From positions 947,147 through 1,011,146 of the forward strand of contig NZ_LR732817.1 in NCBI RefSeq assembly GCF_902506195.1: a stretch of 64,000 nt of DNA, given 5' to 3'. This DNA comes from Citricoccus sp. K5. Lineage in GTDB: Bacteria > Actinomycetota > Actinomycetes > Actinomycetales > Micrococcaceae. Below, in pieces: positions 1 to 64,000 of the stretch (positions are counted from its first letter, which is position 1; each line of letters starts with the position of its first letter). A model generated the notes under the pieces. That model did not search any database. It worked only from the letters and a program-made list of their open reading frames with translations, and was not told the DNA's origin. The position numbers were made by a program, and so were the translations under genes.

Positions 1-4
1 GCGG

Positions 5-1606
5 GTGCCGTACTACCTGACGACCGCCATCTCCTACCCGAACGGTGAGCCCCACATCGGGCACGCCTACGAGTTCGTCGGCACGGACGTGATGGCCCGG
101 TTCCAGCGGCTGGACGGCAAGGACGTGTACTTCCTGACCGGCACGGACGAGCACGGCCAGAAGATGCAGCAGACGGCCCAGGCCGAGGGCATCACCGCCC
201 TGGAGCTGGCCACCCGGAACTCGGCGGCGTTCAAGGCGGTCGACGACGAGGTGCTGGACATCTCCTATGACCGGTTCATCCGCACCACGGACGCCGATCA
301 CACCCCGGCGGTCCAGGAGATCTGGCGCCGCATGGAGGCCGCCGGAGACATCTACCTGGACCAGTACGCCGGCTGGTACTCCGTCCGGGACGAGTGCTTC
401 TTCGGCGAGGACGAGACCGAGGTCCGCGCGGACGGGAAGCGCTATGCCACCGAGACCGGCACCGAGGTGACGTGGACGGAGGAGGAGAGTTACTTCTTCC
501 GTCTGTCCCAGTACCAGGACCGGCTGCTCGAGCTGTACCGCACCCGGCCGGACTTCGCCGCTCCGCAGTCCCGGTTCAACGAGGTCATCCGCTTCGTCGA
601 GTCCGGCCTGGAGGACCTGTCCATCTCCCGGACCTCCTTTGACTGGGGGATCCCGGTACCGGCACCCGCCGAGGGCTCGGGTAACCGGCCCACGCAGGAC
701 CACGTCATGTACGTGTGGGTGGACGCCCTGACCAACTACCTCACCGGTGCCGGATTCCCGGAGGAGGACTCGGAGCAGTACCGCTTCTGGCCGGCCGATC
801 TGCACGTGATCGGCAAGGACATCTCGCGGTTCCACTGCATCTTCTGGCCGGCCTTCCTGATGAGTGCCGGACTCGAGCTGCCCCGGCGGGTCATGATCCA
901 CGGCTTCCTCAACAACAACGGCGAGAAGATGTCCAAGTCCCTGGGCAACGTGGTCGGCCCCGCGGAGTGGGTCGAGCACTACGGCCTGGACGCCGTGCGC
1001 TACTTCCTGCTGCGCGAGTTCCCCTTCGGGGCCGATGGCTCGTACAGCCACGAGGCCGTCGTCGGGCGCAAGAACGCGGACCTGGCCAACAACCTCGGGA
1101 ACCTCGCCCAGCGGTCCCTGTCCATGGTGGCCAAGAACCTGGACGGTGTGGTGCCACGGCCGGGGGAGTACACCGAGGCGGACCGTGCCCTGCTGGACGC
1201 GGCCGCCGGCCTGTTGGACACGGCCCGCGCGGACTACAGGGTGCAGGACTACCACCACGCCCTCGAGGTCACGTGGGGGCTGTTGGGTGATGCGAACGCC
1301 TACTTCGCAGAGCAGCAGCCCTGGGTGCTGCGCAAGACCGACCCCGCGCGGATGGCCACGGTGCTCTACGTGACCCTGGAGACCGTGCGTCGGGTGGCCC
1401 TGCTGGTGCAGCCGGTCATGCCCGGCTCCGCCGCGAAGCTGCTGGACCTCCTGGGTATCGCCCCCAGCGGCGACGCCGGCCGCACCGGTGCCTCGGGCGC
1501 CGGCCCGCGCTCCTTCGCGGCCTGGAACGAGGCCCTGGTGCCGGGCAGCTCCCTGCCCGCGCCCCAGCCGGTCTTCCCGCGGCACGAGGAGCCGGACGCC
1601 GGCTGA
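5..1606 (+). CDS. metG: Methionyl-tRNA synthetase
   Basis: Charges tRNA-Met with methionine in the cytoplasm. The class I signatures are present: PHIGHAYE near residue 17 (HIGH) and [10 protein letters not shown] near residue 303 (KMSKS). An anticodon-binding helical region follows, and the protein ends at residue 533, so it lacks the C-terminal tRNA-binding domain of the longer MetG form. The first in-frame start inside the window is the GTG at 5 ([14 protein letters not shown]). Homologues begin only a few residues before this motif, so the true start may lie just outside the window and the gene may be 5' partial. The next gene, leuB, has its own promoter, so no operon is implied. Confidence 0.95.
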
Positions 1607-1612
1607 GGCCAT

Positions 1613-1647
1613 GTCCACCATGTGGACTGAACGACCACATGGTGGAC
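1613..1647. promoter_or_regulatory. Paired 15-bp palindromes upstream of leuB (candidate operator)
   Basis: The perfect dyad GTCCACCATGTGGAC (1613-1627) is followed by the near-perfect dyad GACCACATGGTGGAC (1633-1647). Their centres are 20 bp apart, about two helical turns. The outer arms also form a 13-bp inverted repeat (GTCCACCATGTGG with CCACATGGTGGAC). The pair sits just upstream of the TAGCCT -10 box of leuB, across the -20 to -55 region. A dimeric regulator binding on one face of the helix is the simplest reading. The motif differs from the IclR-type site upstream of leuC, so a second regulator is likely. The binding protein is unknown. Confidence 0.6.
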
Positions 1648-1666
1648 GCTCGGGAGGGCGTCGGCC

Positions 1667-1678
1667 TAGCCTGTCGCC
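1667..1678 (+). promoter_or_regulatory. leuB -10 box, leaderless start
   Basis: TAGCCT at 1667-1672 is followed by exactly six bases before the ATG at 1679. This spacing places the transcription start at or next to the start codon. No Shine-Dalgarno sequence is present, so the transcript is probably leaderless. Confidence 0.5.
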
Positions 1679-2803
1679 ATGGACACCACCGCCTCCGCCA
1701 CCGTTCCGTCTGCTGCCTCCACCGGGGTGGCCACCGCCCTGGACCTCGCCGTCATCGGCGGCGACGGGATCGGCCCGGAAGTCACCGCAGAGGCCCTCAA
1801 GGTCATGCGTGCGGCCACCGCTGCCTCCGGCGACGCCGAGATCAAGGCCACCGAGTACACCCTCGGCGCCGCCCATTGGCTCGCGACGGGGGAGACGCTC
1901 ACCGACGAGGCGCTCGAGCAGTTGCGAGGCCATGACGCCATCCTGTTCGGCGCCGTCGGGGCCGCCCCGAACGACATCCGGATCCCCTCCGGGCTGATCG
2001 AACGCGAGCTGCTGCTCAAGCTCCGGTTCTCACTCGATCACGGCGTGAACCTGCGCCCGTCTCGCCTCTACCCGGGCGTCCCGAGCCCGCTGGCCCACCC
2101 CGGGGACATCGACTTCGTGGTGGTCCGTGAGGGCACCGAAGGCCCCTATGTGGGCAACGGGGGTGCCATCCGGACCGGGACGGCGCAGGAGATCGCGACC
2201 GAGGTCTCCATCAACACCGCCTTCGGCGTGGAGCGCGTGGTTCGCCATGCCTTCGCCCTGGCCGCCACCCGTGATCGCCGCCATGTCACCCTGGTGCACA
2301 AGCACAACGTCCTGGTCCACGCCGGACACCTGTGGCGCCGAACCGTGGAGGCCGTGGCCGCCGAGCACCCGGACGTCACCCACGACTACATGCACGTCGA
2401 TGCCGCCACCATCTTCATGACCACGGACCCGGGGCGCTTCGACGTCATCGTGACGGACAACCTGTTCGGCGACATCCTCACGGATCTCGCCGCGGCTGTG
2501 ACCGGGGGCATCGGCCTGGCCGCCTCCGGCAATGTCAACATCTCCGGCACCGCGCCGTCCATGTTCGAGCCGGTCCACGGCTCCGCCCCGGACATCGCCG
2601 GCCAGCAGAAGGCCGACCCGACGGCAGCCATCCTCTCCGGCGCCCTCCTGCTCGAGCACGCGGGCCGCTCCGACGCCGCCCGCCGCATCAACGAGGCCGT
2701 GTACGCGGACATCGCCTCGCGCGGCGCGGCAATCGGTGGAGCCGACGGCGGGACCGTTCGGAGCACCTCCGAGATCGGCGACGCCATCGCCCGCTCCGTC
2801 TGA
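1679..2803 (+). CDS. leuB: 3-isopropylmalate dehydrogenase
   Basis: Oxidatively decarboxylates 3-isopropylmalate to 2-ketoisocaproate, the third step of leucine synthesis. The 374-residue protein has the isocitrate/isopropylmalate dehydrogenase fold: [10 protein letters not shown] near the N-terminus, the metal and substrate segment [14 protein letters not shown], and [17 protein letters not shown] in the C-terminal half. The ATG at 1679 is chosen because a TAGCCT -10 box lies six bases upstream and no ribosome-binding site exists. ilvE follows after about 45 bp with its own -10 box, so these branched-chain genes are adjacent but may be controlled separately. leuCD lie 17 kb away. Confidence 0.97.
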
Positions 2804-2849
2804 GCCGGCGGGTTCTATGATGGATGCACCCGATGAGAAAGAAGTTGCC

Positions 2850-3980
2850 GTGACCATGGAATTCGCCCGCCACCCCCATCCCTCGCCGATCGCCGAGGAG
2901 CGGCGCCGGGAGATCCTGGTCAGCCCCGGCTTCGGACAGCACTTCACCGACCACATGGTCTCCATCGACTGGACCCGGGCGTCCGGGGATGCCGCCGCGG
3001 AGTCCTCGGCACCCCACAGCGGGGGAGAGTGGCATGATGCCCGCCTTGAGCCGTTCGGCCCGCTGTCCCTCTCACCGGCCGCCGCCGTGTTCCACTATGC
3101 CCAGGAGATCTTCGAGGGTCTCAAGGCCTACCGGCATGACGACGGCAGCGTGTGGACCTTCCGCCCGCAGGCCAATGCCGCACGGCTGAACCGTTCCGCC
3201 CGCCGCCTGGCGTTGCCGGAGCTGCCGGAGGAGGTCTTCCTGGAGGCGCTGCGCGTGCTGGTCTCCACGGATCAGTCCTGGGTCCCGGATGGCGACGGCC
3301 AATCGCTCTACCTGCGCCCCTTCATGATCGCCACCGAGGAGTTCCTCGGCGTGCGGCCGGCCAACGAGGTCGGCTTCAAGGTCATCGCCTCCCCGGCCGG
3401 CAACTACTTCGGCGGCGAGCTCAAGCCCGTGTCCATCTGGGTGTCCCGTGAGCTGGCCCGTGCCGGCCATGGCGGAACGGGGGCCGCCAAGTTCGGGGGC
3501 AACTACGCCGCGTCGCTGGCGGCTCAGCTTGAGGCCTCGGCCCACGGCTGCGACCAGGTCCTGTTCCTGGACCCGGTCCGGGACAACGCTGTCGAGGAAC
3601 TCGGCGGCATGAACGTCTTCTTCGTCTTCGCGGACGGCAGCCTGGTCACTCCGGAGCTGACCGGCACCATCCTGGAGGGTGTGACGCGCTCCTCTGTGCT
3701 CCAGTTGGGCCGGGATCGCGGCCTGAACGTGGTCGAGCGCTCCATCACCGTCGAGGAATGGCGCGCGGGAGTGGCCAGCGGGGAGATCACCGAGGTCTTC
3801 GCTTGCGGCACGGCCGCGGTCATCACCCCGATCGGCACCCTCGTGGACGGCGAGGACTCCTTCATGTCGCCGGAGATCGATCCGGCGACCTCGGTGGCGC
3901 TGGACATCCGCCGCGAACTGCTGGACCTGCAGACCGGCCACGGCGACGATCGGCACGGTTGGCTGCACCGGCTGGTGTGA
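2850..3980 (+). CDS. ilvE: Branched-chain amino acid aminotransferase
   Basis: PLP-dependent fold-type IV transaminase that makes leucine, isoleucine and valine from their keto acids with glutamate as donor. The PLP lysine lies in GAAKFGGNYAAS. The segment EELGGMNVFFVFADG and the C-terminal GTAAVITPIG phosphate-binding turn are typical of BCATs, and the length (376 residues) is normal. ATG codons at 2817 and 2820 lie inside the TATGAT -10 box (2816-2821), so they cannot be the start of a transcript from it. The GTG at 2850 has an AAAGAAG ribosome-binding site five bases upstream and is preferred. The ATG at 2856 is an alternative. Confidence 0.96.
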   Translation: MTMEFARHPHPSPIAEERRREILVSPGFGQHFTDHMVSIDWTRASGDAAAESSAPHSGGEWHDARLEPFGPLSLSPAAAVFHYAQEIFEGLKAYRHDDGSVWTFRPQANAARLNRSARRLALPELPEEVFLEALRVLVSTDQSWVPDGDGQSLYLRPFMIATEEFLGVRPANEVGFKVIASPAGNYFGGELKPVSIWVSRELARAGHGGTGAAKFGGNYAASLAAQLEASAHGCDQVLFLDPVRDNAVEELGGMNVFFVFADGSLVTPELTGTILEGVTRSSVLQLGRDRGLNVVERSITVEEWRAGVASGEITEVFACGTAAVITPIGTLVDGEDSFMSPEIDPATSVALDIRRELLDLQTGHGDDRHGWLHRLV

Positions 3981-4052
3981 TCCCGTGAGCGTGATCCGGC
4001 GGGCATGATCCGGCGGGCCGTCACACCGGCTGCACTGACTTAGGCTGGTGGC

Positions 4053-4856
4053 ATGCGCATTGCCCGATTTGTTGTAGACGCCGAACCACAGTACGGACTC
4101 GTCGAGGGGGAGGCGGAGAACCCCCAGGCGGACCCAGAGGACCTCGAGGTCGTGGTCCTCCATGGGGACCCGTTCTTCCAGGGCATCCAGCCGACCGCCA
4201 CGCGCCACCGCCTGGCGGACGTGCGTCTCGTGGCGCCCATCATTCCCCGGTCCAAGATCGTGGGCATCGGGCGCAACTGGGCGGACCACGCCTCCGAACT
4301 CGGCAACGCCGTCCCGGACAGCCCGCAGTTCTTCCTCAAGCCCAACACCTCCGTGGTGGGTCCGGGGGAGCCGGTCACCCTGCCGGCCTGGAGCGAGCAG
4401 ATCTCGTATGAGGCCGAGCTGGCCGTGGTTATCGGCACCATCTGCAAGGACGTCCCCGCCGAACGCGTGGACGATGTGGTCTTCGGCTACACGGTCGGCA
4501 ACGACCTCACCGCCCGGGACGCGCAGAAGTCCGATCTGCAGTGGGCCCGCGCCAAGGGCTTCGACGGCGCCTGCCCCCTCGGGCCATGGATCGAGACCGG
4601 CCTGACCAGTGCGGACACCGAGGACCTGGGCATCCGGATGGAACTGGACGGCGCCGTCGTCCAGGACGGCCGCACCTCGGACATGGTCTTCGGTGTGAAG
4701 GAGATCGTCTCCGCCGTCTCCCAGGCCTTCACCCTGCTCCCCGGTGACGTCATCCTCACCGGGACGCCGGCCGGCGTCGGGCTCGTGGAAGGCGGGCAGC
4801 GGACCGAGGCCACCGTGGAGGGCATCGGCACCCTCACCACGGTGTTCCGCCGCTGA
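4053..4856 (+). CDS. Fumarylacetoacetate hydrolase family protein
   Basis: Cytoplasmic metal-dependent enzyme of the FAH family, whose members cleave or decarboxylate acylpyruvates, fumarylpyruvate or 2-oxo-hept-ene-dioate. The 267-residue protein has a short N-terminal domain and the FAH core: VGIGRNWADHASELG, the metal-binding YEAELAVVIG, GNDLTARDAQ, and GDVILTGTPAGVG near the end. The substrate cannot be deduced. Oxaloacetate decarboxylase or acylpyruvase activity is common for this size class. The ATG at 4053 follows a TAGGCT -10 box by exactly six bases, indicating a leaderless message. The gene commonly lies near gltX in actinobacteria, as here. Confidence 0.85.
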   Translation: MRIARFVVDAEPQYGLVEGEAENPQADPEDLEVVVLHGDPFFQGIQPTATRHRLADVRLVAPIIPRSKIVGIGRNWADHASELGNAVPDSPQFFLKPNTSVVGPGEPVTLPAWSEQISYEAELAVVIGTICKDVPAERVDDVVFGYTVGNDLTARDAQKSDLQWARAKGFDGACPLGPWIETGLTSADTEDLGIRMELDGAVVQDGRTSDMVFGVKEIVSAVSQAFTLLPGDVILTGTPAGVGLVEGGQRTEATVEGIGTLTTVFRR

Positions 4857-4877
4857 CCTCCGGCTGACCCGTCAGGC

Positions 4878-4910
4878 AGCCGCGCCGGTGACCCACCGGC
4901 GCGGTTGCTT
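4878..4910 (+). terminator. Hairpin terminator after the FAH-family gene
   Basis: An 11-bp perfect GC-rich stem (CCGCGCCGGTG with CACCGGCGCGG, loop ACC) lies 20 bp after the stop codon and is followed by TTGCTT. The T tract is short, as is usual in high-GC actinobacteria. Confidence 0.7.
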
Positions 4911-4937
4911 GACGCATATCACACTCGGGTTCAGGAT
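4909..4937 (+). promoter_or_regulatory. cstA promoter with possible CRP-like half site
   Basis: TTGACG (4909-4914), a 17-bp spacer and CAGGAT (4932-4937) form a reasonable promoter about 50 bp before cstA. The spacer contains TGACGCATATCACA, which keeps TGA-N6-TCACA of the CRP/GlxR consensus TGTGA-N6-TCACA. cstA is CRP-controlled in enterobacteria; that it is so here is inference. Confidence 0.4.
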
Positions 4938-4988
4938 GGTTGCGGTCCGCGCGCCAGCGCACCACGCACCTGACCGAGGAGAACCCTT

Positions 4989-7247
4989 ATGAGTGACGCC
5001 AGTTCGGCCGCCACCGGCACGGAAACCGACCCAGACCCGGCGGTGGACCTGCCGCCGGTGGCCGTGGAGTCCAAGCCCCGATGGACCCCGCTGAAGATCG
5101 CGATCTGGGCGGCCATCGCCCTGCTGGGCGGCGTCGCGTGGGTCATGCTGGCCATCGTGCGCGGCGAGACCGTGAACGCGATCTGGTTCGTGTTCGCCGC
5201 CGTGTGTACCTACCTGATCTTCTACCGCTTCTACTCGAAATACGTCGAGCGCAAGATCACGAGGCCGGATGACCGCCGTGCCACCCCGGCCGAGTACAAG
5301 GCGGATGGCAAGGACTACGTGGCCACGGACCGCCGGGTCCTGTTCGGTCACCACTTCGCGGCGATCGCCGGTGCCGGCCCGCTCGTGGGTCCCGTGCTGG
5401 CCGCCCAGATGGGCTATCTCCCCGGCACCATCTGGATCATCGTCGGCGTGGTGCTGGCCGGTGCCGTGCAGGACTACCTCGTGCTGTTCTTCTCCACCCG
5501 CCGCGGCGGCCGGTCCCTGGGCCAGATGGCCCGGGACGAGCTGGGACGGGTCGGCGGCTACGCGGCCATCGTGGCCACGCTGCTGATCATGATCATCATC
5601 ACCGCGATCCTCGCGCTCGTGGTGGTCAACGCCCTGGGCGAGAGCCCGTGGGGCGTGTTCTCCGTGGGGATGACGATCCCGATCGCGCTGTTCATGGGGG
5701 TCTACCTCCGGTACCTGCGTCCGGGCCGCATCGCCGAGGTCTCCGTCATCGGCTTCGTGCTGCTCATGGTCGCCATCGTGGCCGGCGGCTGGGTGGCTGA
5801 GACGGAGTGGGGTGCCGCGATGTTCACCCTGGACCGCACCACCATCGCCTGGGGCATCATCATCTACGGCTTCATCGCCGCCGTGCTCCCCGTGTGGCTG
5901 CTCCTGGCCCCGCGCGACTACCTCTCCACGTTCATGAAGATCGGCGTCATCGTGCTCCTGGCCGTGGCGATCATCATCGTCCAGCCCGGCATCGAGGTGC
6001 CGGCCGTCAGCGAATTCGCCTCGCGGGATGACGGCCCGGTGTGGGGCGGTGCGCTGTTCCCGTTCCTGTTCGTCACCATCGCCTGTGGCGCGCTCTCCGG
6101 ATTCCATGCGCTCATCGCCTCCGGCACCACCCCGAAGATGATCGAGAAGGAGAAGCAGACCCGCTTCATCGGGTACGGCGGCATGCTGATGGAGTCCTTC
6201 GTGGCCATCATGGCGCTGGTGGCGGCCGTGTCGATCGACCGGGGGATCTACTTCGCCATGAACGCGCCGGAGGCCCTGACCGGCGGCACCGTGGAGGGAG
6301 CCGTGGCCTGGGTCAGCTCGCTGGGACTGGCCGGGGTGGACCTCACGCCGGAGATGCTCACCACGCTGGCCGGTCAGGTCGGTGAGGAGACGGTGGTGTC
6401 CCGGACGGGTGGCGCCCCCACCCTGGCGGTGGGCCTCGCCCTGATCATCGGCCAGTTGATCGGCGGAGCCGGCATGCTCGGCTTCTGGTACCACTTCGCC
6501 ATCATGTTCGAGGCGCTCTTCATCCTGACCGCCGTGGACGCCGGCACCCGCGTGGCCCGCTTCATGCTGCAGGATTCCATCGGCAATGTGGTGCCCCGCT
6601 TCAAGGACACCAGCTGGCGGGTCGGTGCCTGGTTGTGCACGGCCATCATGGTGGCCGGCTGGGGCGCCGTGCTGCTCATGGGCGTGGGGGACCCGCGAGG
6701 CGGGATCAACACCCTCTTCCCGCTGTTCGGCATCGCCAACCAGCTGCTGGCCGCCATCGCGCTGGCGGTGGTACTCACCATCGTGGCCCGACGCCGGACC
6801 TTCGGCTCGCTCTGGATCGTCGCCCTGCCGTTGGCGTTCATCACGGTGATCACCACCGTGGGCTCGTTGCAGAAGATCTTCTCGCCGGCGCCGGCAGTCG
6901 GGTACTGGGCTCAACACGTCCAGTTCCGGGACGCGCTGGCGGCGGGAGAGACGTCCCTGGGCGCCGCCCCGGACGTGGCCGCCATGGAGGCGATCGTGCG
7001 CAACTCCCTGATCCAGACCAGCCTGTCCGTGATCTTCCTGGTGCTGGCGATCGTGGTGATCGCCACGTCCGTCATCCGTACCGTCCAGGCCTTCCGGAGC
7101 ACCGAGGTCATCGACCATGCCGAACCGGACGTGCCGTCACGGATGTTCGCCCCGGCCGGGTTGTTCGCGACCCCGGAGGAGAAGGCGGTCCAGGCCCAGT
7201 GGGATGCGCTGCCGGAGGACCGCCGGCCCGTGCGGAGTGGGCACTGA
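4989..7247 (+). CDS. cstA: Carbon starvation protein CstA (pyruvate/peptide transporter)
   Basis: Large integral membrane protein of the CstA/BtsT family, linked to pyruvate and peptide uptake under carbon limitation. The 752 residues contain a short charged N-terminus, an APA-like core with many membrane segments starting near residue 40, and the family signatures FGHHFAAIAGAGPLVGPVLA, GALSGFHALIASGTTPK and LLPLFGIANQL-like (TLFPLFGIANQLLAA). The ATG at 4989 follows the GAGGAG ribosome-binding site. The stop codon overlaps the start of the following ybdD-like gene (ATGA), so the two are translationally coupled, as in E. coli cstA-ybdD. Confidence 0.95.
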   Translation: MSDASSAATGTETDPDPAVDLPPVAVESKPRWTPLKIAIWAAIALLGGVAWVMLAIVRGETVNAIWFVFAAVCTYLIFYRFYSKYVERKITRPDDRRATPAEYKADGKDYVATDRRVLFGHHFAAIAGAGPLVGPVLAAQMGYLPGTIWIIVGVVLAGAVQDYLVLFFSTRRGGRSLGQMARDELGRVGGYAAIVATLLIMIIITAILALVVVNALGESPWGVFSVGMTIPIALFMGVYLRYLRPGRIAEVSVIGFVLLMVAIVAGGWVAETEWGAAMFTLDRTTIAWGIIIYGFIAAVLPVWLLLAPRDYLSTFMKIGVIVLLAVAIIIVQPGIEVPAVSEFASRDDGPVWGGALFPFLFVTIACGALSGFHALIASGTTPKMIEKEKQTRFIGYGGMLMESFVAIMALVAAVSIDRGIYFAMNAPEALTGGTVEGAVAWVSSLGLAGVDLTPEMLTTLAGQVGEETVVSRTGGAPTLAVGLALIIGQLIGGAGMLGFWYHFAIMFEALFILTAVDAGTRVARFMLQDSIGNVVPRFKDTSWRVGAWLCTAIMVAGWGAVLLMGVGDPRGGINTLFPLFGIANQLLAAIALAVVLTIVARRRTFGSLWIVALPLAFITVITTVGSLQKIFSPAPAVGYWAQHVQFRDALAAGETSLGAAPDVAAMEAIVRNSLIQTSLSVIFLVLAIVVIATSVIRTVQAFRSTEVIDHAEPDVPSRMFAPAGLFATPEEKAVQAQWDALPEDRRPVRSGH

Positions 7248-7453
7248 TGCGCGGGTCGATGCAGCAGGCCCTGAAGCGGGGGTGGTCCTCCGCCGCCTGG
7301 TACGTCCGGGCGCTGCTGGGGGAGGACCGCTACCGGCAGTACGTGGAGCACCAGTCCCGGTCCCATCCGGGGACGGCGCCGCTGAGCGAGCGGGACTTCT
7401 GGCGGATGGTCTACCGGGAGCAGGACCTCAACCCCTCGGGACGGTGCTGCTGA
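7247..7453 (+). CDS. YbdD/YjiX family small protein (DUF466)
   Basis: A 68-residue cytoplasmic protein. The family partners CstA or BtsT transporters and is needed for pyruvate uptake by CstA in E. coli. Family features seen are WYVRALLGEDRYRQYVEH, the ERDFWRMVYREQD segment and a terminal cysteine pair (GRCC). The start ATG overlaps the cstA stop codon by one base, so the two proteins are made in step. No other function is suggested by the sequence. Confidence 0.9.
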   Translation: MRGSMQQALKRGWSSAAWYVRALLGEDRYRQYVEHQSRSHPGTAPLSERDFWRMVYREQDLNPSGRCC

Positions 7454-7498
7454 TCGGGAGCCGGTGATCGTACGCTGCTGACCGGGCGCCGGTGATCG
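7446..7498. repeat. Tandem 25-bp direct repeat after ybdD
   Basis: Two copies of a 25-bp unit (7446-7470 and 7474-7498) match at 23 of 25 positions with a 28-bp period. Each contains CCGGTGATCG. The first copy overlaps the last codons of the ybdD-like gene. No function is evident; it may be a local slippage duplication. Confidence 0.6.
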
Positions 7499-7579
7499 GG
7501 TCGGTGCAGATCGGGTTCGGAGCCCATGACGAGGAGGCGACGGGAACGCGGCGGGGGCCGCACTAGGATGGTGGCCATC

Positions 7580-9130
7580 ATGAGCCTTGAAACCCGACCG
7601 GCCCCCGCCGATGTTCCCGCTGTCCCCGCCGAGACGCCCGTCCGCGTCCGCTTCTGTCCCTCACCGACCGGAACCCCGCATGTCGGGCTGATCCGCACGG
7701 CCCTGTTCAACTGGGGTTGGGCGCGCCACACCGGCGGCAAGATGGTGTTCCGCATCGAGGACACCGACGCCAAGCGCGATTCCGAGGAGAGTTACCAGCA
7801 GCTGCTGGAGGCCATGGACTGGCTCGGCATCGACTGGGACGAGGGCGTGGAGGTCGGTGGACCGCACGGCCCGTACCGGCAGTCGCAGCGGGCTGACCTC
7901 TACCAGGAGGTCATCGCCAAGCTCCGGGACGCGGGCTACATCTACGAGGCCTTCTCCACGGCTGATGAGGTCGAGGCCCGGCACCGTGCCGCCGGCCGGG
8001 ACCCGAAGCTGGGCTATGACAATTTCGACCGCGAGCTGTCTGAAGAGCAGAAGCAGGCCTTCCGGGAGGAGGGCCGCCAGCCGGTGCTGCGCCTGCGCAT
8101 GCCGGACACGGACATCACCTTCACGGACACCGTCCGCGGTGAGATCACCTTCCGGGCGGGATCCGTCCCGGACTTCGTGGTGGTCCGGGCCGATGGGAAC
8201 CCGCTGTACACGCTGGTGAACCCCGTGGACGACGCCCTGATGGAGATCACCCATGTGCTGCGCGGTGAGGACCTGCTCTCCTCCACGCCCCGCCAGATCG
8301 CCCTCTACCGGGCCCTCTACGCGGTGGGTGTGGCCCGGTACATGCCGGAGTTCGGGCACCTGCCCTACGTCATGGGCGAGGGCAACAAGAAGCTGTCCAA
8401 GCGTGATCCGCAGTCGAACATCTTCCTGCACCGTGAGCGCGGCTTCATCCCCGAGGGGCTCATCAACTATCTGGCCCTGCTGGGCTGGTCCCTCTCCGCG
8501 GACGAGGACATCTTCACCCGCGAGCAGTTCATCGAGGCCTTCGACATCCACCAGGTGCTGGCCAACCCCGCCCGCTTCGACGAGAAGAAGGCCACGGCGA
8601 TCAACGGCACCCACATCCGGATGCTGGACGCCGCCGACTTCCGTGGCCGGCTGGTGCCCCACCTGCAGGCTGCGGGCCTGGTGGGAGAGTCCCTGACCGA
8701 TCGGGAGAACGTGATCCTCGACGCCGGCGCCCCCCTCGTCCAGGAGCGCGTCGCCCTCCTGGGGGAGGCCGTGGACATGCTCGCCTTCCTCTTCCAGCCG
8801 GACGCGGACATCAGGACGGCGGACGGAGCCCTGAAGGGCATGCCCGCCGACCTGCCGGCGGCCCTGGCCGCGGCCCGGGCCAGCCTGGACGGGATCGACG
8901 CCGGCTCGTGGACCGTCGAGTCCATCGAGGCTGCCCTGCGAGCCGCATTGATCGACGGCCTGGGGCTCAAGCCGCGGCAGGCCTTCGGCCCTGTGCGCAC
9001 CGCAGTGTCCGGCAAGAAGGTCTCACCGCCGTTGTTCGAGTCCCTGGAGATCCTGGGCAAGGACTCCACCCTGGCGCGCCTGGACCGGTTTGCGGCTGAA
9101 CAGGCAGGCCAGGCAGAGCCGGCAGAGTAG
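7580..9130 (+). CDS. gltX: Glutamyl-tRNA synthetase
   Basis: Class I synthetase. In actinobacteria the single GluRS is generally non-discriminating, loading glutamate on both tRNA-Glu and tRNA-Gln, with GatCAB converting the latter. Signatures are [20 protein letters not shown] (HIGH region), [16 protein letters not shown] and [10 protein letters not shown] (KMSKS variant). The ATG at 7580 (MSLETRPAP) is chosen. ATG 7568 and GTG 7571 lie in or next to the TAGGAT -10 box at 7564-7569. The tRNA-Gln and tRNA-Glu genes lie 1.6-1.8 kb downstream, just beyond an oppositely oriented permease. Confidence 0.96.
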
Positions 9131-9156
9131 CCGAGGGCGGCGGCAACGCCGGCGGC

Positions 9157-10548
9157 CTAGGGCGCCGGGCGGGATCCTTCTTCAGAGCTCTCTTCAGAGC
9201 CCTTGTCCGCGGTCTTGTCAGTGTCCTTTTCGGGGGCTTGCTCGCGGCGGGCCCGTCGGCGCCAGGCGGCCAGGCCGGCGAGCATCGCCGCGAGGGCGAG
9301 GAAGGGCAGACCGAGTCGCCAGACCTCGCCCTCGACCTGGGTGGTCAGGCCGATGCAGGAGACGATCCCGGCCACGGGCAGGAACGCCGGGACACGGAAG
9401 TGGCGCCGCTCCACCGGGTCCCTCCGCAGCATGAGCACGGCGGCGTTGACAGCGGTGAACACCACGAGCAGCAGGAGCACCATGGTGCCCGCCAAAATCT
9501 CCAGTGTGCCGGTCAGCGCGAGTACCAGGGACAGTCCGGTGGTGGCGATGATGGCCACCCACGGCGTCCGCCGTTGCGGCAGCAGCCGGGTCAGTACGGC
9601 CGGCAGCAGTCCGTCCCGGGCCATGCCGTAGGCCAGGCGCGAGGACATGATGCCGGTCAGCAGGGCACCGTTGGCCACCGCCACGAGGGCGATCACACTG
9701 AAGAGGACCGGCGGAACGAAACCGGCGGCCGTGACCACCTGGAGCAGGGGAGCGGAATTCTCGGCCAGCTCCGCCGTGGGGATGACGGCCGCGGCAGCGG
9801 CACCGACGAGGGCGTAGACGACGCCGGCCACGACCAGGGCTCCGAAGAGGGCCCGGGGGTAGGACCGCGCAGGGTCCTTGGTCTCCTCGGCGATGTTCAC
9901 GCTCGTCTCGAAGCCCACGTAGGAGTAGAAGGCGAGGACGGTGCCGGCCAGGACGGCGGGCAGCGGACCATGGTCGTCCGTGCCCAGCTCCGTCAGCCGG
10001 CCGAGGTCCCCGTCGCCGCGGGCCACGACGATGACGCCGAGGACGACCACCAGGATCAGACCGGAGACCTCGATGATGGTCGCCACGCGGTTGGCGCCCA
10101 TCGACTCGGAGATGCCCCGCGCGTTCAGCGCGGCCAGCAGACCCAGGAAGACCACCACGACGAGTGCCGTGGGGAGCGTGACGAACTCGGTGAGGTAGTC
10201 GCCGGCGAAGCCGAGGGCCAGGGTACCCACGGACACGATGCCGGCTGAGAGCATGCAGAACCCGACCAGGAAGCCGACGAAGGGGCCGAAGGCGCGCATG
10301 GTGTAGTGCGCGGAGCCTCCGGCGCGCGGATACTTGGTGGCCAGTTCGGCGTAGGAACCGGCCGTCAGCAGTGCCAGGACCAGGGCCAGCACGAGGGGGA
10401 CCCAGACGGCGCCGCCCGCCGTGGCGGCGATCTCCCCGGCCAGGACATAGACGCCGGCACCGAGGACGTCGCCGAGGATGAAGAAGAAGAGCCCCGCGGT
10501 GGTGACCGTGCGGCGCAGGGAAACTGGCTGACGAGAGGGCGCTGTCAT
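9157..10548 (-). CDS. APC family amino acid permease
   Basis: Integral membrane transporter of the amino acid-polyamine-organocation superfamily. The 463-residue protein begins with SLRRTVTTAGLFFFILGDVL and the first-helix motif GAGVYVLAGEIA, has about twelve hydrophobic segments, includes the conserved YVGFETSVNIAEETKDP loop, and ends in a charged tail of about 35 residues rich in Glu, Lys and Ser. Substrate specificity cannot be read from the sequence. The start is set at 10548 because TACAGT at 10555-10560 (minus strand) is followed by exactly six bases before the ATG, so the message is probably leaderless. It converges with gltX, with only 26 bp between stop codons. Confidence 0.88.
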   Translation of the reverse strand: MTAPSRQPVSLRRTVTTAGLFFFILGDVLGAGVYVLAGEIAATAGGAVWVPLVLALVLALLTAGSYAELATKYPRAGGSAHYTMRAFGPFVGFLVGFCMLSAGIVSVGTLALGFAGDYLTEFVTLPTALVVVVFLGLLAALNARGISESMGANRVATIIEVSGLILVVVLGVIVVARGDGDLGRLTELGTDDHGPLPAVLAGTVLAFYSYVGFETSVNIAEETKDPARSYPRALFGALVVAGVVYALVGAAAAAVIPTAELAENSAPLLQVVTAAGFVPPVLFSVIALVAVANGALLTGIMSSRLAYGMARDGLLPAVLTRLLPQRRTPWVAIIATTGLSLVLALTGTLEILAGTMVLLLLVVFTAVNAAVLMLRRDPVERRHFRVPAFLPVAGIVSCIGLTTQVEGEVWRLGLPFLALAAMLAGLAAWRRRARREQAPEKDTDKTADKGSEESSEEGSRPAP

Positions 10549-10589
10549 GGACACACTGTAAGCGCGGGGGAGGCCGCGTGGCGGCTGTT

Positions 10590-10618
10590 TTGTCATTGGG
10601 GAGGAACACCGGTATAGT
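10590..10618 (+). promoter_or_regulatory. tRNA-Gln promoter
   Basis: TTGTCA (10590-10595), a 17-bp spacer and TATAGT (10613-10618) form the closest match to a sigma-70-type consensus in this part of the window. It lies about 80 bp before the tRNA-Gln gene and upstream of the divergent permease start. Confidence 0.7.
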
Positions 10619-10697
10619 AAACAGCCGTGCCGGAGTGAGTCCGGCATGAATGGCGCAGGAGGGATTCGGGCCACCGAATCATCCTCTTGACAGCCAT

Positions 10698-10769
10698 TGG
10701 GGTATGGTGTAATCGGCAACACAACGGTTTCTGGTACCGTCATTCTAGGTTCGAGTCCTGGTACCCCAG
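10698..10769 (+). tRNA. tRNA-Gln (anticodon CUG)
   Basis: A 72-nt cloverleaf. The acceptor arms TGGGGTA (10698) and TACCCCA (10762) pair fully, with discriminator G at 10769. The anticodon stem ACGGT/ACCGT encloses loop TTCTGGT with CTG at 10731-10733. The T arm TAGGTTCGAGTCCTG is canonical. CCA is not encoded. Confidence 0.95.
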
Positions 10770-10883
10770 CGGAGTCCATCGCGTCGGTTTCGATCGATTT
10801 GGTGGAATCCCCCAGAGTGTGAAATACTACTGGGGTTGCCCAATCGGAAATGCGTCACAGCAGGACGGTTGAGCGACGGTGAC

Positions 10884-10956
10884 GGCCCCATCGTATAGCG
10901 GCCTAGTACGCTGCCCTCTCACGGCGGTAACGCGGGTTCGAATCCCGCTGGGGTCA
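10884..10956 (+). tRNA. tRNA-Glu (anticodon CUC)
   Basis: A 73-nt cloverleaf followed by an encoded CCA (10957-10959). Acceptor arms GGCCCCA and TGGGGTC pair with one G-U. The anticodon stem CTGCC/GGCGG encloses CTCTCAC with CTC at 10918-10920. The T arm GCGGGTTCGAATCCCGC is perfect. It shares the 10613 promoter region with tRNA-Gln or has a weak promoter in the 114-bp spacer. A strong terminator follows. Confidence 0.96.
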
Positions 10957-10965
10957 CCAACTGAG

Positions 10966-10996
10966 AAGACCCGGTCCACCAGGACCGGGTCTTTTT
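10966..10996 (+). terminator. Rho-independent terminator of the tRNA unit
   Basis: A perfect 12-bp stem (AAGACCCGGTCC with GGACCGGGTCTT) with loop ACCA runs straight into a T tract. It lies seven bases after the CCA of tRNA-Glu. Confidence 0.95.
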
Positions 10997-11055
10997 CTGT
11001 GCCCACCGGAAGCTGCTGCGCTCCGGTGTCCCGTTCCGGTGCCATGATGGGATGC

Positions 11056-12831
11056 GTGAGCACTGATCCCACCTCCGTCCCTCCGCAGCGAGCGGCCCAG
11101 GCCGTGGACCTGTTAAGCCGGCTGCGCAGCGAACTGGCCGGGGTGTCCCTGCCGCTCGGGATCGACGGAGCCGCCGAGGCAGCCCGGGTGCGGGACGCTG
11201 CCGTCGCCCAGCTGGACGACTACGTCCTGCCGCGGTACCGCAGCCTGGACGCACCGCTGCTGGCCGTCGTCGGGGGATCCACCGGTGCCGGCAAGTCCAC
11301 GCTCGTCAATGCCCTGGTGGGGCACGCCGTGACCCGTTCCGGAGCCATCCGTCCGACGACCCGGCAACCGATCCTCCTGCACCACCCGCAGGACGTGGAC
11401 TGGTTCACCACTGCCCGCGTCCTGCCGAACCTCTCCCGGACCACCGGCCACCGCGCCGTGCCGGGAACCACGGTGCCCGCGGAACGCGTGGGGGTGGATC
11501 CGGACCCCGGGGCCATCAATTCCCTGGTCCTGGTGGCCGAACCGGCCCTGCCCGCCGGTCTGGCCCTGCTGGACGCCCCGGACATCGACTCCATCGCGGA
11601 CGAGAACCGGCGACTGGCCGGTCAGCTGCTCTCGGCCGCAGACTTGTGGATCTTCGTCACCACCGCGAACCGGTATGCGGATGCCGTCCCCTGGGAACTG
11701 CTCCTGGACGCCGCCGCCCGGGACATCACGGTCGCCGTGGTGCTGGACCGTGTTCCGCCCGGCGTGGAGGACGAGGTGGCCACGGACCTGCGCGGACTCC
11801 TCGAGCGTCAGGGGCTGGGCTCGGCCGGGCTCTTCGTCGTCACGGAATCCGCCCTCGACGTCCAGGGGATGCTCCCGGCGGGCGCCGTGCGGCCGCTGCG
11901 CGAATGGCTGGAGTCCATTGCCGGGGATGCCGGTTCACGTGCTGCGGTTGCCCGGCGCACCCTCAACGGGGTGGTCCGGCAACTGGCTGAGAAGACCTCG
12001 GCGCTGGCGGCGGCGGAGGACGACCAGCGTCATGCGGCGGCCCGGCTGACCGGTGACGTGGACTCCGCCTACGAGCAGGCGCTGGCGGGCGTGCTCGCCT
12101 CGACCCAGGACGGGACGTTGCTGCGTGGTGAGGTGCTCTCCCGCTGGCAGGACTTCGTCGGCACCGGAGAGTTCTTCCGGTCCGTGGAATCGGGGATCGG
12201 GCGGTTGAGGGACCGGATCACCTCCTTCTTCCGGGGCCGGCCGGCCCCACCGGAGGAGGTCGAGACAGCGATTGAGACGGGTCTGCACGCCGTCCTCGTG
12301 GAACAGGCCGCTGCGGCCTCCGAGGAGTCCGCCCAGCGCTGGCGTCAGGACGCGGCTGGGCGCGCGCTCGTCACCGGCCGGGATCCCGCCAGTCTCCCCA
12401 CCGATTTCAGCGACCGGGCGGCCGCTGAGATCCGGGGCTGGCAGGGGGACCTGATCGCCCTGATCGAACACGAGGGTGCCGGCAAACGGGCGATGGCCCG
12501 GATCTCCGCCTTGGGGGTGAACGGCGTGGCCGTGACCCTGATGATTCTCTCCTTCGCGGCCACCGGCGGGCTGCTGGGCATCGAGGTCGGGATCGCCGGC
12601 GGGACCGCGGTGGTGGCGCAGAGGCTGCTCGAATCGATCTTCGGCGAGGACGCCGTCCGCCGGCTGGCCCAACGCTCCCAGGCGAACCTCGTGGACCGGA
12701 TCACCGGGCTGCTGCACGCCGACGCCCGCCGGTTCACCGCGCTGTTGGACGGCGTCCGTGACCAGGAGGAGTCCGGCCGGTTGAGTACCATCGCCCCCGA
12801 ACTCCGTCGGCTGGCCGGACGGGAGGGCTGA
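11056..12831 (+). CDS. Membrane-anchored dynamin/YfjP-like GTPase, first of a tandem pair
   Basis: P-loop GTPase of 591 residues. The P-loop GGSTGAGKSTLVNALVG is near residue 76 and the G3 region LLDAPDIDSIADENR follows. The usual NKxD G4 motif is replaced by VVLDRVPP, so guanine recognition may be altered. Two hydrophobic segments (GVAVTLMILSFAATGGLLGI and the next 20 residues) suggest a membrane hairpin near residue 490-530. The GTG at 11056 (VSTDPTSVPP) is chosen: CATGAT lies seven bases upstream, consistent with a leaderless start. ATG 11044 and 11047 are alternatives. The next GTPase begins three bases after the stop. Cellular role unknown; membrane remodelling or a stress-linked role is possible. 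Confidence 0.8.
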   Translation: MSTDPTSVPPQRAAQAVDLLSRLRSELAGVSLPLGIDGAAEAARVRDAAVAQLDDYVLPRYRSLDAPLLAVVGGSTGAGKSTLVNALVGHAVTRSGAIRPTTRQPILLHHPQDVDWFTTARVLPNLSRTTGHRAVPGTTVPAERVGVDPDPGAINSLVLVAEPALPAGLALLDAPDIDSIADENRRLAGQLLSAADLWIFVTTANRYADAVPWELLLDAAARDITVAVVLDRVPPGVEDEVATDLRGLLERQGLGSAGLFVVTESALDVQGMLPAGAVRPLREWLESIAGDAGSRAAVARRTLNGVVRQLAEKTSALAAAEDDQRHAAARLTGDVDSAYEQALAGVLASTQDGTLLRGEVLSRWQDFVGTGEFFRSVESGIGRLRDRITSFFRGRPAPPEEVETAIETGLHAVLVEQAAAASEESAQRWRQDAAGRALVTGRDPASLPTDFSDRAAAEIRGWQGDLIALIEHEGAGKRAMARISALGVNGVAVTLMILSFAATGGLLGIEVGIAGGTAVVAQRLLESIFGEDAVRRLAQRSQANLVDRITGLLHADARRFTALLDGVRDQEESGRLSTIAPELRRLAGREG

Positions 12832-12834
12832 CCC

Positions 12835-14541
12835 GTGACGACCTTCGACTCCGGTCCGCTGGACCGCAAGCTCACCGCGCTCGAGACCGCGGCCCGGCTG
12901 GGCGAGGGCCGGGTGTCCGAGGAGGTGCTGGCCTCAGCCGGCCAGGTGGTGGAACAGGCCCGGGAACGACGCCGGCTCTCGGCCGACCACACGGTCGTCG
13001 GGTTCTTCGGGGCCACCGGCTCCGGCAAGTCCAGCCTCTTCAACGCGGTCACCGGTCACCCTCTCGCCCGCGCCGCTGCCACGCGGCCCACGACCTCCGA
13101 GCCCCTGGCCGCCGTGTGGGGTGCCGATGGGTCCGAAGCGCTGCTCGACTGGCTGGAGGTCACCCGCCGTCATCAGCTGGACGGTCCCGCGGCCGGAACC
13201 GAACCCTCGGGGCCGTGGTCCCGGCTGCTCGGCCAGCGCTGGAGCCGGAAGAGCGACCAGCCCGGAGGCCTGATCCTGCTCGACCTGCCGGACTTCGACT
13301 CGATCGCCGTCCGGCACCGGGAGATCGTGACCCGGCTGGCCGGTCAGGTGGACGTGCTCGTCTGGGTCGTCGACCCGCAGAAATACGCGGATGCCGCCCT
13401 GCACCGTGAATTCCTCGAGCCGCTGGCCGCGCACCGCGGCGTCACCCTCGTGGTCCTGAACCAGGTCGACCGGCTCGCCGAGGCGGACGTGGGGGCAGTG
13501 ACCGCATCCCTGAAGGGCATCCTGGCTCAGGACGGCCTTGCCCGCGTGCCCGTCTATCCTGCCTCGGCCACCACCGGCGCCGGTGTCGAGCCCCTCCGGT
13601 CTGCCATCGCGGAGGTGGCCGAACGGCGGAGCGCCGCCAGTGAACGGCTGCTCTCGGATGTGCGCACGGCCGCCAAGGCTCTGGGTGCCGGGGACGCGGG
13701 AGGCGTTCCGGCCGGCGTCGGGAAGGCGGATGAGGCCAGGCTCGTGGACGCGTTGACCGAGGCTGCCGGCGTCACCACCGTGGTGCGGGCCGTGCAGCGC
13801 TCCTACCGGATGCAGGGCGGCCGCCGCACCGGATGGCCCGTGGTCCGGTGGGCCACGCACCTTCGGCAGGACCCGCTGCGCCGGCTCGGGTTGAGACGCG
13901 GGGACGATCCGCAGCGCGGGTTGAACCGGTCGCCGGCCTCCTCCGCAGACGATCCGCGACTGCACCGGAGCTCACTGCCCGAGCGCAGCCCTGCCCAACA
14001 GGCGCAGGCCGACGGTGCCATCCGCGCCTTCGCCGAGGTCACGGGTGCGGGCGCCCCGGACGCATGGCGTTCCTCCATCCGCCGTGCCGCCCGCGTCCAT
14101 GCGGACACGCTCCCGGACGAACTGGACCAGGCGATCACCTCCACCGACCTGGGGGCCGGGAAGGGTTCCTGGTGGTGGCACGTGGTCAATGCCCTCCAAT
14201 GGATCGCCCTGGTGGCAGCCGTGGCCGGTCTCGCCTGGTTGGGCGTGCTGGCCTTGGCCGGGTACTTCCAGTTCGAGATGCCACCCGCCCCGGACGTGGA
14301 GGGCTTCCCGATCCCCACGCTGCTCGTGTTCGGCGGACTGGCCTTCGGGCTGCTGCTGGCACTGCTGACGGCCCCGCTGGTGCGGCTGGGGGCACGGAAC
14401 CGTGCCCGCCGAGCCCGACGCCGGCTGCGCGCCGCGGTCTCGAGGGTCGCCCGGGAGCGCATCGCCGAGTCCGTGACGGCGGAGATCGAACGCTACGGGG
14501 CGTTCCGGGAGGCGCTGGCGGCGGCCAGCGGGCGGCATTGA
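12835..14541 (+). CDS. Membrane-anchored GTPase, second of a tandem pair
   Basis: A 568-residue P-loop GTPase with GATGSGKSSLFNAVTG near residue 60, LLDLPDFDSIAVRHR as the G3 region, and LNQVDR in place of NKxD. A long helical linker rich in Arg and Ser follows. Two membrane segments lie near residues 455-480 (WIALVAAVAGLAWLGVLAL) and 490-520, and the protein ends in a basic helical tail. It starts with GTG three bases after the upstream GTPase and overlaps the possible TTG start of thiL. The pair probably forms a heteromeric membrane GTPase. Whether the partners need each other is inference from adjacency and similar architecture. Confidence 0.8.
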   Translation: MTTFDSGPLDRKLTALETAARLGEGRVSEEVLASAGQVVEQARERRRLSADHTVVGFFGATGSGKSSLFNAVTGHPLARAAATRPTTSEPLAAVWGADGSEALLDWLEVTRRHQLDGPAAGTEPSGPWSRLLGQRWSRKSDQPGGLILLDLPDFDSIAVRHREIVTRLAGQVDVLVWVVDPQKYADAALHREFLEPLAAHRGVTLVVLNQVDRLAEADVGAVTASLKGILAQDGLARVPVYPASATTGAGVEPLRSAIAEVAERRSAASERLLSDVRTAAKALGAGDAGGVPAGVGKADEARLVDALTEAAGVTTVVRAVQRSYRMQGGRRTGWPVVRWATHLRQDPLRRLGLRRGDDPQRGLNRSPASSADDPRLHRSSLPERSPAQQAQADGAIRAFAEVTGAGAPDAWRSSIRRAARVHADTLPDELDQAITSTDLGAGKGSWWWHVVNALQWIALVAAVAGLAWLGVLALAGYFQFEMPPAPDVEGFPIPTLLVFGGLAFGLLLALLTAPLVRLGARNRARRARRRLRAAVSRVARERIAESVTAEIERYGAFREALAAASGRH

Positions 14542-14552
14542 CCGCGCTCGGC

Positions 14553-15695
14553 ATGACACCGACTCCGCGGGCCCGCCAGACCGTCGGCGGACTGGGCGAA
14601 TCGGGGATCCTGCGGATCCTGAACCGTCGTTTCGCCACCGTACCGGCAGCGGGAGACTGGCCGGAGGGGACCGTCGGCCCCGGGGATGATGCTGCCGTCG
14701 TGGCCGCCCCGGACGGCCGGTTCGTCATCACGACGGATGCCATGGCGCAGGACCGTGATTTCCGGCTGCACTGGCCAGCTGTTCACGGCGTGATGTTCGA
14801 CGGTCATGGCTTCGCGGGCGGCTATTCCACCGGGTGGAAGGCCGCCGCGCAGAACCTCTCTGACATCAACGCCATGGGGGGCGAGCCCTCCGGTCTGCTC
14901 CTGGCCCTGACCATGCCCCCCACCACACCCGTGACCTGGATCGACGGCCTCGCGGCCGGGCTCGCCGGGGCGGTGCGCCACCTCGGCGCGACTCACTGCC
15001 GGATCGTCGGCGGAGACCTGGGCTCGGACGACCGCATCACCGTGGCCGTCACCGCCACGGGAGACCTGGACGGCCGGCCGGCGGTGCTGCGCATCCTGCC
15101 GCCGGCAGCCCACGCGGTCACGGTTGACCTGGACCTGGTCCTGTGCGGCCGGGCCGGCTGGGCCGCCGCCGGCCTGGACGTGCTCGAGACGCCCCGCGGG
15201 CGGTTGGATGCACTGCTGCGCGCTGCCGAACAGGCGGAACACGTGGAAGAGGCGGAACACGGCGTCCGGCGACTCGCCGCGCTGGCGGCCGCCGCCCAGC
15301 TCCGGCCCCGGCCCGTGCTGGGGGCAGGACGGGTGGCCGCCGAGGCCGGCGCACTGGCCATGATGGACGTCTCCGATGGCGTGCTGAAGGACGCCGGCCG
15401 CCTGGCCACGGCCAACGGCCTGCGGGCGGAACTCGATCCGGACTGGGTGCGCCGCGAGGCCTCGGTCCTCGTGCCCCTGGCGCGCGCCCTGGACCTCGAG
15501 AACGCGCAGCGGACCGCGGAACGGTGGGTGTCAGCCGGGGGAGAGGACTACGGCCTCCTCGCCGCCCTGCCCGGAGGTGCCGCGGTGCCTGCGGGATTCC
15601 GCCGGATCGGATGCCTGGTCGCCGAATCGGGAGCAACCGCGGCATGGGAGAACGGCGGCAGCGCAGGCGGGTGGGACCACTTCACGGACCGGTGA
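14553..15695 (+). CDS. thiL: Thiamine-monophosphate kinase
   Basis: Phosphorylates thiamine monophosphate to the active cofactor thiamine pyrophosphate. The 380-residue protein has the PurM/ThiL fold signatures: GPGDDAAVV near residue 48, TTDAMAQDRDF, the nucleotide-binding AAQNLSDINAMGGEP and RIVGGDLGSDD, and GEDYGLLAALP toward the C-terminus. The ATG at 14553 is chosen; a TTG at 14538 overlapping the upstream stop codon is also in frame. In several relatives thiL follows the DUF3515 gene. Here it instead follows the GTPase pair, suggesting local rearrangement (inference). It converges with the dehydrogenase at 15721. Confidence 0.9.
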   Translation: MTPTPRARQTVGGLGESGILRILNRRFATVPAAGDWPEGTVGPGDDAAVVAAPDGRFVITTDAMAQDRDFRLHWPAVHGVMFDGHGFAGGYSTGWKAAAQNLSDINAMGGEPSGLLLALTMPPTTPVTWIDGLAAGLAGAVRHLGATHCRIVGGDLGSDDRITVAVTATGDLDGRPAVLRILPPAAHAVTVDLDLVLCGRAGWAAAGLDVLETPRGRLDALLRAAEQAEHVEEAEHGVRRLAALAAAAQLRPRPVLGAGRVAAEAGALAMMDVSDGVLKDAGRLATANGLRAELDPDWVRREASVLVPLARALDLENAQRTAERWVSAGGEDYGLLAALPGGAAVPAGFRRIGCLVAESGATAAWENGGSAGGWDHFTDR

Positions 15696-15720
15696 CCGGC
15701 CGGCGTCGTTCCCCGCGGCA

Positions 15721-17190
15721 TCAGGCCGATGAGTCCGGCATGAAGCGGTGTCCGAGGGCGGCGTGGGTGAAGCCGGCTGCTTGCCAGGCGGCGGGGTCCA
15801 GGACGTTGCGGGCGTCGATGATGGTGCGGTGGTCCATGAGTCGGCCGATGTCCTCGGGGTCCATCTGGCGGAACTCGTCCCATTCGGTGAGCAGGATGAG
15901 CAGGTCGGCACCGATGACGGCCTTGGCGAGGGTGTTGACGTAGCCCAGGCGGGGGAACCGTCGGGCGGCGTTGGCGTTGCCCTTCGGGTCGTAGACCGCC
16001 ACCTCCGCTCCGGCGGTGTAGAGCCGGTTGGCCACATCCAGGGCGGGGGAGTCGCGCACATCGTCCGAGTTGGGTTTGAAGGTGACTCCGAGGATCGCGA
16101 TCTTCGCTCCGTTCAGGATCTCGACGGCGGCCGGGGAGGGCGCGGTGCCGGAGCCCTCGCCCACACCGGTGGTGCGGATCGCTCCGTTGAGGCTGTGGGA
16201 GAGGACCTGGACGGCGAGGTCGACCACGCGGTCGCGGCGGCGCAGGTTGATGTCGTCCATCTCGGCCAGGAAGCGCATGGTGCGGTCCAGCCCGAGTTCG
16301 GAGACCCTTGCCTGCAGCGCCCGGATGTCCTTGGGCAGGCAGCCGCCGCCGAAGCCGACGCCGGCGTTGAGGAACTTCCGTCCGATCCGGGGGTCGTGGC
16401 CGATCGCGTCGGCCAGGGTGCCGATGTCCCCGCCGACCTGCTCGGTGATCTCGGAGAAGGCGTTGATGAAGGAGATCTTCGTGGCCAGAAAGGCGTTGGC
16501 GGCGACCTTGACGAGTTCGGCGGTGGCGAAGTCCGTGGTGATCCACGGGGTGCCCTCGCCCAGGGACTTGGCATAGACCTGGCGCAGGATGTCCTCGGCG
16601 TGGGCCGATTGCACGCCGACGACCAGGCGGTCCGGGGTCAGGGTGTCCTTCACGGCATAGCCCTCGCGCAGGAACTCCGGATTCCAGGCCAGCTCGACCG
16701 TGCCTGGCAGGCCGGCGTGGGTGCGGGCCTCGGCCAGCAGGGTGCCCAGGCGTTCGGCGGTGCCGACCGGGACGGTGGACTTGCCCACGATCAGGGCGTC
16801 CCGGGTGATGTGCTCGGCCAGGGAGGCCACGGCGGCGTCCACGAAGCGCATATCGGCGGCCGTTTCGCCGGGTTTCTGCGGGGTGCCGACCCCGATGAAG
16901 TGCACATCGGCCCAGGTGCCGACCTCCTCGTAGGAGGTGGTGAACCGCAGACGACCGGACTGAACGTGCTTGATCAGCAGTTCCGGCAGGCCGGGCTCGT
17001 GGAAGGGCAGCTCCCCACGGGTCAACGCGTCGATCTTCGCCTGGTCGATGTCCAGGCCCAGGACCTCGAACCCCAGCTCCGCCATGCACGCCGCATGCGT
17101 GGCCCCCAAATAGCCCGTACCGACCACTGAGACGCGCAGCGGTGGCACGGGCGCGTGGTGGCCGCTGGGCTGCTGCGTTATCTGGTTCAC
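15721..17190 (-). CDS. UDP-glucose 6-dehydrogenase family protein
   Basis: NAD-dependent nucleotide-sugar dehydrogenase, probably making UDP-glucuronate from UDP-glucose for surface polysaccharides. The 489-residue protein carries the N-terminal Rossmann motif SVVGTGYLGATHAACMAELG, EPGLPELL, the helix that holds the catalytic Lys (KVAANAFLATKISFIN) and the catalytic cysteine loop GVGFGGGCLPKDIRAL. The related wecC product at 42388 instead has the WecC-type GGHCIAVDPWF. A TAGCCT -10 candidate lies at 17234-17239 on the minus strand. It diverges from the acyltransferase gene, and UDP-glucose would come from GalU (36028). Confidence 0.9.
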   Translation of the reverse strand: MNQITQQPSGHHAPVPPLRVSVVGTGYLGATHAACMAELGFEVLGLDIDQAKIDALTRGELPFHEPGLPELLIKHVQSGRLRFTTSYEEVGTWADVHFIGVGTPQKPGETAADMRFVDAAVASLAEHITRDALIVGKSTVPVGTAERLGTLLAEARTHAGLPGTVELAWNPEFLREGYAVKDTLTPDRLVVGVQSAHAEDILRQVYAKSLGEGTPWITTDFATAELVKVAANAFLATKISFINAFSEITEQVGGDIGTLADAIGHDPRIGRKFLNAGVGFGGGCLPKDIRALQARVSELGLDRTMRFLAEMDDINLRRRDRVVDLAVQVLSHSLNGAIRTTGVGEGSGTAPSPAAVEILNGAKIAILGVTFKPNSDDVRDSPALDVANRLYTAGAEVAVYDPKGNANAARRFPRLGYVNTLAKAVIGADLLILLTEWDEFRQMDPEDIGRLMDHRTIIDARNVLDPAAWQAAGFTHAALGHRFMPDSSA

Positions 17191-17429
17191 GGAGGCATCC
17201 GTCCTGTCCGGTCGTCAACAACTTCCGCTCGGCAGGCTAGGGCTTCCACCGTATTTCCAGCCAACCAGCGCGCGAACATGGAGTCAACGCCTAGCGAATA
17301 TCGTATTCCACCGCGGGCAGACCCGAACAGCAGTCTGCGCAGAACGGTGGATTCGGCCCTATGATGTCCGGGTAGTTCCCGACCCCCTGCGCGATCGGCC
17401 TGTGCCGGTCAGCCCCTCTCTGGAGACCC
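17191..17429. promoter_or_regulatory. Divergent intergenic region, dehydrogenase/acyltransferase
   Basis: This 239-bp region separates two divergent genes. TATGAT (17360-17365) is the best plus-strand -10 box, giving a leader of about 60 nt for the acyltransferase. TAGCCT on the minus strand (17234-17239) would serve the dehydrogenase. Neither has a good -35 box. The middle (about 17255-17340) is lower in GC than its surroundings. No repeat, tRNA or clear terminator was seen. Confidence 0.4.
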
Positions 17430-19526
17430 GTGACCTCGACCCTGGACAACGTGACAGCGGACCCTGCTCCGCGTCCGCGGGTGCGCCAGCCCAGCAGCTC
17501 GTTCCGCCCGGACATCCAGGGCCTGCGGGCATTCGCGGTCATCGCCGTCCTGCTGGACCACTTGTTCGCCTGGCCTGCCGGAGGCTTCCTGGGCGTGGAT
17601 GTCTTCTTCGTCGTCTCGGGATTCCTGATCACCGGATTGCTGATCCGAGAGTACGAGCGGACCGGCACCATCTCCTTCCGGTCCTTCTACGAGCGTCGGA
17701 TCAAACGCATCCTGCCTGCGTCCGTCCTGGTCCTCTTCGTGACCGGTGTGGCCGCCTGTGTGGTCTTCCCCCGGACACGGGCGGGCTCAACCCTCATCGA
17801 TGCGGTCTGGTCCCTGTTCTTCGCGGGCAACTGGCGGTTCGCCACCAACGGCACGGACTACTTCCAGGAGGGAACCCCGCCCTCGCCGATCCAGCACTAC
17901 TGGTCGCTCGGAGTGGAGGAACAGTTCTATGTGATCTGGCCGTGGCTCATGCTCGGTCTCCTGGCGCTGTTGACCCGCACTCGGCGCGGTTCCGCCCGCA
18001 CCGTCCTGGGCGTGGCCATGGGCGTGATCATCCTGGGATCCTTCGTCTGGGCACTGGCGGAGACAGCCGGCGACCCCACGTGGGCCTACTTCTCGACCTT
18101 CTCCCGGGCGTGGGAGCTCGGCGTGGGCGCACTGCTGGCGGTCGCCGGCCCGCTGCTGCTGCGCATCCCCGGCGTTCTCCGCCCGATCCTGACGTGGGCC
18201 GGGCTGGCCGGGATGGTGGCGTCCGTCCTGTGGATCACCTCCGACGGGGGAGCGTTCCCTGCTCCGCTCGCTGCCGTGCCCGTCCTCTCGGTCGCCCTGG
18301 TCATCGCGGCCGGCGCCGGACCCGTTGCCCGGGCACCGTTGATCTTGACCAATCCGGTCAGCCGCTACATCGGCGACATCTCCTTCTCGCTGTACCTCTG
18401 GCACTGGCCGGTCATCGTCCTGCTGGTCGCCGTACTGCCCGCAGGATCCCCGGTGTACTACCTGTCCGCCCTGGTGCTGTCCTTCGTCCTGTCCGTGGTC
18501 AGCTACCACGTCATCGAGGACCCACTCCGGCGGGCCCCCTGGTTCCGCCGTCCGGCGGTTCCGGCCACGAGCCGGCGCCGGCGGAACCCGTCCCGTCTCC
18601 GGGTCGCCGTGGCCGTGTTGGCCGTCGTGGTCGTGGTCGGCACCTCCACCGCGGTCGTCACCCTACGCAGTGACACCGAGGCATCCCAGGCCGCGGGAGT
18701 GGGAGCCGAACAACTCAAGAAGGAATGCCTGGGAGCCGGCTCCCTGGAGTCCTCAGCGGACTGCCGAGCCCTCGGTGATTCGTTGTGGCCGTCCATTGAC
18801 GCCTATGCCACAGAGGTGGGGGGCTCCTTCCAGTGCTGGCGTGAGGAGGGCGGGGCCGCGTTCCCGGAATGCGATCTCGGTGCTGCCGACGGAGACCTCA
18901 AGGTGGCCCTTCGTGGCGACAGCCATGCGGCCTCGCTGCTGCCGGCTCTGGAGCCGATCGCCGTGGAACAGGGCTGGGACCTGGACGTCTTCACCGGCTG
19001 GGGCTGCCACTGGTATGTCCACGACGAGGGAGACGACTGCCACGGCCCGTTGGAACAAGCTCAGGATCGGATGCTGACGGGAGAGCCCTACGATGTCGTC
19101 ATCGTGTCCTCTTCGAGGTATGACGTGGTCCGCTCCGCGCAAGACCGGATGGAGCGATACGAGCAGGCCTGGGAGCCGGTGGCCGCCCGCGGCACGAAAA
19201 TCATCGTGGTGGCCGACGTCCCGGCCACCACTGACGAGGCCCTTCAATGCATGACCCGCGTGGGCTTCACGCCCCAGGACCACGACTGCGGCGCTAGTGC
19301 CCAGGAGGCCTTTGGGATGGTCGATCCGCTCCCCGAGGTGGCGTCCCGGATTGACGGGGCCGAGGTCATCGACCTGTCACAGTTCTTCTGCTCCGATGAC
19401 TTCTGCCCGGCCGTGATCGGCAACGCCGTGGTCTACCGGGACTCTAAGGCGCATACGACAGCGACTTACATGCGCACCCTGAAGCCGGCGCTCGAGGAGC
19501 GGCTTTTGGCGATCCTGGGCGGGTAG
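17430..19526 (+). CDS. Acyltransferase family 3 protein with C-terminal SGNH domain (OafA/YrhL-like)
   Basis: Membrane enzyme that likely O-acetylates a cell-surface glycan or peptidoglycan. The N-terminal domain (about residues 25-370) has ten or so membrane helices and the family motifs FRPDIQGLRAFAVIAVLLDH, GGFLGVDVFFVVSGFLIT and the RRIKRILP loop. Another helix near residue 390 leads to an extracytoplasmic SGNH hydrolase-like domain with LRGDSHAASLLPAL near residue 495 and a C-terminal D-x-x-H (RDSKAH). The length (698) is typical of fused OafA-type enzymes. The start is GTG with TGGAGA nine bases upstream. It converges with the IclR gene, with 10 bp between. Confidence 0.9.
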   Translation: MTSTLDNVTADPAPRPRVRQPSSSFRPDIQGLRAFAVIAVLLDHLFAWPAGGFLGVDVFFVVSGFLITGLLIREYERTGTISFRSFYERRIKRILPASVLVLFVTGVAACVVFPRTRAGSTLIDAVWSLFFAGNWRFATNGTDYFQEGTPPSPIQHYWSLGVEEQFYVIWPWLMLGLLALLTRTRRGSARTVLGVAMGVIILGSFVWALAETAGDPTWAYFSTFSRAWELGVGALLAVAGPLLLRIPGVLRPILTWAGLAGMVASVLWITSDGGAFPAPLAAVPVLSVALVIAAGAGPVARAPLILTNPVSRYIGDISFSLYLWHWPVIVLLVAVLPAGSPVYYLSALVLSFVLSVVSYHVIEDPLRRAPWFRRPAVPATSRRRRNPSRLRVAVAVLAVVVVVGTSTAVVTLRSDTEASQAAGVGAEQLKKECLGAGSLESSADCRALGDSLWPSIDAYATEVGGSFQCWREEGGAAFPECDLGAADGDLKVALRGDSHAASLLPALEPIAVEQGWDLDVFTGWGCHWYVHDEGDDCHGPLEQAQDRMLTGEPYDVVIVSSSRYDVVRSAQDRMERYEQAWEPVAARGTKIIVVADVPATTDEALQCMTRVGFTPQDHDCGASAQEAFGMVDPLPEVASRIDGAEVIDLSQFFCSDDFCPAVIGNAVVYRDSKAHTTATYMRTLKPALEERLLAILGG

Positions 19527-19536
19527 GACTTCGGGG

Positions 19537-20304
19537 TCACCGGATCGGTGTCGACACGCCTGTGGAGCGGACCAGCTCGGTGAGGTTGTGCGCGTGACGA
19601 ATCACCGTCTCCGCGTGGACCCGTCCGGGTTGGCGGGTCAACCGTTCGATGGGCCCGGAGATGGACATGGCGGCGATCACCCGTCCGCTCGGACCGCGCA
19701 CCGGTGCCGAGACGGAGGCGACTCCAGGCTCGCGTTCCCCCAGCGACTGGGCCCACCCCCGGCGACGGACGGCGGCCAGGACCGTGGGGGTGTAGACGGC
19801 CCCGTTGAGACCCTCGACGAGCCGTTCATTGTCCTCCCACGCCAGCAGCACCTGTGCGGCGGAGCCTGCCTTCATGGACAGCCGCGTTCCGACCGGAATG
19901 GTGTCGCGGAGCCCCACGGGCCTCTCGGCACTGGCGACGCACACGCGGGCGTCGGCCTGCCGGCGGAAGAGCTGGGAGCTTTCCCCGGTGGCATCCCGCA
20001 GCCGGGACAGCACAGGGCCGGCGGCCGCCGTCAGCCGGTCCTCGCCGGCAGCCGAGGCGAGCTCGGAGAGTCTGCTCCCCAGGACGTAGCGGCCCTGCAG
20101 GTCCCGGCCGACCAGCCGGTGGTGAACGAGTGCCGATGCGAGGCGATGGAGGGTGGGCCGCGCGATCCCCGTGGCGGAGACCAGCTCGGCCAGCGACGTC
20201 GGCCCGGCCTCGAGGGCGTCCAGGATGGCGGCGGCCTTGTCCACCACGCCGACCCCGCTGGGGGTGTGGAGGGCCTGCGGTGTCTCGTGCTCCGAAGTGT
20301 CCAT
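19537..20304 (-). CDS. IclR family regulator of leucine biosynthesis (LtbR/NdgR-like)
   Basis: DNA-binding regulator with an N-terminal winged helix (residues 20-80, including GIARPTLHRLASALVHHRLV) and a C-terminal IclR effector domain (about 95-245). Divergent placement from leuCD is the known arrangement of NdgR in Streptomyces and LtbR in Corynebacterium, which control leuCD and sometimes leuB and trp genes. Assignment here rests on family plus context. The ATG at 20304 lies exactly six bases after TAGTAT (20311-20316, minus strand), so the message is probably leaderless. The dyad at 20319-20335 sits just upstream of this -10 box, so the protein may repress itself. Confidence 0.85.
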   Translation of the reverse strand: MDTSEHETPQALHTPSGVGVVDKAAAILDALEAGPTSLAELVSATGIARPTLHRLASALVHHRLVGRDLQGRYVLGSRLSELASAAGEDRLTAAAGPVLSRLRDATGESSQLFRRQADARVCVASAERPVGLRDTIPVGTRLSMKAGSAAQVLLAWEDNERLVEGLNGAVYTPTVLAAVRRRGWAQSLGEREPGVASVSAPVRGPSGRVIAAMSISGPIERLTRQPGRVHAETVIRHAHNLTELVRSTGVSTPIR

Positions 20305-20318
20305 ACTCTGATACTAGC

Positions 20319-20335
20319 GTCTCATTATGTGAGAC
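20319..20335. promoter_or_regulatory. Candidate IclR-type operator between the regulator and leuC
   Basis: GTCTCATTATGTGAGAC is a perfect 6-5-6 inverted repeat. It resembles the LtbR motif of Corynebacterium in its GTGAGA core. It lies directly upstream of the regulator's -10 box and about 70 bp before leuC, where it could block both promoters. A TATGGA box at 20379 or TTATGT inside the dyad could serve leuC. Confidence 0.65.
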
Positions 20336-20407
20336 ATTCGCGGAGGTGATGGCCACCGTCGGCGCCACGGTGCCAGAGTATGGATGTCACTGGTGGAAGG
20401 ACACGAG

Positions 20408-21913
20408 ATGGTAGCCAAGGCATCCCCTGAAAACGTAGCCGCAACAGTCGCAACGGCCTCAGCAGCTGCAACCCCGCGGACGCTGGCCGAGAAGGTCTGG
20501 CAGGATCACGTGGTGGTCCCCGGCGACGGTGCCGGCGACGCCCAGACCCCCGACCTGCTGTACATCGACTTGCACATCATGCACGAGGTCACCAGCCCCC
20601 AGGCCTTCGAGGGGCTGCGCCTGGCGGGCCGCACCGTCCGGCGCCCCGACCTCACGATCGCCACCGAGGACCACAACACGCCCACGTTGGAGATCGACAA
20701 GCCGATCGCCGACCCGGTCTCGGCCAAGCAGATCCAGACCCTGCGGGACAACGCCCAGGAGTTCGGGATCCGTCTCCATTCCCTCGGAGACGCCGAACAG
20801 GGCATCGTCCACGTGGTGGGACCGCAGTTGGGCCTGACGCAGCCGGGCATGACCGTGGTGTGCGGCGACTCGCACACCTCCACGCACGGGGCCTTCGGGG
20901 CCCTGGCCTTCGGCATCGGCACCTCCGAGGTCGAGCATGTGCTCGCCACCCAGTCCCTGCCGCTGAAACCGTTCAAGACCATGGCCATCACCGTCGAGGG
21001 CACCCTCCGGGCAGGGGTGACCGCCAAGGACATCATCCTCGCGGTCATCGCGAAGATCGGTACCGGTGGCGGGCAGGGGTACGTCCTGGAGTACCGTGGC
21101 TCGGCCATCCGGGCGCTGTCCATGGACGCGCGCATGACCATCTGCAACATGTCGATCGAGGCCGGTGCCCGCGCCGGCATGATCGCCCCGGACGAGACGA
21201 CCTTCGAATTTATCAAGGGCCGTCCCCACGCCCCCCAGGGCGAGGACTGGGACGCCGCCGTCGAGTACTGGTCCAGCCTGCCCACGGACGAGGGTGCGGC
21301 CTTCGACGCCGAGGTCTTCCTGGATGCCGACGAGCTGGAGCCCTTCGTCACCTGGGGTACGAACCCGGGGCAGGGTGTGTCCCTGAGTGACACTGTGCCG
21401 ATCCCGGAGCATTTCGACGACCCGAACGCCCGGGCCGCCGCCGAGCGCGCGCTGGAGTACATGGACCTGACCGCCGGCATGCCGATGAAGGACATCCGGG
21501 TGGACACCGTCTTCCTGGGCTCCTGCACCAACTCCCGGCTCGAGGACCTGCGCACCGCGGCCGCGATCATCAAGGGGCGGACCAAGGACGAGAACGTGCG
21601 GATGATCGTGGTCCCCGGCTCCGCCCGGGTGCGACTGGAGGCGGAGGCCGAGGGCCTGGACCGCGTGTTCAAGGATTTCGGTGCGGAATGGCGCTTCGCC
21701 GGCTGCTCCATGTGCCTCGGGATGAACCCGGACCAGTTGGCTCCGGGAGAGCGGTGCGCGTCCACGTCCAACCGCAACTTCGAGGGGCGTCAGGGCAAGG
21801 GTGGCCGCACCCACCTGGTCTCGCCGGTGGTCGCGGCCGCGACCGCGATCCGCGGCACGCTGTCCTCGCCGTCCGACCTGGCGGCATTCGAATCCGAACT
21901 GCAGGAGGCCTGA
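20408..21913 (+). CDS. leuC: 3-isopropylmalate dehydratase large subunit
   Basis: With LeuD isomerises 2-isopropylmalate to 3-isopropylmalate. This aconitase-family subunit (501 residues) binds a 4Fe-4S cluster through [12 protein letters not shown] and the C-terminal [12 protein letters not shown], and contains [20 protein letters not shown]. The ATG at 20408 is chosen because GGAAGGA (20395-20401) lies six bases upstream. The upstream ATG 20384 lacks such a site. The N-terminal extension of about 22 Ala- and Thr-rich residues before [10 protein letters not shown] is slightly long for the family. leuD follows after one base, so the subunits are translationally coupled. Confidence 0.97.
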
Positions 21914-21914
21914 C

Positions 21915-22517
21915 ATGGAACCCTTTACCAGCCACACCGGGATCGGCGTTCCGTTGAAGCAGTCCAATGTGGACACGGACCAGATCATCCCGGCGGTCTA
22001 TCTCAAACGGATCACCCGTACCGGATTCGAGGACGCCCTGTTCGCCGGCTGGCGCAAGGACCCGGAGTTCATCCTGAACCGGGAGCCCTACTCGGCCGGC
22101 TCCGTCCTGGTGGCGGGCCCGGACTTCGGCACGGGTTCCTCCCGCGAGCACGCGGTGTGGGCCCTGAAGGACTTCGGGTTCAAGGTGGTCCTGTCCGCCC
22201 GCTTCGCGGACATCTTCCGCGGCAACTCCGGCAAGCAGGGACTGCTGGCCGCCGAGGTGGACCAGCCGGACATCGAGCTGATCTGGAAGGAGCTCGAAAA
22301 CCATCCCGGCACTCAGGTGACGGTGGACCTGGAGGGTCGCACCGTGACCTGTGGTTCGTTCAGCACCGGCTTCCAGGTGGACGACTACACGCGCTGGCGC
22401 CTGAGGGAGGGGCTCGATGACATCGGCCTCACCCTGCGCACGGAGCAGGAGATCACCGACTTCGAGGCGAGCCGGCCGGCCTACAAGCCCGCCACGCTTC
22501 CGGCCCGCATCTCCTGA
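21915..22517 (+). CDS. leuD: 3-isopropylmalate dehydratase small subunit
   Basis: The swivelling-domain subunit of isopropylmalate isomerase, 200 residues. Signatures are [16 protein letters not shown] near the N-terminus and [17 protein letters not shown], followed by [18 protein letters not shown]. The ATG at 21915 has GCAGGAGG eight bases upstream, inside the end of leuC. It forms an operon with leuC. murA downstream has its own promoter. Confidence 0.97.
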
Positions 22518-22541
22518 TCCGGGACTGATCCGGCTTCGCCC

Positions 22542-22547
22542 CGTATG
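22542..22547 (+). promoter_or_regulatory. murA -10 box
   Basis: TATGCT at 22542-22547 gives a leader of about 80 nt before murA, separating it from the leuCD operon. No convincing -35 hexamer is present. Confidence 0.4.
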
Positions 22548-22637
22548 CTGGTGTGCGGATCTGCGCCGGGCCCGTCCCGGCCATCCACACACCAGCGACG
22601 GCCCGTCCCGGCGGGCCACGGAGGAATGCCACTGTCT

Positions 22638-23966
22638 ATGGGAAATCTGCTGACGATCAACGGCGGCAAGCCGCTCGAGGGACGCGTGACCGTCCGTGGC
22701 GCCAAGAACCTGGTGCCGAAGGCCATGGTGGCCTCGCTACTAGGCAGCAAACCGTCGGTCCTGCGCAATGTCCCGGAGATCCGGGACGTCGAGATCGTCA
22801 CCGGTCTGCTCTCCGTCCACGGGGTCAAGGTCACCAAGGACCCGGAGACCGGGGACCTCACCCTGGACCCGGCGGCCACCAAGTCCGCCACCAGCTCGGA
22901 GATCGACGCCCACGCCGGTGACTCCCGCATCCCGATCCTGTTCTGCGGTCCTCTGATGCACTCCATCGGCGAGGCCTTCATCCCGGACCTGGGCGGCTGC
23001 AAGATCGGTGACCGGCCGATCGACTTCCACCTCACCGTGCTGCGCAGCTTCGGTGCCGTGGTGGAGAAGCGCCCCGGCGGTATCCACATCTCCGCGCCGA
23101 AGGGTCTGACCGGGGCGAAGCTGGAACTGCCGTACCCCTCGGTCGGGGCCACGGAGCAGGTGCTGCTGACGGCCGTGAAGGCGGAGGGCATCACCGAGCT
23201 CAAGGGCGCCGCCGTGGAGCCGGAGATCCACGACCTGATCCACATCCTCCAGAAGATGGGCGCCATCATCACGGTGCAGACCGATCGCACCATCCGGATC
23301 GAGGGTGTGGACCGGCTCACCGGTTTCAACCACCGCGCCATCCCAGACCGCAACGAGTCGGCCTCGTGGGCCTCTGCCGCCCTCGTGACGCAGGGGGACA
23401 TCTACGTCGAAGGCGCCATACAGCGGGACCTCACCGCCTTCCTGAACACCTACCGCAAGATCGGCGGGGAGTTCGAGGTCGACGATCATGGCATTCGCTT
23501 CTGGCACGGTGGGGGCCGGCTCAAGCCCCTCGTGCTGGAGACCAATGTGCACCCGGGATTCATGACCGACTGGCAGCAGCCGCTCGTCGTGGCCCTGACC
23601 CAGGCGGAAGGCGTCTCGATCGTGCATGAGACCGTCTACGAGAACCGCTTCGGGTTCACCGATGCCCTGGTCCGCATGGGTGCCTCCATCCAGCTGCACC
23701 GTGAATGTCTCGGGTCCGTGCCCTGCCGGTTCGGCCAGCGCAACTTCCTGCACTCCGCCGTCATCTCGGGACCCACCGAGTTGCACGGCGCTGACTTCGA
23801 CATCCCCGATCTGCGGGGCGGGTTCTCCCACCTCATCGCCGCCCTCGCGGCCCAGGGGACCTCACGGGCCACCGGCATCGAGATCATCAACCGCGGCTAC
23901 GAGAAGTTCATGGACAAGCTGACCGGCCTCGGGGCAGACGTCGAGCTGAGCAGCCTGGGCCGCTAG
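22638..23966 (+). CDS. murA: UDP-N-acetylglucosamine 1-carboxyvinyltransferase
   Basis: First committed step of peptidoglycan synthesis: transfers enolpyruvate from PEP to UDP-GlcNAc. The 442-residue protein has the EPSP-synthase-like double domain, NGGKPLEGRVTVRGAKN at the N-terminus, and the fosfomycin-target cysteine in GGCKIGDRPIDFH. Cysteine rather than aspartate at this position predicts fosfomycin binding. The start is uncertain: GGAGGA ends at 22625, directly before ATG 22626, which is too close. ATG 22638 (MGNLLTINGG) is preferred, though 22626 remains possible. plsC, gpsA and ddl follow tightly, making an envelope-synthesis operon. Confidence 0.95.
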   Translation: MGNLLTINGGKPLEGRVTVRGAKNLVPKAMVASLLGSKPSVLRNVPEIRDVEIVTGLLSVHGVKVTKDPETGDLTLDPAATKSATSSEIDAHAGDSRIPILFCGPLMHSIGEAFIPDLGGCKIGDRPIDFHLTVLRSFGAVVEKRPGGIHISAPKGLTGAKLELPYPSVGATEQVLLTAVKAEGITELKGAAVEPEIHDLIHILQKMGAIITVQTDRTIRIEGVDRLTGFNHRAIPDRNESASWASAALVTQGDIYVEGAIQRDLTAFLNTYRKIGGEFEVDDHGIRFWHGGGRLKPLVLETNVHPGFMTDWQQPLVVALTQAEGVSIVHETVYENRFGFTDALVRMGASIQLHRECLGSVPCRFGQRNFLHSAVISGPTELHGADFDIPDLRGGFSHLIAALAAQGTSRATGIEIINRGYEKFMDKLTGLGADVELSSLGR

Positions 23967-23976
23967 GGGACCTCTC

Positions 23977-24714
23977 GTGACCGAATCCACCGGACTGCGC
24001 GCCGGCTACTTCGCGGCGGCCTCCCTCGTCCGTCCCACGCTCAACGCCATCATGTCCAAGGAGTGGCAGGGCGGCCACCACATCCCGGAGTCGGGATTCA
24101 TCGTGTGCGCCAACCACATCTCCAACCTGGACCCGTTGGCCCTGGGCCACATGGTCTACAGCCAGGGCCACCTGCCGCACTTCCTGGCCAAGTCCGAGCT
24201 GTTCCAGCTGCCGGTCGTGGGTGGACTGCTGACCCGGATGCGGCAGATCCCCGTGGACCGAGCCCGTGGCGGCAATGAGTCCCTCGTGGCGGCCGACCGG
24301 GTGCTCGCCGAGGGCGGGGCGATCATCATCTACCCCGAGGGAACCCTCACTGCGGACCCGGACCTGTGGCCGATGAAGGCGAAGACCGGGGCGGCACGAT
24401 TGGCCCTCAAGACCGGGGTGCCGGTCATCCCGGTGGCCCAGTGGGGCATCCATGAGGTGCTGCCGAAGACGGCCAGGACACCCCGGCTCCGGCCCCGCGG
24501 GACGGGACGGATCCGCATCGGCGCCCCCGTGCCCCTGGAGGACCTGCGGAAGTCCACGCTGACGCGGTCCGTGCTGGAGACCGCCAGCGAACGCATCATG
24601 ACGGCCATCACCGGCGAACTCGAGGCCCTCCGTGGCGAGGACGCCCCGGAGGGACGGTGGAATCCACGCACCGGTCAACGGGAAGCGGGCCACCGGGGCC
24701 AGGGGATCTCGTGA
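23977..24714 (+). CDS. plsC: 1-acyl-sn-glycerol-3-phosphate acyltransferase
   Basis: Membrane-associated acyltransferase that converts lysophosphatidate to phosphatidate. The 245-residue protein has the catalytic NH-x4-D box (CANHISNLDPLALG near residue 46), the substrate-binding IPVDRARGGNESL, and IIYPEGTLTADP (FPEG-like motif). The GTG start at 23977 follows AGGGGA by five bases. Its last codons overlap the start of gpsA by four bases. Pairing with gpsA links glycerol-phosphate supply with phospholipid synthesis. Confidence 0.93.
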   Translation: MTESTGLRAGYFAAASLVRPTLNAIMSKEWQGGHHIPESGFIVCANHISNLDPLALGHMVYSQGHLPHFLAKSELFQLPVVGGLLTRMRQIPVDRARGGNESLVAADRVLAEGGAIIIYPEGTLTADPDLWPMKAKTGAARLALKTGVPVIPVAQWGIHEVLPKTARTPRLRPRGTGRIRIGAPVPLEDLRKSTLTRSVLETASERIMTAITGELEALRGEDAPEGRWNPRTGQREAGHRGQGIS

Positions 24715-25748
24715 ACGCGCGCCCCGAGAAGCTGGTGGTGGTCGGAGCCGGCAGCTGGGGGACCACCTTCGCGAAGGTCCTGGCGGACAGCGCCATCGAG
24801 CGGGGAGTGGTCGAGCCGGAGATCGTGCTCTGGGCACGCCGTCCCGAGGTGGCGGAGGACATCACCGCCCGGAAGCGGAACACCGACTATCTTCCTGACA
24901 TCGACCTGCCGGCGTGCCTGAGCGCCACCACCGAACTGGCGGAGGCCGTCGCCGGCGCCGGACTCGTGGTGCTGGCCATCCCCGCCCAGGAGGTCCGGGG
25001 GCACCTGCCGACCATCCGCGCCCACCTGGACCCGGCCGCCGTCGTGGTGTCCCTGGTCAAGGGGTTGGAACGCGGTACCGACGCCCGGATGAGCGAGCTG
25101 TGCGCCGAGGAACTCGGCCTGCCGGACGATCGGTTCGCCGTGGTGTCCGGGCCGAACCTGGCCCTGGAGATCGCTCGCCAGGAGCCGACGGCGACCGTGG
25201 TGGCCTCCGCGGACCCCGCCACGGCCGAGTGGATCGCGGTGCGGACCTCTGGCCCGTACTTCCGGCCCTACACCAACACGGACGTGACCGGCGTCGAGAT
25301 CTGCGGCGTGGTCAAGAACGTGATCGCGCTGGCCGTGGGGATCTGCGACGGCCTGGGCTACGGGGACAACTCCAAGGCCTCCGTCATCACCCGAGGGCTG
25401 GCCGAGACCGCACGCCTGGTGGAGAGCCTCGGGGGCCAGGCCGGGACCCTCGCCGGGCTTGCCGGGCTGGGCGACCTGGTGGCCACGTGTGCCTCGCCCC
25501 TGTCTCGCAACAGGACTGCCGGCCGGCACCTCGGCCAGGGGCTCAGCGTGGAGGAGGCCACCGCGCGGCTCAAGCAGACCGCCGAGGGCATGAAGTCCGT
25601 CTCCGCGGTGGTCGATCTCGCCCGGCGACACGGAGTGGAGATGCCGATCAGTGAGGCCATGAATGCCGTGATCGCGGGCACCCTCGATGTAGACACCCTG
25701 GCGGGGCTGCTGCTGTCCCGCGACCTGAAACCGGAAGGACGATCGTGA
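24711..25748 (+). CDS. gpsA: Glycerol-3-phosphate dehydrogenase [NAD(P)+]
   Basis: Makes sn-glycerol-3-phosphate from dihydroxyacetone phosphate for phospholipid synthesis. The 345-residue protein has the N-terminal dinucleotide motif VVGAGSWGTTFAKVL, VSGPNLALEIARQEPTATVV and the catalytic lysine region EICGVVKNVIALAVGI. The conserved GLGDLVATCASPLSRNR lies in the C-terminal domain. The GTG at 24711 is chosen; AGGGGA lies five bases upstream. The stop codon overlaps the GTG of ddl, so plsC, gpsA and ddl are translationally coupled. Confidence 0.96.
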   Translation: MNARPEKLVVVGAGSWGTTFAKVLADSAIERGVVEPEIVLWARRPEVAEDITARKRNTDYLPDIDLPACLSATTELAEAVAGAGLVVLAIPAQEVRGHLPTIRAHLDPAAVVVSLVKGLERGTDARMSELCAEELGLPDDRFAVVSGPNLALEIARQEPTATVVASADPATAEWIAVRTSGPYFRPYTNTDVTGVEICGVVKNVIALAVGICDGLGYGDNSKASVITRGLAETARLVESLGGQAGTLAGLAGLGDLVATCASPLSRNRTAGRHLGQGLSVEEATARLKQTAEGMKSVSAVVDLARRHGVEMPISEAMNAVIAGTLDVDTLAGLLLSRDLKPEGRS

Positions 25749-26899
25749 CCACGGAACCAGACCGCATCACTCGGCAGGGGTCTGGCGCCCACGGCCGTCT
25801 CCGCGTGCTCGTGCTCTTCGGAGGCCGCTCCAGCGAGCACCCGATCAGCTGCATCACCGCCGCCGGCGTGCTGAACGCCATGGACCCGGACCGGTACGAG
25901 GCGGTGCCCGTCGGGATCACGGCGACCGGCCGGTGGCACGGCTTCGAGGCAGACCCGGCGCACTGGAACCTGTCCGGCGGGGACCTGCCCCAGGTCCCCG
26001 AGCCGGCCGATCCGCTCGCGTTGCGCTGCACCGAGGGGGGCGGCCACGAGCTCGTCTCCGTGGCCAGCGGGGAATCACACGGGGCCATCGATGTGGTGTT
26101 CCCACTGCTGCACGGGCCGTTCGGCGAGGACGGGACCTTGCAGGGAGAGCTCGAGATGGCCGCCGTGCCGTACGTTGGCGCCGGCGTGCTCGCCTCTGCC
26201 GTGGGCATGGACAAACACTTCATGAAGGTCGCCTTCCAGGCCGCCGGGCTGCAGGTCGGGCCGTGGGAGACCATCACGGACCGCCAATGGCGTGGTGAGC
26301 CAGAGGCCGTTCTCGAGAGGGCCGCCGCCCTGGCCTTTCCCGTGTTCGTCAAGCCGGCCCGGGCGGGTTCCTCCTTCGGGATCACCCGAGTGGCGGATGC
26401 CGAGGGCCTCGCCGCCGCGATCGAGGAGGCCCGCCGCTTCGACCCCAAGGTCGTCGTCGAGGCCGGGATCGTCGGCCGCGAGATCGAGTGCGCGGTGCTG
26501 GACGGCCATGGACTCCAGGCGCCGAGGGCCTCCCTGCCCGGCGAGATCGTGGTCCATGACGGCTCCGGCCAGCACGAGTTCTACGATTTCCAGGCCAAGT
26601 ACCAGGACGACACCGCGGCAGACCTGTCCTGCCCGGCTGACCTGCCCGAGGCGGCCATCGACACGGTGCGCCGGCTCGCCGTCGTGGCCTTCGACGCCGT
26701 GGACGCCGAGGGCCTGTCCCGCGTGGACTTCTTCTACACTCCCGCCGGCGAATTCGTCATCAACGAGATCAACACGATGCCGGGCTTCACCCCGATCAGC
26801 ATGTACCCCGCCATGTGGGAGCGGTCCGGGCTGGCCTACGGCGAACTGATCGACGAGCTCCTGCAGCTCGCTCTCGAGCGCGGCACCGGGCTCCACTAG
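25745..26899 (+). CDS. ddl: D-alanine--D-alanine ligase
   Basis: ATP-grasp enzyme that makes the D-Ala-D-Ala dipeptide of peptidoglycan. The 384-residue protein has VLFGGRSSEHPISCITAAGV at the N-terminus, PLLHGPFGEDGTLQGELE, the ATP-binding PVFVKPARAGSSFGITRV and the metal-binding FVINEINTMPGFTPISMYP. These are the features of a normal D-Ala ligase rather than a D-Ala-D-lactate VanA type. It is the last gene of the murA-plsC-gpsA-ddl run and converges with the DUF3515 gene. A palindromic CCGGCGC/GCGCCGG arrangement at 26902-26930 may act as a weak terminator. Confidence 0.96.
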   Translation: MTTEPDRITRQGSGAHGRLRVLVLFGGRSSEHPISCITAAGVLNAMDPDRYEAVPVGITATGRWHGFEADPAHWNLSGGDLPQVPEPADPLALRCTEGGGHELVSVASGESHGAIDVVFPLLHGPFGEDGTLQGELEMAAVPYVGAGVLASAVGMDKHFMKVAFQAAGLQVGPWETITDRQWRGEPEAVLERAAALAFPVFVKPARAGSSFGITRVADAEGLAAAIEEARRFDPKVVVEAGIVGREIECAVLDGHGLQAPRASLPGEIVVHDGSGQHEFYDFQAKYQDDTAADLSCPADLPEAAIDTVRRLAVVAFDAVDAEGLSRVDFFYTPAGEFVINEINTMPGFTPISMYPAMWERSGLAYGELIDELLQLALERGTGLH

Positions 26900-26939
26900 G
26901 TCCGGCGCGCCGGCCTTCTCCGAGCGCCGGGCCCCACCA

Positions 26940-27545
26940 CTACGACGACGGCGCGTCCGCTCCCGGAATCGGCGCCTCGGTGGGGGCCGAGGTGGTGCAC
27001 CCGCCGGTGGCGGGGATGCGTCCCACGGCCGAGGAGAGGTCCACCATGACGGAGCTCGACGCCGCCCGGGTGTCATCGAACAGCACCTCGATCGCGGGGG
27101 AGCGGCCATAGGTGGTCAGGGTCCAGAACTCCCCGTCGTCCCGCGTGACCCAGTCGATGCCGTTGGCCGTCACGCAGTGCTCGGTGGTGGGCCCCGGGAC
27201 GGGGACGCCACAGCGGAGGATGACGGCTGAGGGCTCGCCCCAAGCGGCCGTGGCCTGGCTGTCCGTCTCCCGGCGGTCGAAACCGGCGACGGCGTCCGGC
27301 AGGGACACCATCGCCTCGGCACACACCGGGTCGGTCGCCTCCGGGGCGGCCTCGACATCGGCGACTGGCGCGCTGCATCCACTGACGATCAGGCCGAGGC
27401 CCACCACTGCGACGGCCCCGACGGTCCGGAACCTGCGAACCCGGGACAGCCCGGGACGGGACATCCGGGTGAGACCCGGTGCGGTGGAACGCTCGGCAGG
27501 GGTGGTCATCACAGAACGACAAGGAGGCACGCCGGGGGAAAGCAT
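26940..27545 (-). CDS. DUF3515 family lipoprotein
   Basis: Actinobacterial secreted lipoprotein of unknown function. A hydrophobic segment (VGAVAVVGLGLIVSGCS) ends in a lipobox cysteine at residue 57 of this frame, and DUF3515 features follow, including AVILRCGVPVPGPTTEHC and GIDWVTRDDGEFWTLTTYG. The ATG at 27545 is chosen because TAGGCT lies exactly six bases before it, but the signal peptide is then unusually long. ATG 27464 (MSRPGLSRVRRF) would give a typical 30-residue signal. The family often sits between ddl and thiL; here thiL is elsewhere. Confidence 0.8.
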   Translation of the reverse strand: MLSPGVPPCRSVMTTPAERSTAPGLTRMSRPGLSRVRRFRTVGAVAVVGLGLIVSGCSAPVADVEAAPEATDPVCAEAMVSLPDAVAGFDRRETDSQATAAWGEPSAVILRCGVPVPGPTTEHCVTANGIDWVTRDDGEFWTLTTYGRSPAIEVLFDDTRAASSSVMVDLSSAVGRIPATGGCTTSAPTEAPIPGADAPSS

Positions 27546-27718
27546 GCTGACAGCCTACGACGAGGGCCCGGGACAGTGCCTTATCATGGGACGAGCACCA
27601 CAGGCGAGGGGCCATGACGGGCAGGTTGCCTGTGGCACGCGCACGGAGGGCCCTGAGGCCTCGGTGACCGCGTGTGGGACCCACTGCCGCCGATACCGAC
27701 CGACCCCGGAGGACCTCT

Positions 27719-28813
27719 GTGTCTGAACCCTCGTCTGACCTCTCCGACTCCGTGGGTGACACGGGAGACGACGGATCCGGGGGCCAGCGCGGCCGCGGTC
27801 ACCGCAAGAAGCGGAAGAAGCGGAAGAACCGGGCCGTCTGGCTGACACTCGGCATCGTCCTGGTCCTGGTCATCGGGGCCGGCGCCGTGGCCATCGGGTA
27901 CCTGGCGAACCTCGCCTCCACGTTCGACAACGACACGCAACGCTTCGAGACGACGTTCCCGGAGGCGGAGTCCCGTCCCACCAAGGCACCGGCCGCCGAG
28001 GGCAAGGAGGAGCCGCTCAACATCCTGCTGCTCGGATCCGACTCCGGTGGCGGCTCGGGCGAGACGGAGAACCTGGCCGGGGTACCCCAGTCGGGGCGGT
28101 CCGACACGATGATGTGGGTCCACATCCCCGGTGACCGGGAGGCCGTCTATGTGATGTCTGTCATGCGCGACCTCTGGGTGGAGATCCCGGGCGAGGGAAC
28201 CCACAAGCTCAACGCCGCCTACTCCTTCGGTGGCGTGCCGAAGACAGTCCAGACCCTGGAAGGACTGTTCGGCACCCGGATCGACCACGTGGCCTCTGTG
28301 GACATGGCTGGGTTCGAAGGCCTGGTGGATTCGCTCGGAGGCGTGGACATCACCGTTCCGGAGGCCTTCCAGGCGGGCAATGGCGGCCAGTCCTTCCAGG
28401 CCGGGGCCCAGCACATGGACGGTGACACGGCATTGTCCTTCGTCCGCGAGCGGTATGCCTTCTCCGACGGCGACTATTCGCGCGTCCAGAATCAGCAGTT
28501 GTTCCTGAAGGCGGTGGCGCAGAAGGTGCTGACCGCGGAAACCCTGACAAACCCCGGCAGGATCTCGGATATGGTGGGTGGGTTGTCTCCATACCTGACG
28601 CTCGATGAAACCCTTGACTCAGGGGAAATGATCTCCATCGGCAGGACCATGACGGACATCCGTTCGGACGACCTGGAAATGTTCACGGTGCCCACCAATG
28701 GAGTGGGCCGCGCGAGGGGCCAGTCAGTCGTCTGGCCGGACGAAGAGGCGATTGAGGAGATCGGCGCGGCGCTGAGCCAAGACGATGTGGCCTCATACCT
28801 TTCCGGTCAGTGA
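27719..28813 (+). CDS. LytR-CpsA-Psr (LCP) family glycopolymer ligase
   Basis: Membrane-anchored phosphotransferase that attaches wall glycopolymers to peptidoglycan. The 364-residue protein has a short acidic, then very basic cytoplasmic tail (RKKRKKRKNR), one membrane helix at about residues 39-62 and an extracellular LCP domain. Conserved features are LLLGSDSGGG, a QSGRSDTMMWVHIP segment, the Arg-bearing VMSVMRDLWVEIPG and LSFVRERYAFSDGDYSRVQNQ. The GTG at 27719 has CGGAGG six bases upstream. It is directly followed by the Wzz/BY-kinase gene, suggesting a joint role in polysaccharide length control and attachment. A second LCP protein is at 39767. Confidence 0.92.
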   Translation: MSEPSSDLSDSVGDTGDDGSGGQRGRGHRKKRKKRKNRAVWLTLGIVLVLVIGAGAVAIGYLANLASTFDNDTQRFETTFPEAESRPTKAPAAEGKEEPLNILLLGSDSGGGSGETENLAGVPQSGRSDTMMWVHIPGDREAVYVMSVMRDLWVEIPGEGTHKLNAAYSFGGVPKTVQTLEGLFGTRIDHVASVDMAGFEGLVDSLGGVDITVPEAFQAGNGGQSFQAGAQHMDGDTALSFVRERYAFSDGDYSRVQNQQLFLKAVAQKVLTAETLTNPGRISDMVGGLSPYLTLDETLDSGEMISIGRTMTDIRSDDLEMFTVPTNGVGRARGQSVVWPDEEAIEEIGAALSQDDVASYLSGQ

Positions 28814-28842
28814 CCGGCACACACTTACGAAAGGATCGCGAC

Positions 28843-30321
28843 TTGGACCTTCGCGACTATATCCGGATCCTGCGGAACAACTGGCTGTCAATCCTGCTGG
28901 TGACCCTCTTGGGGGTGGCCGTAGCCGCCGGTGCCACGGCGCTGACGAAGCCGACCTACACCGCCCGGACACAGATCTTCGTGGCCGTGAACTCCGGTGA
29001 CACCGCGAGCGACATCCTGCAGGGCTCCAGCTTCTCCGAGAAGCGGGTCACGTCCTATGTCAGCCTCGCCACCAGCCCGCGCGTCCTGGCGCCCGTCATC
29101 GAAGACCTCGGCCTGGACCTGACCGTGCAGGGGCTGGCCGCCACCATCGAGGCCACGGCCCCGCCGCAGACCGTGCTGATCAACCTCTCGGCCAGTCACG
29201 AGGATCCCGCCCAGTCGGCGGAGATCGCCAACGCCGTGGCAGAGTCGCTGATCGCGACCGTGTATGAGGTCGAGGATCCGGGGGGCTCCAACGATCCGCT
29301 GGTGGACCTGTCCGTGGTGGAGCAGGCCTCTGTGCCGCTGACCCCGTCGAGCCCCCGAGTGGCCCTGAACCTCGTCCTGGGCTTGGTGGTGGGCGCCGCA
29401 CTCGGCGTGGCCTTCGCCCTGCTCCGCACTCTTCTGGACTCCCGCGTCCGCAACCGCGAGGATGTCGAGCGCATCACTGACGCCCCGATCCTGGGTGCCT
29501 TCGCCGACCACAAGTCGGCCGAGGAGGAACCGATCATCTCGCTGGACGACCAGTTCGATCCGCGGGCCGAGAACTACCGTCAGCTGCGCACCCACCTGAA
29601 GTTCACCAATGTGGACGGCGGCACCCAGTCCGTGGTCGTGACGTCCTCCATCCCGGGCGAGGGCAAGACCACCACCTCGTGCAACCTCGGCGTCATGATG
29701 GCCGAATCGGGCAGCCGGGTCGTCATCATCGACGCTGACCTCCGCCGTCCCCGCGTCGCGAAGACACTCGGACTGGAAGGAGCCGTGGGCCTGTCCACGA
29801 TCCTGTCCGGCCAGATCGACCTCGAGGACGCCATCCAGTCCTGGGGCCCGGACGGCGAACTGGACATCATCACCTCCGGCGAGATCCCGCCGAACCCCTC
29901 CGAGCTGCTCGGCTCCGAGGCCATGCGCCGCCTGCTGCGCCAGCTCGAGGGACGTTACGACGTGGTGCTCCTCGACGCCCCGCCGCTGCAGCCGGTCACC
30001 GACCCGACGGTCCTGGCCTCCATGGCCTCCGGTGTCATGCTCGTCACCCGCGTGGACGGTTACGTCCACCGTGAGCAACTCCAGGGCGGTCTGGACAGCC
30101 TGGCCTCCGTGGACGCCCGCGTACTGGGCCTGGTGCTGACCCGCGTGCCGCAGAAGCGTGGCACGTACTACGCGTACCAGTACGCCTATGAGTCGGACGT
30201 CGTGGAACCCACGTCGGCCCGCCGTTCCCAGGGCGGCCGTTCCTCCAGCGCCGGTGGCGCCTCCACCCGGGGCAGGGGACAGTCGAACCAGAAGGCCCTG
30301 ACGGGTATGCGATTCCGGTGA
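28843..30321 (+). CDS. Wzz/BY-kinase polysaccharide chain-length regulator
   Basis: Chain-length determinant fused to a bacterial tyrosine kinase. The N-terminal Wzz domain has membrane helices near residues 15-35 and 175-195. The cytoplasmic kinase has Walker A SSIPGEGKTTTSCNLG near residue 280, Walker A' VVIIDADLRRPRV and Walker B VVLLDAPPL. A tyrosine cluster (GTYYAYQYAYE) near residue 446 is the likely autophosphorylation site, followed by a Ser/Arg/Gly-rich tail. The TTG at 28843 is chosen: GAAAGGA lies seven bases upstream and it gives MDLRDYIRILRNNW. A GTG at 28810 overlapping the upstream stop is the alternative. The role is inferred from family and from the adjacent LCP gene. Confidence 0.92.
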   Translation: MDLRDYIRILRNNWLSILLVTLLGVAVAAGATALTKPTYTARTQIFVAVNSGDTASDILQGSSFSEKRVTSYVSLATSPRVLAPVIEDLGLDLTVQGLAATIEATAPPQTVLINLSASHEDPAQSAEIANAVAESLIATVYEVEDPGGSNDPLVDLSVVEQASVPLTPSSPRVALNLVLGLVVGAALGVAFALLRTLLDSRVRNREDVERITDAPILGAFADHKSAEEEPIISLDDQFDPRAENYRQLRTHLKFTNVDGGTQSVVVTSSIPGEGKTTTSCNLGVMMAESGSRVVIIDADLRRPRVAKTLGLEGAVGLSTILSGQIDLEDAIQSWGPDGELDIITSGEIPPNPSELLGSEAMRRLLRQLEGRYDVVLLDAPPLQPVTDPTVLASMASGVMLVTRVDGYVHREQLQGGLDSLASVDARVLGLVLTRVPQKRGTYYAYQYAYESDVVEPTSARRSQGGRSSSAGGASTRGRGQSNQKALTGMRFR

Positions 30322-30331
30322 GGCACCGGGC

Positions 30332-31339
30332 ATGACCATGGAGGACACTCCACGCCGGAGTCCCTCGCGGGTGCACCAGTGGCTGGAGCTGGCGGAGACC
30401 GTCCTGGGCAATGCCTCGGATCGGATGGATGCCATCAACATCTTCCCGGTCCCGGACGGTGACACCGGCAGCAACCTGTACGGAACCGTTCGCGCGGCCC
30501 GTGCCGCGGTGACCGAGGAGACCACGGAGGACGTCGGTGCCCTGATGTCCCTCGCCGGCCGCGCCGCGCTGGACCAGGCGCGCGGCAACTCCGGGACGCT
30601 GCTGGCCGTGATGCTGATCGGCATGTCCGAACCGCTGACCGGCCACGAGCGCCTCGCGGCCCCGACCCTGGCCGCAGCTCTCGAACGCGCCCAGACCAGC
30701 TGTTGGGCCGCCCTGTCCGATCCGCAGGAGGGCACCATGTTGACGGTGCTCGCGGCGGCCGCCAGGGCGGCGTCCGAGCATGCCGCCGGACTGCGGGGCC
30801 AACCCGACGACCAGGTCATGAGCCGCCGGGAACTCGGCGCCGCACTGGATGCGATCGTGGGCGCCGCCTGGCAGGCCGTGGTCCAGACAGAGGGGCAGCT
30901 GCCCGCCCTGACGGCAGCACACGTGGTCGATGCGGGCGGCATGGGACTGCTGCTGGTGCTCGACTCCCTGCGGGCCACGGTCATGGGCACCAGCATCGAT
31001 CCGGGACTGCTGGACGGGCTGCACGGGTTCTCCGCCTCAGACCCGCACATCCACGAGGGCCTGGACTCGCCGGTGGGCTATGAGCTGATGTGCAGCATCT
31101 CACTGGATCCCCTCACCGCCGCCACCCTGCGGTTCGAGCTCAATGACATGGGGGACTCCGTGATCATGAGCCCCGTCGGCACCTCCGGTGCGGACAGTGG
31201 GGAGCTCAACTCCGCCGTGCGGTGGAGACTGCACGTCCACGTGGATGACCACGCTGCCGCAGAGGCCTTGGTCCGCAAGGCCGGCGAACCGGAGAACCTG
31301 GTGATCACCTCCCTGCAGGACCCGGAGACCGGCGGGTGA
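30332..31339 (+). CDS. DAK2 domain protein (short FakA-like)
   Basis: The nucleotide-binding DAK2 domain is clear from INIFPVPDGDTGSNLYGTV near residue 31 and LDQARGNSGTLLAVMLIG. In full-length FakA (about 550 residues) this domain is joined to a C-terminal half that contacts the FakB acyl carrier. This protein has 335 residues, so it lacks much of that region. It precedes recG with a 4-bp overlap, as in many Actinobacteria, where the gene is conserved but its role is not known. A kinase acting on fatty acids or dihydroxyacetone is possible. The ATG at 30338 is an alternative start. Confidence 0.8.
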   Translation: MTMEDTPRRSPSRVHQWLELAETVLGNASDRMDAINIFPVPDGDTGSNLYGTVRAARAAVTEETTEDVGALMSLAGRAALDQARGNSGTLLAVMLIGMSEPLTGHERLAAPTLAAALERAQTSCWAALSDPQEGTMLTVLAAAARAASEHAAGLRGQPDDQVMSRRELGAALDAIVGAAWQAVVQTEGQLPALTAAHVVDAGGMGLLLVLDSLRATVMGTSIDPGLLDGLHGFSASDPHIHEGLDSPVGYELMCSISLDPLTAATLRFELNDMGDSVIMSPVGTSGADSGELNSAVRWRLHVHVDDHAAAEALVRKAGEPENLVITSLQDPETGG

Positions 31340-33567
31340 GACCGGATCCGCTCCATCAGCCGCTCGACCGGCTCCTGGGCGGCCGCACCGGCCAGCGCCT
31401 GGACCGGGAGTTGGGGCTCGGCACCGTTCGGGACCTGTTGGAGCACTTCCCCCGGCGCTGGATCGAGCGCGGGGAACTGACGCCGATCGCCTCCCTGCCC
31501 GTCGGCGACCAGGTCACCGTGGTCGCCCGCGTGGTGTCCGTGGACCGCCGGAACATGCACTCCCGGCGAGGGTTCATCGTGGACGTCACGGTGACGGACG
31601 ATGACCCGCTGCGTCCGGCCTCCCTCGACATGGCCTTCTTCAACAGCTACGAGGCACTGCGCCGGATCCAGCCGGGCCACCGGGCCATGTTCCAAGGCAA
31701 GACCGCCCTCTACCGGGGCGAGAAGACGCTGAACAACCCGGACTTCTCCGTGCTGGACGAGGCCGAGGACCCGGGCGAGGAGGACCTGGCCCCGGTGCCG
31801 CTCTATCCGGCCACGGCGAAGGTCCCCAGCTGGGTCCTGCGGGCCAGCATCGGCACTGTCCTGGACGCCCTGGACGCCGACGCACTCCGGGAGCCGGTCC
31901 CGGCCGACCTGCTCGAGGAGGCGTCCACGGACGGCGTCCCCCTGCCTGGACTCGCCGCCGCCTACCGGGACATCCACCGCCCGGCCGTGGTGGCGGACGC
32001 GCTCAGGGCCCGGCGCCGGTTCGCCCTGCAGGAGGCCCTGGTGCTCCAGGGGGCACTGGCCGTGCGGCGCCACGCGGCGTCGATGCCGGACGCGGTGTCC
32101 CGCGCCGCCGCCGGGAACGGGCTGCTGGCCGCCCTGGACGCACGGCTGCCCTTCACGCTGACCGACGGCCAGGTCTCCGCCGGGGAGACGATCTCCGCCG
32201 ACCTGGCCCGTGACCGGCCCATGAGCCGCCTGCTGCAGGGCGAGGTGGGCTCCGGCAAGACGCTCGTGGCGCTGCGCGCCATGGCGCAGGTCGTGGATGC
32301 CGGCGGGCAGGCCGCCCTGGTTGCCCCCACGGAGGTGCTGGCGGCGCAGCACTACCGCTCACTGACGGCCACGCTCGGACCCCTCGCGCACGCCGGCCGG
32401 CTGGACGCCCCGGACGGACCTGCCACTGAGGTCGTCCTGTTGACCGGTTCTCTGACGACCGCCCAGCGGCGTGAGGCGTTGTTGAAGATCGCCTCCGGCC
32501 AGGCCGGTCTGGTGGTCGGTACCCATGCCCTGTTCTCCGGAATCGTGCAATTCGCCGACCTGGGGCTGGCGGTCGTGGACGAGCAGCACCGTTTCGGTGT
32601 GGACCAGCGCGAGGCGCTGCGCCGGGAGAATCCCGGTACCCACCTGCTGGTCATGAGTGCCACCCCGATCCCTCGCTCCGTGGCGATGACTGTGTTCGGT
32701 GACCTGGACCTCACCCTCCTGCCCGGGCTGCCGTCCGGTCGGCAGCCGGTGGCCACCCACCTCGCCCGGATGGCCCATGGCCCCCGGATCATCGGCCGCG
32801 TCTGGGAGGTGGTCGCCGAACAGGTGGCCGCGGGACACCAGGCGTTCGTGGTGTGCCCCAAGATCGACCCCACCGACCGCCGGGACAACGCTGACAATCC
32901 TGACAGCCCTGCCAGTATCGACAGCCCCGCCGGCATGGCCCGGGATCACCGTCACGACGCTGCGGTCGAGGACATGGTGCCCCGGCTCGCCTCCCTGCCC
33001 GTGCTGCAGGGCGCGCGCATCGCCGGACTGCACGGTCGGCAGGACCAACAGACGCAGGCGGAGACCATGAGCCGCTTCGTGGCCGGGGACCTCGACATCC
33101 TGGTGGCCACCACCGTGGTCGAGGTCGGCGTGGACGTGCCCAACGCCACCGTCATGGCCATCCTGGATGCGGACGCCTTCGGCCTGTCCACCCTCCACCA
33201 GCTGCGTGGGCGGGTGGGCCGTGGTGCGGCACCGGCCACCTGCCTGCTCGTCACCCGGCTGCCGGACGGGCATCCGGCGATCGACCGGCTCGAGGTGGTC
33301 GCCGGCACCCAGGACGGTCTCGAGATCGCGCGCGCCGACGTCCAGCAGCGCGGCGAGGGGGACGTGCTCGGGGCCGCCCAGCACGGCGGGAGCCGGCTGA
33401 AGGTCTTGCGGGTGCTCCAGCATGCGGACCTCATCGAACTGGCCGCCGGATGGGTGGCGGTGCATCAGTCTGCCGCGGGCACGCTGGACCACCCGGAGCT
33501 GGCGGCGGCCGTGCAGGCCTGGGAGGCCGGCCATGAGGACACCGGCGACTACATCGAGAAGGGCTGA
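31336..33567 (+). CDS. recG: ATP-dependent DNA helicase RecG
   Basis: Branch-migration helicase that remodels stalled replication forks and Holliday junctions. The 743-residue protein has an N-terminal wedge/OB domain (about residues 45-150), then the helicase core: Walker A LLQGEVGSGKTLVALRAM near residue 300, DEQHRFGVDQREALR (DEQH box), VMSATPIPRS, and the C-terminal ATTVVEVGVDVPNATVM and QLRGRVGRG. An insert of about 30 residues (ADNPDSPASIDSPAGMA) in the second RecA-like domain is low-complexity. The GTG start overlaps the DAK2 gene stop codon. Confidence 0.96.
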   Translation: MRPDPLHQPLDRLLGGRTGQRLDRELGLGTVRDLLEHFPRRWIERGELTPIASLPVGDQVTVVARVVSVDRRNMHSRRGFIVDVTVTDDDPLRPASLDMAFFNSYEALRRIQPGHRAMFQGKTALYRGEKTLNNPDFSVLDEAEDPGEEDLAPVPLYPATAKVPSWVLRASIGTVLDALDADALREPVPADLLEEASTDGVPLPGLAAAYRDIHRPAVVADALRARRRFALQEALVLQGALAVRRHAASMPDAVSRAAAGNGLLAALDARLPFTLTDGQVSAGETISADLARDRPMSRLLQGEVGSGKTLVALRAMAQVVDAGGQAALVAPTEVLAAQHYRSLTATLGPLAHAGRLDAPDGPATEVVLLTGSLTTAQRREALLKIASGQAGLVVGTHALFSGIVQFADLGLAVVDEQHRFGVDQREALRRENPGTHLLVMSATPIPRSVAMTVFGDLDLTLLPGLPSGRQPVATHLARMAHGPRIIGRVWEVVAEQVAAGHQAFVVCPKIDPTDRRDNADNPDSPASIDSPAGMARDHRHDAAVEDMVPRLASLPVLQGARIAGLHGRQDQQTQAETMSRFVAGDLDILVATTVVEVGVDVPNATVMAILDADAFGLSTLHQLRGRVGRGAAPATCLLVTRLPDGHPAIDRLEVVAGTQDGLEIARADVQQRGEGDVLGAAQHGGSRLKVLRVLQHADLIELAAGWVAVHQSAAGTLDHPELAAAVQAWEAGHEDTGDYIEKG

Positions 33568-33590
33568 CCGGGCCCACCCGAAGGAGACAG

Positions 33591-34277
33591 ATGCCAAGGA
33601 TCATTGCCGGCCGGGCCGGATCACTGCAGCTCGAGTCCGTCCCGGGACAGGCCACCCGCCCCACCACTGATCGCACCCGGGAGGCGCTCTTCTCCTGGCT
33701 GGCGAGCCGGGGCTGGTTGGAGGGAACCGCCGTCGTGGACCTGTTCGCCGGTTCCGGTGCCCTGGGTGGCGAGGCGGCGAGCAGGGGCGCCGAGAGGGTG
33801 CTGCTGGTGGAGCGGGACCGGCGGGCCGCCGCCGTGTGCCGGCGGAATGCGGCCGCCGTCAACCAGCGGGTGGGCCGGAACGTGGTCCAGGTGGCCGCCG
33901 GGGCCGTGGACCGGGTGATCACCGAACCCACCGGGGCCGGCCCGTGGGACCTGGTCCTGGCCGATCCGCCGTATCCGCTCGACGGGCCCGAGCTGGCGGA
34001 GACGCTCCAGCGGATCTCCGCCGTCCTGGCGCCGGACGGCCTGCTGGTGCTGGAACGCTCGGCCCGGTCGGCCGCACCGGACTGGCCCGCGGCTTTCGAA
34101 TTGCTCGAATCCCGGACCTACGGCGAGACCATCCTGTATTTCTGCCTGCGATCCGGTCCGGACGAGGGGGAGGACGAGGGGGAGGACGAGGGGGAGCAGG
34201 CCCCGCGGGATGCCCCAGGGGAGAGGGCGGCGGGCGCCGGGACGTCAGCCGGAGAGGGCCCGGCCCAGCCCCTGTAG
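33591..34277 (+). CDS. rsmD: 16S rRNA (guanine(966)-N(2))-methyltransferase
   Basis: SAM-dependent methyltransferase that modifies 16S rRNA during small-subunit assembly. The 228-residue protein begins MPRIIAGRAGSLQLESV, has the SAM motif VVDLFAGSGALGGEAASRGA and the catalytic VLADPPYPL. The C-terminus departs from the family: after ILYFCLRSG there is an acidic DEGE repeat and an Ala/Gly/Glu-rich tail of about 40 residues. The GAGACAG ribosome-binding site lies upstream. Its final 33 bp overlap the end of the convergent aminotransferase gene. Confidence 0.93.
   Translation: MPRIIAGRAGSLQLESVPGQATRPTTDRTREALFSWLASRGWLEGTAVVDLFAGSGALGGEAASRGAERVLLVERDRRAAAVCRRNAAAVNQRVGRNVVQVAAGAVDRVITEPTGAGPWDLVLADPPYPLDGPELAETLQRISAVLAPDGLLVLERSARSAAPDWPAAFELLESRTYGETILYFCLRSGPDEGEDEGEDEGEQAPRDAPGERAAGAGTSAGEGPAQPL
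34161..34196. repeat. Three perfect 12-bp repeats inside rsmD
   Basis: Three exact copies of GACGAGGGGGAG encode DEGE-DEGE-DEGE near the C-terminus of RsmD. The unit length is a multiple of three, so gain or loss of copies would keep the frame. Confidence 0.9.
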
Positions 34278-35495
34278 CCGGGCCACCGCCTCGGTCAGCA
34301 CCTCGGGCGACTTGCAGAAGGCCCACCGCATCCAGGATCCGAACGGAGCAGGATCGCCCGGGTGTGCCGGCGGCCCGCACAGAGCCCCCACCGGGATGCC
34401 CACGACGCCGGCCCGCTCGGCCAGCACCACGGCTGCGGCCTGCGCGTCGTCCACGCCGAGGCCGGCCAGGTCGGTCACGGTGAAGTACCCGGCAGCCGGC
34501 ACCACGGGCTCGAGTCCGGCCGAGCTCAAGCCGGCCACCAGGGCGTCACGGGCGGAGCGGTAGCGGTCGCGCTGTTCGGCCAGGAACCCATCGCCCTCCG
34601 GCAGGGCCCGGGCGATGGCCGCCTGGTAGGCGGGGCCGGAGGAGTAGGTGAGGAACTGCTTGACCGAGTACACCGACTCCACGAGATCTGCGGGACCGGT
34701 GAGCCACCCGACCTTCCACCCGGTGAGGGAGTAGCTCTTGCCCGCGGAGGAGACCGTCAGCGTGCGCTCCCACCCGCCGGGCACGGAGGCGACGGGGTGG
34801 TGGCGGCCCTCGTACACCAGGTGCTCGTAGACCTCGTCGCTGAGGATGAGGACGTCGTGCCGCGCACAGAGCGCCACGATCCGGGAGAGGACTGCGGGCG
34901 GGATCACGGCCCCGGTGGGATTGTGCGGCGTGTTCAGCAGCAGGATCCGGGTGTGCCCGGTGATGGCCGACTCCAGGGCCTCGAGATCCGGTTGGAAATC
35001 CGGTGCCGTGAGCGGCACGGTGACGAACCGGGCGCCGGCCAGGGCCGCGACGGCCGCATAGGAGTCGTAGTACGGCTCGAAGGCCAGGACCTCATCGCCG
35101 GGCTGCACGAGGGCCAGCAGCGCCGCGGCGATGCCCTCGGTGGCACCCGTGGTCACCAGGACCTCGCGGTCCGGGTCCACCTCCAGCCCATAGTGGCGGT
35201 GCTGGTGATCCGCTACCGCCCGGCGGAGCGCGGGGTCGCCCCGGCCCGGCGCGTACTGGTTGGCGTGGGCGACTCCGTCCGCCCGGCCGGTGACGATCGC
35301 CTCGGCGGCCAGGGCCCGCACCCACTCCGGGCCGTCGGCGTCCGGGAAGCCCTGCCCCAGGTTGACCGCGCCGTGGTGGCGCGCCAACCGGGTCATGGTC
35401 TCAAAGATCGAGGGCGGGTTGCGTGGTGTGACGGGGATTCGTGCGGATACGCGGGGGACGGCACCTCGGCGGTCCGGCTGTCGTGCGGCGGGCAT
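34245..35495 (-). CDS. PLP-dependent class I/II aminotransferase (kynurenine/methionine type)
   Basis: Fold-type I aminotransferase of 416 residues, close to the kynurenine-aminotransferase/MtnE-like group, so 2-oxo acid transamination is likely but the substrate is open. Motifs include GAVNLGQGFPDADGPEWV, LVTTGATEGIAAALLAL, NTPHNPTGAVI, LSDEVYEHLVYEG and the PLP lysine in TVSSAGKSYSLTGWKVGWLTG. The ATG at 35495 is chosen because TACTAT (35503-35508, minus strand) lies seven bases upstream, indicating a leaderless message. ATG 35504 overlaps that box. The -10 box is shared with coaD. The 3' end overlaps rsmD by 33 bp. Confidence 0.9.
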   Translation of the reverse strand: MPAARQPDRRGAVPRVSARIPVTPRNPPSIFETMTRLARHHGAVNLGQGFPDADGPEWVRALAAEAIVTGRADGVAHANQYAPGRGDPALRRAVADHQHRHYGLEVDPDREVLVTTGATEGIAAALLALVQPGDEVLAFEPYYDSYAAVAALAGARFVTVPLTAPDFQPDLEALESAITGHTRILLLNTPHNPTGAVIPPAVLSRIVALCARHDVLILSDEVYEHLVYEGRHHPVASVPGGWERTLTVSSAGKSYSLTGWKVGWLTGPADLVESVYSVKQFLTYSSGPAYQAAIARALPEGDGFLAEQRDRYRSARDALVAGLSSAGLEPVVPAAGYFTVTDLAGLGVDDAQAAAVVLAERAGVVGIPVGALCGPPAHPGDPAPFGSWMRWAFCKSPEVLTEAVARLQGLGRALSG

Positions 35496-35502
35496 GGGCT
35501 CC

Positions 35503-35509
35503 ATAGTAT
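35503..35509. promoter_or_regulatory. Shared divergent -10 box of the aminotransferase and coaD
   Basis: The 7-bp sequence ATAGTAT reads TAGTAT on the plus strand (35504-35509), nine bases before coaD, and TACTAT on the minus strand (35503-35508), seven bases before the aminotransferase ATG. The two -10 boxes overlap by five bases, so RNA polymerase cannot open both at once. Neither has a good -35 hexamer. Confidence 0.55.
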
Positions 35510-35518
35510 GTTCGGTGC

Positions 35519-35989
35519 ATGCGTCGAGCCGTCTGCCCCGGATCCTTTGACCCTCTGCACCACGGCCACGTGGAGGTGATTGCACGGGCCACCAATCTCT
35601 TCGATGACGTCATCGTGGCCGTCTCCACGAACTACGCGAAGAAGTACCGGTTCGACGTGGACACCAGGATCGAGATGATCCGGGAGACCGTCTCCTCGCT
35701 CCAGGGGATCTCCGTGGTGCCCATGGGGGAGGGGTTGCTCGCCGAGTTCTGCCGCAAGGCCGGTGCCAACGCCATCATCAAGGGCCTGCGCAACACCGCT
35801 GATCTGGAGTACGAGATGCCGATGGCGGCGATGAACCGGCACCTGACCGGCGTGGAGACCGTGTTCCTGCCCACTGACAGCCGCTATGCGCACCTGTCCT
35901 CCACCCTCATCAAGGAAGTGAGCCAGCTCGGGGGGGACGTCTCAGAGTTCGTGCCGCGGGCAGTCATGCGGCGGCTGAACGAGTCGTGA
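35519..35989 (+). CDS. coaD: Phosphopantetheine adenylyltransferase
   Basis: Fourth step of coenzyme A synthesis: joins 4'-phosphopantetheine and ATP to dephospho-CoA. The 156-residue protein has CPGSFDPLHHGHVEVIARA (nucleotidyltransferase HxGH), KGLRNTADLEYEMPMAAMNR and LSSTLIKEVSQLGGDVS (ISSTxIKE). Length is normal. The message is probably leaderless, starting from the shared -10 box. Confidence 0.97.
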   Translation: MRRAVCPGSFDPLHHGHVEVIARATNLFDDVIVAVSTNYAKKYRFDVDTRIEMIRETVSSLQGISVVPMGEGLLAEFCRKAGANAIIKGLRNTADLEYEMPMAAMNRHLTGVETVFLPTDSRYAHLSSTLIKEVSQLGGDVSEFVPRAVMRRLNES

Positions 35990-36027
35990 GCAGACCCTGA
36001 CCAGCGGGAACAGGTTATCCTGCACCC

Positions 36028-36939
36028 ATGACTGAGCGCTCGCAGAATCCTCGCACCAAGAAGGCCATCATTCCCGCTGCCGGACTGGGGACCCGGTTCC
36101 TGCCGGCCACGAAGGCCATGCCCAAGGAGATGCTCCCGGTGGTGGACAAGCCGGCCATCCAGTATGTGGTGGCCGAGGCCAAGGCCGCCGGCTTGAAGGA
36201 CCTGTTGATGATCACCGGCCGCAGCAAGCGTGCCCTGGAGGACCACTTCGACCGGGTTCCCGCCCTGGAGCGCAGCCTGGAGCTGAAGGGGGACTTCGGC
36301 AAGCTGGGCAAGATCCAGGAGGCCACCAACCTCGGCAATATCCACTACGTGCGTCAGAACGACGCCAAGGGCCTGGGCCACGCGGTGTGGTGCGCCAAGC
36401 AGCACGTGGGCCGCGAGCCGTTCGCCGTGCTGCTCGGTGACGATCTGATCGACGAGAAGGAGAACCTGCTGGAGCGCATGATCGACGTCCAACAGGAGAA
36501 GGGCGGCTCGGTCATCGCCCTCATGGAGGTCCCCCGCGAGAACATCTCCGCCTACGGGGTGGCCGAGGTCTCCACGGTGGAAGGGGGGCCAGAGGACGTG
36601 GTGCGTGTCACCGGGCTCGTGGAGAAGCCCCCGGTGGAGGAGGCCCCGTCCTCTCTGGCCGTGATCGGCCGCTATGTCCTGGACCCCGCGGTCTTCGACA
36701 TCCTGGAGCGCACGGAGCCCGGACGCGGCAATGAGATCCAGCTGACCGACGCCCTGCAGGTCCTGGCCGAGGGGCAGGGAGAGGGCTTCGGTGTGCACGC
36801 CGTGGTGTTCAGTGGCAAGCGCTATGACACGGGTGACAAGCTGAGCTACCTGAAGGCCGTGATCGAACTGGCCAGCGCCCGCGAGGACCTCGGCCCGGCC
36901 CTGCGTCCCTGGCTCAAGGAGTTCGTCGCGGAGCTCTGA
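36028..36939 (+). CDS. galU: UTP--glucose-1-phosphate uridylyltransferase
   Basis: Makes UDP-glucose from UTP and glucose-1-phosphate. The 303-residue protein has AAGLGTRFLPATKAMPKEML near residue 14, DKPAIQYVVAEA, LLGDDLID and a C-terminal GKRYDTGDKLSYLKA. UDP-glucose is the likely precursor for the UDP-glucose dehydrogenase at 15721 and for the glucosyl residues of the polysaccharide locus at 41-59 kb. TATCCT (36016-36021) lies exactly six bases before the ATG, so translation is probably leaderless. Confidence 0.96.
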   Translation: MTERSQNPRTKKAIIPAAGLGTRFLPATKAMPKEMLPVVDKPAIQYVVAEAKAAGLKDLLMITGRSKRALEDHFDRVPALERSLELKGDFGKLGKIQEATNLGNIHYVRQNDAKGLGHAVWCAKQHVGREPFAVLLGDDLIDEKENLLERMIDVQQEKGGSVIALMEVPRENISAYGVAEVSTVEGGPEDVVRVTGLVEKPPVEEAPSSLAVIGRYVLDPAVFDILERTEPGRGNEIQLTDALQVLAEGQGEGFGVHAVVFSGKRYDTGDKLSYLKAVIELASAREDLGPALRPWLKEFVAEL

Positions 36940-36995
36940 GCGGAACGGCCTCTGCTCCACCCGGCGGGTCATTTGGAGCGGCGGAGCGGAGCGGC

Positions 36996-37107
36996 TAGAC
37001 TGGTGAGTCGGTCCTGAGGGTTCTGCCCTGCCTGGATCCCCGAGTACGGTGGAAACCGCGCGCAGGGATCCGTACCGCCACCACCGCCCGCTGAGGAAGG
37101 AATGCTG
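36996..37107 (+). promoter_or_regulatory. Promoter and leader of the DUF177-rpmF-rnc-mutM operon
   Basis: TAGACT at 36996-37001 is the best -10 box. It leaves a leader of about 100 nt before the DUF177 gene. The leader contains GTACGG and CCGTAC arms (about 37041 and 37071) that could form a stem. No recognised riboswitch was identified. AGGAAGGA at 37094-37101 is the ribosome-binding site. Confidence 0.45.
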
Positions 37108-37716
37108 ATGTCCGCGTCATCGTCCCCGACCGTAGCCGGTGCAGCTGACAGGTGGGTGGTCTCCGTCAAGGACCTGGTGCGCAGTCCGGGGTCCATGAGG
37201 ACCCTGGAGGAGCAGTGGCCAGCCCCCGAGGCACTGTCCACTCCGCTCATCGGCATCCCGGCTGGTTCAGCCGTGGACGTCGACCTGCGTCTGGAGTCGG
37301 TCCACGAAGGCATCCTGATCACCGGTGAGGCTCACGCCGAGCTGGTGGGAGAGTGCAGTCGTTGCCTGGACCCGATCCAGGACGGGATCACCGTTGACCT
37401 GCAGGAGCTGTTCCTCGCGTCCGCCCCGGAGGGTGGGAGCGACGAAGAGCGCCTGGTGGTTCATGAGACGGTGGATCTGGAGCCAGTCCTCCGGGACGCC
37501 GTGGTCACGGCCTTGCCCTTCCAGCCGGTCTGCCGGCCGGGATGTCAGGGCCTGTGCTCCGAATGCGGCATCCGACTGGAGGACGCACCGGACGACCACG
37601 TCCACGAACAGCTGGATCCACGCTGGGCGGCCTTGGCCGAACTGACGAAGACCTCCGAGTCCGGCACCGCCGGCCCGGAGGCGAAGACCTCATCCGACGA
37701 GACAGAAGAGAGATAG
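37108..37716 (+). CDS. DUF177 family protein (YceD-like)
   Basis: Conserved partner of rpmF. In bacteria and plants the family is tied to 23S rRNA maturation or ribosome assembly, though the exact activity is not settled. The 202-residue protein has a conserved first part ([15 protein letters not shown]), a CSRCLDPI pair of cysteines, and [16 protein letters not shown] near residue 141, a probable zinc-binding cluster. It ends in a Ser/Thr/Glu-rich tail. ATG 37108 is chosen because AGGAAGGA lies six bases upstream; ATG 37102 is too close. rpmF follows after two bases. Confidence 0.92.
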
Positions 37717-37718
37717 CC

Positions 37719-37922
37719 GTGGCAGTCCCGAAGCGGAAGATGTCCCGTTCCAACACCCGTGCCCGCCGCTCCCAGTGGAAGGCCACCGTGCCCCCGCTGG
37801 TGAAGTCCGTGGAAAACGGCCGCGTCACCTACCGCCTGCCGCACCAGGCCCAGGTCGTGACCGATTCCGCCGGTACGCCGTTGTTCATGGAATACAAGGG
37901 CCGCAAGGTCGCCGACGCCTGA
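37719..37922 (+). CDS. rpmF: 50S ribosomal protein L32
   Basis: Small basic ribosomal protein (67 residues) with the characteristic [20 protein letters not shown] start. The later part lacks the paired cysteines of the zinc-binding form, so it is the zinc-independent (C-) type. The GTG start at 37719 follows the DUF177 stop codon by two bases. Presence with DUF177 and rnc marks a ribosome and RNA-processing operon. Confidence 0.97.
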
Positions 37923-37929
37923 GGTGCCC

Positions 37930-38721
37930 ATGGCGCCACGGAAGTCGGTCCAGGCGTCCGGACAGCAGTCCGGGCGGCGCCGGCCGGTCCAGCTGGACCG
38001 GCCGATAACTGAAGACCTGCTCAAGCGTCTCGGGGTCGTCATCGGCCCCGAGACGCTTGTGCTTGCCCTGACGCACCGCTCCTACTCCTATGAGCAGGGT
38101 GGGCTGCCCACCAACGAGCGCCTCGAGTTCCTCGGCGACTCGGTGCTCGGCTTCGTGGTGACCGACCACCTCTACCGCACCTACCCGGATCTCGCCGAGG
38201 GGGACCTGGCGAAGATGCGTGCCGCCGTCGTCTCCACCCGCGCCCTCGCCTCCGTGGCCCGCACCATCGGCGTCGGTCCAGCCGTGCTGCTCGGAGAGGG
38301 CGAACGGCGAACCCGCGGTGCGGACAAGGACTCCATCCTGGCGGACACGATGGAAGCGCTCATCGGCGCCACCTACATGGACCAGGGCCTGCCCGCCGCC
38401 CATGACCTCGTCCACCGGCTGGTCATCCCCCTGCTTGCGGACAAGCTTGCCATGGGTGCCGGCACCGACTGGAAGACCTATATCCAGGAGGCAGCTGCGA
38501 ACGGTGGCCTCGGTCCCATCGAGTACCGGATGGAATCCGCCGGGCCGGACCATGACAAGGTGTTCACCGCCACCCTGGTGGTGGGCGGCACGCCCTACGC
38601 CACCGGCACCGGTCCCTCCAAGAAGGAGGCCGAACGCCAGGCCGCGGCCCATTCCTGGGACCGGATCTCGGCTGCTGCCCAGGGGGCTGCCGCCGGTACC
38701 GAGGCACCCGCCGGTGCCTGA
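37930..38721 (+). CDS. rnc: Ribonuclease III
   Basis: Double-strand-specific endonuclease that matures rRNA and cleaves structured RNAs. The 263-residue protein has a catalytic domain with the signature [20 protein letters not shown] near residue 65 and acidic residues in [18 protein letters not shown], then a double-stranded RNA-binding domain from about residue 175 ([20 protein letters not shown]). ATG 37930 has a nearby GAGGTG. GTG 37924 is the alternative. The stop codon overlaps the start of mutM by eight bases. Confidence 0.96.
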
Positions 38722-39685
38722 ACTGCCCGAGGTGGAGGTCGTCCGCCGGGGGCTCGAGACCTGGGCCGCCGGACGGCCGGTCTCCGGTGTCGAGGTGGTC
38801 GAGCCGCGCTCCACCCGCAGGCACGACGGCGGCGCGGTCGCCTTCGAATCCCAGCTGCCCGGACTGCGGCTGGCGGCACCGGAGCGGCGCGGCAAATACC
38901 TGTGGGTTCCGCTGGCGGCCGCCGGCTCGCCGCCTGATCGGGCGCTCGTGGCACATCTGGGCATGAGCGGTCAGCTCCTCGTGAACTCCCCTGGGGACCC
39001 GGACCCGAGACACCTGCGCATCCGGATCCTGCTCGAGGGCGAGGGCGAGGGCGAGGGCGAGCGTGAAGGCGAAGGCGAAGGCGAAGGCGAAGGCGACGGC
39101 CGCGAGGCCGCACTGGAACTGCGCTTCGTGGATCAGCGCATCTTCGGCGGGCTGTTCATGGATGCCCTGGTGCCGGCGTCGGACCGTCCGGACCAGCTGG
39201 TGCCCGCCTCGGTGGCCCATATCGCCCGCGACCCCCTGGACCCCTACTTCGATCCGGACGCCGTGTACCAGCGGTTCCGCCGCCGCAGGACCGGTGTCAA
39301 GCGGGCGCTGCTGGACCAGGGCCTGGTCTCCGGTATCGGCAACATCTATGCGGATGAGGCCCTGTGGCAGGCGCGTCTGCACTATGCCCGTCCCACCGAG
39401 ACCCTGAACCGCAGTGAGTCGGGGCGCCTGTTGGAGGCGGTGCACGCGGTGATGGTGCAGGCCCTCGCCCAGGGTGGTACGAGCTTCGACTCCCTCTACG
39501 TCAATGTCAACGGAGAGTCGGGCTACTTCGACCGCTCCCTCAACGTCTACGGCCAGGCCGGCCGGCCCTGCCCGCGCTGTGCGGCCGAGGGGCATCAGAG
39601 CCCGATCGTGAAGGATCGGTTCATGAACCGTTCCTCGGCCTACTGTCCGCGGTGCCAGCCGGTGCCGCGCCGCGCCCGTTGGTAG
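38714..39685 (+). CDS. mutM: Formamidopyrimidine-DNA glycosylase
   Basis: Removes 8-oxoguanine and other oxidised purines from DNA and cleaves the abasic site. After Met removal the catalytic proline starts [23 protein letters not shown] and [10 protein letters not shown] match the family, and the C-terminal zinc finger CPRC...CPRC is intact. GTG 38714 is the only start that places proline at position 2. The protein (323 residues) is longer than usual because of a low-complexity insert at residues 108-129 made of Glu-Gly dipeptides between two strands of the N-terminal domain. Confidence 0.96.
39035..39100. repeat. Hexanucleotide repeat tract in mutM
   Basis: Eleven in-frame 6-bp units: four GAGGGC, one GAGCGT, five GAAGGC and one GACGGC. 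They encode mostly Glu-Gly pairs. The tract is in a DNA-repair gene and can gain or lose units without frameshift. Confidence 0.95.
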
Positions 39686-39725
39686 CGTCCGGCACGGCAG
39701 GATCGGCCGCCGCACCGTGGCGGTC

Positions 39726-39731
39726 TAGGAT
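39726..39731 (+). promoter_or_regulatory. -10 box upstream of the second LCP gene
   Basis: TAGGAT lies 35 bp before the TTG chosen as start of the LCP gene and 40 bp after the mutM stop codon. It separates the polysaccharide locus from the ribosome/repair operon. Confidence 0.45.
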
Positions 39732-39766
39732 GATGTGGAACTTTGACGTGTCGATGGGAACCCCTT

Positions 39767-41044
39767 TTGTCTCACCTTGAGAACAACGACTATCTGCCGC
39801 GCCGCTCGAGTGGCCGGGCACGGCGGCGGCGCCATACCGTCCGCAACGCCTTCATCGTGGTCGCCGCACTGCTGGTGGTCGTGCTCGTGTTCGTCGGCAT
39901 CTACGTGAGCTCCATCGCCTCGACCTTCAATGACAAGCGCCAGACAGTGGACGCAGGCATCGCCACCTCCGAGGCCACCACGGACGGCGCCCTGAACGTC
40001 CTGGTCATGGGATCGGACTCCCGTGGCGAGGGCATGGACACCGCCGAGAACAAGGGTGAGGAGGGCGAACGCTCAGACACCCTCATGCTTGTGCACATCC
40101 CCGAGGACCGGCAGAACGTCTACGTCATGTCGATCGTGCGTGACCTGTGGGTGGAGATCCCCGGCCACGGCGAACGCAAGGTCAATGCCGCGCTCGGGCT
40201 CGGCGGATACCCGTTGGTGACCGCGACGGTGGAGAACATGCTGGGCGTGAACATCGATCACCTGGCGGTGATCGACTTCGAGGGATTCAACGGGCTGACC
40301 AGCGCGCTCGGCGGCGTCCAGGTCTGCAACCCGCAGTCCTTCTCCTCAGGACAGGTCAATCCGTCCTTCTTCCCCCGCGGCGAGATCCTGCTGGAGGGCT
40401 CTGACGCCCTGCGTTACGTCCGGGAACGCAAAGCCTTCCTGGGCGGTGACTTCGAGCGAGTGGCCAACCAACAGCGCTTCGTCTCGGCGATGGTGGACCA
40501 GATCCTCACGGTGGACACCCTGGCCAATCCCCAGAAGCTGATGGGCGTCGTCAACAGCATCGTCCCCTTCATCACAGTGGACGACGGTTTGGACGCGGCG
40601 ACGATTGCCGGTTACGGCCTCCAGCTCAACGGCATCCGTACCAACGACATCAAGACCTTCACGGTTCCCCACGGCGATCCGGCGGAGGGCCCCGGCGGGG
40701 CCTCGATCGTGCTCCAGGATGAAGCCGCGGTCGAACAATTGAGGGAGGCCCTCCAAGCCGATGACCTTGACGGCTACCTTTCGGGTGACGAGGCCGCTGG
40801 GGGAGATACTGCAGAAGGCACCGGCGGCGGGGCCACCGACTCGGCCACCGACGGCGGTGGCACGCCGGACACCTCGGCAGACGCCTCCGGTGAGCCTTCT
40901 GGTCCGCCCACGGGTTCGGACCCCGCCGGTACCGGTCTCAACGATGGTGAGGACGCCACCAGCCCGGCCAGTGGCAGTGCCAGCGACTCTGAGGGCGCCT
41001 CCAGCGAGGCTGCTGCGCCCGTTGCGGTCTGTGCCGGGGCCTGA
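39767..41044 (+). CDS. LytR-CpsA-Psr (LCP) family glycopolymer ligase, second copy
   Basis: Second LCP protein of the window, 425 residues. A basic cytoplasmic tail (RRSSGRARRRRH) leads to one membrane helix (about residues 27-50). The LCP domain has LVMGSDSRGEGMDTAE, the conserved RSDTLMLVHIPEDR, the MSIVRDLWVEIPGHGERKVN segment and LRYVRERKAFLGGDFERVANQ. The last 85 residues are a Ser/Thr/Gly/Asp-rich extracellular tail absent from the LCP protein at 27719. The start is uncertain: TTG 39767 (LSHLENNDYLPRR) is preferred, and TTG 39743 is in frame. It heads the polysaccharide locus, followed after three bases by a glycosyltransferase. Confidence 0.9.
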   Translation: MSHLENNDYLPRRSSGRARRRRHTVRNAFIVVAALLVVVLVFVGIYVSSIASTFNDKRQTVDAGIATSEATTDGALNVLVMGSDSRGEGMDTAENKGEEGERSDTLMLVHIPEDRQNVYVMSIVRDLWVEIPGHGERKVNAALGLGGYPLVTATVENMLGVNIDHLAVIDFEGFNGLTSALGGVQVCNPQSFSSGQVNPSFFPRGEILLEGSDALRYVRERKAFLGGDFERVANQQRFVSAMVDQILTVDTLANPQKLMGVVNSIVPFITVDDGLDAATIAGYGLQLNGIRTNDIKTFTVPHGDPAEGPGGASIVLQDEAAVEQLREALQADDLDGYLSGDEAAGGDTAEGTGGGATDSATDGGGTPDTSADASGEPSGPPTGSDPAGTGLNDGEDATSPASGSASDSEGASSEAAAPVAVCAGA

Positions 41045-41047
41045 GTC

Positions 41048-42280
41048 ATGCGCGTCCAGCTGATCACGCACTCCTACCTGCCTGAACGGACGCCGCCCCA
41101 GCGGCGTTGGGCCGCGTTCGTCGAGGCTTTCCGCGACGCCGGTTGGGACGTGGACGTGGTGGCACCGTCGGCCGACCCGGGGCAGATGCCCGTTCCAGTA
41201 GATGCGACTCATGGGCTCGGGGCCGCCGACCGCCTCGGGCCGCATGGCGAGCGGATCCTGCGGACCCCGCGGTTGCCTGTCTTCGGCGGGTCCCGTGACG
41301 GACGCTTCCTGGGGCACATCGTCCATGCCCTGATCGCGATCCCCGTGGGACTGCGCGCGGACCGGCCTGATGTGATGGTGATCACCGTACCCGCCCTGCC
41401 GACTGTCGTCACCGGATGGGTCCTGTCCCGACTTCGCCGGGTCCCCCTGATCGTCGAGATGCGTGATGCATGGCCGGACCTGGCCCGGGAGTCTGGGGTG
41501 TCGGTGGGAGTCCTGAGCAGGCTCATGGAAGTCCTCGTCACGGGAACTCATCGTGCGTCCAACCTGGTCGTCACGGTCACCGAGGGCTTCGCGGAACGGC
41601 TGATGGAGCGAGGCATTGCTCCGGTCGTGGTCGTCGGCAATGGTGTGCCGATGGCGGCCATCCAACCTGTGCCCGCGCGGGAACGGGGCGCCGGGGAGCT
41701 GCATGTCCTGTATCTCGGAAACCACGGTGAGAGTCAAGGGCTGGAGACCGTCATCCGCGCCGCCGCCCTGGTGCAGGACGGTCCGGAGCGGATCACCGTG
41801 CGCCTGGTCGGATCCGGGACCCACCGGGAAGGCCTGGCTGCTCTGAACGAATCACTGGGCCGCCCCGTGGAGATGAGAGAGCCGGTGCACGGTGGGGCCC
41901 TCAGAGACGAGTATGCGTGGGCGGACACCTGCCTGGTGGCCCTGCGTCCGGACTGGCCCAGCTTCGAATGGACCATTCCGTCCAAGACCTATGAGCTGCT
42001 CGCGGTTGGCCGGCACATCACCGCTGTCGTGACGGGTGAGGCCGCCCGAGTACTGGAGGAATCCGGTGCGGCCGACATGGCGGCCGCCGAGCCGCACGCA
42101 CTGGCCGACCTCTGGCGCCGGCTCGCGCGGCGGGCCGAAGCCACGATGGTGGACGACCGCGGCCGGGACTGGGTCCGCGAACACGCCGACCTCCCCAAGC
42201 TCGGGCGGCGCTTCGTGGGACTTGCCAGGGACACCGTGCTTCGGCGCGCAGGTCACACCACGGCCTATAATCGCCACTGA
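41048..42280 (+). CDS. Glycosyltransferase family 4 (WbuB-like)
   Basis: A GT-B retaining glycosyltransferase of 410 residues, probably cytoplasmic or membrane-associated, that adds one sugar to a lipid-linked polysaccharide. The N-terminal half has HSYLPERTPPQRRWAAFVEA and the acceptor-side VEMRDAWPDLARESG. The C-terminal Rossmann domain has LHVLYLGNHGESQGLETVI and a variant of the nucleotide-sugar region in SFEWTIPSKTYELLAVGRHI. Donor and acceptor cannot be read. It follows the LCP gene by three bases and probably shares its transcript. WecC starts 107 bp downstream with its own leader. Confidence 0.85.
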   Translation: MRVQLITHSYLPERTPPQRRWAAFVEAFRDAGWDVDVVAPSADPGQMPVPVDATHGLGAADRLGPHGERILRTPRLPVFGGSRDGRFLGHIVHALIAIPVGLRADRPDVMVITVPALPTVVTGWVLSRLRRVPLIVEMRDAWPDLARESGVSVGVLSRLMEVLVTGTHRASNLVVTVTEGFAERLMERGIAPVVVVGNGVPMAAIQPVPARERGAGELHVLYLGNHGESQGLETVIRAAALVQDGPERITVRLVGSGTHREGLAALNESLGRPVEMREPVHGGALRDEYAWADTCLVALRPDWPSFEWTIPSKTYELLAVGRHITAVVTGEAARVLEESGAADMAAAEPHALADLWRRLARRAEATMVDDRGRDWVREHADLPKLGRRFVGLARDTVLRRAGHTTAYNRH

Positions 42281-42387
42281 CCGACTTGCGAGCGGTCGTT
42301 GACCCCCGATGCGACGGTCGCCGTTTTCCTTCGGTATCGTGGCCGGGCCGACTGCCACTGGCACCATCGACTTAGAGGACATACTTC
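42281..42387 (+). promoter_or_regulatory. Intergenic region upstream of wecC
   Basis: TATCGT at 42335-42340 is a possible -10 box and AGAGGA (42374-42379) is the ribosome-binding site of wecC. No dyad or -35 box of note was seen. Confidence 0.35.
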
Positions 42388-43638
42388 ATGACTGACATTT
42401 CCAGCGTCGCCGTCATCGGCCTGGGTTACATCGGGTTGCCGACGGCGGCCATCCTTGCGGGGAACGGCATCCGTGTCCACGGAGTGGACGTCAACCAGCG
42501 CACGGTTGATGCGGTCAATGCCGGGACTGTCCCGTTCGTGGAGCCGGATCTGGACCAGTACGTGAACAAGTCCGTGACCGAGGGCCTGCTTTCGGCCTCC
42601 ACCGAGACCCCGACGGCGGACGCCTACATTGTGGCGGTTCCGACCCCCTTCCATGCTGACAAGTCCCCGGACCTGTCCTACATCGAGGCGGCGGGCCGGT
42701 CCCTGGCCCCGCAATTGCGCGGGTCCGAGCTGGTCATCCTCGAGTCGACCTCTCCTCCCGGGGCGACCGAGCGCCTGGCCGACGTGATCCATGAAGCGCG
42801 TCCGGACCTGGCCGAGGCCGGGACGCTACTGTTCGCGCACTGCCCGGAGCGCGTGCTCCCGGGCAAGGTCATGACCGAACTGGTGACCAATGACCGGATC
42901 GTCGGCGGGTCCAGCCCGAAGGCCGCGGACATCGCCAAAGGGCTGTACGAGACGTTCTGCCAGGGCGAGATCCTGTTGACGAACCTGCGGACTGCAGAGA
43001 TGGCCAAGCTCGTGGAGAACTCGTTCCGGGACGTGAACATCGCGTTCGCGAACGAGTTGTCCATGATCAGCCAAGAGCTGGACATCGATGTCTGGGAGCT
43101 GATCGAGTTGGCCAACCACCATCCCCGGGTGAACATCCTGCAGCCCGGTCCAGGCGTGGGCGGACACTGCATCGCGGTGGACCCCTGGTTCATCGTGGAC
43201 GCCGCCCCCTCGGCCGCACGGATCATCCGCAGTGCTCGCGAGATCAACGACTCCAAGCCGCAGTGGGTCATCGACCAGGTCAAGGCCAAGGCCTTCGACG
43301 TGCAGCAGGCGACCGGGCGGGCCCCCGTGGTCGCGGCCCTGGGGCTGGCGTTCAAGCCGAACATCGATGACCTGCGCGAGTCCCCGGCCCTGAATATCAC
43401 GGCGGAGATGGCCCGACAGTTCACCGGCAGCCGCATCCTGGCCGTGGAACCGCATGTGGAGGAGTTGCCGGCATCGCTGACCGGGCTGGACAACGTGGAG
43501 TTGGTGGCGCCGTCGACCGCGATCGAGCGGGCGGACATCGTGGTGCTGCTCGTGGACCACGACGCCTTCGCCGACCTCAAGCCACTGGCTGCCGGCAAGC
43601 ACGTGGTTGACACCCGGGGGCAGTGGCGCGAGCGGTGA
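42388..43638 (+). CDS. wecC: UDP-N-acetyl-D-mannosamine dehydrogenase
   Basis: Oxidises UDP-ManNAc to UDP-ManNAcA, using NAD. The 416-residue protein has AVIGLGYIGLPTAAILAGNG (Rossmann motif), ILESTSPPGATERLADVI, the catalytic-lysine helix AEMAKLVENSFRDVNIAFAN and the cysteine loop GPGVGGHCIAVDPWFIVDA, which matches WecC/EpsD-type enzymes rather than Ugd. The partner epimerase WecB is encoded at 62238-63398. Together they supply the sugar of Micrococcus-type teichuronic acid. The stop codon overlaps the start of the next gene by four bases. Confidence 0.93.
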   Translation: MTDISSVAVIGLGYIGLPTAAILAGNGIRVHGVDVNQRTVDAVNAGTVPFVEPDLDQYVNKSVTEGLLSASTETPTADAYIVAVPTPFHADKSPDLSYIEAAGRSLAPQLRGSELVILESTSPPGATERLADVIHEARPDLAEAGTLLFAHCPERVLPGKVMTELVTNDRIVGGSSPKAADIAKGLYETFCQGEILLTNLRTAEMAKLVENSFRDVNIAFANELSMISQELDIDVWELIELANHHPRVNILQPGPGVGGHCIAVDPWFIVDAAPSAARIIRSAREINDSKPQWVIDQVKAKAFDVQQATGRAPVVAALGLAFKPNIDDLRESPALNITAEMARQFTGSRILAVEPHVEELPASLTGLDNVELVAPSTAIERADIVVLLVDHDAFADLKPLAAGKHVVDTRGQWRER

Positions 43639-45437
43639 CCCGGGCAGGCGCCGGTGATACCGGCAGAACGCCTTGGTTCACGAACTCCCTGCTGACGCTC
43701 CAGACGGTCCGGGGGGAACTGGTCCAGGACCCGGTGCAGTTCGCCCTCCAGCTCTCTCGCCGGTTGCCGAACGCCGTCTCCACGCCCCTCGCGCGTCTGC
43801 TGACGCGGGCCGGAGGGCTGGGCCACGGGGTGCCGGCCGCCGTCGGGCACCAGATCCTCGGCGACGACGCCGCCGCTCGCCGTGCCGGCGGCAGTGGGGG
43901 CACGGTCCCCGGTCCGCGCACACGGCCCTTGCTGGCGACGGCGGCCCTCGGCTCGGGTGACGAGTCCGCGGCCGAGCAGTGGCTGGACCGAGTCCCGGCG
44001 GCCGATCGCGGCGCGTCCTGGCAGGCGGCCGCGGCGCGCCTGGCCCTGTACCGCGGTGACCTCTCCGGCGCGGTCGCCCGCGCGCGGACTGATCCACGGA
44101 CAGTTGGCCTGGCCCGGCGGCTCGAGGCCGAGCAGCGGGTGCTGCTCGGATACCGGCCCGATCCGGGTCCGGTGCGGCAAGGCCCGGCCGTGGGCGGGCG
44201 CGTCCTGCATGTGCTGAACTCCTCGTTGCCGCACACCGCGTCCGGCTATGCTCAACGCAGCCATGGTGTGTTGACGGCCCTGGCCTCGGCCGGCTTCGAC
44301 AACCACGCGGTCACCCGGCCCGGGTATCCCGTGGAGGTCGGCATCCCGTGGGCACGTCGGCGCGACGTGGTGGACGGGATCACCTACACACGCCTGTTGC
44401 CGAACCGTCTGGCCGCCGACGCCGTCGGGAGGCTGGACCAGTACGCCAGACTTCTCTCGGCCGAGGTGGAGCGACTGCGCCCCGCCGCCCTGCACACCAC
44501 TACCCACTTCACCAACGCCCTCGTGGTCCGATCCGTGGCCGAGGCACACGGACTGCCGTGGGTCTACGAGGTCCGCGGCCAACGGGCGGACAGCTGGGCC
44601 GCCACCCGGGCCGCGGCGGCGAGGGAGTCGGAGTACTACCGGGGCTTCTCCGAGCGCGAGGCCGAGCTGTCCCGGGACGCCGACGCCGTGGTGACCCTTG
44701 GCGAGAACATGCGGGGCGTGCTCGAGTGGAACGGCGTGGATCCCAGGCGCCTGTACGTGTGCCCCAACGCGGTGGCCGGCGCCTTCCTGCCGGCACCGCC
44801 GTCCCGCGAGGAGGCCCGGGCCCACCTCGGGCTCGACGCCGCCGACCTGGTGGTCGGGACCGTCTCGAGCGTGGTCGACTACGAGGGCCTGGACCTGCTG
44901 GTGCAGGCCGTGGCCCGCCTGGCGCCCCGATACCCCCGGCTGAGGCTGCGGATCGTGGGCGACGGCGTCGCGTTGCCCGGACTGCGTCTGCTCGCGGCCC
45001 AGCTGGGCATCGCCGAGCGCTGCCAGTTCACCGGCCGGGTGACCAGCGCCGAGGCGCGCTGGAACCATGCCGCCCTGGACGTCTTCGTGGTGCCGCGCCG
45101 GGACCTGCCTGTCACACGCAGCGTCACCCCCATGAAGTCCGTCGAGGCCTCGGCCTCGGCCCGGCCCGTGGTCGCGGCCGACCTGCCCGCCCTGGCCGAG
45201 CTCGTCGAGGACGGCGTGACCGGTCGCCTGGTGGCGCCGGACGACGTCGGGGACCTGGCGGCGACGCTGGTAGGTCTCCTCGATGATCCGGCGCTGCGCC
45301 GACGCCTCGGGGACGCCGGGCGCCGCTGGGCGCTGTCCACCCGGACGTGGGAGGGCAACGCCGCGACCTACACTCGAATGTATGCCGACCTGGGAGTCGG
45401 CCCGACCGAAGGGAACGCCACGAGCCGTGAATCCTGA
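43635..45437 (+). CDS. Glycosyltransferase family 4 with helical N-terminal extension
   Basis: Likely polysaccharide glycosyltransferase of 600 residues. The first 190 residues are Ala/Arg-rich and helical, of unknown role. The GT-B part starts at RVLHVLNSSLPHTASGYAQR near residue 193. ALHTTTHFTNALVVRSVAEA, LPWVYEVRGQRADSW and VVTLGENMRGVLEW follow, then the donor-binding TRSVTPMKSVEASASARPVV in the C-terminal Rossmann domain. The GTG at 43635 overlaps the wecC stop codon; GTG 43623 is the alternative. The end overlaps the following glycosyltransferase by 11 bp. Confidence 0.85.
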   Translation: MTRAGAGDTGRTPWFTNSLLTLQTVRGELVQDPVQFALQLSRRLPNAVSTPLARLLTRAGGLGHGVPAAVGHQILGDDAAARRAGGSGGTVPGPRTRPLLATAALGSGDESAAEQWLDRVPAADRGASWQAAAARLALYRGDLSGAVARARTDPRTVGLARRLEAEQRVLLGYRPDPGPVRQGPAVGGRVLHVLNSSLPHTASGYAQRSHGVLTALASAGFDNHAVTRPGYPVEVGIPWARRRDVVDGITYTRLLPNRLAADAVGRLDQYARLLSAEVERLRPAALHTTTHFTNALVVRSVAEAHGLPWVYEVRGQRADSWAATRAAAARESEYYRGFSEREAELSRDADAVVTLGENMRGVLEWNGVDPRRLYVCPNAVAGAFLPAPPSREEARAHLGLDAADLVVGTVSSVVDYEGLDLLVQAVARLAPRYPRLRLRIVGDGVALPGLRLLAAQLGIAERCQFTGRVTSAEARWNHAALDVFVVPRRDLPVTRSVTPMKSVEASASARPVVAADLPALAELVEDGVTGRLVAPDDVGDLAATLVGLLDDPALRRRLGDAGRRWALSTRTWEGNAATYTRMYADLGVGPTEGNATSRES

Positions 45438-47442
45438 ACAACTAGCCACGAGCTCCGAGGACGTCCAGCACAGGCCCCTGCCGCGGGATCCCATCGAGGA
45501 GGGGCCGGCCGCCCCGGAGGCCGAGGCCATGGTGGAACTGCTGCGCGCGGAGCTGCTGGCCGTCCACGACGAGCTGACGGAACTCACGGCCGAGCGCGCG
45601 GCGACATCCTGGCGGTTCTCGGCCCTCACCCTGGACCTGCCCGGCGGGACGCTCGGCGCGGTCCGGGGCCGGGCCCGGGAGATCCGGCGCCGGGGCATCA
45701 CGGTGGTCAAGGACACGCTGTCCGGTCGTCTGGGCCCGACGGCGGCCGTCCGGGAAGCGGCCCGGATCGCCTTCGACCAGTTGGGCAGTGTTCCCCGGGA
45801 GGCCCTGGCCGAGATGCAGCGGCTCCGGCGCCAGGCCAGGGGCCGCCAGTTGGCCGGTGCCGGCCCCCTGCTGGCCATCGACCCGGCGGACCTCGAGGGG
45901 CCCCGAGCCCAGCTCTGGCTGGACCTGCTGGCCGACCGGTACGCCGCACGCGGCGAGGGGGACCCGACCTACGGCGCCTACCTGGACGAGCTGCGTCGGC
46001 TGGCCCAGCCGGCAGGGAGCATCTCCACCTCACTCGACGCGCTGGCCCAGTCGGCCCGCCAGTCGCCGCGGCTCCGCGGCCCCCTGGCCGTGGTGAACGG
46101 CCGTGCCGCCGAACTGTCCGGCTGGCTGCCCCGCATCCCCGGCGGCTTCGAGCCGGTGGAGCCGGCCGGCCGCAACGTGGTCTTGCACCTGGTCAAGGAA
46201 TCCCGTCCGTACTACTCCAACGGCTTCACCTCCCGCAGCCACGAGAACTTCAAGGCCGAGCGGTCCGCCGGTTGGACACCGGTGGTGTTGACGGAGCCCG
46301 GATTCCCCCGATCGGTGGTGGATGCGGACTTCGAGAAGGTCGAAGTCTACGACGGCATCGAGCACCGTCGCCTGGACACGGGGATCGACTATGCGAAGGT
46401 CCCGGCCGACCGCTGGCAGGAGGACTTCGCCTGGCTCGCCTGGCAGCAGGTCAAGCAGGTCCGGCCGGACATCATTCACGTATCCTCGGGACGCCGTGGC
46501 TTCGAGACCGCACTCGTGGCCCTGGCCCTCAAGGAGAAGACGGGGATTCCCGTGGTCTACGAGGTGCGCTCCTTCTTCGAGGCGAACTGGACGCCGGACC
46601 TGGAACTCGAGGAGTCCGGCGAGATCTTCCGGCGCCGCATGGAGGTCGAGACGCGGTGCATGCTGGCCGCCGACCACGTGCTCACCCTCGGGACCGCCAT
46701 GCGGGACGAGATCGTCTCCCGCGGGGTCCCCGTGGAGAAGATCAGCCTCGTGCCGAACGCGGTGAACTTGGAGAACTTCGTACCCGGAGCGCGGGATGAG
46801 GCCATGGCCGCCCGGTTCGGGATCACCATGCCGACCTTCGGCTACGTCTCCAACATGGACCACCGCCGTGAAGGTCAGGAGTTGCTGATCGAGGCGGCTG
46901 TGCGCCTCAAGGGGCGGGGCATCCGGGCCCAGTGTGTCTTGGTGGGCGGCGGCAGCCGCGTCGAGACCCTCAAGGGGCTGGCCGCGCGGTGGGACATTGA
47001 GGACCGCGTGATCTTCACCGGCCCCGTGGACCACTCCGAGGTGTCCGCCCTGTACGAGCTCATCGATGTCTTCGTGGTGCCCCGCATCCACGAGCGAGCG
47101 GCCGTCTACGTCACTCCCCTCAAGCCTTTCGAGGCCATGGCCCTGGAGCGGCCGGTCCTGGTCAGCGACCTGCCCGCCTTGGCGGAGGTCGTCGAGGCCC
47201 CCGAACGCGGCCACACCTTCGCAACCGGGGACGTGGAGTCCCTGGCCGAGGCCGTGGCCGGACTGCTGGCCGACCCCGCCGAACGGCGGCGTCTCGGTGC
47301 GGCCGGACGACGTTGGATCGAGGAGGAACGGCAGTGGAGGCATAACGGACCGAGGTATGGCGACGTCTACGAGCGCGTCCAGGCCACCTCCCAGGACCGG
47401 GTCGAGGCCGGCGTCGCCGGTCGGAGCCCCGAAGGAGCATGA
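45427..47442 (+). CDS. Glycosyltransferase A1 of the duplicated module (GT-B, coiled-coil N-terminus)
   Basis: A 671-residue protein. Residues about 30-75 are acidic and helical (EAMVELLRAELLAVHDELTE), typical of a coiled coil. The GT-B region begins at about residue 250 with VVLHLVKESRPYYSNGFTSR and contains HVSSGRRGFETALVALALK, GIPVVYEVRSFFEANW and KPFEAMALERPVLVSDLPAL. The paralogue at 48700 shares nearly the same sequence through this catalytic half. The GTG at 45427 is chosen; the GAAGGGA site is 12 bases upstream. It is coupled to the upstream gene by an 11-bp overlap and to the next one at 47445. Confidence 0.85.
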   Translation: MNPEQLATSSEDVQHRPLPRDPIEEGPAAPEAEAMVELLRAELLAVHDELTELTAERAATSWRFSALTLDLPGGTLGAVRGRAREIRRRGITVVKDTLSGRLGPTAAVREAARIAFDQLGSVPREALAEMQRLRRQARGRQLAGAGPLLAIDPADLEGPRAQLWLDLLADRYAARGEGDPTYGAYLDELRRLAQPAGSISTSLDALAQSARQSPRLRGPLAVVNGRAAELSGWLPRIPGGFEPVEPAGRNVVLHLVKESRPYYSNGFTSRSHENFKAERSAGWTPVVLTEPGFPRSVVDADFEKVEVYDGIEHRRLDTGIDYAKVPADRWQEDFAWLAWQQVKQVRPDIIHVSSGRRGFETALVALALKEKTGIPVVYEVRSFFEANWTPDLELEESGEIFRRRMEVETRCMLAADHVLTLGTAMRDEIVSRGVPVEKISLVPNAVNLENFVPGARDEAMAARFGITMPTFGYVSNMDHRREGQELLIEAAVRLKGRGIRAQCVLVGGGSRVETLKGLAARWDIEDRVIFTGPVDHSEVSALYELIDVFVVPRIHERAAVYVTPLKPFEAMALERPVLVSDLPALAEVVEAPERGHTFATGDVESLAEAVAGLLADPAERRRLGAAGRRWIEEERQWRHNGPRYGDVYERVQATSQDRVEAGVAGRSPEGA

Positions 47443-47444
47443 GC

Positions 47445-48638
47445 GTGCAACTGGAACTGCAGGGGTTCAACCCGGCCCCGGGATCACCCGTCCACGAGGC
47501 ACTGGCGGCCGTGCGCAATGGCACCGTCTCCCAGGGCGCCCCGCCGGCGCTGGTCGCCTACACCCCGGTGGCGCGGATGAATCCGTACCAGGCACTGACC
47601 TACCGCCACTTCGGGGACGAGGGCCTGGCGGTGTCCCCGGTCCTGGATCCCGAATCCTTCGAGTCCCTGCTGCCGCTGGCCGAGCACACCGGAGGCATAG
47701 TCCTGCACCTGCACTGGCTGAACACCGTGCTGCGCGGGGCCAAGAGCCGGGAGCAGGCGGAGGATCTCATGGACCGGTATCTGCTGAAGCTACGCCGCTT
47801 CCGGGAGGGCGGCGGCCGCGTGGTGTGGACGGTGCACAATCTGGCCCCCCATGACGCCGTGTATCTCAACGTCGAACGCGCCCTGCAGCAGGCGGTAGCC
47901 GACCTCGCTGACCTGGTGCACGTCATGAGCCCGGATACGCCCGGTCTGGTGGCCGATTTCCTCCAGCTGGATCCCGAGCGGGTGGTGGTCTCCCCGCATC
48001 CGAGCTACCTCGGCGCCTACCCTGATGTCGTCCTGCGGGACCAGGCCCGCACCATGCTGGGCCTGTCCGAGGACGAGATCGTGTACGTGGTGTTCGGTGC
48101 CATCAAGGCGTACAAGGGGATCGAGGTGCTGCTGGACGGCTTCGACCGTCTCCGGGAGACCGACGGTACCCCGCGGCGGTTGCTGATCGCCGGCGGACCG
48201 GACCGGGACCGTCGCACCCGCGCCCTGCTCCGCAGGCTGAGAATGCACCCGCAGGTGCTACTGCATGACGTCAAGGTCCCCAATGAGCAGGTGCAGTACC
48301 TGTTGAGGGCCGCGGACCTCATGGTGCTTCCCCACCAGGTGGCCCTGAACTCGGGGGCGGCTCTGCTGGGACCGACCTTCGATCTGCCCCTGGTGGCCAA
48401 CCGCGTCGGCGTCCTGCCCGGCACCCTGGGGGAGGGCTTCACCGAGTTCATTGACGGGGCCGCACCGGCCGCCGTCGCCGATGCCCTCGCCCGCGCCGAC
48501 CGGCTGGTGGCACCCGCGGCGCGCGCGGCGGCCCGGGACTTCGCCCGAGGGCACCATGCGGAGACGGTGAGCACGGACCTCGCCCGGCAGATCCGCCACC
48601 GGCTGGGCCTCCCCGATCCCGCCGCTGCCGAACGCTAG
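47445..48638 (+). CDS. Glycosyltransferase B1 of the duplicated module
   Basis: A 397-residue GT-B glycosyltransferase-like protein. Conserved segments are GGIVLHLHWLN, RVVWTVHNLAPHDAVYL, DLVHVMSPDTPGLVADFLQL, SHPSYLGAY-like (SPHPSYLGAYPD) and IVYVVFGAIKAYKGIEVLL. The start is decided by its paralogue: GTG 47445 gives QLELQGFNPAPGSPV, which aligns base for base with the N-terminus of the copy at 50659, while ATG 47439 is only one base from GAAGGAG. It is translationally coupled to the A1 gene. A -10 box and palindrome follow its stop. Confidence 0.85.
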   Translation: MQLELQGFNPAPGSPVHEALAAVRNGTVSQGAPPALVAYTPVARMNPYQALTYRHFGDEGLAVSPVLDPESFESLLPLAEHTGGIVLHLHWLNTVLRGAKSREQAEDLMDRYLLKLRRFREGGGRVVWTVHNLAPHDAVYLNVERALQQAVADLADLVHVMSPDTPGLVADFLQLDPERVVVSPHPSYLGAYPDVVLRDQARTMLGLSEDEIVYVVFGAIKAYKGIEVLLDGFDRLRETDGTPRRLLIAGGPDRDRRTRALLRRLRMHPQVLLHDVKVPNEQVQYLLRAADLMVLPHQVALNSGAALLGPTFDLPLVANRVGVLPGTLGEGFTEFIDGAAPAAVADALARADRLVAPAARAAARDFARGHHAETVSTDLARQIRHRLGLPDPAAAER

Positions 48639-48658
48639 AATCTGTCCTGGACAGGACA
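48636..48658 (+). promoter_or_regulatory. Internal promoter with palindromic operator between the two modules
   Basis: TAGAAT (48636-48641) overlaps the stop codon of the B1 gene and is followed immediately by the 16-bp palindrome TGTCCTGGACAGGACA (48643-48658, arms TGTCCTG and CAGGACA). The expected start site is inside the palindrome, a placement suited to repression of the second module. No -35 box is evident. Confidence 0.5.
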
Positions 48659-48699
48659 AAGAACCGTCGCGGCGCCGGCCGTGATGCCGAGGAACAGAC

Positions 48700-50655
48700 G
48701 TGACCGGGGAGCACACCATTCAGCACCACATCATCGACGACGAGCCCGAAAGGTCCCCGGAGGAGGAGAACCGGATCCTGCGCCAGGAACTCCGGTCCGT
48801 CCACGAGGAGCTGACCACACTGGCCGCAGAGCGCGACGCACTCGCGGCCCTCTGGGACGAACGCGATGCCCGTGCCGGACTCAAGGGCCGGGCGACCACA
48901 GCACGCCAGCAGCTGGGACGGCTGCGCCGCCGCCACCGTGAAGGAGAGGTCAATGCCCTCCAGGCCGGCCGGCAGCTGCTCCGGATCGGCTACGCCAGCA
49001 CCCTGCAGGGACCGGTGGAATGGACTTCCCGGTTCAAAGAGGCCCGGAGCCGCGCCATCACCACCCGGTACGAGGGGGACAAGCCCCTCGAACGGGCCAA
49101 GAAGCCGGCGGCCTATCAGCAGGGACTGCTGTGGAAGGACGTGCTGGAGCCGTCCCGGCGCACGGATCCGGCATTCCTGAAGTCGGCTCGCTTCCTCGCC
49201 ATCAAGACCGGAAACGTCAGCGAGGAGTTGAGGGTCGTGGCCGAGCTGGGGCCCGTGGACCACCAGATCCGGCTATCGATCCCGCAGGTCAATGGGAAGG
49301 CACGGGAACTGTCCGGATGGATCCCCCGCATACCCGGCCCGAGGACACCGATCAGACCGGTCTCCGACCGTCGGGTGATGCACCTCCTGAAGGAGTCCAG
49401 TCCTTACTTCTCCAATGGCTTCACCTCCCGAAGCCACCACAATCTCCTGGCCGAGCGGGAAGCGGGACTCGACCCGGTGGTGGTGACCGAGCTGGGATTC
49501 CCACGGTCGGTGACTGAAGACGAGTTCGCTCTCGTCGAGGAACTGGACGGGATCGCGCACCACCGGCTCGACACCGGGATCGATTACCGGAAAACCGCCT
49601 ACGATCGATGGCTTGAAGACTTTGCATGGATTGCCTATCAGAAGGTGCGCGAGCTGCGGCCGGCGGTGATCCACGTCTCCTCCGGGCGCCGGGGCTTCGA
49701 AACCGCTCTGGTCGCCCTTGCCCTGCGCGAGAAGACCGGCATCCCGGTGGTCTACGAGGTCCGGTCTTTTTTCGAAACCACCTGGACCGATGAGGCAGAG
49801 GTCGAGGAGACATCAGAGGTATACCGGCGTAGGTACGGAGTCGAGACGATGTGCATGTTGGAGGCCGATGCCGTCCTAACGCTCGGTACTGCCATGCGGG
49901 AGGAGATCATGTCCCGCGGGGTCCCCGCCGAGCGTATCGACATCGTGCCCAACGGTGTTTCCCTGGCGCACTTCCACTCAGGACCACGGAATGCGGAATT
50001 GGCCGCCGGATACGGCATCAAGGGACCGACCTTCGGCTATGTCTCGAACATGGACCACCGCCGTGAAGGCCAGGAAGTGCTCATCCGGGCCGCTTCCATC
50101 CTGAAGGAGCGTGGCGTTGACGCGCAGTGCGTCCTCGTCGGCGGCGGGGGCCGGCTAGAGGGTCTCCGAAAACTCACCCAGCTCTACGACGTGGTCGATC
50201 GCGTGCTGTTCACCGGACCGGTGGACCATATGGACATCGCCGATCACTACGGTCTCATTGACGTCTTCGTGGTGCCCCGCATCCACGAGCGCGCCGCCGA
50301 GTACGTTACTCCGCTCAAGCCCTTCGAAGCCATGGCCATGGAGCGACCCGTCGTCGTCAGCGACCTGCCCGCGCTCATCGAGATCGTCGATGCCCCGCAC
50401 CGGGGTAGGGTCTTCAAGGCTGCAGATGCGGCGGCTTTGGCCACCGTGATTCAGGGGTTGCTCTCGGACCAAGCTGAACGCCAGCAACTCGGCGCCGCGG
50501 GCCGGGCGTGGATCGAGGCTGAACGCCAGTGGAGCCACAACGGACAGCGATATCGGACAGTCTATGAGCGGGTAGTCCGACGTACCGCCGAAGACCGCGG
50601 GGACAAAGGCAACGAGCCCGGCGACCAGACCGCCGCCATTAGCATGGGAGCATAG
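48700..50655 (+). CDS. Glycosyltransferase A2 of the duplicated module
   Basis: Paralogue of the A1 product, 651 residues. The N-terminal 60 residues are acidic and helical (EEENRILRQELRSVHEELTT), then VMHLLKESSPYFSNGFTSR, HVSSGRRGFETALVALALRE, GIPVVYEVRSFFETTWT and KPFEAMAMERPVVVSDLPAL match A1 closely. The first 200 residues after the coiled coil are much less alike, suggesting that acceptor or partner binding has diverged. The GTG at 48700 follows GAGGAAC. It is followed three bases after its stop by the B2 gene. Codon use from about 49.4 kb on appears less GC-biased than in A1. Confidence 0.85.
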   Translation: MTGEHTIQHHIIDDEPERSPEEENRILRQELRSVHEELTTLAAERDALAALWDERDARAGLKGRATTARQQLGRLRRRHREGEVNALQAGRQLLRIGYASTLQGPVEWTSRFKEARSRAITTRYEGDKPLERAKKPAAYQQGLLWKDVLEPSRRTDPAFLKSARFLAIKTGNVSEELRVVAELGPVDHQIRLSIPQVNGKARELSGWIPRIPGPRTPIRPVSDRRVMHLLKESSPYFSNGFTSRSHHNLLAEREAGLDPVVVTELGFPRSVTEDEFALVEELDGIAHHRLDTGIDYRKTAYDRWLEDFAWIAYQKVRELRPAVIHVSSGRRGFETALVALALREKTGIPVVYEVRSFFETTWTDEAEVEETSEVYRRRYGVETMCMLEADAVLTLGTAMREEIMSRGVPAERIDIVPNGVSLAHFHSGPRNAELAAGYGIKGPTFGYVSNMDHRREGQEVLIRAASILKERGVDAQCVLVGGGGRLEGLRKLTQLYDVVDRVLFTGPVDHMDIADHYGLIDVFVVPRIHERAAEYVTPLKPFEAMAMERPVVVSDLPALIEIVDAPHRGRVFKAADAAALATVIQGLLSDQAERQQLGAAGRAWIEAERQWSHNGQRYRTVYERVVRRTAEDRGDKGNEPGDQTAAISMGA

Positions 50656-50658
50656 TAC

Positions 50659-51846
50659 GTGGAGCTGCAATTCAAGGGAATACTCCGTGATGAGGGATCG
50701 CCCGTCCACGAAGCCGTTGCCGCGGCGCGGTTTTACACCGTCCGCGACAACGACGAGCCATGGATCTACGGCTACGGGCCGGTGGTTCGGGGGAACCCCT
50801 ACCAGTCGCTGACCTACCGAGCCTTTGGCGATCACGGTCTGGCACTCGTCCCGGTGACCGATCCATGGGACTTCGGCTCACTTATTCACCTTCGCGGCCA
50901 GGCCCGCGGAATCATCTATCACCTTCACTGGCTGTCCTTCGTACATCAGGGCGCCGCATCACCGCGCAAGGCAGCCGAGCTGACCAATCGCTTCATGGCC
51001 GAGGTCCGAGCCTTCCGTGCCGCAGGCGGAAAGGTGATCTGGACCGTGCACAACATGGTGAGCCATGAGGCGCGGTTCCTGGAAGAGGAGCTTCGGCTGC
51101 AACAGGCCGTCGCGAATGAGGTCGACCTCATCCACGTCATGAGCGAAGACACGCCCGAACTTGTCCGTGAAACCCTTCAATTACCGCTGGACAAGGTCTT
51201 TCACGTCTCGCACCCTTCCTACCTTGGTGCCTATGAGGACTACCTGCCGGCCGACCACGCGAGACTCATGCTGGGGATCGAACCGGACGAGACTGTATAT
51301 GTGGCCCTTGGTGCGATCAAGGCCTACAAGGGCGTCGAGCGACTCCTCCAGGCCTTTAACTTGCTTCTGGACCGTTCGGACCGACCCCGGCGGCTCATCA
51401 TCGCCGGCGCGGCGGACAACGACCCAAGGTCCCTTGAACTCCGTCGGCAGCTTCGTATGCACCCTTATGTCCTCCTCCATGACCGGCGCGTAGCGGCAGA
51501 CCACGTCCAGCGTCTCCTGCGCGCTGCTGACCTGATGGTATTGCCCCATGAACGGGCCCTGAACTCGGGAGGCGCCCTTCTGGGACCCTCCTTCGGCCTC
51601 CCGGTTGTCGCCAGCAGCGTCGGAGTCCTGCCGCGAATACTGCCTCCGGAGTTTACGGAATTCTTCCCAGGGGACAGCCCGAAGGACGTTTCCGACGCCC
51701 TGGAACGCGCGGACCGGCTCGTTACCGTCGAGGCCCGTATCGCCGCCCGTTCGTTCGCCGAAGAACTCCACAGCGACGTCGTGTCAGCACAACTGGCGCA
51801 AGCAGTGCGGGATCGGCTTGGCCTTGACCACCACGAACCGGTCTGA
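50659..51846 (+). CDS. Glycosyltransferase B2 of the duplicated module
   Basis: Paralogue of the B1 product, 395 residues. VELQFKGILRDEGSPV aligns with the B1 start. GIIYHLHWLSF, KVIWTVHNMVSHEARFLEEE, DLIHVMSEDTPELVRETLQL, HPSYLGAYEDYL and VYVALGAIKAYKGVERLLQA are shared with small substitutions. The GTG at 50659 follows GGGAGC by nine bases. The polysaccharide pyruvyltransferase gene begins one base after the stop codon. Confidence 0.85.
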   Translation: MELQFKGILRDEGSPVHEAVAAARFYTVRDNDEPWIYGYGPVVRGNPYQSLTYRAFGDHGLALVPVTDPWDFGSLIHLRGQARGIIYHLHWLSFVHQGAASPRKAAELTNRFMAEVRAFRAAGGKVIWTVHNMVSHEARFLEEELRLQQAVANEVDLIHVMSEDTPELVRETLQLPLDKVFHVSHPSYLGAYEDYLPADHARLMLGIEPDETVYVALGAIKAYKGVERLLQAFNLLLDRSDRPRRLIIAGAADNDPRSLELRRQLRMHPYVLLHDRRVAADHVQRLLRAADLMVLPHERALNSGGALLGPSFGLPVVASSVGVLPRILPPEFTEFFPGDSPKDVSDALERADRLVTVEARIAARSFAEELHSDVVSAQLAQAVRDRLGLDHHEPV

Positions 51847-51847
51847 C

Positions 51848-53092
51848 GTGGCCCGACGCCTTCGCAACGTACCTTGGGATGGGTCCACGAGGCATCGCCC
51901 AAAGGTCGGCCTCATCGGGTTCTTCGGGTGGGGAAACTACGGAGACGAGCTGTTCCTGCAATTATGGCGCCGCGAGCTGTCCCCGTATTTCGACGTCGCT
52001 CCGGTTCACGAACTCCTCATACCGCCCTATGTGGTGGAGGACAGCGAGACGGTGGCCGCACGTCATGACGCCTTCGTCATCGGCGGCGGCGACCTCGTGA
52101 TTCCCAATGGCGTGTCCGGCCTCTACTGGAAGCCAGAATGGCTCACCCGAAAGGTCTACATCGTCGGAGTGGGTGTTGCCACGTGGGGCCACCGGCACCT
52201 GCCCGAGGTCATTGAGGAGATGGCGGCCTTCTTTCGTCACCCGAACATCCAGTACATCAGTGCCCGCGATGAGCCCTCTGCCGAGTGGATTCGCACCCAT
52301 CTCCGACCGTTGGTTCCCGTACTGGTGCATCCAGATCTCGTCTTCTGCCTCGATTTGCCTCCAGCCAGGGCGACGTCGTCACCAAACGGGAAGCGGCGGC
52401 TGGGCATCAGCGTGAGGCAAGGGCTGTACAACCGGAACAATGACTACGCAGCCCTGGACCGTTTCGTGGCAGACGCCCGGCAGGAGGGCTATGCGATCAG
52501 CCTGATCGAGCTGGCCAGCGGCCGCCAGCGACGCCGCGATGCCCGCGCCGTCCAGCAGCTGCCGTTCACTCCCGACGAGGTGATCGGTGGCTCCGATCTG
52601 GACACGGTTTCGGCCGCCATCGGCGGCCTCGACGCTCTGGTCAGCATGAAGTACCACGGACTGGTGGTGGCTCTCCGGTATGGCGTACCGGCCCTGGCAC
52701 TGACCCCGAACGCCAAAAACGTCAATCTGATGAATTCCATTGATCGGATGGACCTCGTGGGTGACATGGAAGGCGACATGGACCTGAGCCTGAAACTGGG
52801 CCGTCTGCGGGTACCAGTGGCCCGGGGGCGGGTCGACGCCCTAGGTCACGAGGCCCGGACGGCGTTGGATGCGCTCGTGCGCCAAATGCGGATCCAGCTG
52901 GATCCGATCCGGCTGGCGCCCCGGAGCGTACGCGAGTCCCGGCAATTTCTGCGTGAGGTCCTTCCCGACGCCGTCCGGTTGGCCCGCTCCCGGCGGCGCC
53001 GCGAGAAAGTCAGCGTGGAAGCCGACCGGGTCAATGAAGGGTCCGACGAGAATGCCGTGAGAGAATCATCGGTGGACCATCGCAATTCATGA
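51848..53092 (+). CDS. Polysaccharide pyruvyl transferase family protein
   Basis: Probably transfers a pyruvyl ketal from PEP to a polysaccharide sugar, giving it a negative charge. The 414-residue protein has the family start GLIGFFGWGNYGDELFLQLW near residue 20, AFVIGGGDLVIPNGVSG, and the C-terminal LVSMKYHGLVVALRYGVPAL, which matches the SxKxHG signature. Substrate is unknown. Pyruvylated wall polymers are known from several actinobacteria. The GTG at 51848 is chosen because it follows the B2 stop by one base; the frame is open upstream only by overlap with B2. A short Arg-rich C-terminal region precedes the stop. Confidence 0.85.
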   Translation: MARRLRNVPWDGSTRHRPKVGLIGFFGWGNYGDELFLQLWRRELSPYFDVAPVHELLIPPYVVEDSETVAARHDAFVIGGGDLVIPNGVSGLYWKPEWLTRKVYIVGVGVATWGHRHLPEVIEEMAAFFRHPNIQYISARDEPSAEWIRTHLRPLVPVLVHPDLVFCLDLPPARATSSPNGKRRLGISVRQGLYNRNNDYAALDRFVADARQEGYAISLIELASGRQRRRDARAVQQLPFTPDEVIGGSDLDTVSAAIGGLDALVSMKYHGLVVALRYGVPALALTPNAKNVNLMNSIDRMDLVGDMEGDMDLSLKLGRLRVPVARGRVDALGHEARTALDALVRQMRIQLDPIRLAPRSVRESRQFLREVLPDAVRLARSRRRREKVSVEADRVNEGSDENAVRESSVDHRNS

Positions 53093-53110
53093 GGAAGTTT
53101 GAGTCACCAT

Positions 53111-53644
53111 ATGTCGAAGACCGGGGGCACATTGCAGCGCCTTGAGAAGACCGCTTACCTTGGGGGGCTGGTCCTACTGGGCCTGCTCGGCCTTGCCGCA
53201 GCAGTCCTGGCGTTACTGTCGCTTTGGTCGGGCGCCGTGGCCTGCCTCAGCGTGGCGGTGGCTCTGCTCGCCCCGCTTCAGATAGTCCAGTCCCGTCGGC
53301 AGCTTCGCGCGACCAAAACCGCCCTCCGCCAGACCGCTCGCTCCGTTCCTACGCGATCAAGTCCATCGGCTCCGGCGCAGGATAACCGCGAGGTGGTGGC
53401 ACTGTTGTCCCGTAACAACCGTCACTTGGTGTCTCTCGGCGAACGCCTGGAAGGGCTGGGCACCGGCTCCGGGGACGGTTCCCTGGACCATGACCGGCTG
53501 GCGGCAGAAGTTGCCGCTACGCGTGCTGAGCTCGCTGGGCTGCGTGCCGAGCAGGAATCTTTAAGATCTTCGCTGGACGGTGGCCTGTCGGCCGTCCGGG
53601 CCGACCTTGGGGCCCTGACCCAATTGGCGCCGAGAGGGAAGTAG
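53111..53644 (+). CDS. Small membrane protein with C-terminal coiled coil, unknown function
   Basis: Not recognised as a known family. The 177-residue protein has two adjacent hydrophobic helices at about residues 15-37 and 42-63 (GLVLLGLLGLAAAVLALLSL is part of the first), a basic linker (QSRRQLRATKTALRQTARS) and a helical coiled-coil tail from about residue 100 (RLAAEVAATRAELAGLRAEQ). The topology suggests a membrane scaffold that positions neighbouring cytoplasmic glycosyltransferases; this is inference. ATG 53111 is preferred over TTG 53099, which is almost in contact with GAGGAAG. The next gene starts 11 bp later. Confidence 0.65.
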   Translation: MSKTGGTLQRLEKTAYLGGLVLLGLLGLAAAVLALLSLWSGAVACLSVAVALLAPLQIVQSRRQLRATKTALRQTARSVPTRSSPSAPAQDNREVVALLSRNNRHLVSLGERLEGLGTGSGDGSLDHDRLAAEVAATRAELAGLRAEQESLRSSLDGGLSAVRADLGALTQLAPRGK

Positions 53645-53655
53645 TCCACGCGCTG

Positions 53656-55518
53656 ATGCAGGAATACTCCGGTCCCCTTCCCGACACCCCACCAGCGACG
53701 ATGCTTCTTCCTCTCCTTGGTCCGCCTTCAGTGGTGGCCGGCTTTGCGGACGCTGTCGTGACAGCTGGAGCGGACGACATCTCAGACCCGGCGTTGCTGG
53801 ACCATGTCCTGTGGCCCCAGGAGATCCTGGACGAGGTGCCGTCGTTGGCCGACCAACGCACTGAGGTGCGGCGTCTCAGCCAAATCATCACGCTGTCGGA
53901 TCGAGGTCTGCGTGTGGACCTGAGACCCTCGCCGGATGTCGACGTCTCCGTCGAGTCGGTCTTCCCGACGCCTGCCACATCAGTCTCCGTCCATCCGGCG
54001 GGGGTGCATTTCGCCGGTCATTCCGCGGCAGACGATGCACGGCGTTATCTTCAGTTCCTCGACGAATGGGCGACTATCCGCAACGGGCGGCCACCGGCGG
54101 TCGTCCGGTTGGCGAATCTGGTTGCGGAGGACGTGTACCGCGGCCTTGCGGAGGCCGCTTCGGGGAATATGGAATATCGGCGCGACCTCATGGACCGGCT
54201 GGCCGTTTCCGGACGCGCCGCCGATATTCGCTGGGACCGTTTCCGGACCGGCGCCAGCGGTCTGGCGATCCTCTATAACTTTGCGCCATTTGCCGACACC
54301 GGGTCCACAGTCGCCTCCAAGCGGCTGCGGGACTTCGCCCGGACCATGGACGTCATCTCGTGCTCCTGGGTCAACCACAAGAAGGTCGACCCGACGGTCG
54401 GTATCATTTCCCGTCCCTACATCGGCCGTCAGAGTTATCTAGACCTGCGGCCCTCCTGGGCGTCCTGGGAAGCCTACGAGGAATTCTGCCGCGAGGGCAT
54501 GGACCAGATTGCGTCCTGGAAGGCCGAAGGGCAGAACTACGATTTCCTATACAGCCGGGCGAACTGGGCGTCCTCGCACTACCTGGCAACTGCCTACAAG
54601 CAGCAAAACCCCGACATCGAGTGGGTGGCCGAGTTCTCAGATCCCCTTTCCCTTGACGTCGAGGGTAACCGACGCGGTGATGCCCTGGACCGAAACAACG
54701 CCTTCCTCGCCGACCTCGTGGCCCCAGTGGAGGCGGAGTATGGACGGATCCCAGACGACCACTTCACCATTTTCGGACTCGCGGAGATCCTGCCCTATGC
54801 GTTGGCGGAGACGGTCCTGTTCACGAACGAGCACCAAATGGCATCCATGCTCGAACACGTCTACAGTCCCGCCTTGGTGGAGCGGGTCCGACGCCATGCC
54901 GAGGTTTCCAACCACCCGACCCTGCCACCGGTCTACTATTCGGCCCGAACCGTGGACTACAAGGTGGATCCGACCAAACTGAACCTGGCCTACTTCGGTG
55001 AGTTCTACGCCACCAGGGGCATCACGGACCTGACCGTTGCCCTCAAGATGCTGTCACCCGAGATGCGCGACCATGTGCACCTGCACGTCTTCACGAACTT
55101 CGTACCCGAGGGAGGACTGGCGTCCAAACCGGCGGGATTCTCCCAGAAGTCGTTCAAAGCGCTGGTCAAACGCGCCCAGGACGGTGTGGGTGCTCACGGC
55201 ATCGAGCACCTGGTGACCTTCAATGCCTCGTTGCCGTTCCTCGAGTTTCTGGGGGTCACGGCCGCGTTCGACTATCTGATAGTGAACGACGCGCACTCGG
55301 GCCCCGACCACCAGGTCAATCCGTTTCTCCCCTCGAAGTGGAGCGACTATGCGGGGTCGGAGGCCGCCGCATGGGCCCTGGTGGAGGACGGAAGCATCCT
55401 GAGTGGCAAACCGGCCCGGGTGAAGACCCCGGTCGGCGACCCCAATGCGGCCCGGGAGATGCTGTGGAAATTGATTGAGGACAAAAAGAACAGGGTGGAA
55501 GGCCGAATCGATGACTGA
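53656..55518 (+). CDS. Divergent GT-B glycosyltransferase-like protein
   Basis: A 620-residue protein without a clear match to a defined family. The C-terminal half looks like a GT-B donor domain: LNLAYFGEFYATRGITDLTV near residue 438 resembles the start of GT4 C-terminal domains, and GIEHLVTFNASLPFLEFLGV and DYLIVNDAHSGPDHQVNPFL follow. The middle holds FLYSRANWASSHYLATAYKQ and EWVAEFSDPLSLDVEGNRRG, like acceptor domains of GT4 enzymes. A classical EX7E motif is not obvious. The ATG is at 53656. It overlaps the next gene by eight bases and belongs to the polysaccharide operon. Confidence 0.65.
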   Translation: MQEYSGPLPDTPPATMLLPLLGPPSVVAGFADAVVTAGADDISDPALLDHVLWPQEILDEVPSLADQRTEVRRLSQIITLSDRGLRVDLRPSPDVDVSVESVFPTPATSVSVHPAGVHFAGHSAADDARRYLQFLDEWATIRNGRPPAVVRLANLVAEDVYRGLAEAASGNMEYRRDLMDRLAVSGRAADIRWDRFRTGASGLAILYNFAPFADTGSTVASKRLRDFARTMDVISCSWVNHKKVDPTVGIISRPYIGRQSYLDLRPSWASWEAYEEFCREGMDQIASWKAEGQNYDFLYSRANWASSHYLATAYKQQNPDIEWVAEFSDPLSLDVEGNRRGDALDRNNAFLADLVAPVEAEYGRIPDDHFTIFGLAEILPYALAETVLFTNEHQMASMLEHVYSPALVERVRRHAEVSNHPTLPPVYYSARTVDYKVDPTKLNLAYFGEFYATRGITDLTVALKMLSPEMRDHVHLHVFTNFVPEGGLASKPAGFSQKSFKALVKRAQDGVGAHGIEHLVTFNASLPFLEFLGVTAAFDYLIVNDAHSGPDHQVNPFLPSKWSDYAGSEAAAWALVEDGSILSGKPARVKTPVGDPNAAREMLWKLIEDKKNRVEGRIDD

Positions 55519-56083
55519 GCCCGTACCGGGGGATGTCCGCCCCTTGCTGGAACAATTGGGGCGTGCCGGTACCCCGTCCGTCAACACCACCGCGTATGAG
55601 GTGGACCTGGTGGCCATGGCCGGCTTCGACCGCGTGGTGCCGAGCGACGACGGCGAAACGCGAGACCCATTGCTCGTGGTGGGCAGCAGGGAGCTGTTGC
55701 GACGCATCCGGAGACATCATCCGATTGTCGTTGCGGCGCCCGGGATGACCGCGGCCCAGCAGGAGAGCCATGGGTTCCTGCGCACCGTGATCGACGCGGC
55801 CGCCATGCTCACCGGGCCGTGGGCCGGGGCGGAATCAGGACCCCGACGGTACCTTGCTGACGAACTCAAGGCCCTGGTCCTGGCCAATCACGAGTCTCGG
55901 GTGACCACCTACGTGATCCCTGACGTTCCCGGGCTGGGGCGGCCGGAAGCCGTGGCCAGGTTGATCGACGGTGCCACGTTCATCGTGACGTCCACCACAG
56001 CGGACCCGGACACGGAGGGCAGCCCCCGGTCGCAGCTGCTGGCGACGATGATGGATTACGCGAATCGTGGAGGACAGGACTAG
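55511..56083 (+). CDS. Hypothetical protein of the polysaccharide operon
   Basis: A 190-residue soluble protein that I do not recognise. It has no signal peptide or membrane segment. ADELKALVLANHESRVTTYV and IVTSTTADPDTEG lie in the second half, and the first part (VDLVAMAGFDRVVPSDDGET) suggests alternating strands and helices. The ATG at 55511 overlaps the upstream gene by eight bases, and the following gene begins immediately after its stop. The tight coupling with two glycosyltransferase-like genes suggests a shared complex. Confidence 0.65.
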   Translation: MTEPVPGDVRPLLEQLGRAGTPSVNTTAYEVDLVAMAGFDRVVPSDDGETRDPLLVVGSRELLRRIRRHHPIVVAAPGMTAAQQESHGFLRTVIDAAAMLTGPWAGAESGPRRYLADELKALVLANHESRVTTYVIPDVPGLGRPEAVARLIDGATFIVTSTTADPDTEGSPRSQLLATMMDYANRGGQD

Positions 56084-59000
56084 ATGGTGCAGGCCAACCC
56101 GTTCAAGGACCGACTGCTGGTATGGGCGGTTCCCGGTCGGGACGACTCCGCGGAACCCGTGGAGGCGCCCTACTGGGTGGATCAGGCCGCCTCCGCGATG
56201 CGGGAGGCCGGTGCCCGGGTGGACGTCGTCCCCGTGGAGACCAGGGCCATGTCAGTCCCGATGGTCGGCGCCCTGGCGACCGCCGAAGTGGTGCTGGCCA
56301 CCAGCATGGCGGTCGGCCAGGTCCTCGTGGAGTCCGGCTTCGAACGGCACCGGCTGTGGACCTTCCTTCAGGGTGCCCCGGGTCGCCCTTTCGCCATCAC
56401 GGAGTCCAACGAAGACGACATCCGAGCTGCAGTGTCGTCATCCCGCAAGGTGATCGTCTTCGACGAAGACGCCCGCAGCACGGTAGAGGGAGCCGTTTGG
56501 GACTCCGCCATGAACGTTCTCGTCTTCCCGATCGCGGGAAGGGGCCCGCTCCCGGAGTTTCGTGCCGCTGCAGGGGGACCGCCCGCACTTGTCATCCAAC
56601 TGGAACTCACCGGACCGCTCGGCCTGGCTGCCATCCGAAGGCATGCCGATGCGATTCGGCCACGACGCGACCCGCAGCCGGTTTTCCTCGTTGGCGGTCC
56701 GGACCTGCAATCCACCTTGCGCACCCATCCGGTCCACCGTGAATTCGCTGCCATCCCCGGAGCCCGCGCCGTCCTCCCCGACGACCGGTCCCTGGCCGAG
56801 GCCTTGCATGGCGTACGGCCGCTGGGATTCGTGCCCGGCGAGGACTCCGGCAAGGGCCATCGCGTCGAAGCCATCCGGACCTGGTTCGAAGCCAGAGGCA
56901 TCGAGCTCTTTGCCGAGCACGGCGTCTTGCCTGCCCTGCCGCGTTACGCTTCAACGCCGCGCTGGGGTGCCGGGACGCTGACGGCCGATCTGGACCGGGC
57001 GGACCGCGGAGCCGGCGGGCGGCAGACTGCTGACGACGTGCCGCCGCCGGCTGCTCCGGACACCGGGCCCGCTTCCGGTTTTGCCGGGGCCGTTGCGGAG
57101 CTTTTCGCCCCATATCTGCCGGACTATGCCGCGGTGCCCCGTCGGCCCGAAAAGCTCAAGGTGCTCCTGGTCGGAGCGGATTTCAAGTTCGCCGGGGATA
57201 TGGTCGAAGCCCTATCCATGCGCGAAGACATCGATTTGCGGGTGGATCGTTGGGAATTCAACGGGAAGCCGCAACCGGAGGCCAGCCGCCCACTGCTGGA
57301 CTGGGCCGAGGTGGTCCTGTGCGAATTCGCCAGCGCCAATGCGGTTTGGTACAGCCACAACGTGCTCCCGAACCAACGGCTCATTCTGCATTTGCACGGC
57401 TACGAACTTCGACAGCCGCCCATCCACGACATCGAGATCGGTGCCGTTGAGACGGTCGTGTTCGCCTCGGACTTCTATCGGCAGAAGGCCCTTGACATAA
57501 CCGGATGGCCACGGGAACGTACTTCGGTGATTGCCAATACCGTCCAGTCGTCGGACCTGGCCCGGCCCAAGCTCCGCGATGCACGTTTTCATCTCGGCAT
57601 GGCGGGTTTTATCCCCGAGCTCAAGCGCCCGGACCGCGCGCTTGACCTTCTCGAGGAACTCCTGGCACACGACGACCGATACACCCTGCACCTGCGCGGT
57701 CACCTGCCGTGGAACTACCCCTACGTGTGGAAGAATCTCGTCCGCCGGGAATCGTATCTGGCCTTCTTCGAGCGGCTGCAGCGTAATCCCGGGCTCCGGC
57801 AGGCCGTGGTGTTCGATTCTTTCGGACCGGACATGGGGAACTGGTTCCGCGGTATTGGCTGGATGCTCTCGACGAGCACCCGGGAAACCTTCCATCTGGC
57901 GCCGGCCGAGGGGATGGCTTCCGGCGCGGTGCCCGTGGTCTGGCGTCGCGAGGGCTCAGATGAGATCTTCCCTGAGCGGTGGAACGTGGACGATGCCGCG
58001 CAGGCCGCTGAGTTGATACTCAACGCCAACGAGGATCCCGCCCGCTACGACGTGCACGGGTTTGAGGCCGCGTCGTTCGCGCGTCGCTACGATGCACGTA
58101 CGGTGGTGCACGATTGGTTGAACCGGGTACTGGGGCCCACCGAAGCCTCTGGACGCTCCGGGCCAGCGGCCCAACTGGTGGAGGTGGACCCCTCGACGGG
58201 CCTCACAGGGACATGGGCCGAGGCCGAAACTTTGGTGGCAGCGGACCAGCACGTCCGTGCCCAGGCACTCATTGATCCGACCGTGGACCACCCATGGCAG
58301 CAGACATCACGGCAGCGACGGCTCGCCGGCGAGGTCTTTGGTGTTCCGGCCCTGCGCCAACGCGTGCATCACCTTCTGAGCCGTCGTGTATACCCGCCCC
58401 TGCGCCCGGGTGGAGTATCCGCACTGGTGGTGTATGGACCAGGTCTTTCAGCTAGGGACGCCGTCAGCGCCCTTGCCGTCGGCCCGCTGTCCACGATCCA
58501 CTTGCCTGCGGCCTGGGATCAGGCGAATTCCGTACTCGATGCCTGGGTGGACCGGATCAGCCGGCGTGCGCTACAGGACGGTGCGGGGTCAGTACACGCG
58601 GTTGGCGATGAACTCACGGCCGTCGCGGTGGAGGTGGCCGCTCAACGGCTGGGACTGCAGTCCACATGGGATGTCACCGAGAGGTCCGGTGCGGCCGACC
58701 GCATTGCGGCCGCGGCGGCCGACCCCTATCGCGCCTCCGACCGTGGCATTCTGTCCCTGATGGCAGCCCGCCATGCCGGGGTGGTCCACGGGGCGCAGAC
58801 CCAGGGCCTGGACGTCAGATCGCCCATCGAGGACAGAATCGCGCGCCCCCTGCTGATGCGGAGGCCGGTGGTCGGCCTCATCGGCGGCAACCTCGACCTG
58901 ACGCCCTTGGCCAGGCCCTTGCGTGGGGTTAAACTGGACCGTCAGTCGTCTCTGCTGCGGATCCGCGAGGGACTTGACGCCCTCGTGATCAGCGGCCGCG

Positions 59001-59350
59001 CGGCCAGGCATGCGGAATGGAACACGATTGTGTCCGGTTCGGATACGGTCCTCGACCTGGCCATCACGGAGGCTCGGCGCTACAACGTCCCGATTGGGTT
59101 CCTCGACGACGATTCGGCCGACCTGGAACCAGTGTTGCGTTATGCGCGACGGGTTGATGTGGTCCTCGCCCCTGGGGCGGAGGACGTGGACAGGCTGCAT
59201 GATCGACGGATCGTCCCGACCCAGGTGGCCAGCGCCTTGCCGAAGGCGCAGCCCGATGGCGTCGGACCGGCGTCGTCGCTTCTGAACAGAGCCGAAGCGC
59301 TCGAATTGATCTTTCGAATGTTGCGCATCAACCAGCAGCTCCCATCCTGA
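56084..59350 (+). CDS. Large multidomain glycosyltransferase (1088 residues)
   Basis: Three regions can be distinguished. Residues 1-330 form an N-terminal Rossmann-like part (LLVWAVPGRDDSAEPVEAPY onward). Residues about 357-680 are a GT-B enzyme starting KLKVLLVGADFKFAGDMVEA, with LILHLHGYELRQPP, TSVIANTVQSSDLARP and an intact EX7E donor motif, ETFHLAPAE, near residue 603. Residues 700-1088 form a further domain with no recognised motif (DQHVRAQALIDPTVDHPWQQ and later alternating hydrophobic stretches). The length is far above that of an ordinary GT4. The ATG at 56084 has GGAGGAC ten bases upstream. An IS5-family remnant begins within a few bases of the stop, so the C-terminus may have been altered. 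Confidence 0.75.
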   Translation: MVQANPFKDRLLVWAVPGRDDSAEPVEAPYWVDQAASAMREAGARVDVVPVETRAMSVPMVGALATAEVVLATSMAVGQVLVESGFERHRLWTFLQGAPGRPFAITESNEDDIRAAVSSSRKVIVFDEDARSTVEGAVWDSAMNVLVFPIAGRGPLPEFRAAAGGPPALVIQLELTGPLGLAAIRRHADAIRPRRDPQPVFLVGGPDLQSTLRTHPVHREFAAIPGARAVLPDDRSLAEALHGVRPLGFVPGEDSGKGHRVEAIRTWFEARGIELFAEHGVLPALPRYASTPRWGAGTLTADLDRADRGAGGRQTADDVPPPAAPDTGPASGFAGAVAELFAPYLPDYAAVPRRPEKLKVLLVGADFKFAGDMVEALSMREDIDLRVDRWEFNGKPQPEASRPLLDWAEVVLCEFASANAVWYSHNVLPNQRLILHLHGYELRQPPIHDIEIGAVETVVFASDFYRQKALDITGWPRERTSVIANTVQSSDLARPKLRDARFHLGMAGFIPELKRPDRALDLLEELLAHDDRYTLHLRGHLPWNYPYVWKNLVRRESYLAFFERLQRNPGLRQAVVFDSFGPDMGNWFRGIGWMLSTSTRETFHLAPAEGMASGAVPVVWRREGSDEIFPERWNVDDAAQAAELILNANEDPARYDVHGFEAASFARRYDARTVVHDWLNRVLGPTEASGRSGPAAQLVEVDPSTGLTGTWAEAETLVAADQHVRAQALIDPTVDHPWQQTSRQRRLAGEVFGVPALRQRVHHLLSRRVYPPLRPGGVSALVVYGPGLSARDAVSALAVGPLSTIHLPAAWDQANSVLDAWVDRISRRALQDGAGSVHAVGDELTAVAVEVAAQRLGLQSTWDVTERSGAADRIAAAAADPYRASDRGILSLMAARHAGVVHGAQTQGLDVRSPIEDRIARPLLMRRPVVGLIGGNLDLTPLARPLRGVKLDRQSSLLRIREGLDALVISGRAARHAEWNTIVSGSDTVLDLAITEARRYNVPIGFLDDDSADLEPVLRYARRVDVVLAPGAEDVDRLHDRRIVPTQVASALPKAQPDGVGPASSLLNRAEALELIFRMLRINQQLPS

Positions 59351-59359
59351 GGGAGATCG

Positions 59360-59728
59360 GACCCGGCAGGGGACGATCGTGGCCAGCGGCAGTTTCTTGT
59401 GATTCGCCCCGGCCCCTTGTGTCCTGGTCCGGACGGGTGGTGTGCGTGGCGTGCTGACGAGCTCGGGCGATATTCGCATCGACCGAGACGGACCAGTCGA
59501 TCTGTCCGGCCGCATCCGCCTCGGCCGGCACGTGGGCCAGAACTCCGTCCCACGTGCCATCCTGCGGCGTAGCGGCGGTGCCGCTTCCACACCGGTCTGC
59601 CGGGGGCCGAACTGTTCCGGGGCAGGTCCCGCCACGGGATCCCGGTCCGGTACCGTTACGCGATCCCGTTGACCTCACGCCACCAGCCTGCCTCGCGCCT
59701 CATCGCAGATATGGGAGACACGCCCTAG
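59360..59728 (-). pseudogene. Decayed IS5-family (IS427-type) transposase fragment
   Basis: Read on the minus strand, the fragments RYRTGIPWRDLP (about 59619-59654), PVWKRHRRYAA, then DGTWDGVLAHV (about 59529-59560) and IDWSVSVDANIARARQHATH are pieces of the first ORF of actinobacterial IS5-family transposases. They lie in more than one frame, so at least one frameshift separates them (about 59560-59580), and the second ORF is absent. GGGCGTGTCTCCC at about 59713-59725 (minus strand) may be its terminal repeat. It fills the region after the 1088-residue glycosyltransferase gene. Confidence 0.65.
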
Positions 59729-59730
59729 AC

Positions 59731-59851
59731 GGTATGTAGTGACCCGTCCGGCGTGGAGGGGTTGCGGGCCGGGGCCTCGCTCACAGAGATTCGTGGGTTA
59801 CCGGACAAGAAGCCCCTTGCCCGGCCTTGCCGACAGTTGTGGGAGGCCCCG
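59731..59851 (+). ncRNA. Candidate bridge RNA region of the IS110-family element
   Basis: The 121 bp before the transposase can fold: GGCCGGG (around 59766) pairs with CCCGGCC (around 59819), enclosing a roughly 45-nt region, and a nearby CCGG-rich segment gives smaller stems. IS110-group elements make a structured bridge RNA from this position. The assignment rests on position and folding only; target- and donor-binding loops were not identified. Confidence 0.3.
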
Positions 59852-60943
59852 GTGTTTACCGAGCGTACGAGTGTCGGGCTCGATGTGCACGCACGATCCG
59901 TCGCCGCGGCGGCGATCGATGGCGTCACGGGAGAGCTCATCCAGACCAGACTGACCCCGTCACATGAGCACATCCTGTCCTGGCTGGGCGATCTGCCTGG
60001 CCCGGTGGCGGTGGCCTACGAGGCCGGCCCCACCGGATTCGGCCTGTACCGGGCCCTGACCGAGGCCGGGATCCGGTGTGAGGTCGTGGCCCCGTCCAAG
60101 CTCCAGCGGCCGGCCGGAGACCGGATCAAGACCGATGCGAAGGACGCGGTGCACCTGGCCAGGCTGCTGCGCCTGGACGAGGTGACCTCGGTGGCGGTGC
60201 CCTCCGCGGATCAGGAGTCAGCCCGGGACTTGGTCCGGGCTCGGGAAGACTGCCGGGGCGATTTGATGCGGGCCCGGCACCGGCTCTCGAAGCTGCTGCT
60301 GCGCCAGGGCCTGGTCTATAACGGCGGCCAGGCCTGGACCGGTGCCCACCACACGTGGCTGGTGCACGAGGCCCGGCCTCGGCTGACACAGCGGCCGACC
60401 CTGATGGCGTTCGAATCCGACTACGAGACCGTGATGGCCACTCTGGCCCGCCGTGACCGGCTCGATGCGGCCATCGGGGCCATGGCCGCGGACTCGGAGT
60501 TCACGGATGTGGTGCGCTGGCTGGGGTGCTTGCGCGGGGTCTCTACCCTGACCGGGTTCGGTCTTGCGGTGGAGATCGGTGACTGGCATCGGTTCACCGG
60601 CAACACCATCGGTTCCTTCGTTGGACTGGTCCCCTCGGAACACTCATCTGGTGCCTCCCGGGCCCAGGGGCCGATCACGAAAGCCGGTAACACCCACGCC
60701 CGTCGCCTGCTGGTCGAGGCCGCCTGGCACCACCGCCCCCAATACCGGATCGGCAAAACCATGCAGGACCGATGGAATCTCGCCCCGGCCCAGGCCCGGC
60801 TCCGTGGTGATGCCGGCAACCGGCGCCTACATCAGCGCTGGGTCCGGTTCCTTCAGCGCAATAAGCGGGGCACCGTGGCTAATGTGGCCATCGCCCGGGA
60901 ACTGGCCGGCGGGTGCTGGTCTCTGGCCGTGATGCAGGAGTAA
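59852..60943 (+). CDS. IS110-family transposase (DEDD recombinase)
   Basis: A 363-residue protein with the RuvC-like DEDD catalytic region near the N-terminus (VGLDVHARSVAAAAIDG, AYEAGPTGFGLYRAL and DRIKTDAKDAVHLARLLRLD), a helical linker, and the C-terminal Transposase_20 domain (GVSTLTGFGLAVEIGDWHRF, FVGLVPSEHSSGASRAQG). The conserved Ser/Gly segment likely contains the catalytic serine. The reading frame is uninterrupted, so the element may be active. GTG 59852 is chosen: GGGAGG lies five bases upstream. The frame is open as far as 59753, but that region belongs to the non-coding left end. Confidence 0.88.
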   Translation: MFTERTSVGLDVHARSVAAAAIDGVTGELIQTRLTPSHEHILSWLGDLPGPVAVAYEAGPTGFGLYRALTEAGIRCEVVAPSKLQRPAGDRIKTDAKDAVHLARLLRLDEVTSVAVPSADQESARDLVRAREDCRGDLMRARHRLSKLLLRQGLVYNGGQAWTGAHHTWLVHEARPRLTQRPTLMAFESDYETVMATLARRDRLDAAIGAMAADSEFTDVVRWLGCLRGVSTLTGFGLAVEIGDWHRFTGNTIGSFVGLVPSEHSSGASRAQGPITKAGNTHARRLLVEAAWHHRPQYRIGKTMQDRWNLAPAQARLRGDAGNRRLHQRWVRFLQRNKRGTVANVAIARELAGGCWSLAVMQE

Positions 60944-60955
60944 CACCCCATAGAC

Positions 60956-61236
60956 CGCTTCGTCCTGCGACGATGGATGGTGGCAGCGCGAGGAGCGACC
61001 CGCGAGACAACTATGGGCAACCGGACGCCATGCCCGGTGACGCCCGACTCTAGACACGCGGTCCTGCTCCTGCCGAACACCCCGTCTTGCGGTAGCCAAC
61101 CCGCGCATATCAGTCTGACCGCGCGTCGACTGTCGACACGCTCACCAGACCGCCGCCAGGACGAAGCAAGAGGCGCCCGCCCCATGATCAGGGACGGGCG
61201 CCTCGCCCTGCTTCTTGACAGGAAACCACTACATAT
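60956..61236. other. Non-coding stretch between the IS110 and IS481 elements
   Basis: No convincing gene is seen on either strand. It contains TAGAC again at about 61052, a GTCGACTGTCGAC motif at about 61126, and the large hairpin described separately. It may be the original DNA downstream of wecB, or further insertion-sequence debris. Confidence 0.5.
61163..61214. terminator. Long GC-rich hairpin, possible bidirectional terminator
   Basis: A stem with perfect GAGGCGCCCG/CGGGCGCCTC arms is extended by inner CCC/GGG and, after a small bulge, outer GAAGCA/TGCTTC arms; the loop is ATGATCA. It sits about 20 bp beyond the IS481 element on the side away from wecB, so before insertion it would have followed wecB closely. 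No long T tract follows. Confidence 0.55.
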
Positions 61237-62130
61237 CAGATGTACCCAGCCATCACGTTGGTGACAGTCGGCTGATGGGCGGGGCCCGCCGAGTGCACTG
61301 TGGCCTCGTTCAGTGTTGTAGTGCTCCACCTTGCCGTTCTGCCATGGGCAGTGCGGTCGGATGAACTTGTGTCGGGCCCCGATCTCCGCGATCGCAGCGC
61401 GTACATCGGTCGAGCGCCGGTATGACCAGTGGTTGTCGGTGATGACTCGCTCGATGCTGGCGATGCCATGGACGGCGAAGTACGCCGCGGCACGCAGGAT
61501 GAACGCCCCGCAGGTGGCGCCCTTCTCGTCGGGCAGCACTTCCGAGTAGGCCAGGCGGGAGTGGTCATCGACCATGGAGTGCACGAAGTCATAGCCGGAC
61601 CGCGCCCTCTTCTGGGCCGAGGTCCTGCCCATCATGCGGCCATGGGCCCGCCAACCATCCCCGTCCGGGACCTTCCCGAGCTTCTTCACGTCCACGTGCA
61701 CCAGCTCTCCCGGGCGGGCGCGTTCGTAGCGCACCACGGTGGTCTTCGAGGCCCGAATGGGCTCCCCGGTCATCGGGTCGCAGTCCCGCAGGTACGGCAC
61801 CTGGTGCCGGACCAGGATGCGAGAGATCGTCCGGGCCGGCACCCCGGTCAGCCGGGCCAGCACCGCTGGTCCGGCCCGGTGCTCCCACCGGGCGGACACG
61901 ACCCGATTCTCGGTCTGGCCGGGGGTCTTGGTCGGCATCGTGTGCGGCCTGGAGGACCGGTCTTGAAGGCCGACCTCGCCCTCGGTGGCATAGCGGCCGA
62001 TCCACTTGTACACGCACTTGCGGGAAACCCCCATCGCGGCGGCGATATGCGGGGGTTTCCACCCGTCCTCGTGGCGCTGGATGATCAATCGGCGGCCATG
62101 GACGGTCAGCCGGGCATTACGGTGGGACAC
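61236..62130 (-). pseudogene. IS481-family transposase, broken
   Basis: Minus-strand remnant of an IS481 transposase starting at GTG 62130 (SHRNARLTVHGRRLI) with GGAGG five bases upstream. The helix-turn-helix (GVSRKCVYKWIGRYATEGEV), HVDVKKLG, DDHSRLAYSEVLPDEKG, VITDNHWSYRRS and CPWQNGKVE of the DDE region are present. Then KVE joins directly to HYNTERGHSALGG: about 30 residues normally found between these are missing, an in-frame deletion. A frameshift after SALGG moves the natural end (PTVTNVMAGYI, stop at 61236) into another frame. The unshifted frame runs on to 60853 through unrelated DNA. Confidence 0.8.
61237..61268. repeat. IS481 terminal inverted repeat, transposase 3' side
   Basis: The repeat begins CAGATGTACCCAGCCATCAC and pairs with the repeat at 62209-62240 (25 of 32 identical). 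It also codes for the last residues of the transposase (VTNVMAGYI). Confidence 0.8.
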
Positions 62131-62208
62131 GGGAGCCTCCTGTGTGCTGGTGCAGCCTTCGACAAGCCACACCTCACCGGGAGGCTCCCCTCACGTTAAC
62201 CCCGAAAC

Positions 62209-62240
62209 ACCGTCACCAACCTCATGGCCGGATACACCTA
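62209..62240. repeat. IS481 terminal inverted repeat, wecB side
   Basis: Read on the minus strand it begins TAGGTGTATCCGGCCATGAG. The first three bases, TAG, are the stop codon of wecB. Partner repeat at 61237-61268. Confidence 0.8.
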
Positions 62241-63398
62241 GAGGGTGAAGTCCTCGATCCGTTCCCCGACCCCGAGCAGTTGGGCGATGGCGGCTGCAGT
62301 GCGGCCGGCGGCACGGCCGTCTCCGTAGGGGTTGACGGCGTGGGCCATGGTCTCATAGGCCGTGCGGTTGGTCAGTAGGGCGGTGGTCTCTGCGACGAGC
62401 CGTTCCTCGTCGGTACCGATCAGCTTCACGGTCCCGGCTGTCACGGCTTCGGGGCGTTCCGTGTTCTCCCGCATGACGAGGACCGGCTTGCCGAGGGACG
62501 GTGCCTCCTCCTGTACTCCGCCGGAGTCGGACAGGACCACATCGGAAATGTTCATCAGGTGGGTGAACTCCCCGTAGGCCAGAGGCTCGGTGACCAGCAC
62601 GTTGTCCAGACCCTGCAGTGCGGGCAGGACGGCCTCGCGCACCACCGGATTGCGGTGGGCCGGGAGCACGATGGTCAGTCCGGGGATGCCTTCGGCCAGG
62701 CGGGCCAGGGCGCGGCCGACGCCACGCATGGCATCGCCCTGGTTTTCGCGGCGGTGGGTGGTCACCAGTAGCACTTGGCCGGAACCGGAGGTCGTGCGCT
62801 CGGCCAGGTCCTGCAGGGCGGGGTCCGTGAAGGGCACCCGCTTCTCCACGGTCGTGAGCAAGGCGTCGATGACGGTGTTGCCCGTGACGACGATGTCATC
62901 TGGATTGACGTTTTCGGCCACGAGGTTGGCGCGGGACGTCGAGGTGGGGGCCAGGTGCAGGGAGGAGATCTGGGAGGTGATCTTGCGGTTCGCCTCCTCC
63001 GGGAAGGGGGAGAACAGGTTGTGCGAGCGCAGTCCGGCCTCGGCGTGGACGACCGGAACCCCCAGGTAGAAGGCGGCGATGGCGCCGGCCGTCGAGGTCG
63101 TCGTGTCGCCCTGGACTACCACGGCATCAGGCTTCTGCTCCTGGATCAGGGTGTCCAGCCCGGCGAGGGTGCGCCCCATGATTCCGTTGAGAGTCTGGTT
63201 CGGGAGCATGATGTTCAGATCGGCATCCGGAACGATGCCGAAAAGCTCATTGACCTGGTCGAGCATCTCACGGTGCTGGCCGGTGACGGTGGTGAAGCAC
63301 TCGAACCGGTCGTCGTCCTGCAATGCCCGGACGATGGGGGCCATCTTGATGGCTTCGGGCCGTGTGCCGTAGATCGGCATGATCTTCTGGGGGGTCAT
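62238..63398 (-). CDS. wecB: UDP-N-acetylglucosamine 2-epimerase (non-hydrolysing)
   Basis: Converts UDP-GlcNAc to UDP-ManNAc, the substrate of WecC at 42388. The 386-residue GT-B-fold enzyme has IYGTRPEAIKMAPIVRAL near the N-terminus, VQGDTTTSTAGAIAAFYLGV, HAEAGLRSHNLFSPFPEE, VTTHRRENQGDAMRGV and SDSGGVQEEAPSLGKPVLVM with RENTERPEAV. The ATG at 63398 follows GAGGA by ten bases. The stop codon TAG is the first three bases of the IS481 terminal repeat, so the last residues (RIEDFTL) mark the insertion point and the original end may have been longer. Length is close to the family norm, so activity is probably kept. Confidence 0.94.
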   Translation of the reverse strand: MTPQKIMPIYGTRPEAIKMAPIVRALQDDDRFECFTTVTGQHREMLDQVNELFGIVPDADLNIMLPNQTLNGIMGRTLAGLDTLIQEQKPDAVVVQGDTTTSTAGAIAAFYLGVPVVHAEAGLRSHNLFSPFPEEANRKITSQISSLHLAPTSTSRANLVAENVNPDDIVVTGNTVIDALLTTVEKRVPFTDPALQDLAERTTSGSGQVLLVTTHRRENQGDAMRGVGRALARLAEGIPGLTIVLPAHRNPVVREAVLPALQGLDNVLVTEPLAYGEFTHLMNISDVVLSDSGGVQEEAPSLGKPVLVMRENTERPEAVTAGTVKLIGTDEERLVAETTALLTNRTAYETMAHAVNPYGDGRAAGRTAAAIAQLLGVGERIEDFTL

Positions 63399-63448
63399 GT
63401 AAAAGGGTCCTCGCGGTGGTTCTTCGGGTCACGTGGGGTTTGCCTCGA

Positions 63449-63454
63449 TGCTAC
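63449..63454 (-). promoter_or_regulatory. wecB -10 box
   Basis: TAGCAT on the minus strand lies about 50 bp before the wecB ATG. No clear -35 box. It faces the export permease promoter at 63530. Confidence 0.45.
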
Positions 63455-63529
63455 CGTCGGGACACCGGGTCGGCGTTCCGCAGCACACCGGCGACCCGCG
63501 TGCCGCCCGGGCAGCCGAACCGATGCGCC

Positions 63530-63535
63530 TATAAT
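63530..63535 (+). promoter_or_regulatory. Perfect TATAAT -10 box of the export permease gene
   Basis: TATAAT lies 77 bp upstream of the permease start, with no matching -35 hexamer. It is the only exact consensus -10 box noted in the intergenic regions. The wecB and permease genes are divergent and their promoters are about 75 bp apart. Confidence 0.55.
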
Positions 63536-63612
63536 GATCGGCAGTAATAACGGCTCCGGCCCGCGTCCCATGGCGGCCGCCCGGACACCTGAAGCGAACT
63601 GGAGTAACTTTG

Positions 63613-64000
63613 TTGAACAGCACTGGGCGGGACGCCGTCGCGGACGGCGAACCGTCGGTCCCCGGTGCGCTTTCGGTGCACATGTCCGGCCTGAAGAGGG
63701 TCGGAGCCCGTCCAACACTGGGCAACTACCTGGCCCGGCTGTGGGGTGTGCGGCATTTCATCGCCTATGAAGCCAAGGTTTCCGTCGGCGTCGAGAACCG
63801 TGAGCATCTACTCGGCAACATCTGGCTCGTTTTGACCCCGCTGCTCAACGGTGCAACTTACTTCCTGATCTTCGGCCTGTTGCTGGGCACCTCCCGCGGC
63901 GTGGAGAATTTCCTTGCCTATCTCACGGTTGGCGTGTTCATGTTCACGTTCACCAGCCGGACAGTGATGCAGGGCGCGAATTCCCTGACGCGCAAGAACA
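63613..64000 (+). CDS. ABC-2 type polysaccharide export permease, 3' truncated by the window
   Basis: Only the first 129 residues are present. After a hydrophilic start comes YLARLWGVRHFIAYEAKVSV, a typical amphipathic entry of Wzm/TagG-type permeases, then the helix segments NIWLVLTPLLNGATYFLIFG and a following FLAYLTVGVFMFTF. Such permeases move lipid-linked polysaccharide across the membrane with a Wzt/TagH ATPase, probably encoded just beyond the window. TTG 63613 is the suggested start (GGAG ten bases upstream). ATG 63682 (MSGLKRVGARP) is an alternative. Divergent from wecB, so part of the same wall-polymer locus. Confidence 0.75.
   Translation, partial: MNSTGRDAVADGEPSVPGALSVHMSGLKRVGARPTLGNYLARLWGVRHFIAYEAKVSVGVENREHLLGNIWLVLTPLLNGATYFLIFGLLLGTSRGVENFLAYLTVGVFMFTFTSRTVMQGANSLTRKN

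Follow-up and report, generated by a model that had tools for sequence, protein, structure and literature searches.

The question raised by four adjoining genes in a polysaccharide operon of Citricoccus sp. K5 is whether they form a defined system and, if so, what that system makes. The whole stretch of DNA analysed, 64,000 nucleotides, is called the window here. The original prediction of four coupled open reading frames at 53111-59350 agrees with what is found, both in coordinates and in spacing:

53111..53644, + strand: gene A, small membrane protein of 177 aa (ORF call)
53656..55518, + strand: gene B, 620 aa, putative glycosyltransferase with a GT-B fold, from a family not yet described; start uncertain
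55511..56083, + strand: gene C, alpha/beta protein of 190 aa, putative partner of D-type glycosyltransferases
56084..59350, + strand: gene D, putative multidomain glycosyltransferase of 1088 aa (ORF call, alignment)

A and B are separated by 11 bp, B and C overlap by 8 bp, and the gap between C and D is 0 bp. For A and B the choice of start codon is not secure: a TTG is available upstream in the case of A, and the gene caller favours the GTG at 53731 for B. Comparison with a sister Citricoccus strain gives dN/dS values of 0.17-0.30 for A, B, C and D, indicating purifying selection on all four. The genes had also been placed at the end of the operon. This holds in the window only because copies of IS110/IS481 come after D; in the sister strain, genes for a glycosyltransferase and a pyruvyl transferase carry on downstream.

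The surroundings are those of a wall-polymer locus:

39767..41044, + strand: LytR-CpsA-Psr (LCP) ligase (PF03816, 3e-39)
42388..43638, + strand: UDP-N-acetyl-D-mannosamine dehydrogenase of the WecC type, same operon (NF008286, 573 bits, cutoff 459)
51818..53092, + strand: polysaccharide pyruvyl transferase, immediately 5' of A (PF04230, 7e-17)
62238..63398, - strand: UDP-GlcNAc 2-epimerase, WecB (TIGR00236, 442 bits, cutoff 210)
63610..64000, + strand: ABC exporter permease, running past the window end and followed by its ATPase (ABC2_membrane 4e-12, ABC_tran 9e-18)

The operon also holds five ordinary GT4 genes (at 43635, 45427, 47445, 48700 and 50659), and a Pfam search recognises in it neither a GT2 gene nor a flippase or polymerase gene.

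A-B-C-D is a real, conserved module. The order is identical in eight actinobacterial genomes from five genera and two families, and genes for UDP-ManNAc dehydrogenase and/or UDP-GlcNAc epimerase adjoin it in 6/6 loci, these neighbours being scored only at the six module loci covered far enough; it is from the fixed order and these neighbours that the module is recognised. The B proteins of the module form one clade (support 100/99). Recurrence across actinobacteria, which had been proposed as the check for a defined system, is thus observed. Homologues occurring singly in unrelated contexts had been named as evidence against such a system; C-D pairs and B-family proteins are indeed found alone, but in the same type of locus. 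Modules are patchy, with B-type matches in 18 of 395 family genomes, and a literature search confined to open-access papers found no report of these genes.

Protein B had been described as a divergent GT-B-like protein with structure prediction as the check, and its AlphaFold model does show a GT-B fold (pLDDT 80.6, pTM 0.81). The model matches sucrose-phosphate synthase (6kih) with Z 23.5 over 322 residues, HepE (4xsu) with Z 23.0 and MshA with Z 22.9. Two features stand out:

54247..55500, + strand: GT-B core of B, residues 198-615 (model; conserved in 17 relatives)
55318..55359, + strand: motif NPFLPSKWSDYAGS of B, residues 555-568 (alignment of B relatives)

The motif has the consensus NP[YF]LPSKxSDYxG[SA] in nearly all of the 17 aligned relatives. 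The sequence of B matches nothing in Pfam or NCBIfam up to E 0.1, PF00534 and PF13692 included, and is therefore termed GT4-like in fold and not placed in GT4. A sequence search against solved structures in PDB gives nothing, and a profile search gives spurious matches only. Comparison of B by hhalign with D and with a neighbouring GT4 enzyme gives no signal, so its kinship is judged from the fold. By its model, B belongs to the GT-B glycosyltransferases, in a family not described before, with putative donor and putative anomeric retention.

Protein D is the largest of the four and has three parts:

56084..57133, + strand: eroded N-terminal GT-B module, about residues 1-350 (hhalign 98.1%, E 7e-14 to intact modules)
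57140..58153, + strand: GT4-like catalytic core, residues 353-690 (Pfam Glyco_trans_1_4, 9e-5, under cutoff)
57884..57910, + strand: E-x7-E motif ETFHLAPAE within the core, residues 601-609 (read in the sequence)
58181..59347, + strand: C-terminal CgeB-like half domain (hhalign 93.8%, E 1.8e-7 to the L040 C-terminus)

The core scores 23.2 bits against Glyco_trans_1_4 (cutoff 27), while the Micrococcus luteus homologue reaches 37 bits, and the motif is kept as E-S/T-F-H-x-A-x-x-E in all 14 D homologues inspected. A sequence search of D against solved structures gives no match. The N-terminal domain corresponds to a GT-B module that related two-module enzymes retain intact; the copy in D is eroded, and the donor-site motif LEISTKVLE is lost in the module copies aligned. 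The claim that two further domains flank an intact EX7E core stands, but these flanks are not wholly uncharacterised. From its sequence D is best described as one live GT4-like module behind an eroded second glycosyltransferase module, donor and retention being putative.

B and D are linked by a domain fusion. Six relatives of D carry a C-terminal GT2 domain, absent from the Citricoccus D, and in other genomes it is B-family proteins that bear this domain, as an N-terminal fusion. The two sets of GT2 domains are 26-38% identical over up to about 290 aa with E down to 1e-48, as compared with 1e-5 to 1e-11 for an unrelated GT2, so the relationship is specific. A search for the lost GT2 domain at another site in Citricoccus finds no close copy (best E 1.5e-8 versus 1e-59 to 1e-149 in module relatives). 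Because D lacks the linking domain and nothing close to it lies elsewhere in the genome, any local complex may differ from that of the relatives. Erosion of D's N-terminal module goes together with the presence of B, as though B had replaced it.

Protein C had been called an unrecognised 190-residue protein, and a sub-threshold Pfam match to Glyco_trans_4_4 (E 0.009) is the sole one. A profile search yields spurious matches only (E above 0.2), and the model (pLDDT 71) has a generic alpha/beta fold with no glycosyltransferase among the Foldseek or VIA matches listed. C resembles the C-like proteins adjoining D-core enzymes (hhalign 95%, E 3.8e-8), and a D core is adjacent to C in 8/8 modules and to the C-like gene in 12/12 further loci. 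These neighbourhoods show that C is not specific to the four-gene module and is a constant partner of D-type enzymes, those of Micrococcus luteus included. An assignment of C as a glycosyltransferase half is weak, given the Pfam value of 0.009 and hhalign probabilities of 16% or lower to the C-terminus of D; that C is such a half, catalytically dead, is retained as a guess.

As judged from hydropathy, protein A forms a hydrophobic hairpin near its N-terminus, spanning about residues 14-59, and has a helical, cytoplasmic tail. It had been described as a two-helix, coiled-coil membrane protein. The two helices stand, but the coiled coil is weakly supported: the a/d heptad test gives p=0.026 in the window protein and is not significant in the sister. 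A small hairpin protein is present at this position in 8/8 modules, with a barely conserved sequence. Assignments of A as a SLATT/Pycsar effector (SLATT_1 16 bits against a cutoff of 41; best relative 19.2 against 26.3) and as an Rv2743c protein (all matches under cutoff) were rejected. The same applies to an apparent A-C fusion in the L042 C-like protein, which is a resemblance in topology only, since the match of A to the L042 membrane hairpin is not significant. If there is any scaffold or tether, A is likelier the tether, through its membrane hairpin, and C a dedicated partner of D.

The original prediction of a membrane-tethered polymerase complex is kept as the best reading, though we infer both complex formation and polymerase activity. 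We consider it marginally probable that A-D form such a complex and extend a ManNAcA-containing, teichuronic-acid-like wall glycan. The hairpin of A would anchor the complex; B would transfer one sugar and the GT4 module of D another, each from a putative donor. The eroded module of D might be structural or acceptor-binding, and C would serve as a dedicated accessory of D. The glycan would be extended on the cytoplasmic face, perhaps processively, then exported via the downstream ABC transporter and fixed to peptidoglycan by the LCP ligase. We counted for the complex the fixed order, the single B clade, purifying selection, the fold of B, the E-x7-E of D, the GT2 link, the constant C-D pairing, WecC/WecB, the ABC exporter and the LCP ligase, together with the operon's lack of a GT2, flippase or polymerase gene and the precedent of PMC11231755. 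Counted against it were the barely conserved A with its weak coiled coil, the generic model of C, the absence of the GT2 link here, and the five ordinary GT4 genes, which could build the backbone instead.

Those GT4 enzymes also speak for another arrangement, somewhat unlikely in our view, in which B and D act in sequence as ordinary glycosyltransferases and add single side-branch or linkage-unit sugars, with neither complex nor polymerase, and the genes travel together because one structural variant results. The patchiness of the module is typical of variable surface-sugar loci. However, the fixed order takes in A and C, which do not look enzymatic, C is always paired with D, and the GT2 domain is common to the B and D families. 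It is improbable that the module is instead a device for chain-length control or capping. It would then be a terminator complex for a polymer built by the GT4 enzymes and the pyruvyl transferase encoded upstream. Glycans that leave through ABC transporters commonly receive their cap from complexes that include a membrane-associated protein with a coiled coil (PMC11231755), and A has a membrane hairpin and a helical tail; yet support for its coiled coil is weak, and Pfam and NCBIfam, which would miss unrecognised types, find in A-D no domain of a capping enzyme, be it a kinase, a methyltransferase or another. That C-D and A-B are two functionally unlinked enzyme pairs, joined by selection for one locus, is highly improbable: many Micrococcaceae carry C-D without B, and B-family proteins occur without D, but the GT2 domain moves between the two families and the eroded module of D accompanies B as if B took its place.

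The C-D pair is also found in the syntenic ManNAcA locus of M. luteus NCTC 2665 (positions 945000-984800), where the orthologues of the window WecC and WecB are 78.5% and 75.7% identical. An unlikely extension of the polymerase complex would make C-D the teichuronic acid synthase core of Micrococcaceae, M. luteus included, with D as a two-module GT-B polymerase and C as its obligate non-catalytic partner; the four-gene module would then be derived, one D module being dead and an A-tethered B, from a new glycosyltransferase family, supplying the second activity.

Compared with known GT4-type GT-B enzymes (MshA, HepE, sucrose-phosphate synthase), B shares the fold (Z about 23) and D the E-x7-E, whereas B has no detectable sequence relation to them and carries NPxLPSKxSDYxGS at the donor site instead of E-x7-E. 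Both flanks of D resemble, by profile, proteins bearing the CgeB-type domain PF13524 (Glyco_trans_1_2), but do not match PF13524 itself, and the N-terminal flank has lost the donor-site motif. The module defines a B-type glycosyltransferase family and a C-type partner family, both unrecognised by Pfam and NCBIfam, and shows that glycosyltransferase modules have died, shifted from one subunit to another and been replaced.

The precedents for such complexes are ABC-transporter-dependent polymerases, namely those of Klebsiella O4/O7 and WbdA/WbdD of E. coli O9a (PMC11231755). Shared with these are glycosyltransferase modules that are either fused or distributed among several polypeptides, a helical protein associated with the membrane, cytoplasmic assembly and ABC export; the exporter expected of polymerase-terminator complexes is encoded directly downstream (ABC2_membrane and ABC_tran). 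In contrast, the module has no recognised capping domain, a coiled-coil ruler in it is weakly supported, the glycosyltransferase families are others, and the locus is a Gram-positive wall locus with an LCP ligase.

The genetics of teichuronic acids is poorly characterised (PMC13274773). The teichuronic acid synthetase (TUAS) of M. luteus was purified as a complex of 440 kDa in a 2010 study, with two kinds of subunit of about 52.5 and 54 kDa and with its genes left unnamed there (PMC3005890). C-D of M. luteus are concrete candidate genes for teichuronic acid synthesis in a harmless laboratory organism, open to deletion tests. The TUAS subunit sizes fit neither B, C and D, with 620, 190 and 1088 aa, nor the D homologue of M. 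luteus, with 80.4 kDa; both systems involve genes for ManNAcA-containing polymers, TUAS synthesis is multi-subunit and membrane-bound, and the UDP-ManNAcA supply is encoded in the locus, with WecC and WecB above their cutoffs.

The four adjacent genes A, B, C and D close an operon in the 3.88 Mb genome of Citricoccus sp. K5 (G000). The operon is predicted to make UDP-ManNAcA because both sugar-nucleotide enzymes in the window, the UDP-ManNAc dehydrogenase and the UDP-GlcNAc 2-epimerase (WecB), exceed curated profile cutoffs.

Genes of the operon and its 3' neighbours (GT, glycosyltransferase; LCP, LytR-CpsA-Psr)
39767-59350, one strand: LCP ligase, GT, UDP-ManNAc dehydrogenase, five more GT4-type enzymes, pyruvyl transferase, then A, B, C and D
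53111-53644 (+): A
53656-55518 (+): B
55511-56083 (+): C
56084-59350 (+): D
59753-62172: IS110 and IS481 transposase genes, 3' of D and before WecB
3' of the transposase genes, strand opposite to the operon: WecB
after WecB: ABC permease and its ATPase

Genes for ABC export and LCP ligation thus adjoin the operon, and the search of 39767-59350 recognised neither a flippase gene nor one of Wzy type. The sister Citricoccus (L056) has a GT pair, a pyruvyl transferase and a GSCFA-family gene in place of the transposases of 59753-62172, so the tail of the window operon was probably lost or displaced along with the IS insertion. Within 45427-51846, the GT genes 45427/48700 and 47445/50659 look as if a two-gene unit had been duplicated in tandem, and the sister has one more copy of the unit 3' of D. 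A 714-aa protein without Pfam match (L078, 7744-9888) adjoins the ABC exporter just beyond the window.

The order and tight spacing of A-B-C-D are kept in eight genomes: the window, the sister Citricoccus (L038 with L056), three species of one genus (L046, L047, L050), two other genera (L048, L049) and a different family (L070). The original prediction of four coupled genes is confirmed, and its suggestion of a defined system holds. The position of the module is identical in the window genome and the sister (G006). Flanking genes vary among genomes, but each of the six places read far enough, which are those other than L046 and L048, has UDP-ManNAc dehydrogenase, WecB or both in its vicinity. 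The B proteins of all eight modules form one clade (100/99 support) separate from fused relatives, and dN/dS against the sister is 0.23 for A, 0.19 for B, 0.22 for C, 0.17 for most of D and 0.30 for the D C-terminus. B-type matches were found in 18 of 395 genomes of the family, 8 of 347 of the order and 1 of 396 of the phylum, the last being the window itself; the module is therefore a patchy system, chiefly of Micrococcaceae.

Protein A is a membrane hairpin with a helical tail, and small hairpin proteins of poorly conserved sequence occupy its position in 8/8 modules. Small helical proteins also adjoin large or fused GTs at other loci (L075 9238-9633, L039 9459-9857, L041 6253-6972, L053 7487-8335, L054 11601-12368, L055 10827-11597). 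At the C-terminus several of these carry S-x-(L/M)GK(L/I)...W and then basic residues, which may be an amphipathic membrane tail. At L074 (7106-10009) a membrane protein of two helices and a long helical tail lies directly 5' of a GT2-B fusion protein, a layout that resembles the A-B order, with C and D absent.

B matched no sequence family and carries the signature NP[YF]LPSKxSDYxG[SA]. Residues 198-615 form a GT-B fold in its AlphaFold model (pLDDT 80.6, pTM 0.81), which aligns with sucrose-phosphate synthase (Z 23.5 over 322 residues), HepE (23.0) and MshA (22.9), with Foldseek E as low as 2e-10.

The model of C is alpha/beta, of moderate confidence (pLDDT 71), and its nearest folds are generic (Z < 8). 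By sequence, C is homologous to the domain immediately 5' of D-core enzymes (hhalign 95%, 3.8e-8), the D core being the GT4-like catalytic part. A D core was adjacent in 12/12 C-like loci tested, and a genome search with a non-module C-like group independently found the module C genes in two genomes (G178, G222). Directly 5' of a two-module D-like enzyme in the same genus lies a 333-aa protein (L042, 15580-16581) that combines an N-terminal membrane hairpin with a C-like domain, which amounts to an A-plus-C-like arrangement within a single protein.

In D, a GT4-like core that contains ETFHLAPAE is flanked by one domain on its N-terminal side and one on its C-terminal side. The flanking domains, originally called uncharacterised, are now partly explained. 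The C-terminal one resembles the first half of a CgeB-type GT (hhalign 93.8%, E 1.8e-7). The N-terminal one is homologous to the GT module at the N-terminus of two-module D-like enzymes of other Micrococcaceae (98.1%, 7e-14), several of which have PF13524 there. Among the proteins compared, the donor-site stretch around LEISTKVLE is present in 5/5 two-module proteins and gone from 7/7 module D proteins; this homology and this loss indicate that D has a single live GT module and a second, eroded one.

In six relatives, D has an additional GT2 domain at its C-terminus (the two scanned gave Pfam 7e-17 and 9e-17). In B-family proteins elsewhere, the N-terminal half is the same GT2 subtype, helical extension included. 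D-borne and B-fused GT2 domains share 26-38% over up to about 290 aa, with E down to 1e-48, compared with 1e-5 to 1e-11 for an unrelated GT2. A domain type that is joined to D in one lineage and to B in a different one provides good circumstantial evidence for B and D acting together. Citricoccus D is without this domain, and no close copy was found across the Citricoccus genome.

The catalase of genome G147 is identical over 502 residues to PDB 1gwe, the catalase of Micrococcus lysodeikticus (= luteus), which identifies G147 as M. luteus. Its locus (L105 and L106, G147:C1:945000-984800) is syntenic with the window, with about sixteen orthologues in order followed by LCP, GT, a C-like protein (231 aa), a D-like protein (731 aa), UDP-ManNAc dehydrogenase (78.5% to the window), more GTs, ABC transporter and WecB (75.7%), and is a candidate teichuronic acid locus. 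The teichuronic acid of M. luteus consists of ManNAcA and Glc, and is synthesised by a 440 kDa membrane complex with subunits of 52.5 and 54 kDa, purified in a paper that gives no gene names (PMC3005890). This makes the C-D pair of the ManNAcA locus a candidate component of the pathway; because its sizes do not fit those subunits, it is not classed as the teichuronic acid synthetase (TUAS) itself. The locus also includes a 507-aa GT of 56.9 kDa, near the size of a subunit.

According to the main rival reading, B and D would be ordinary transferases acting in sequence, for side chains or for the linkage unit. We consider a glycan-assembly mechanism most likely. The analogy is with ABC export of O-polysaccharides, for which separate or fused proteins carrying the polymerase modules assemble at the membrane (PMC11231755). 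The analysis shows the genes, their domains, their conservation and their context. A would tether to the membrane a complex whose formation we infer; B and the live module of D would each add sugars, from putative donors to a putative acceptor and with a presumed polymerase activity, and C, the small protein originally put forward as a possible scaffold, would serve D. The product would exit via the ABC exporter, after which LCP would ligate it. Such a distributed glycan-assembly complex would include two protein families unrecognised by Pfam and NCBIfam.
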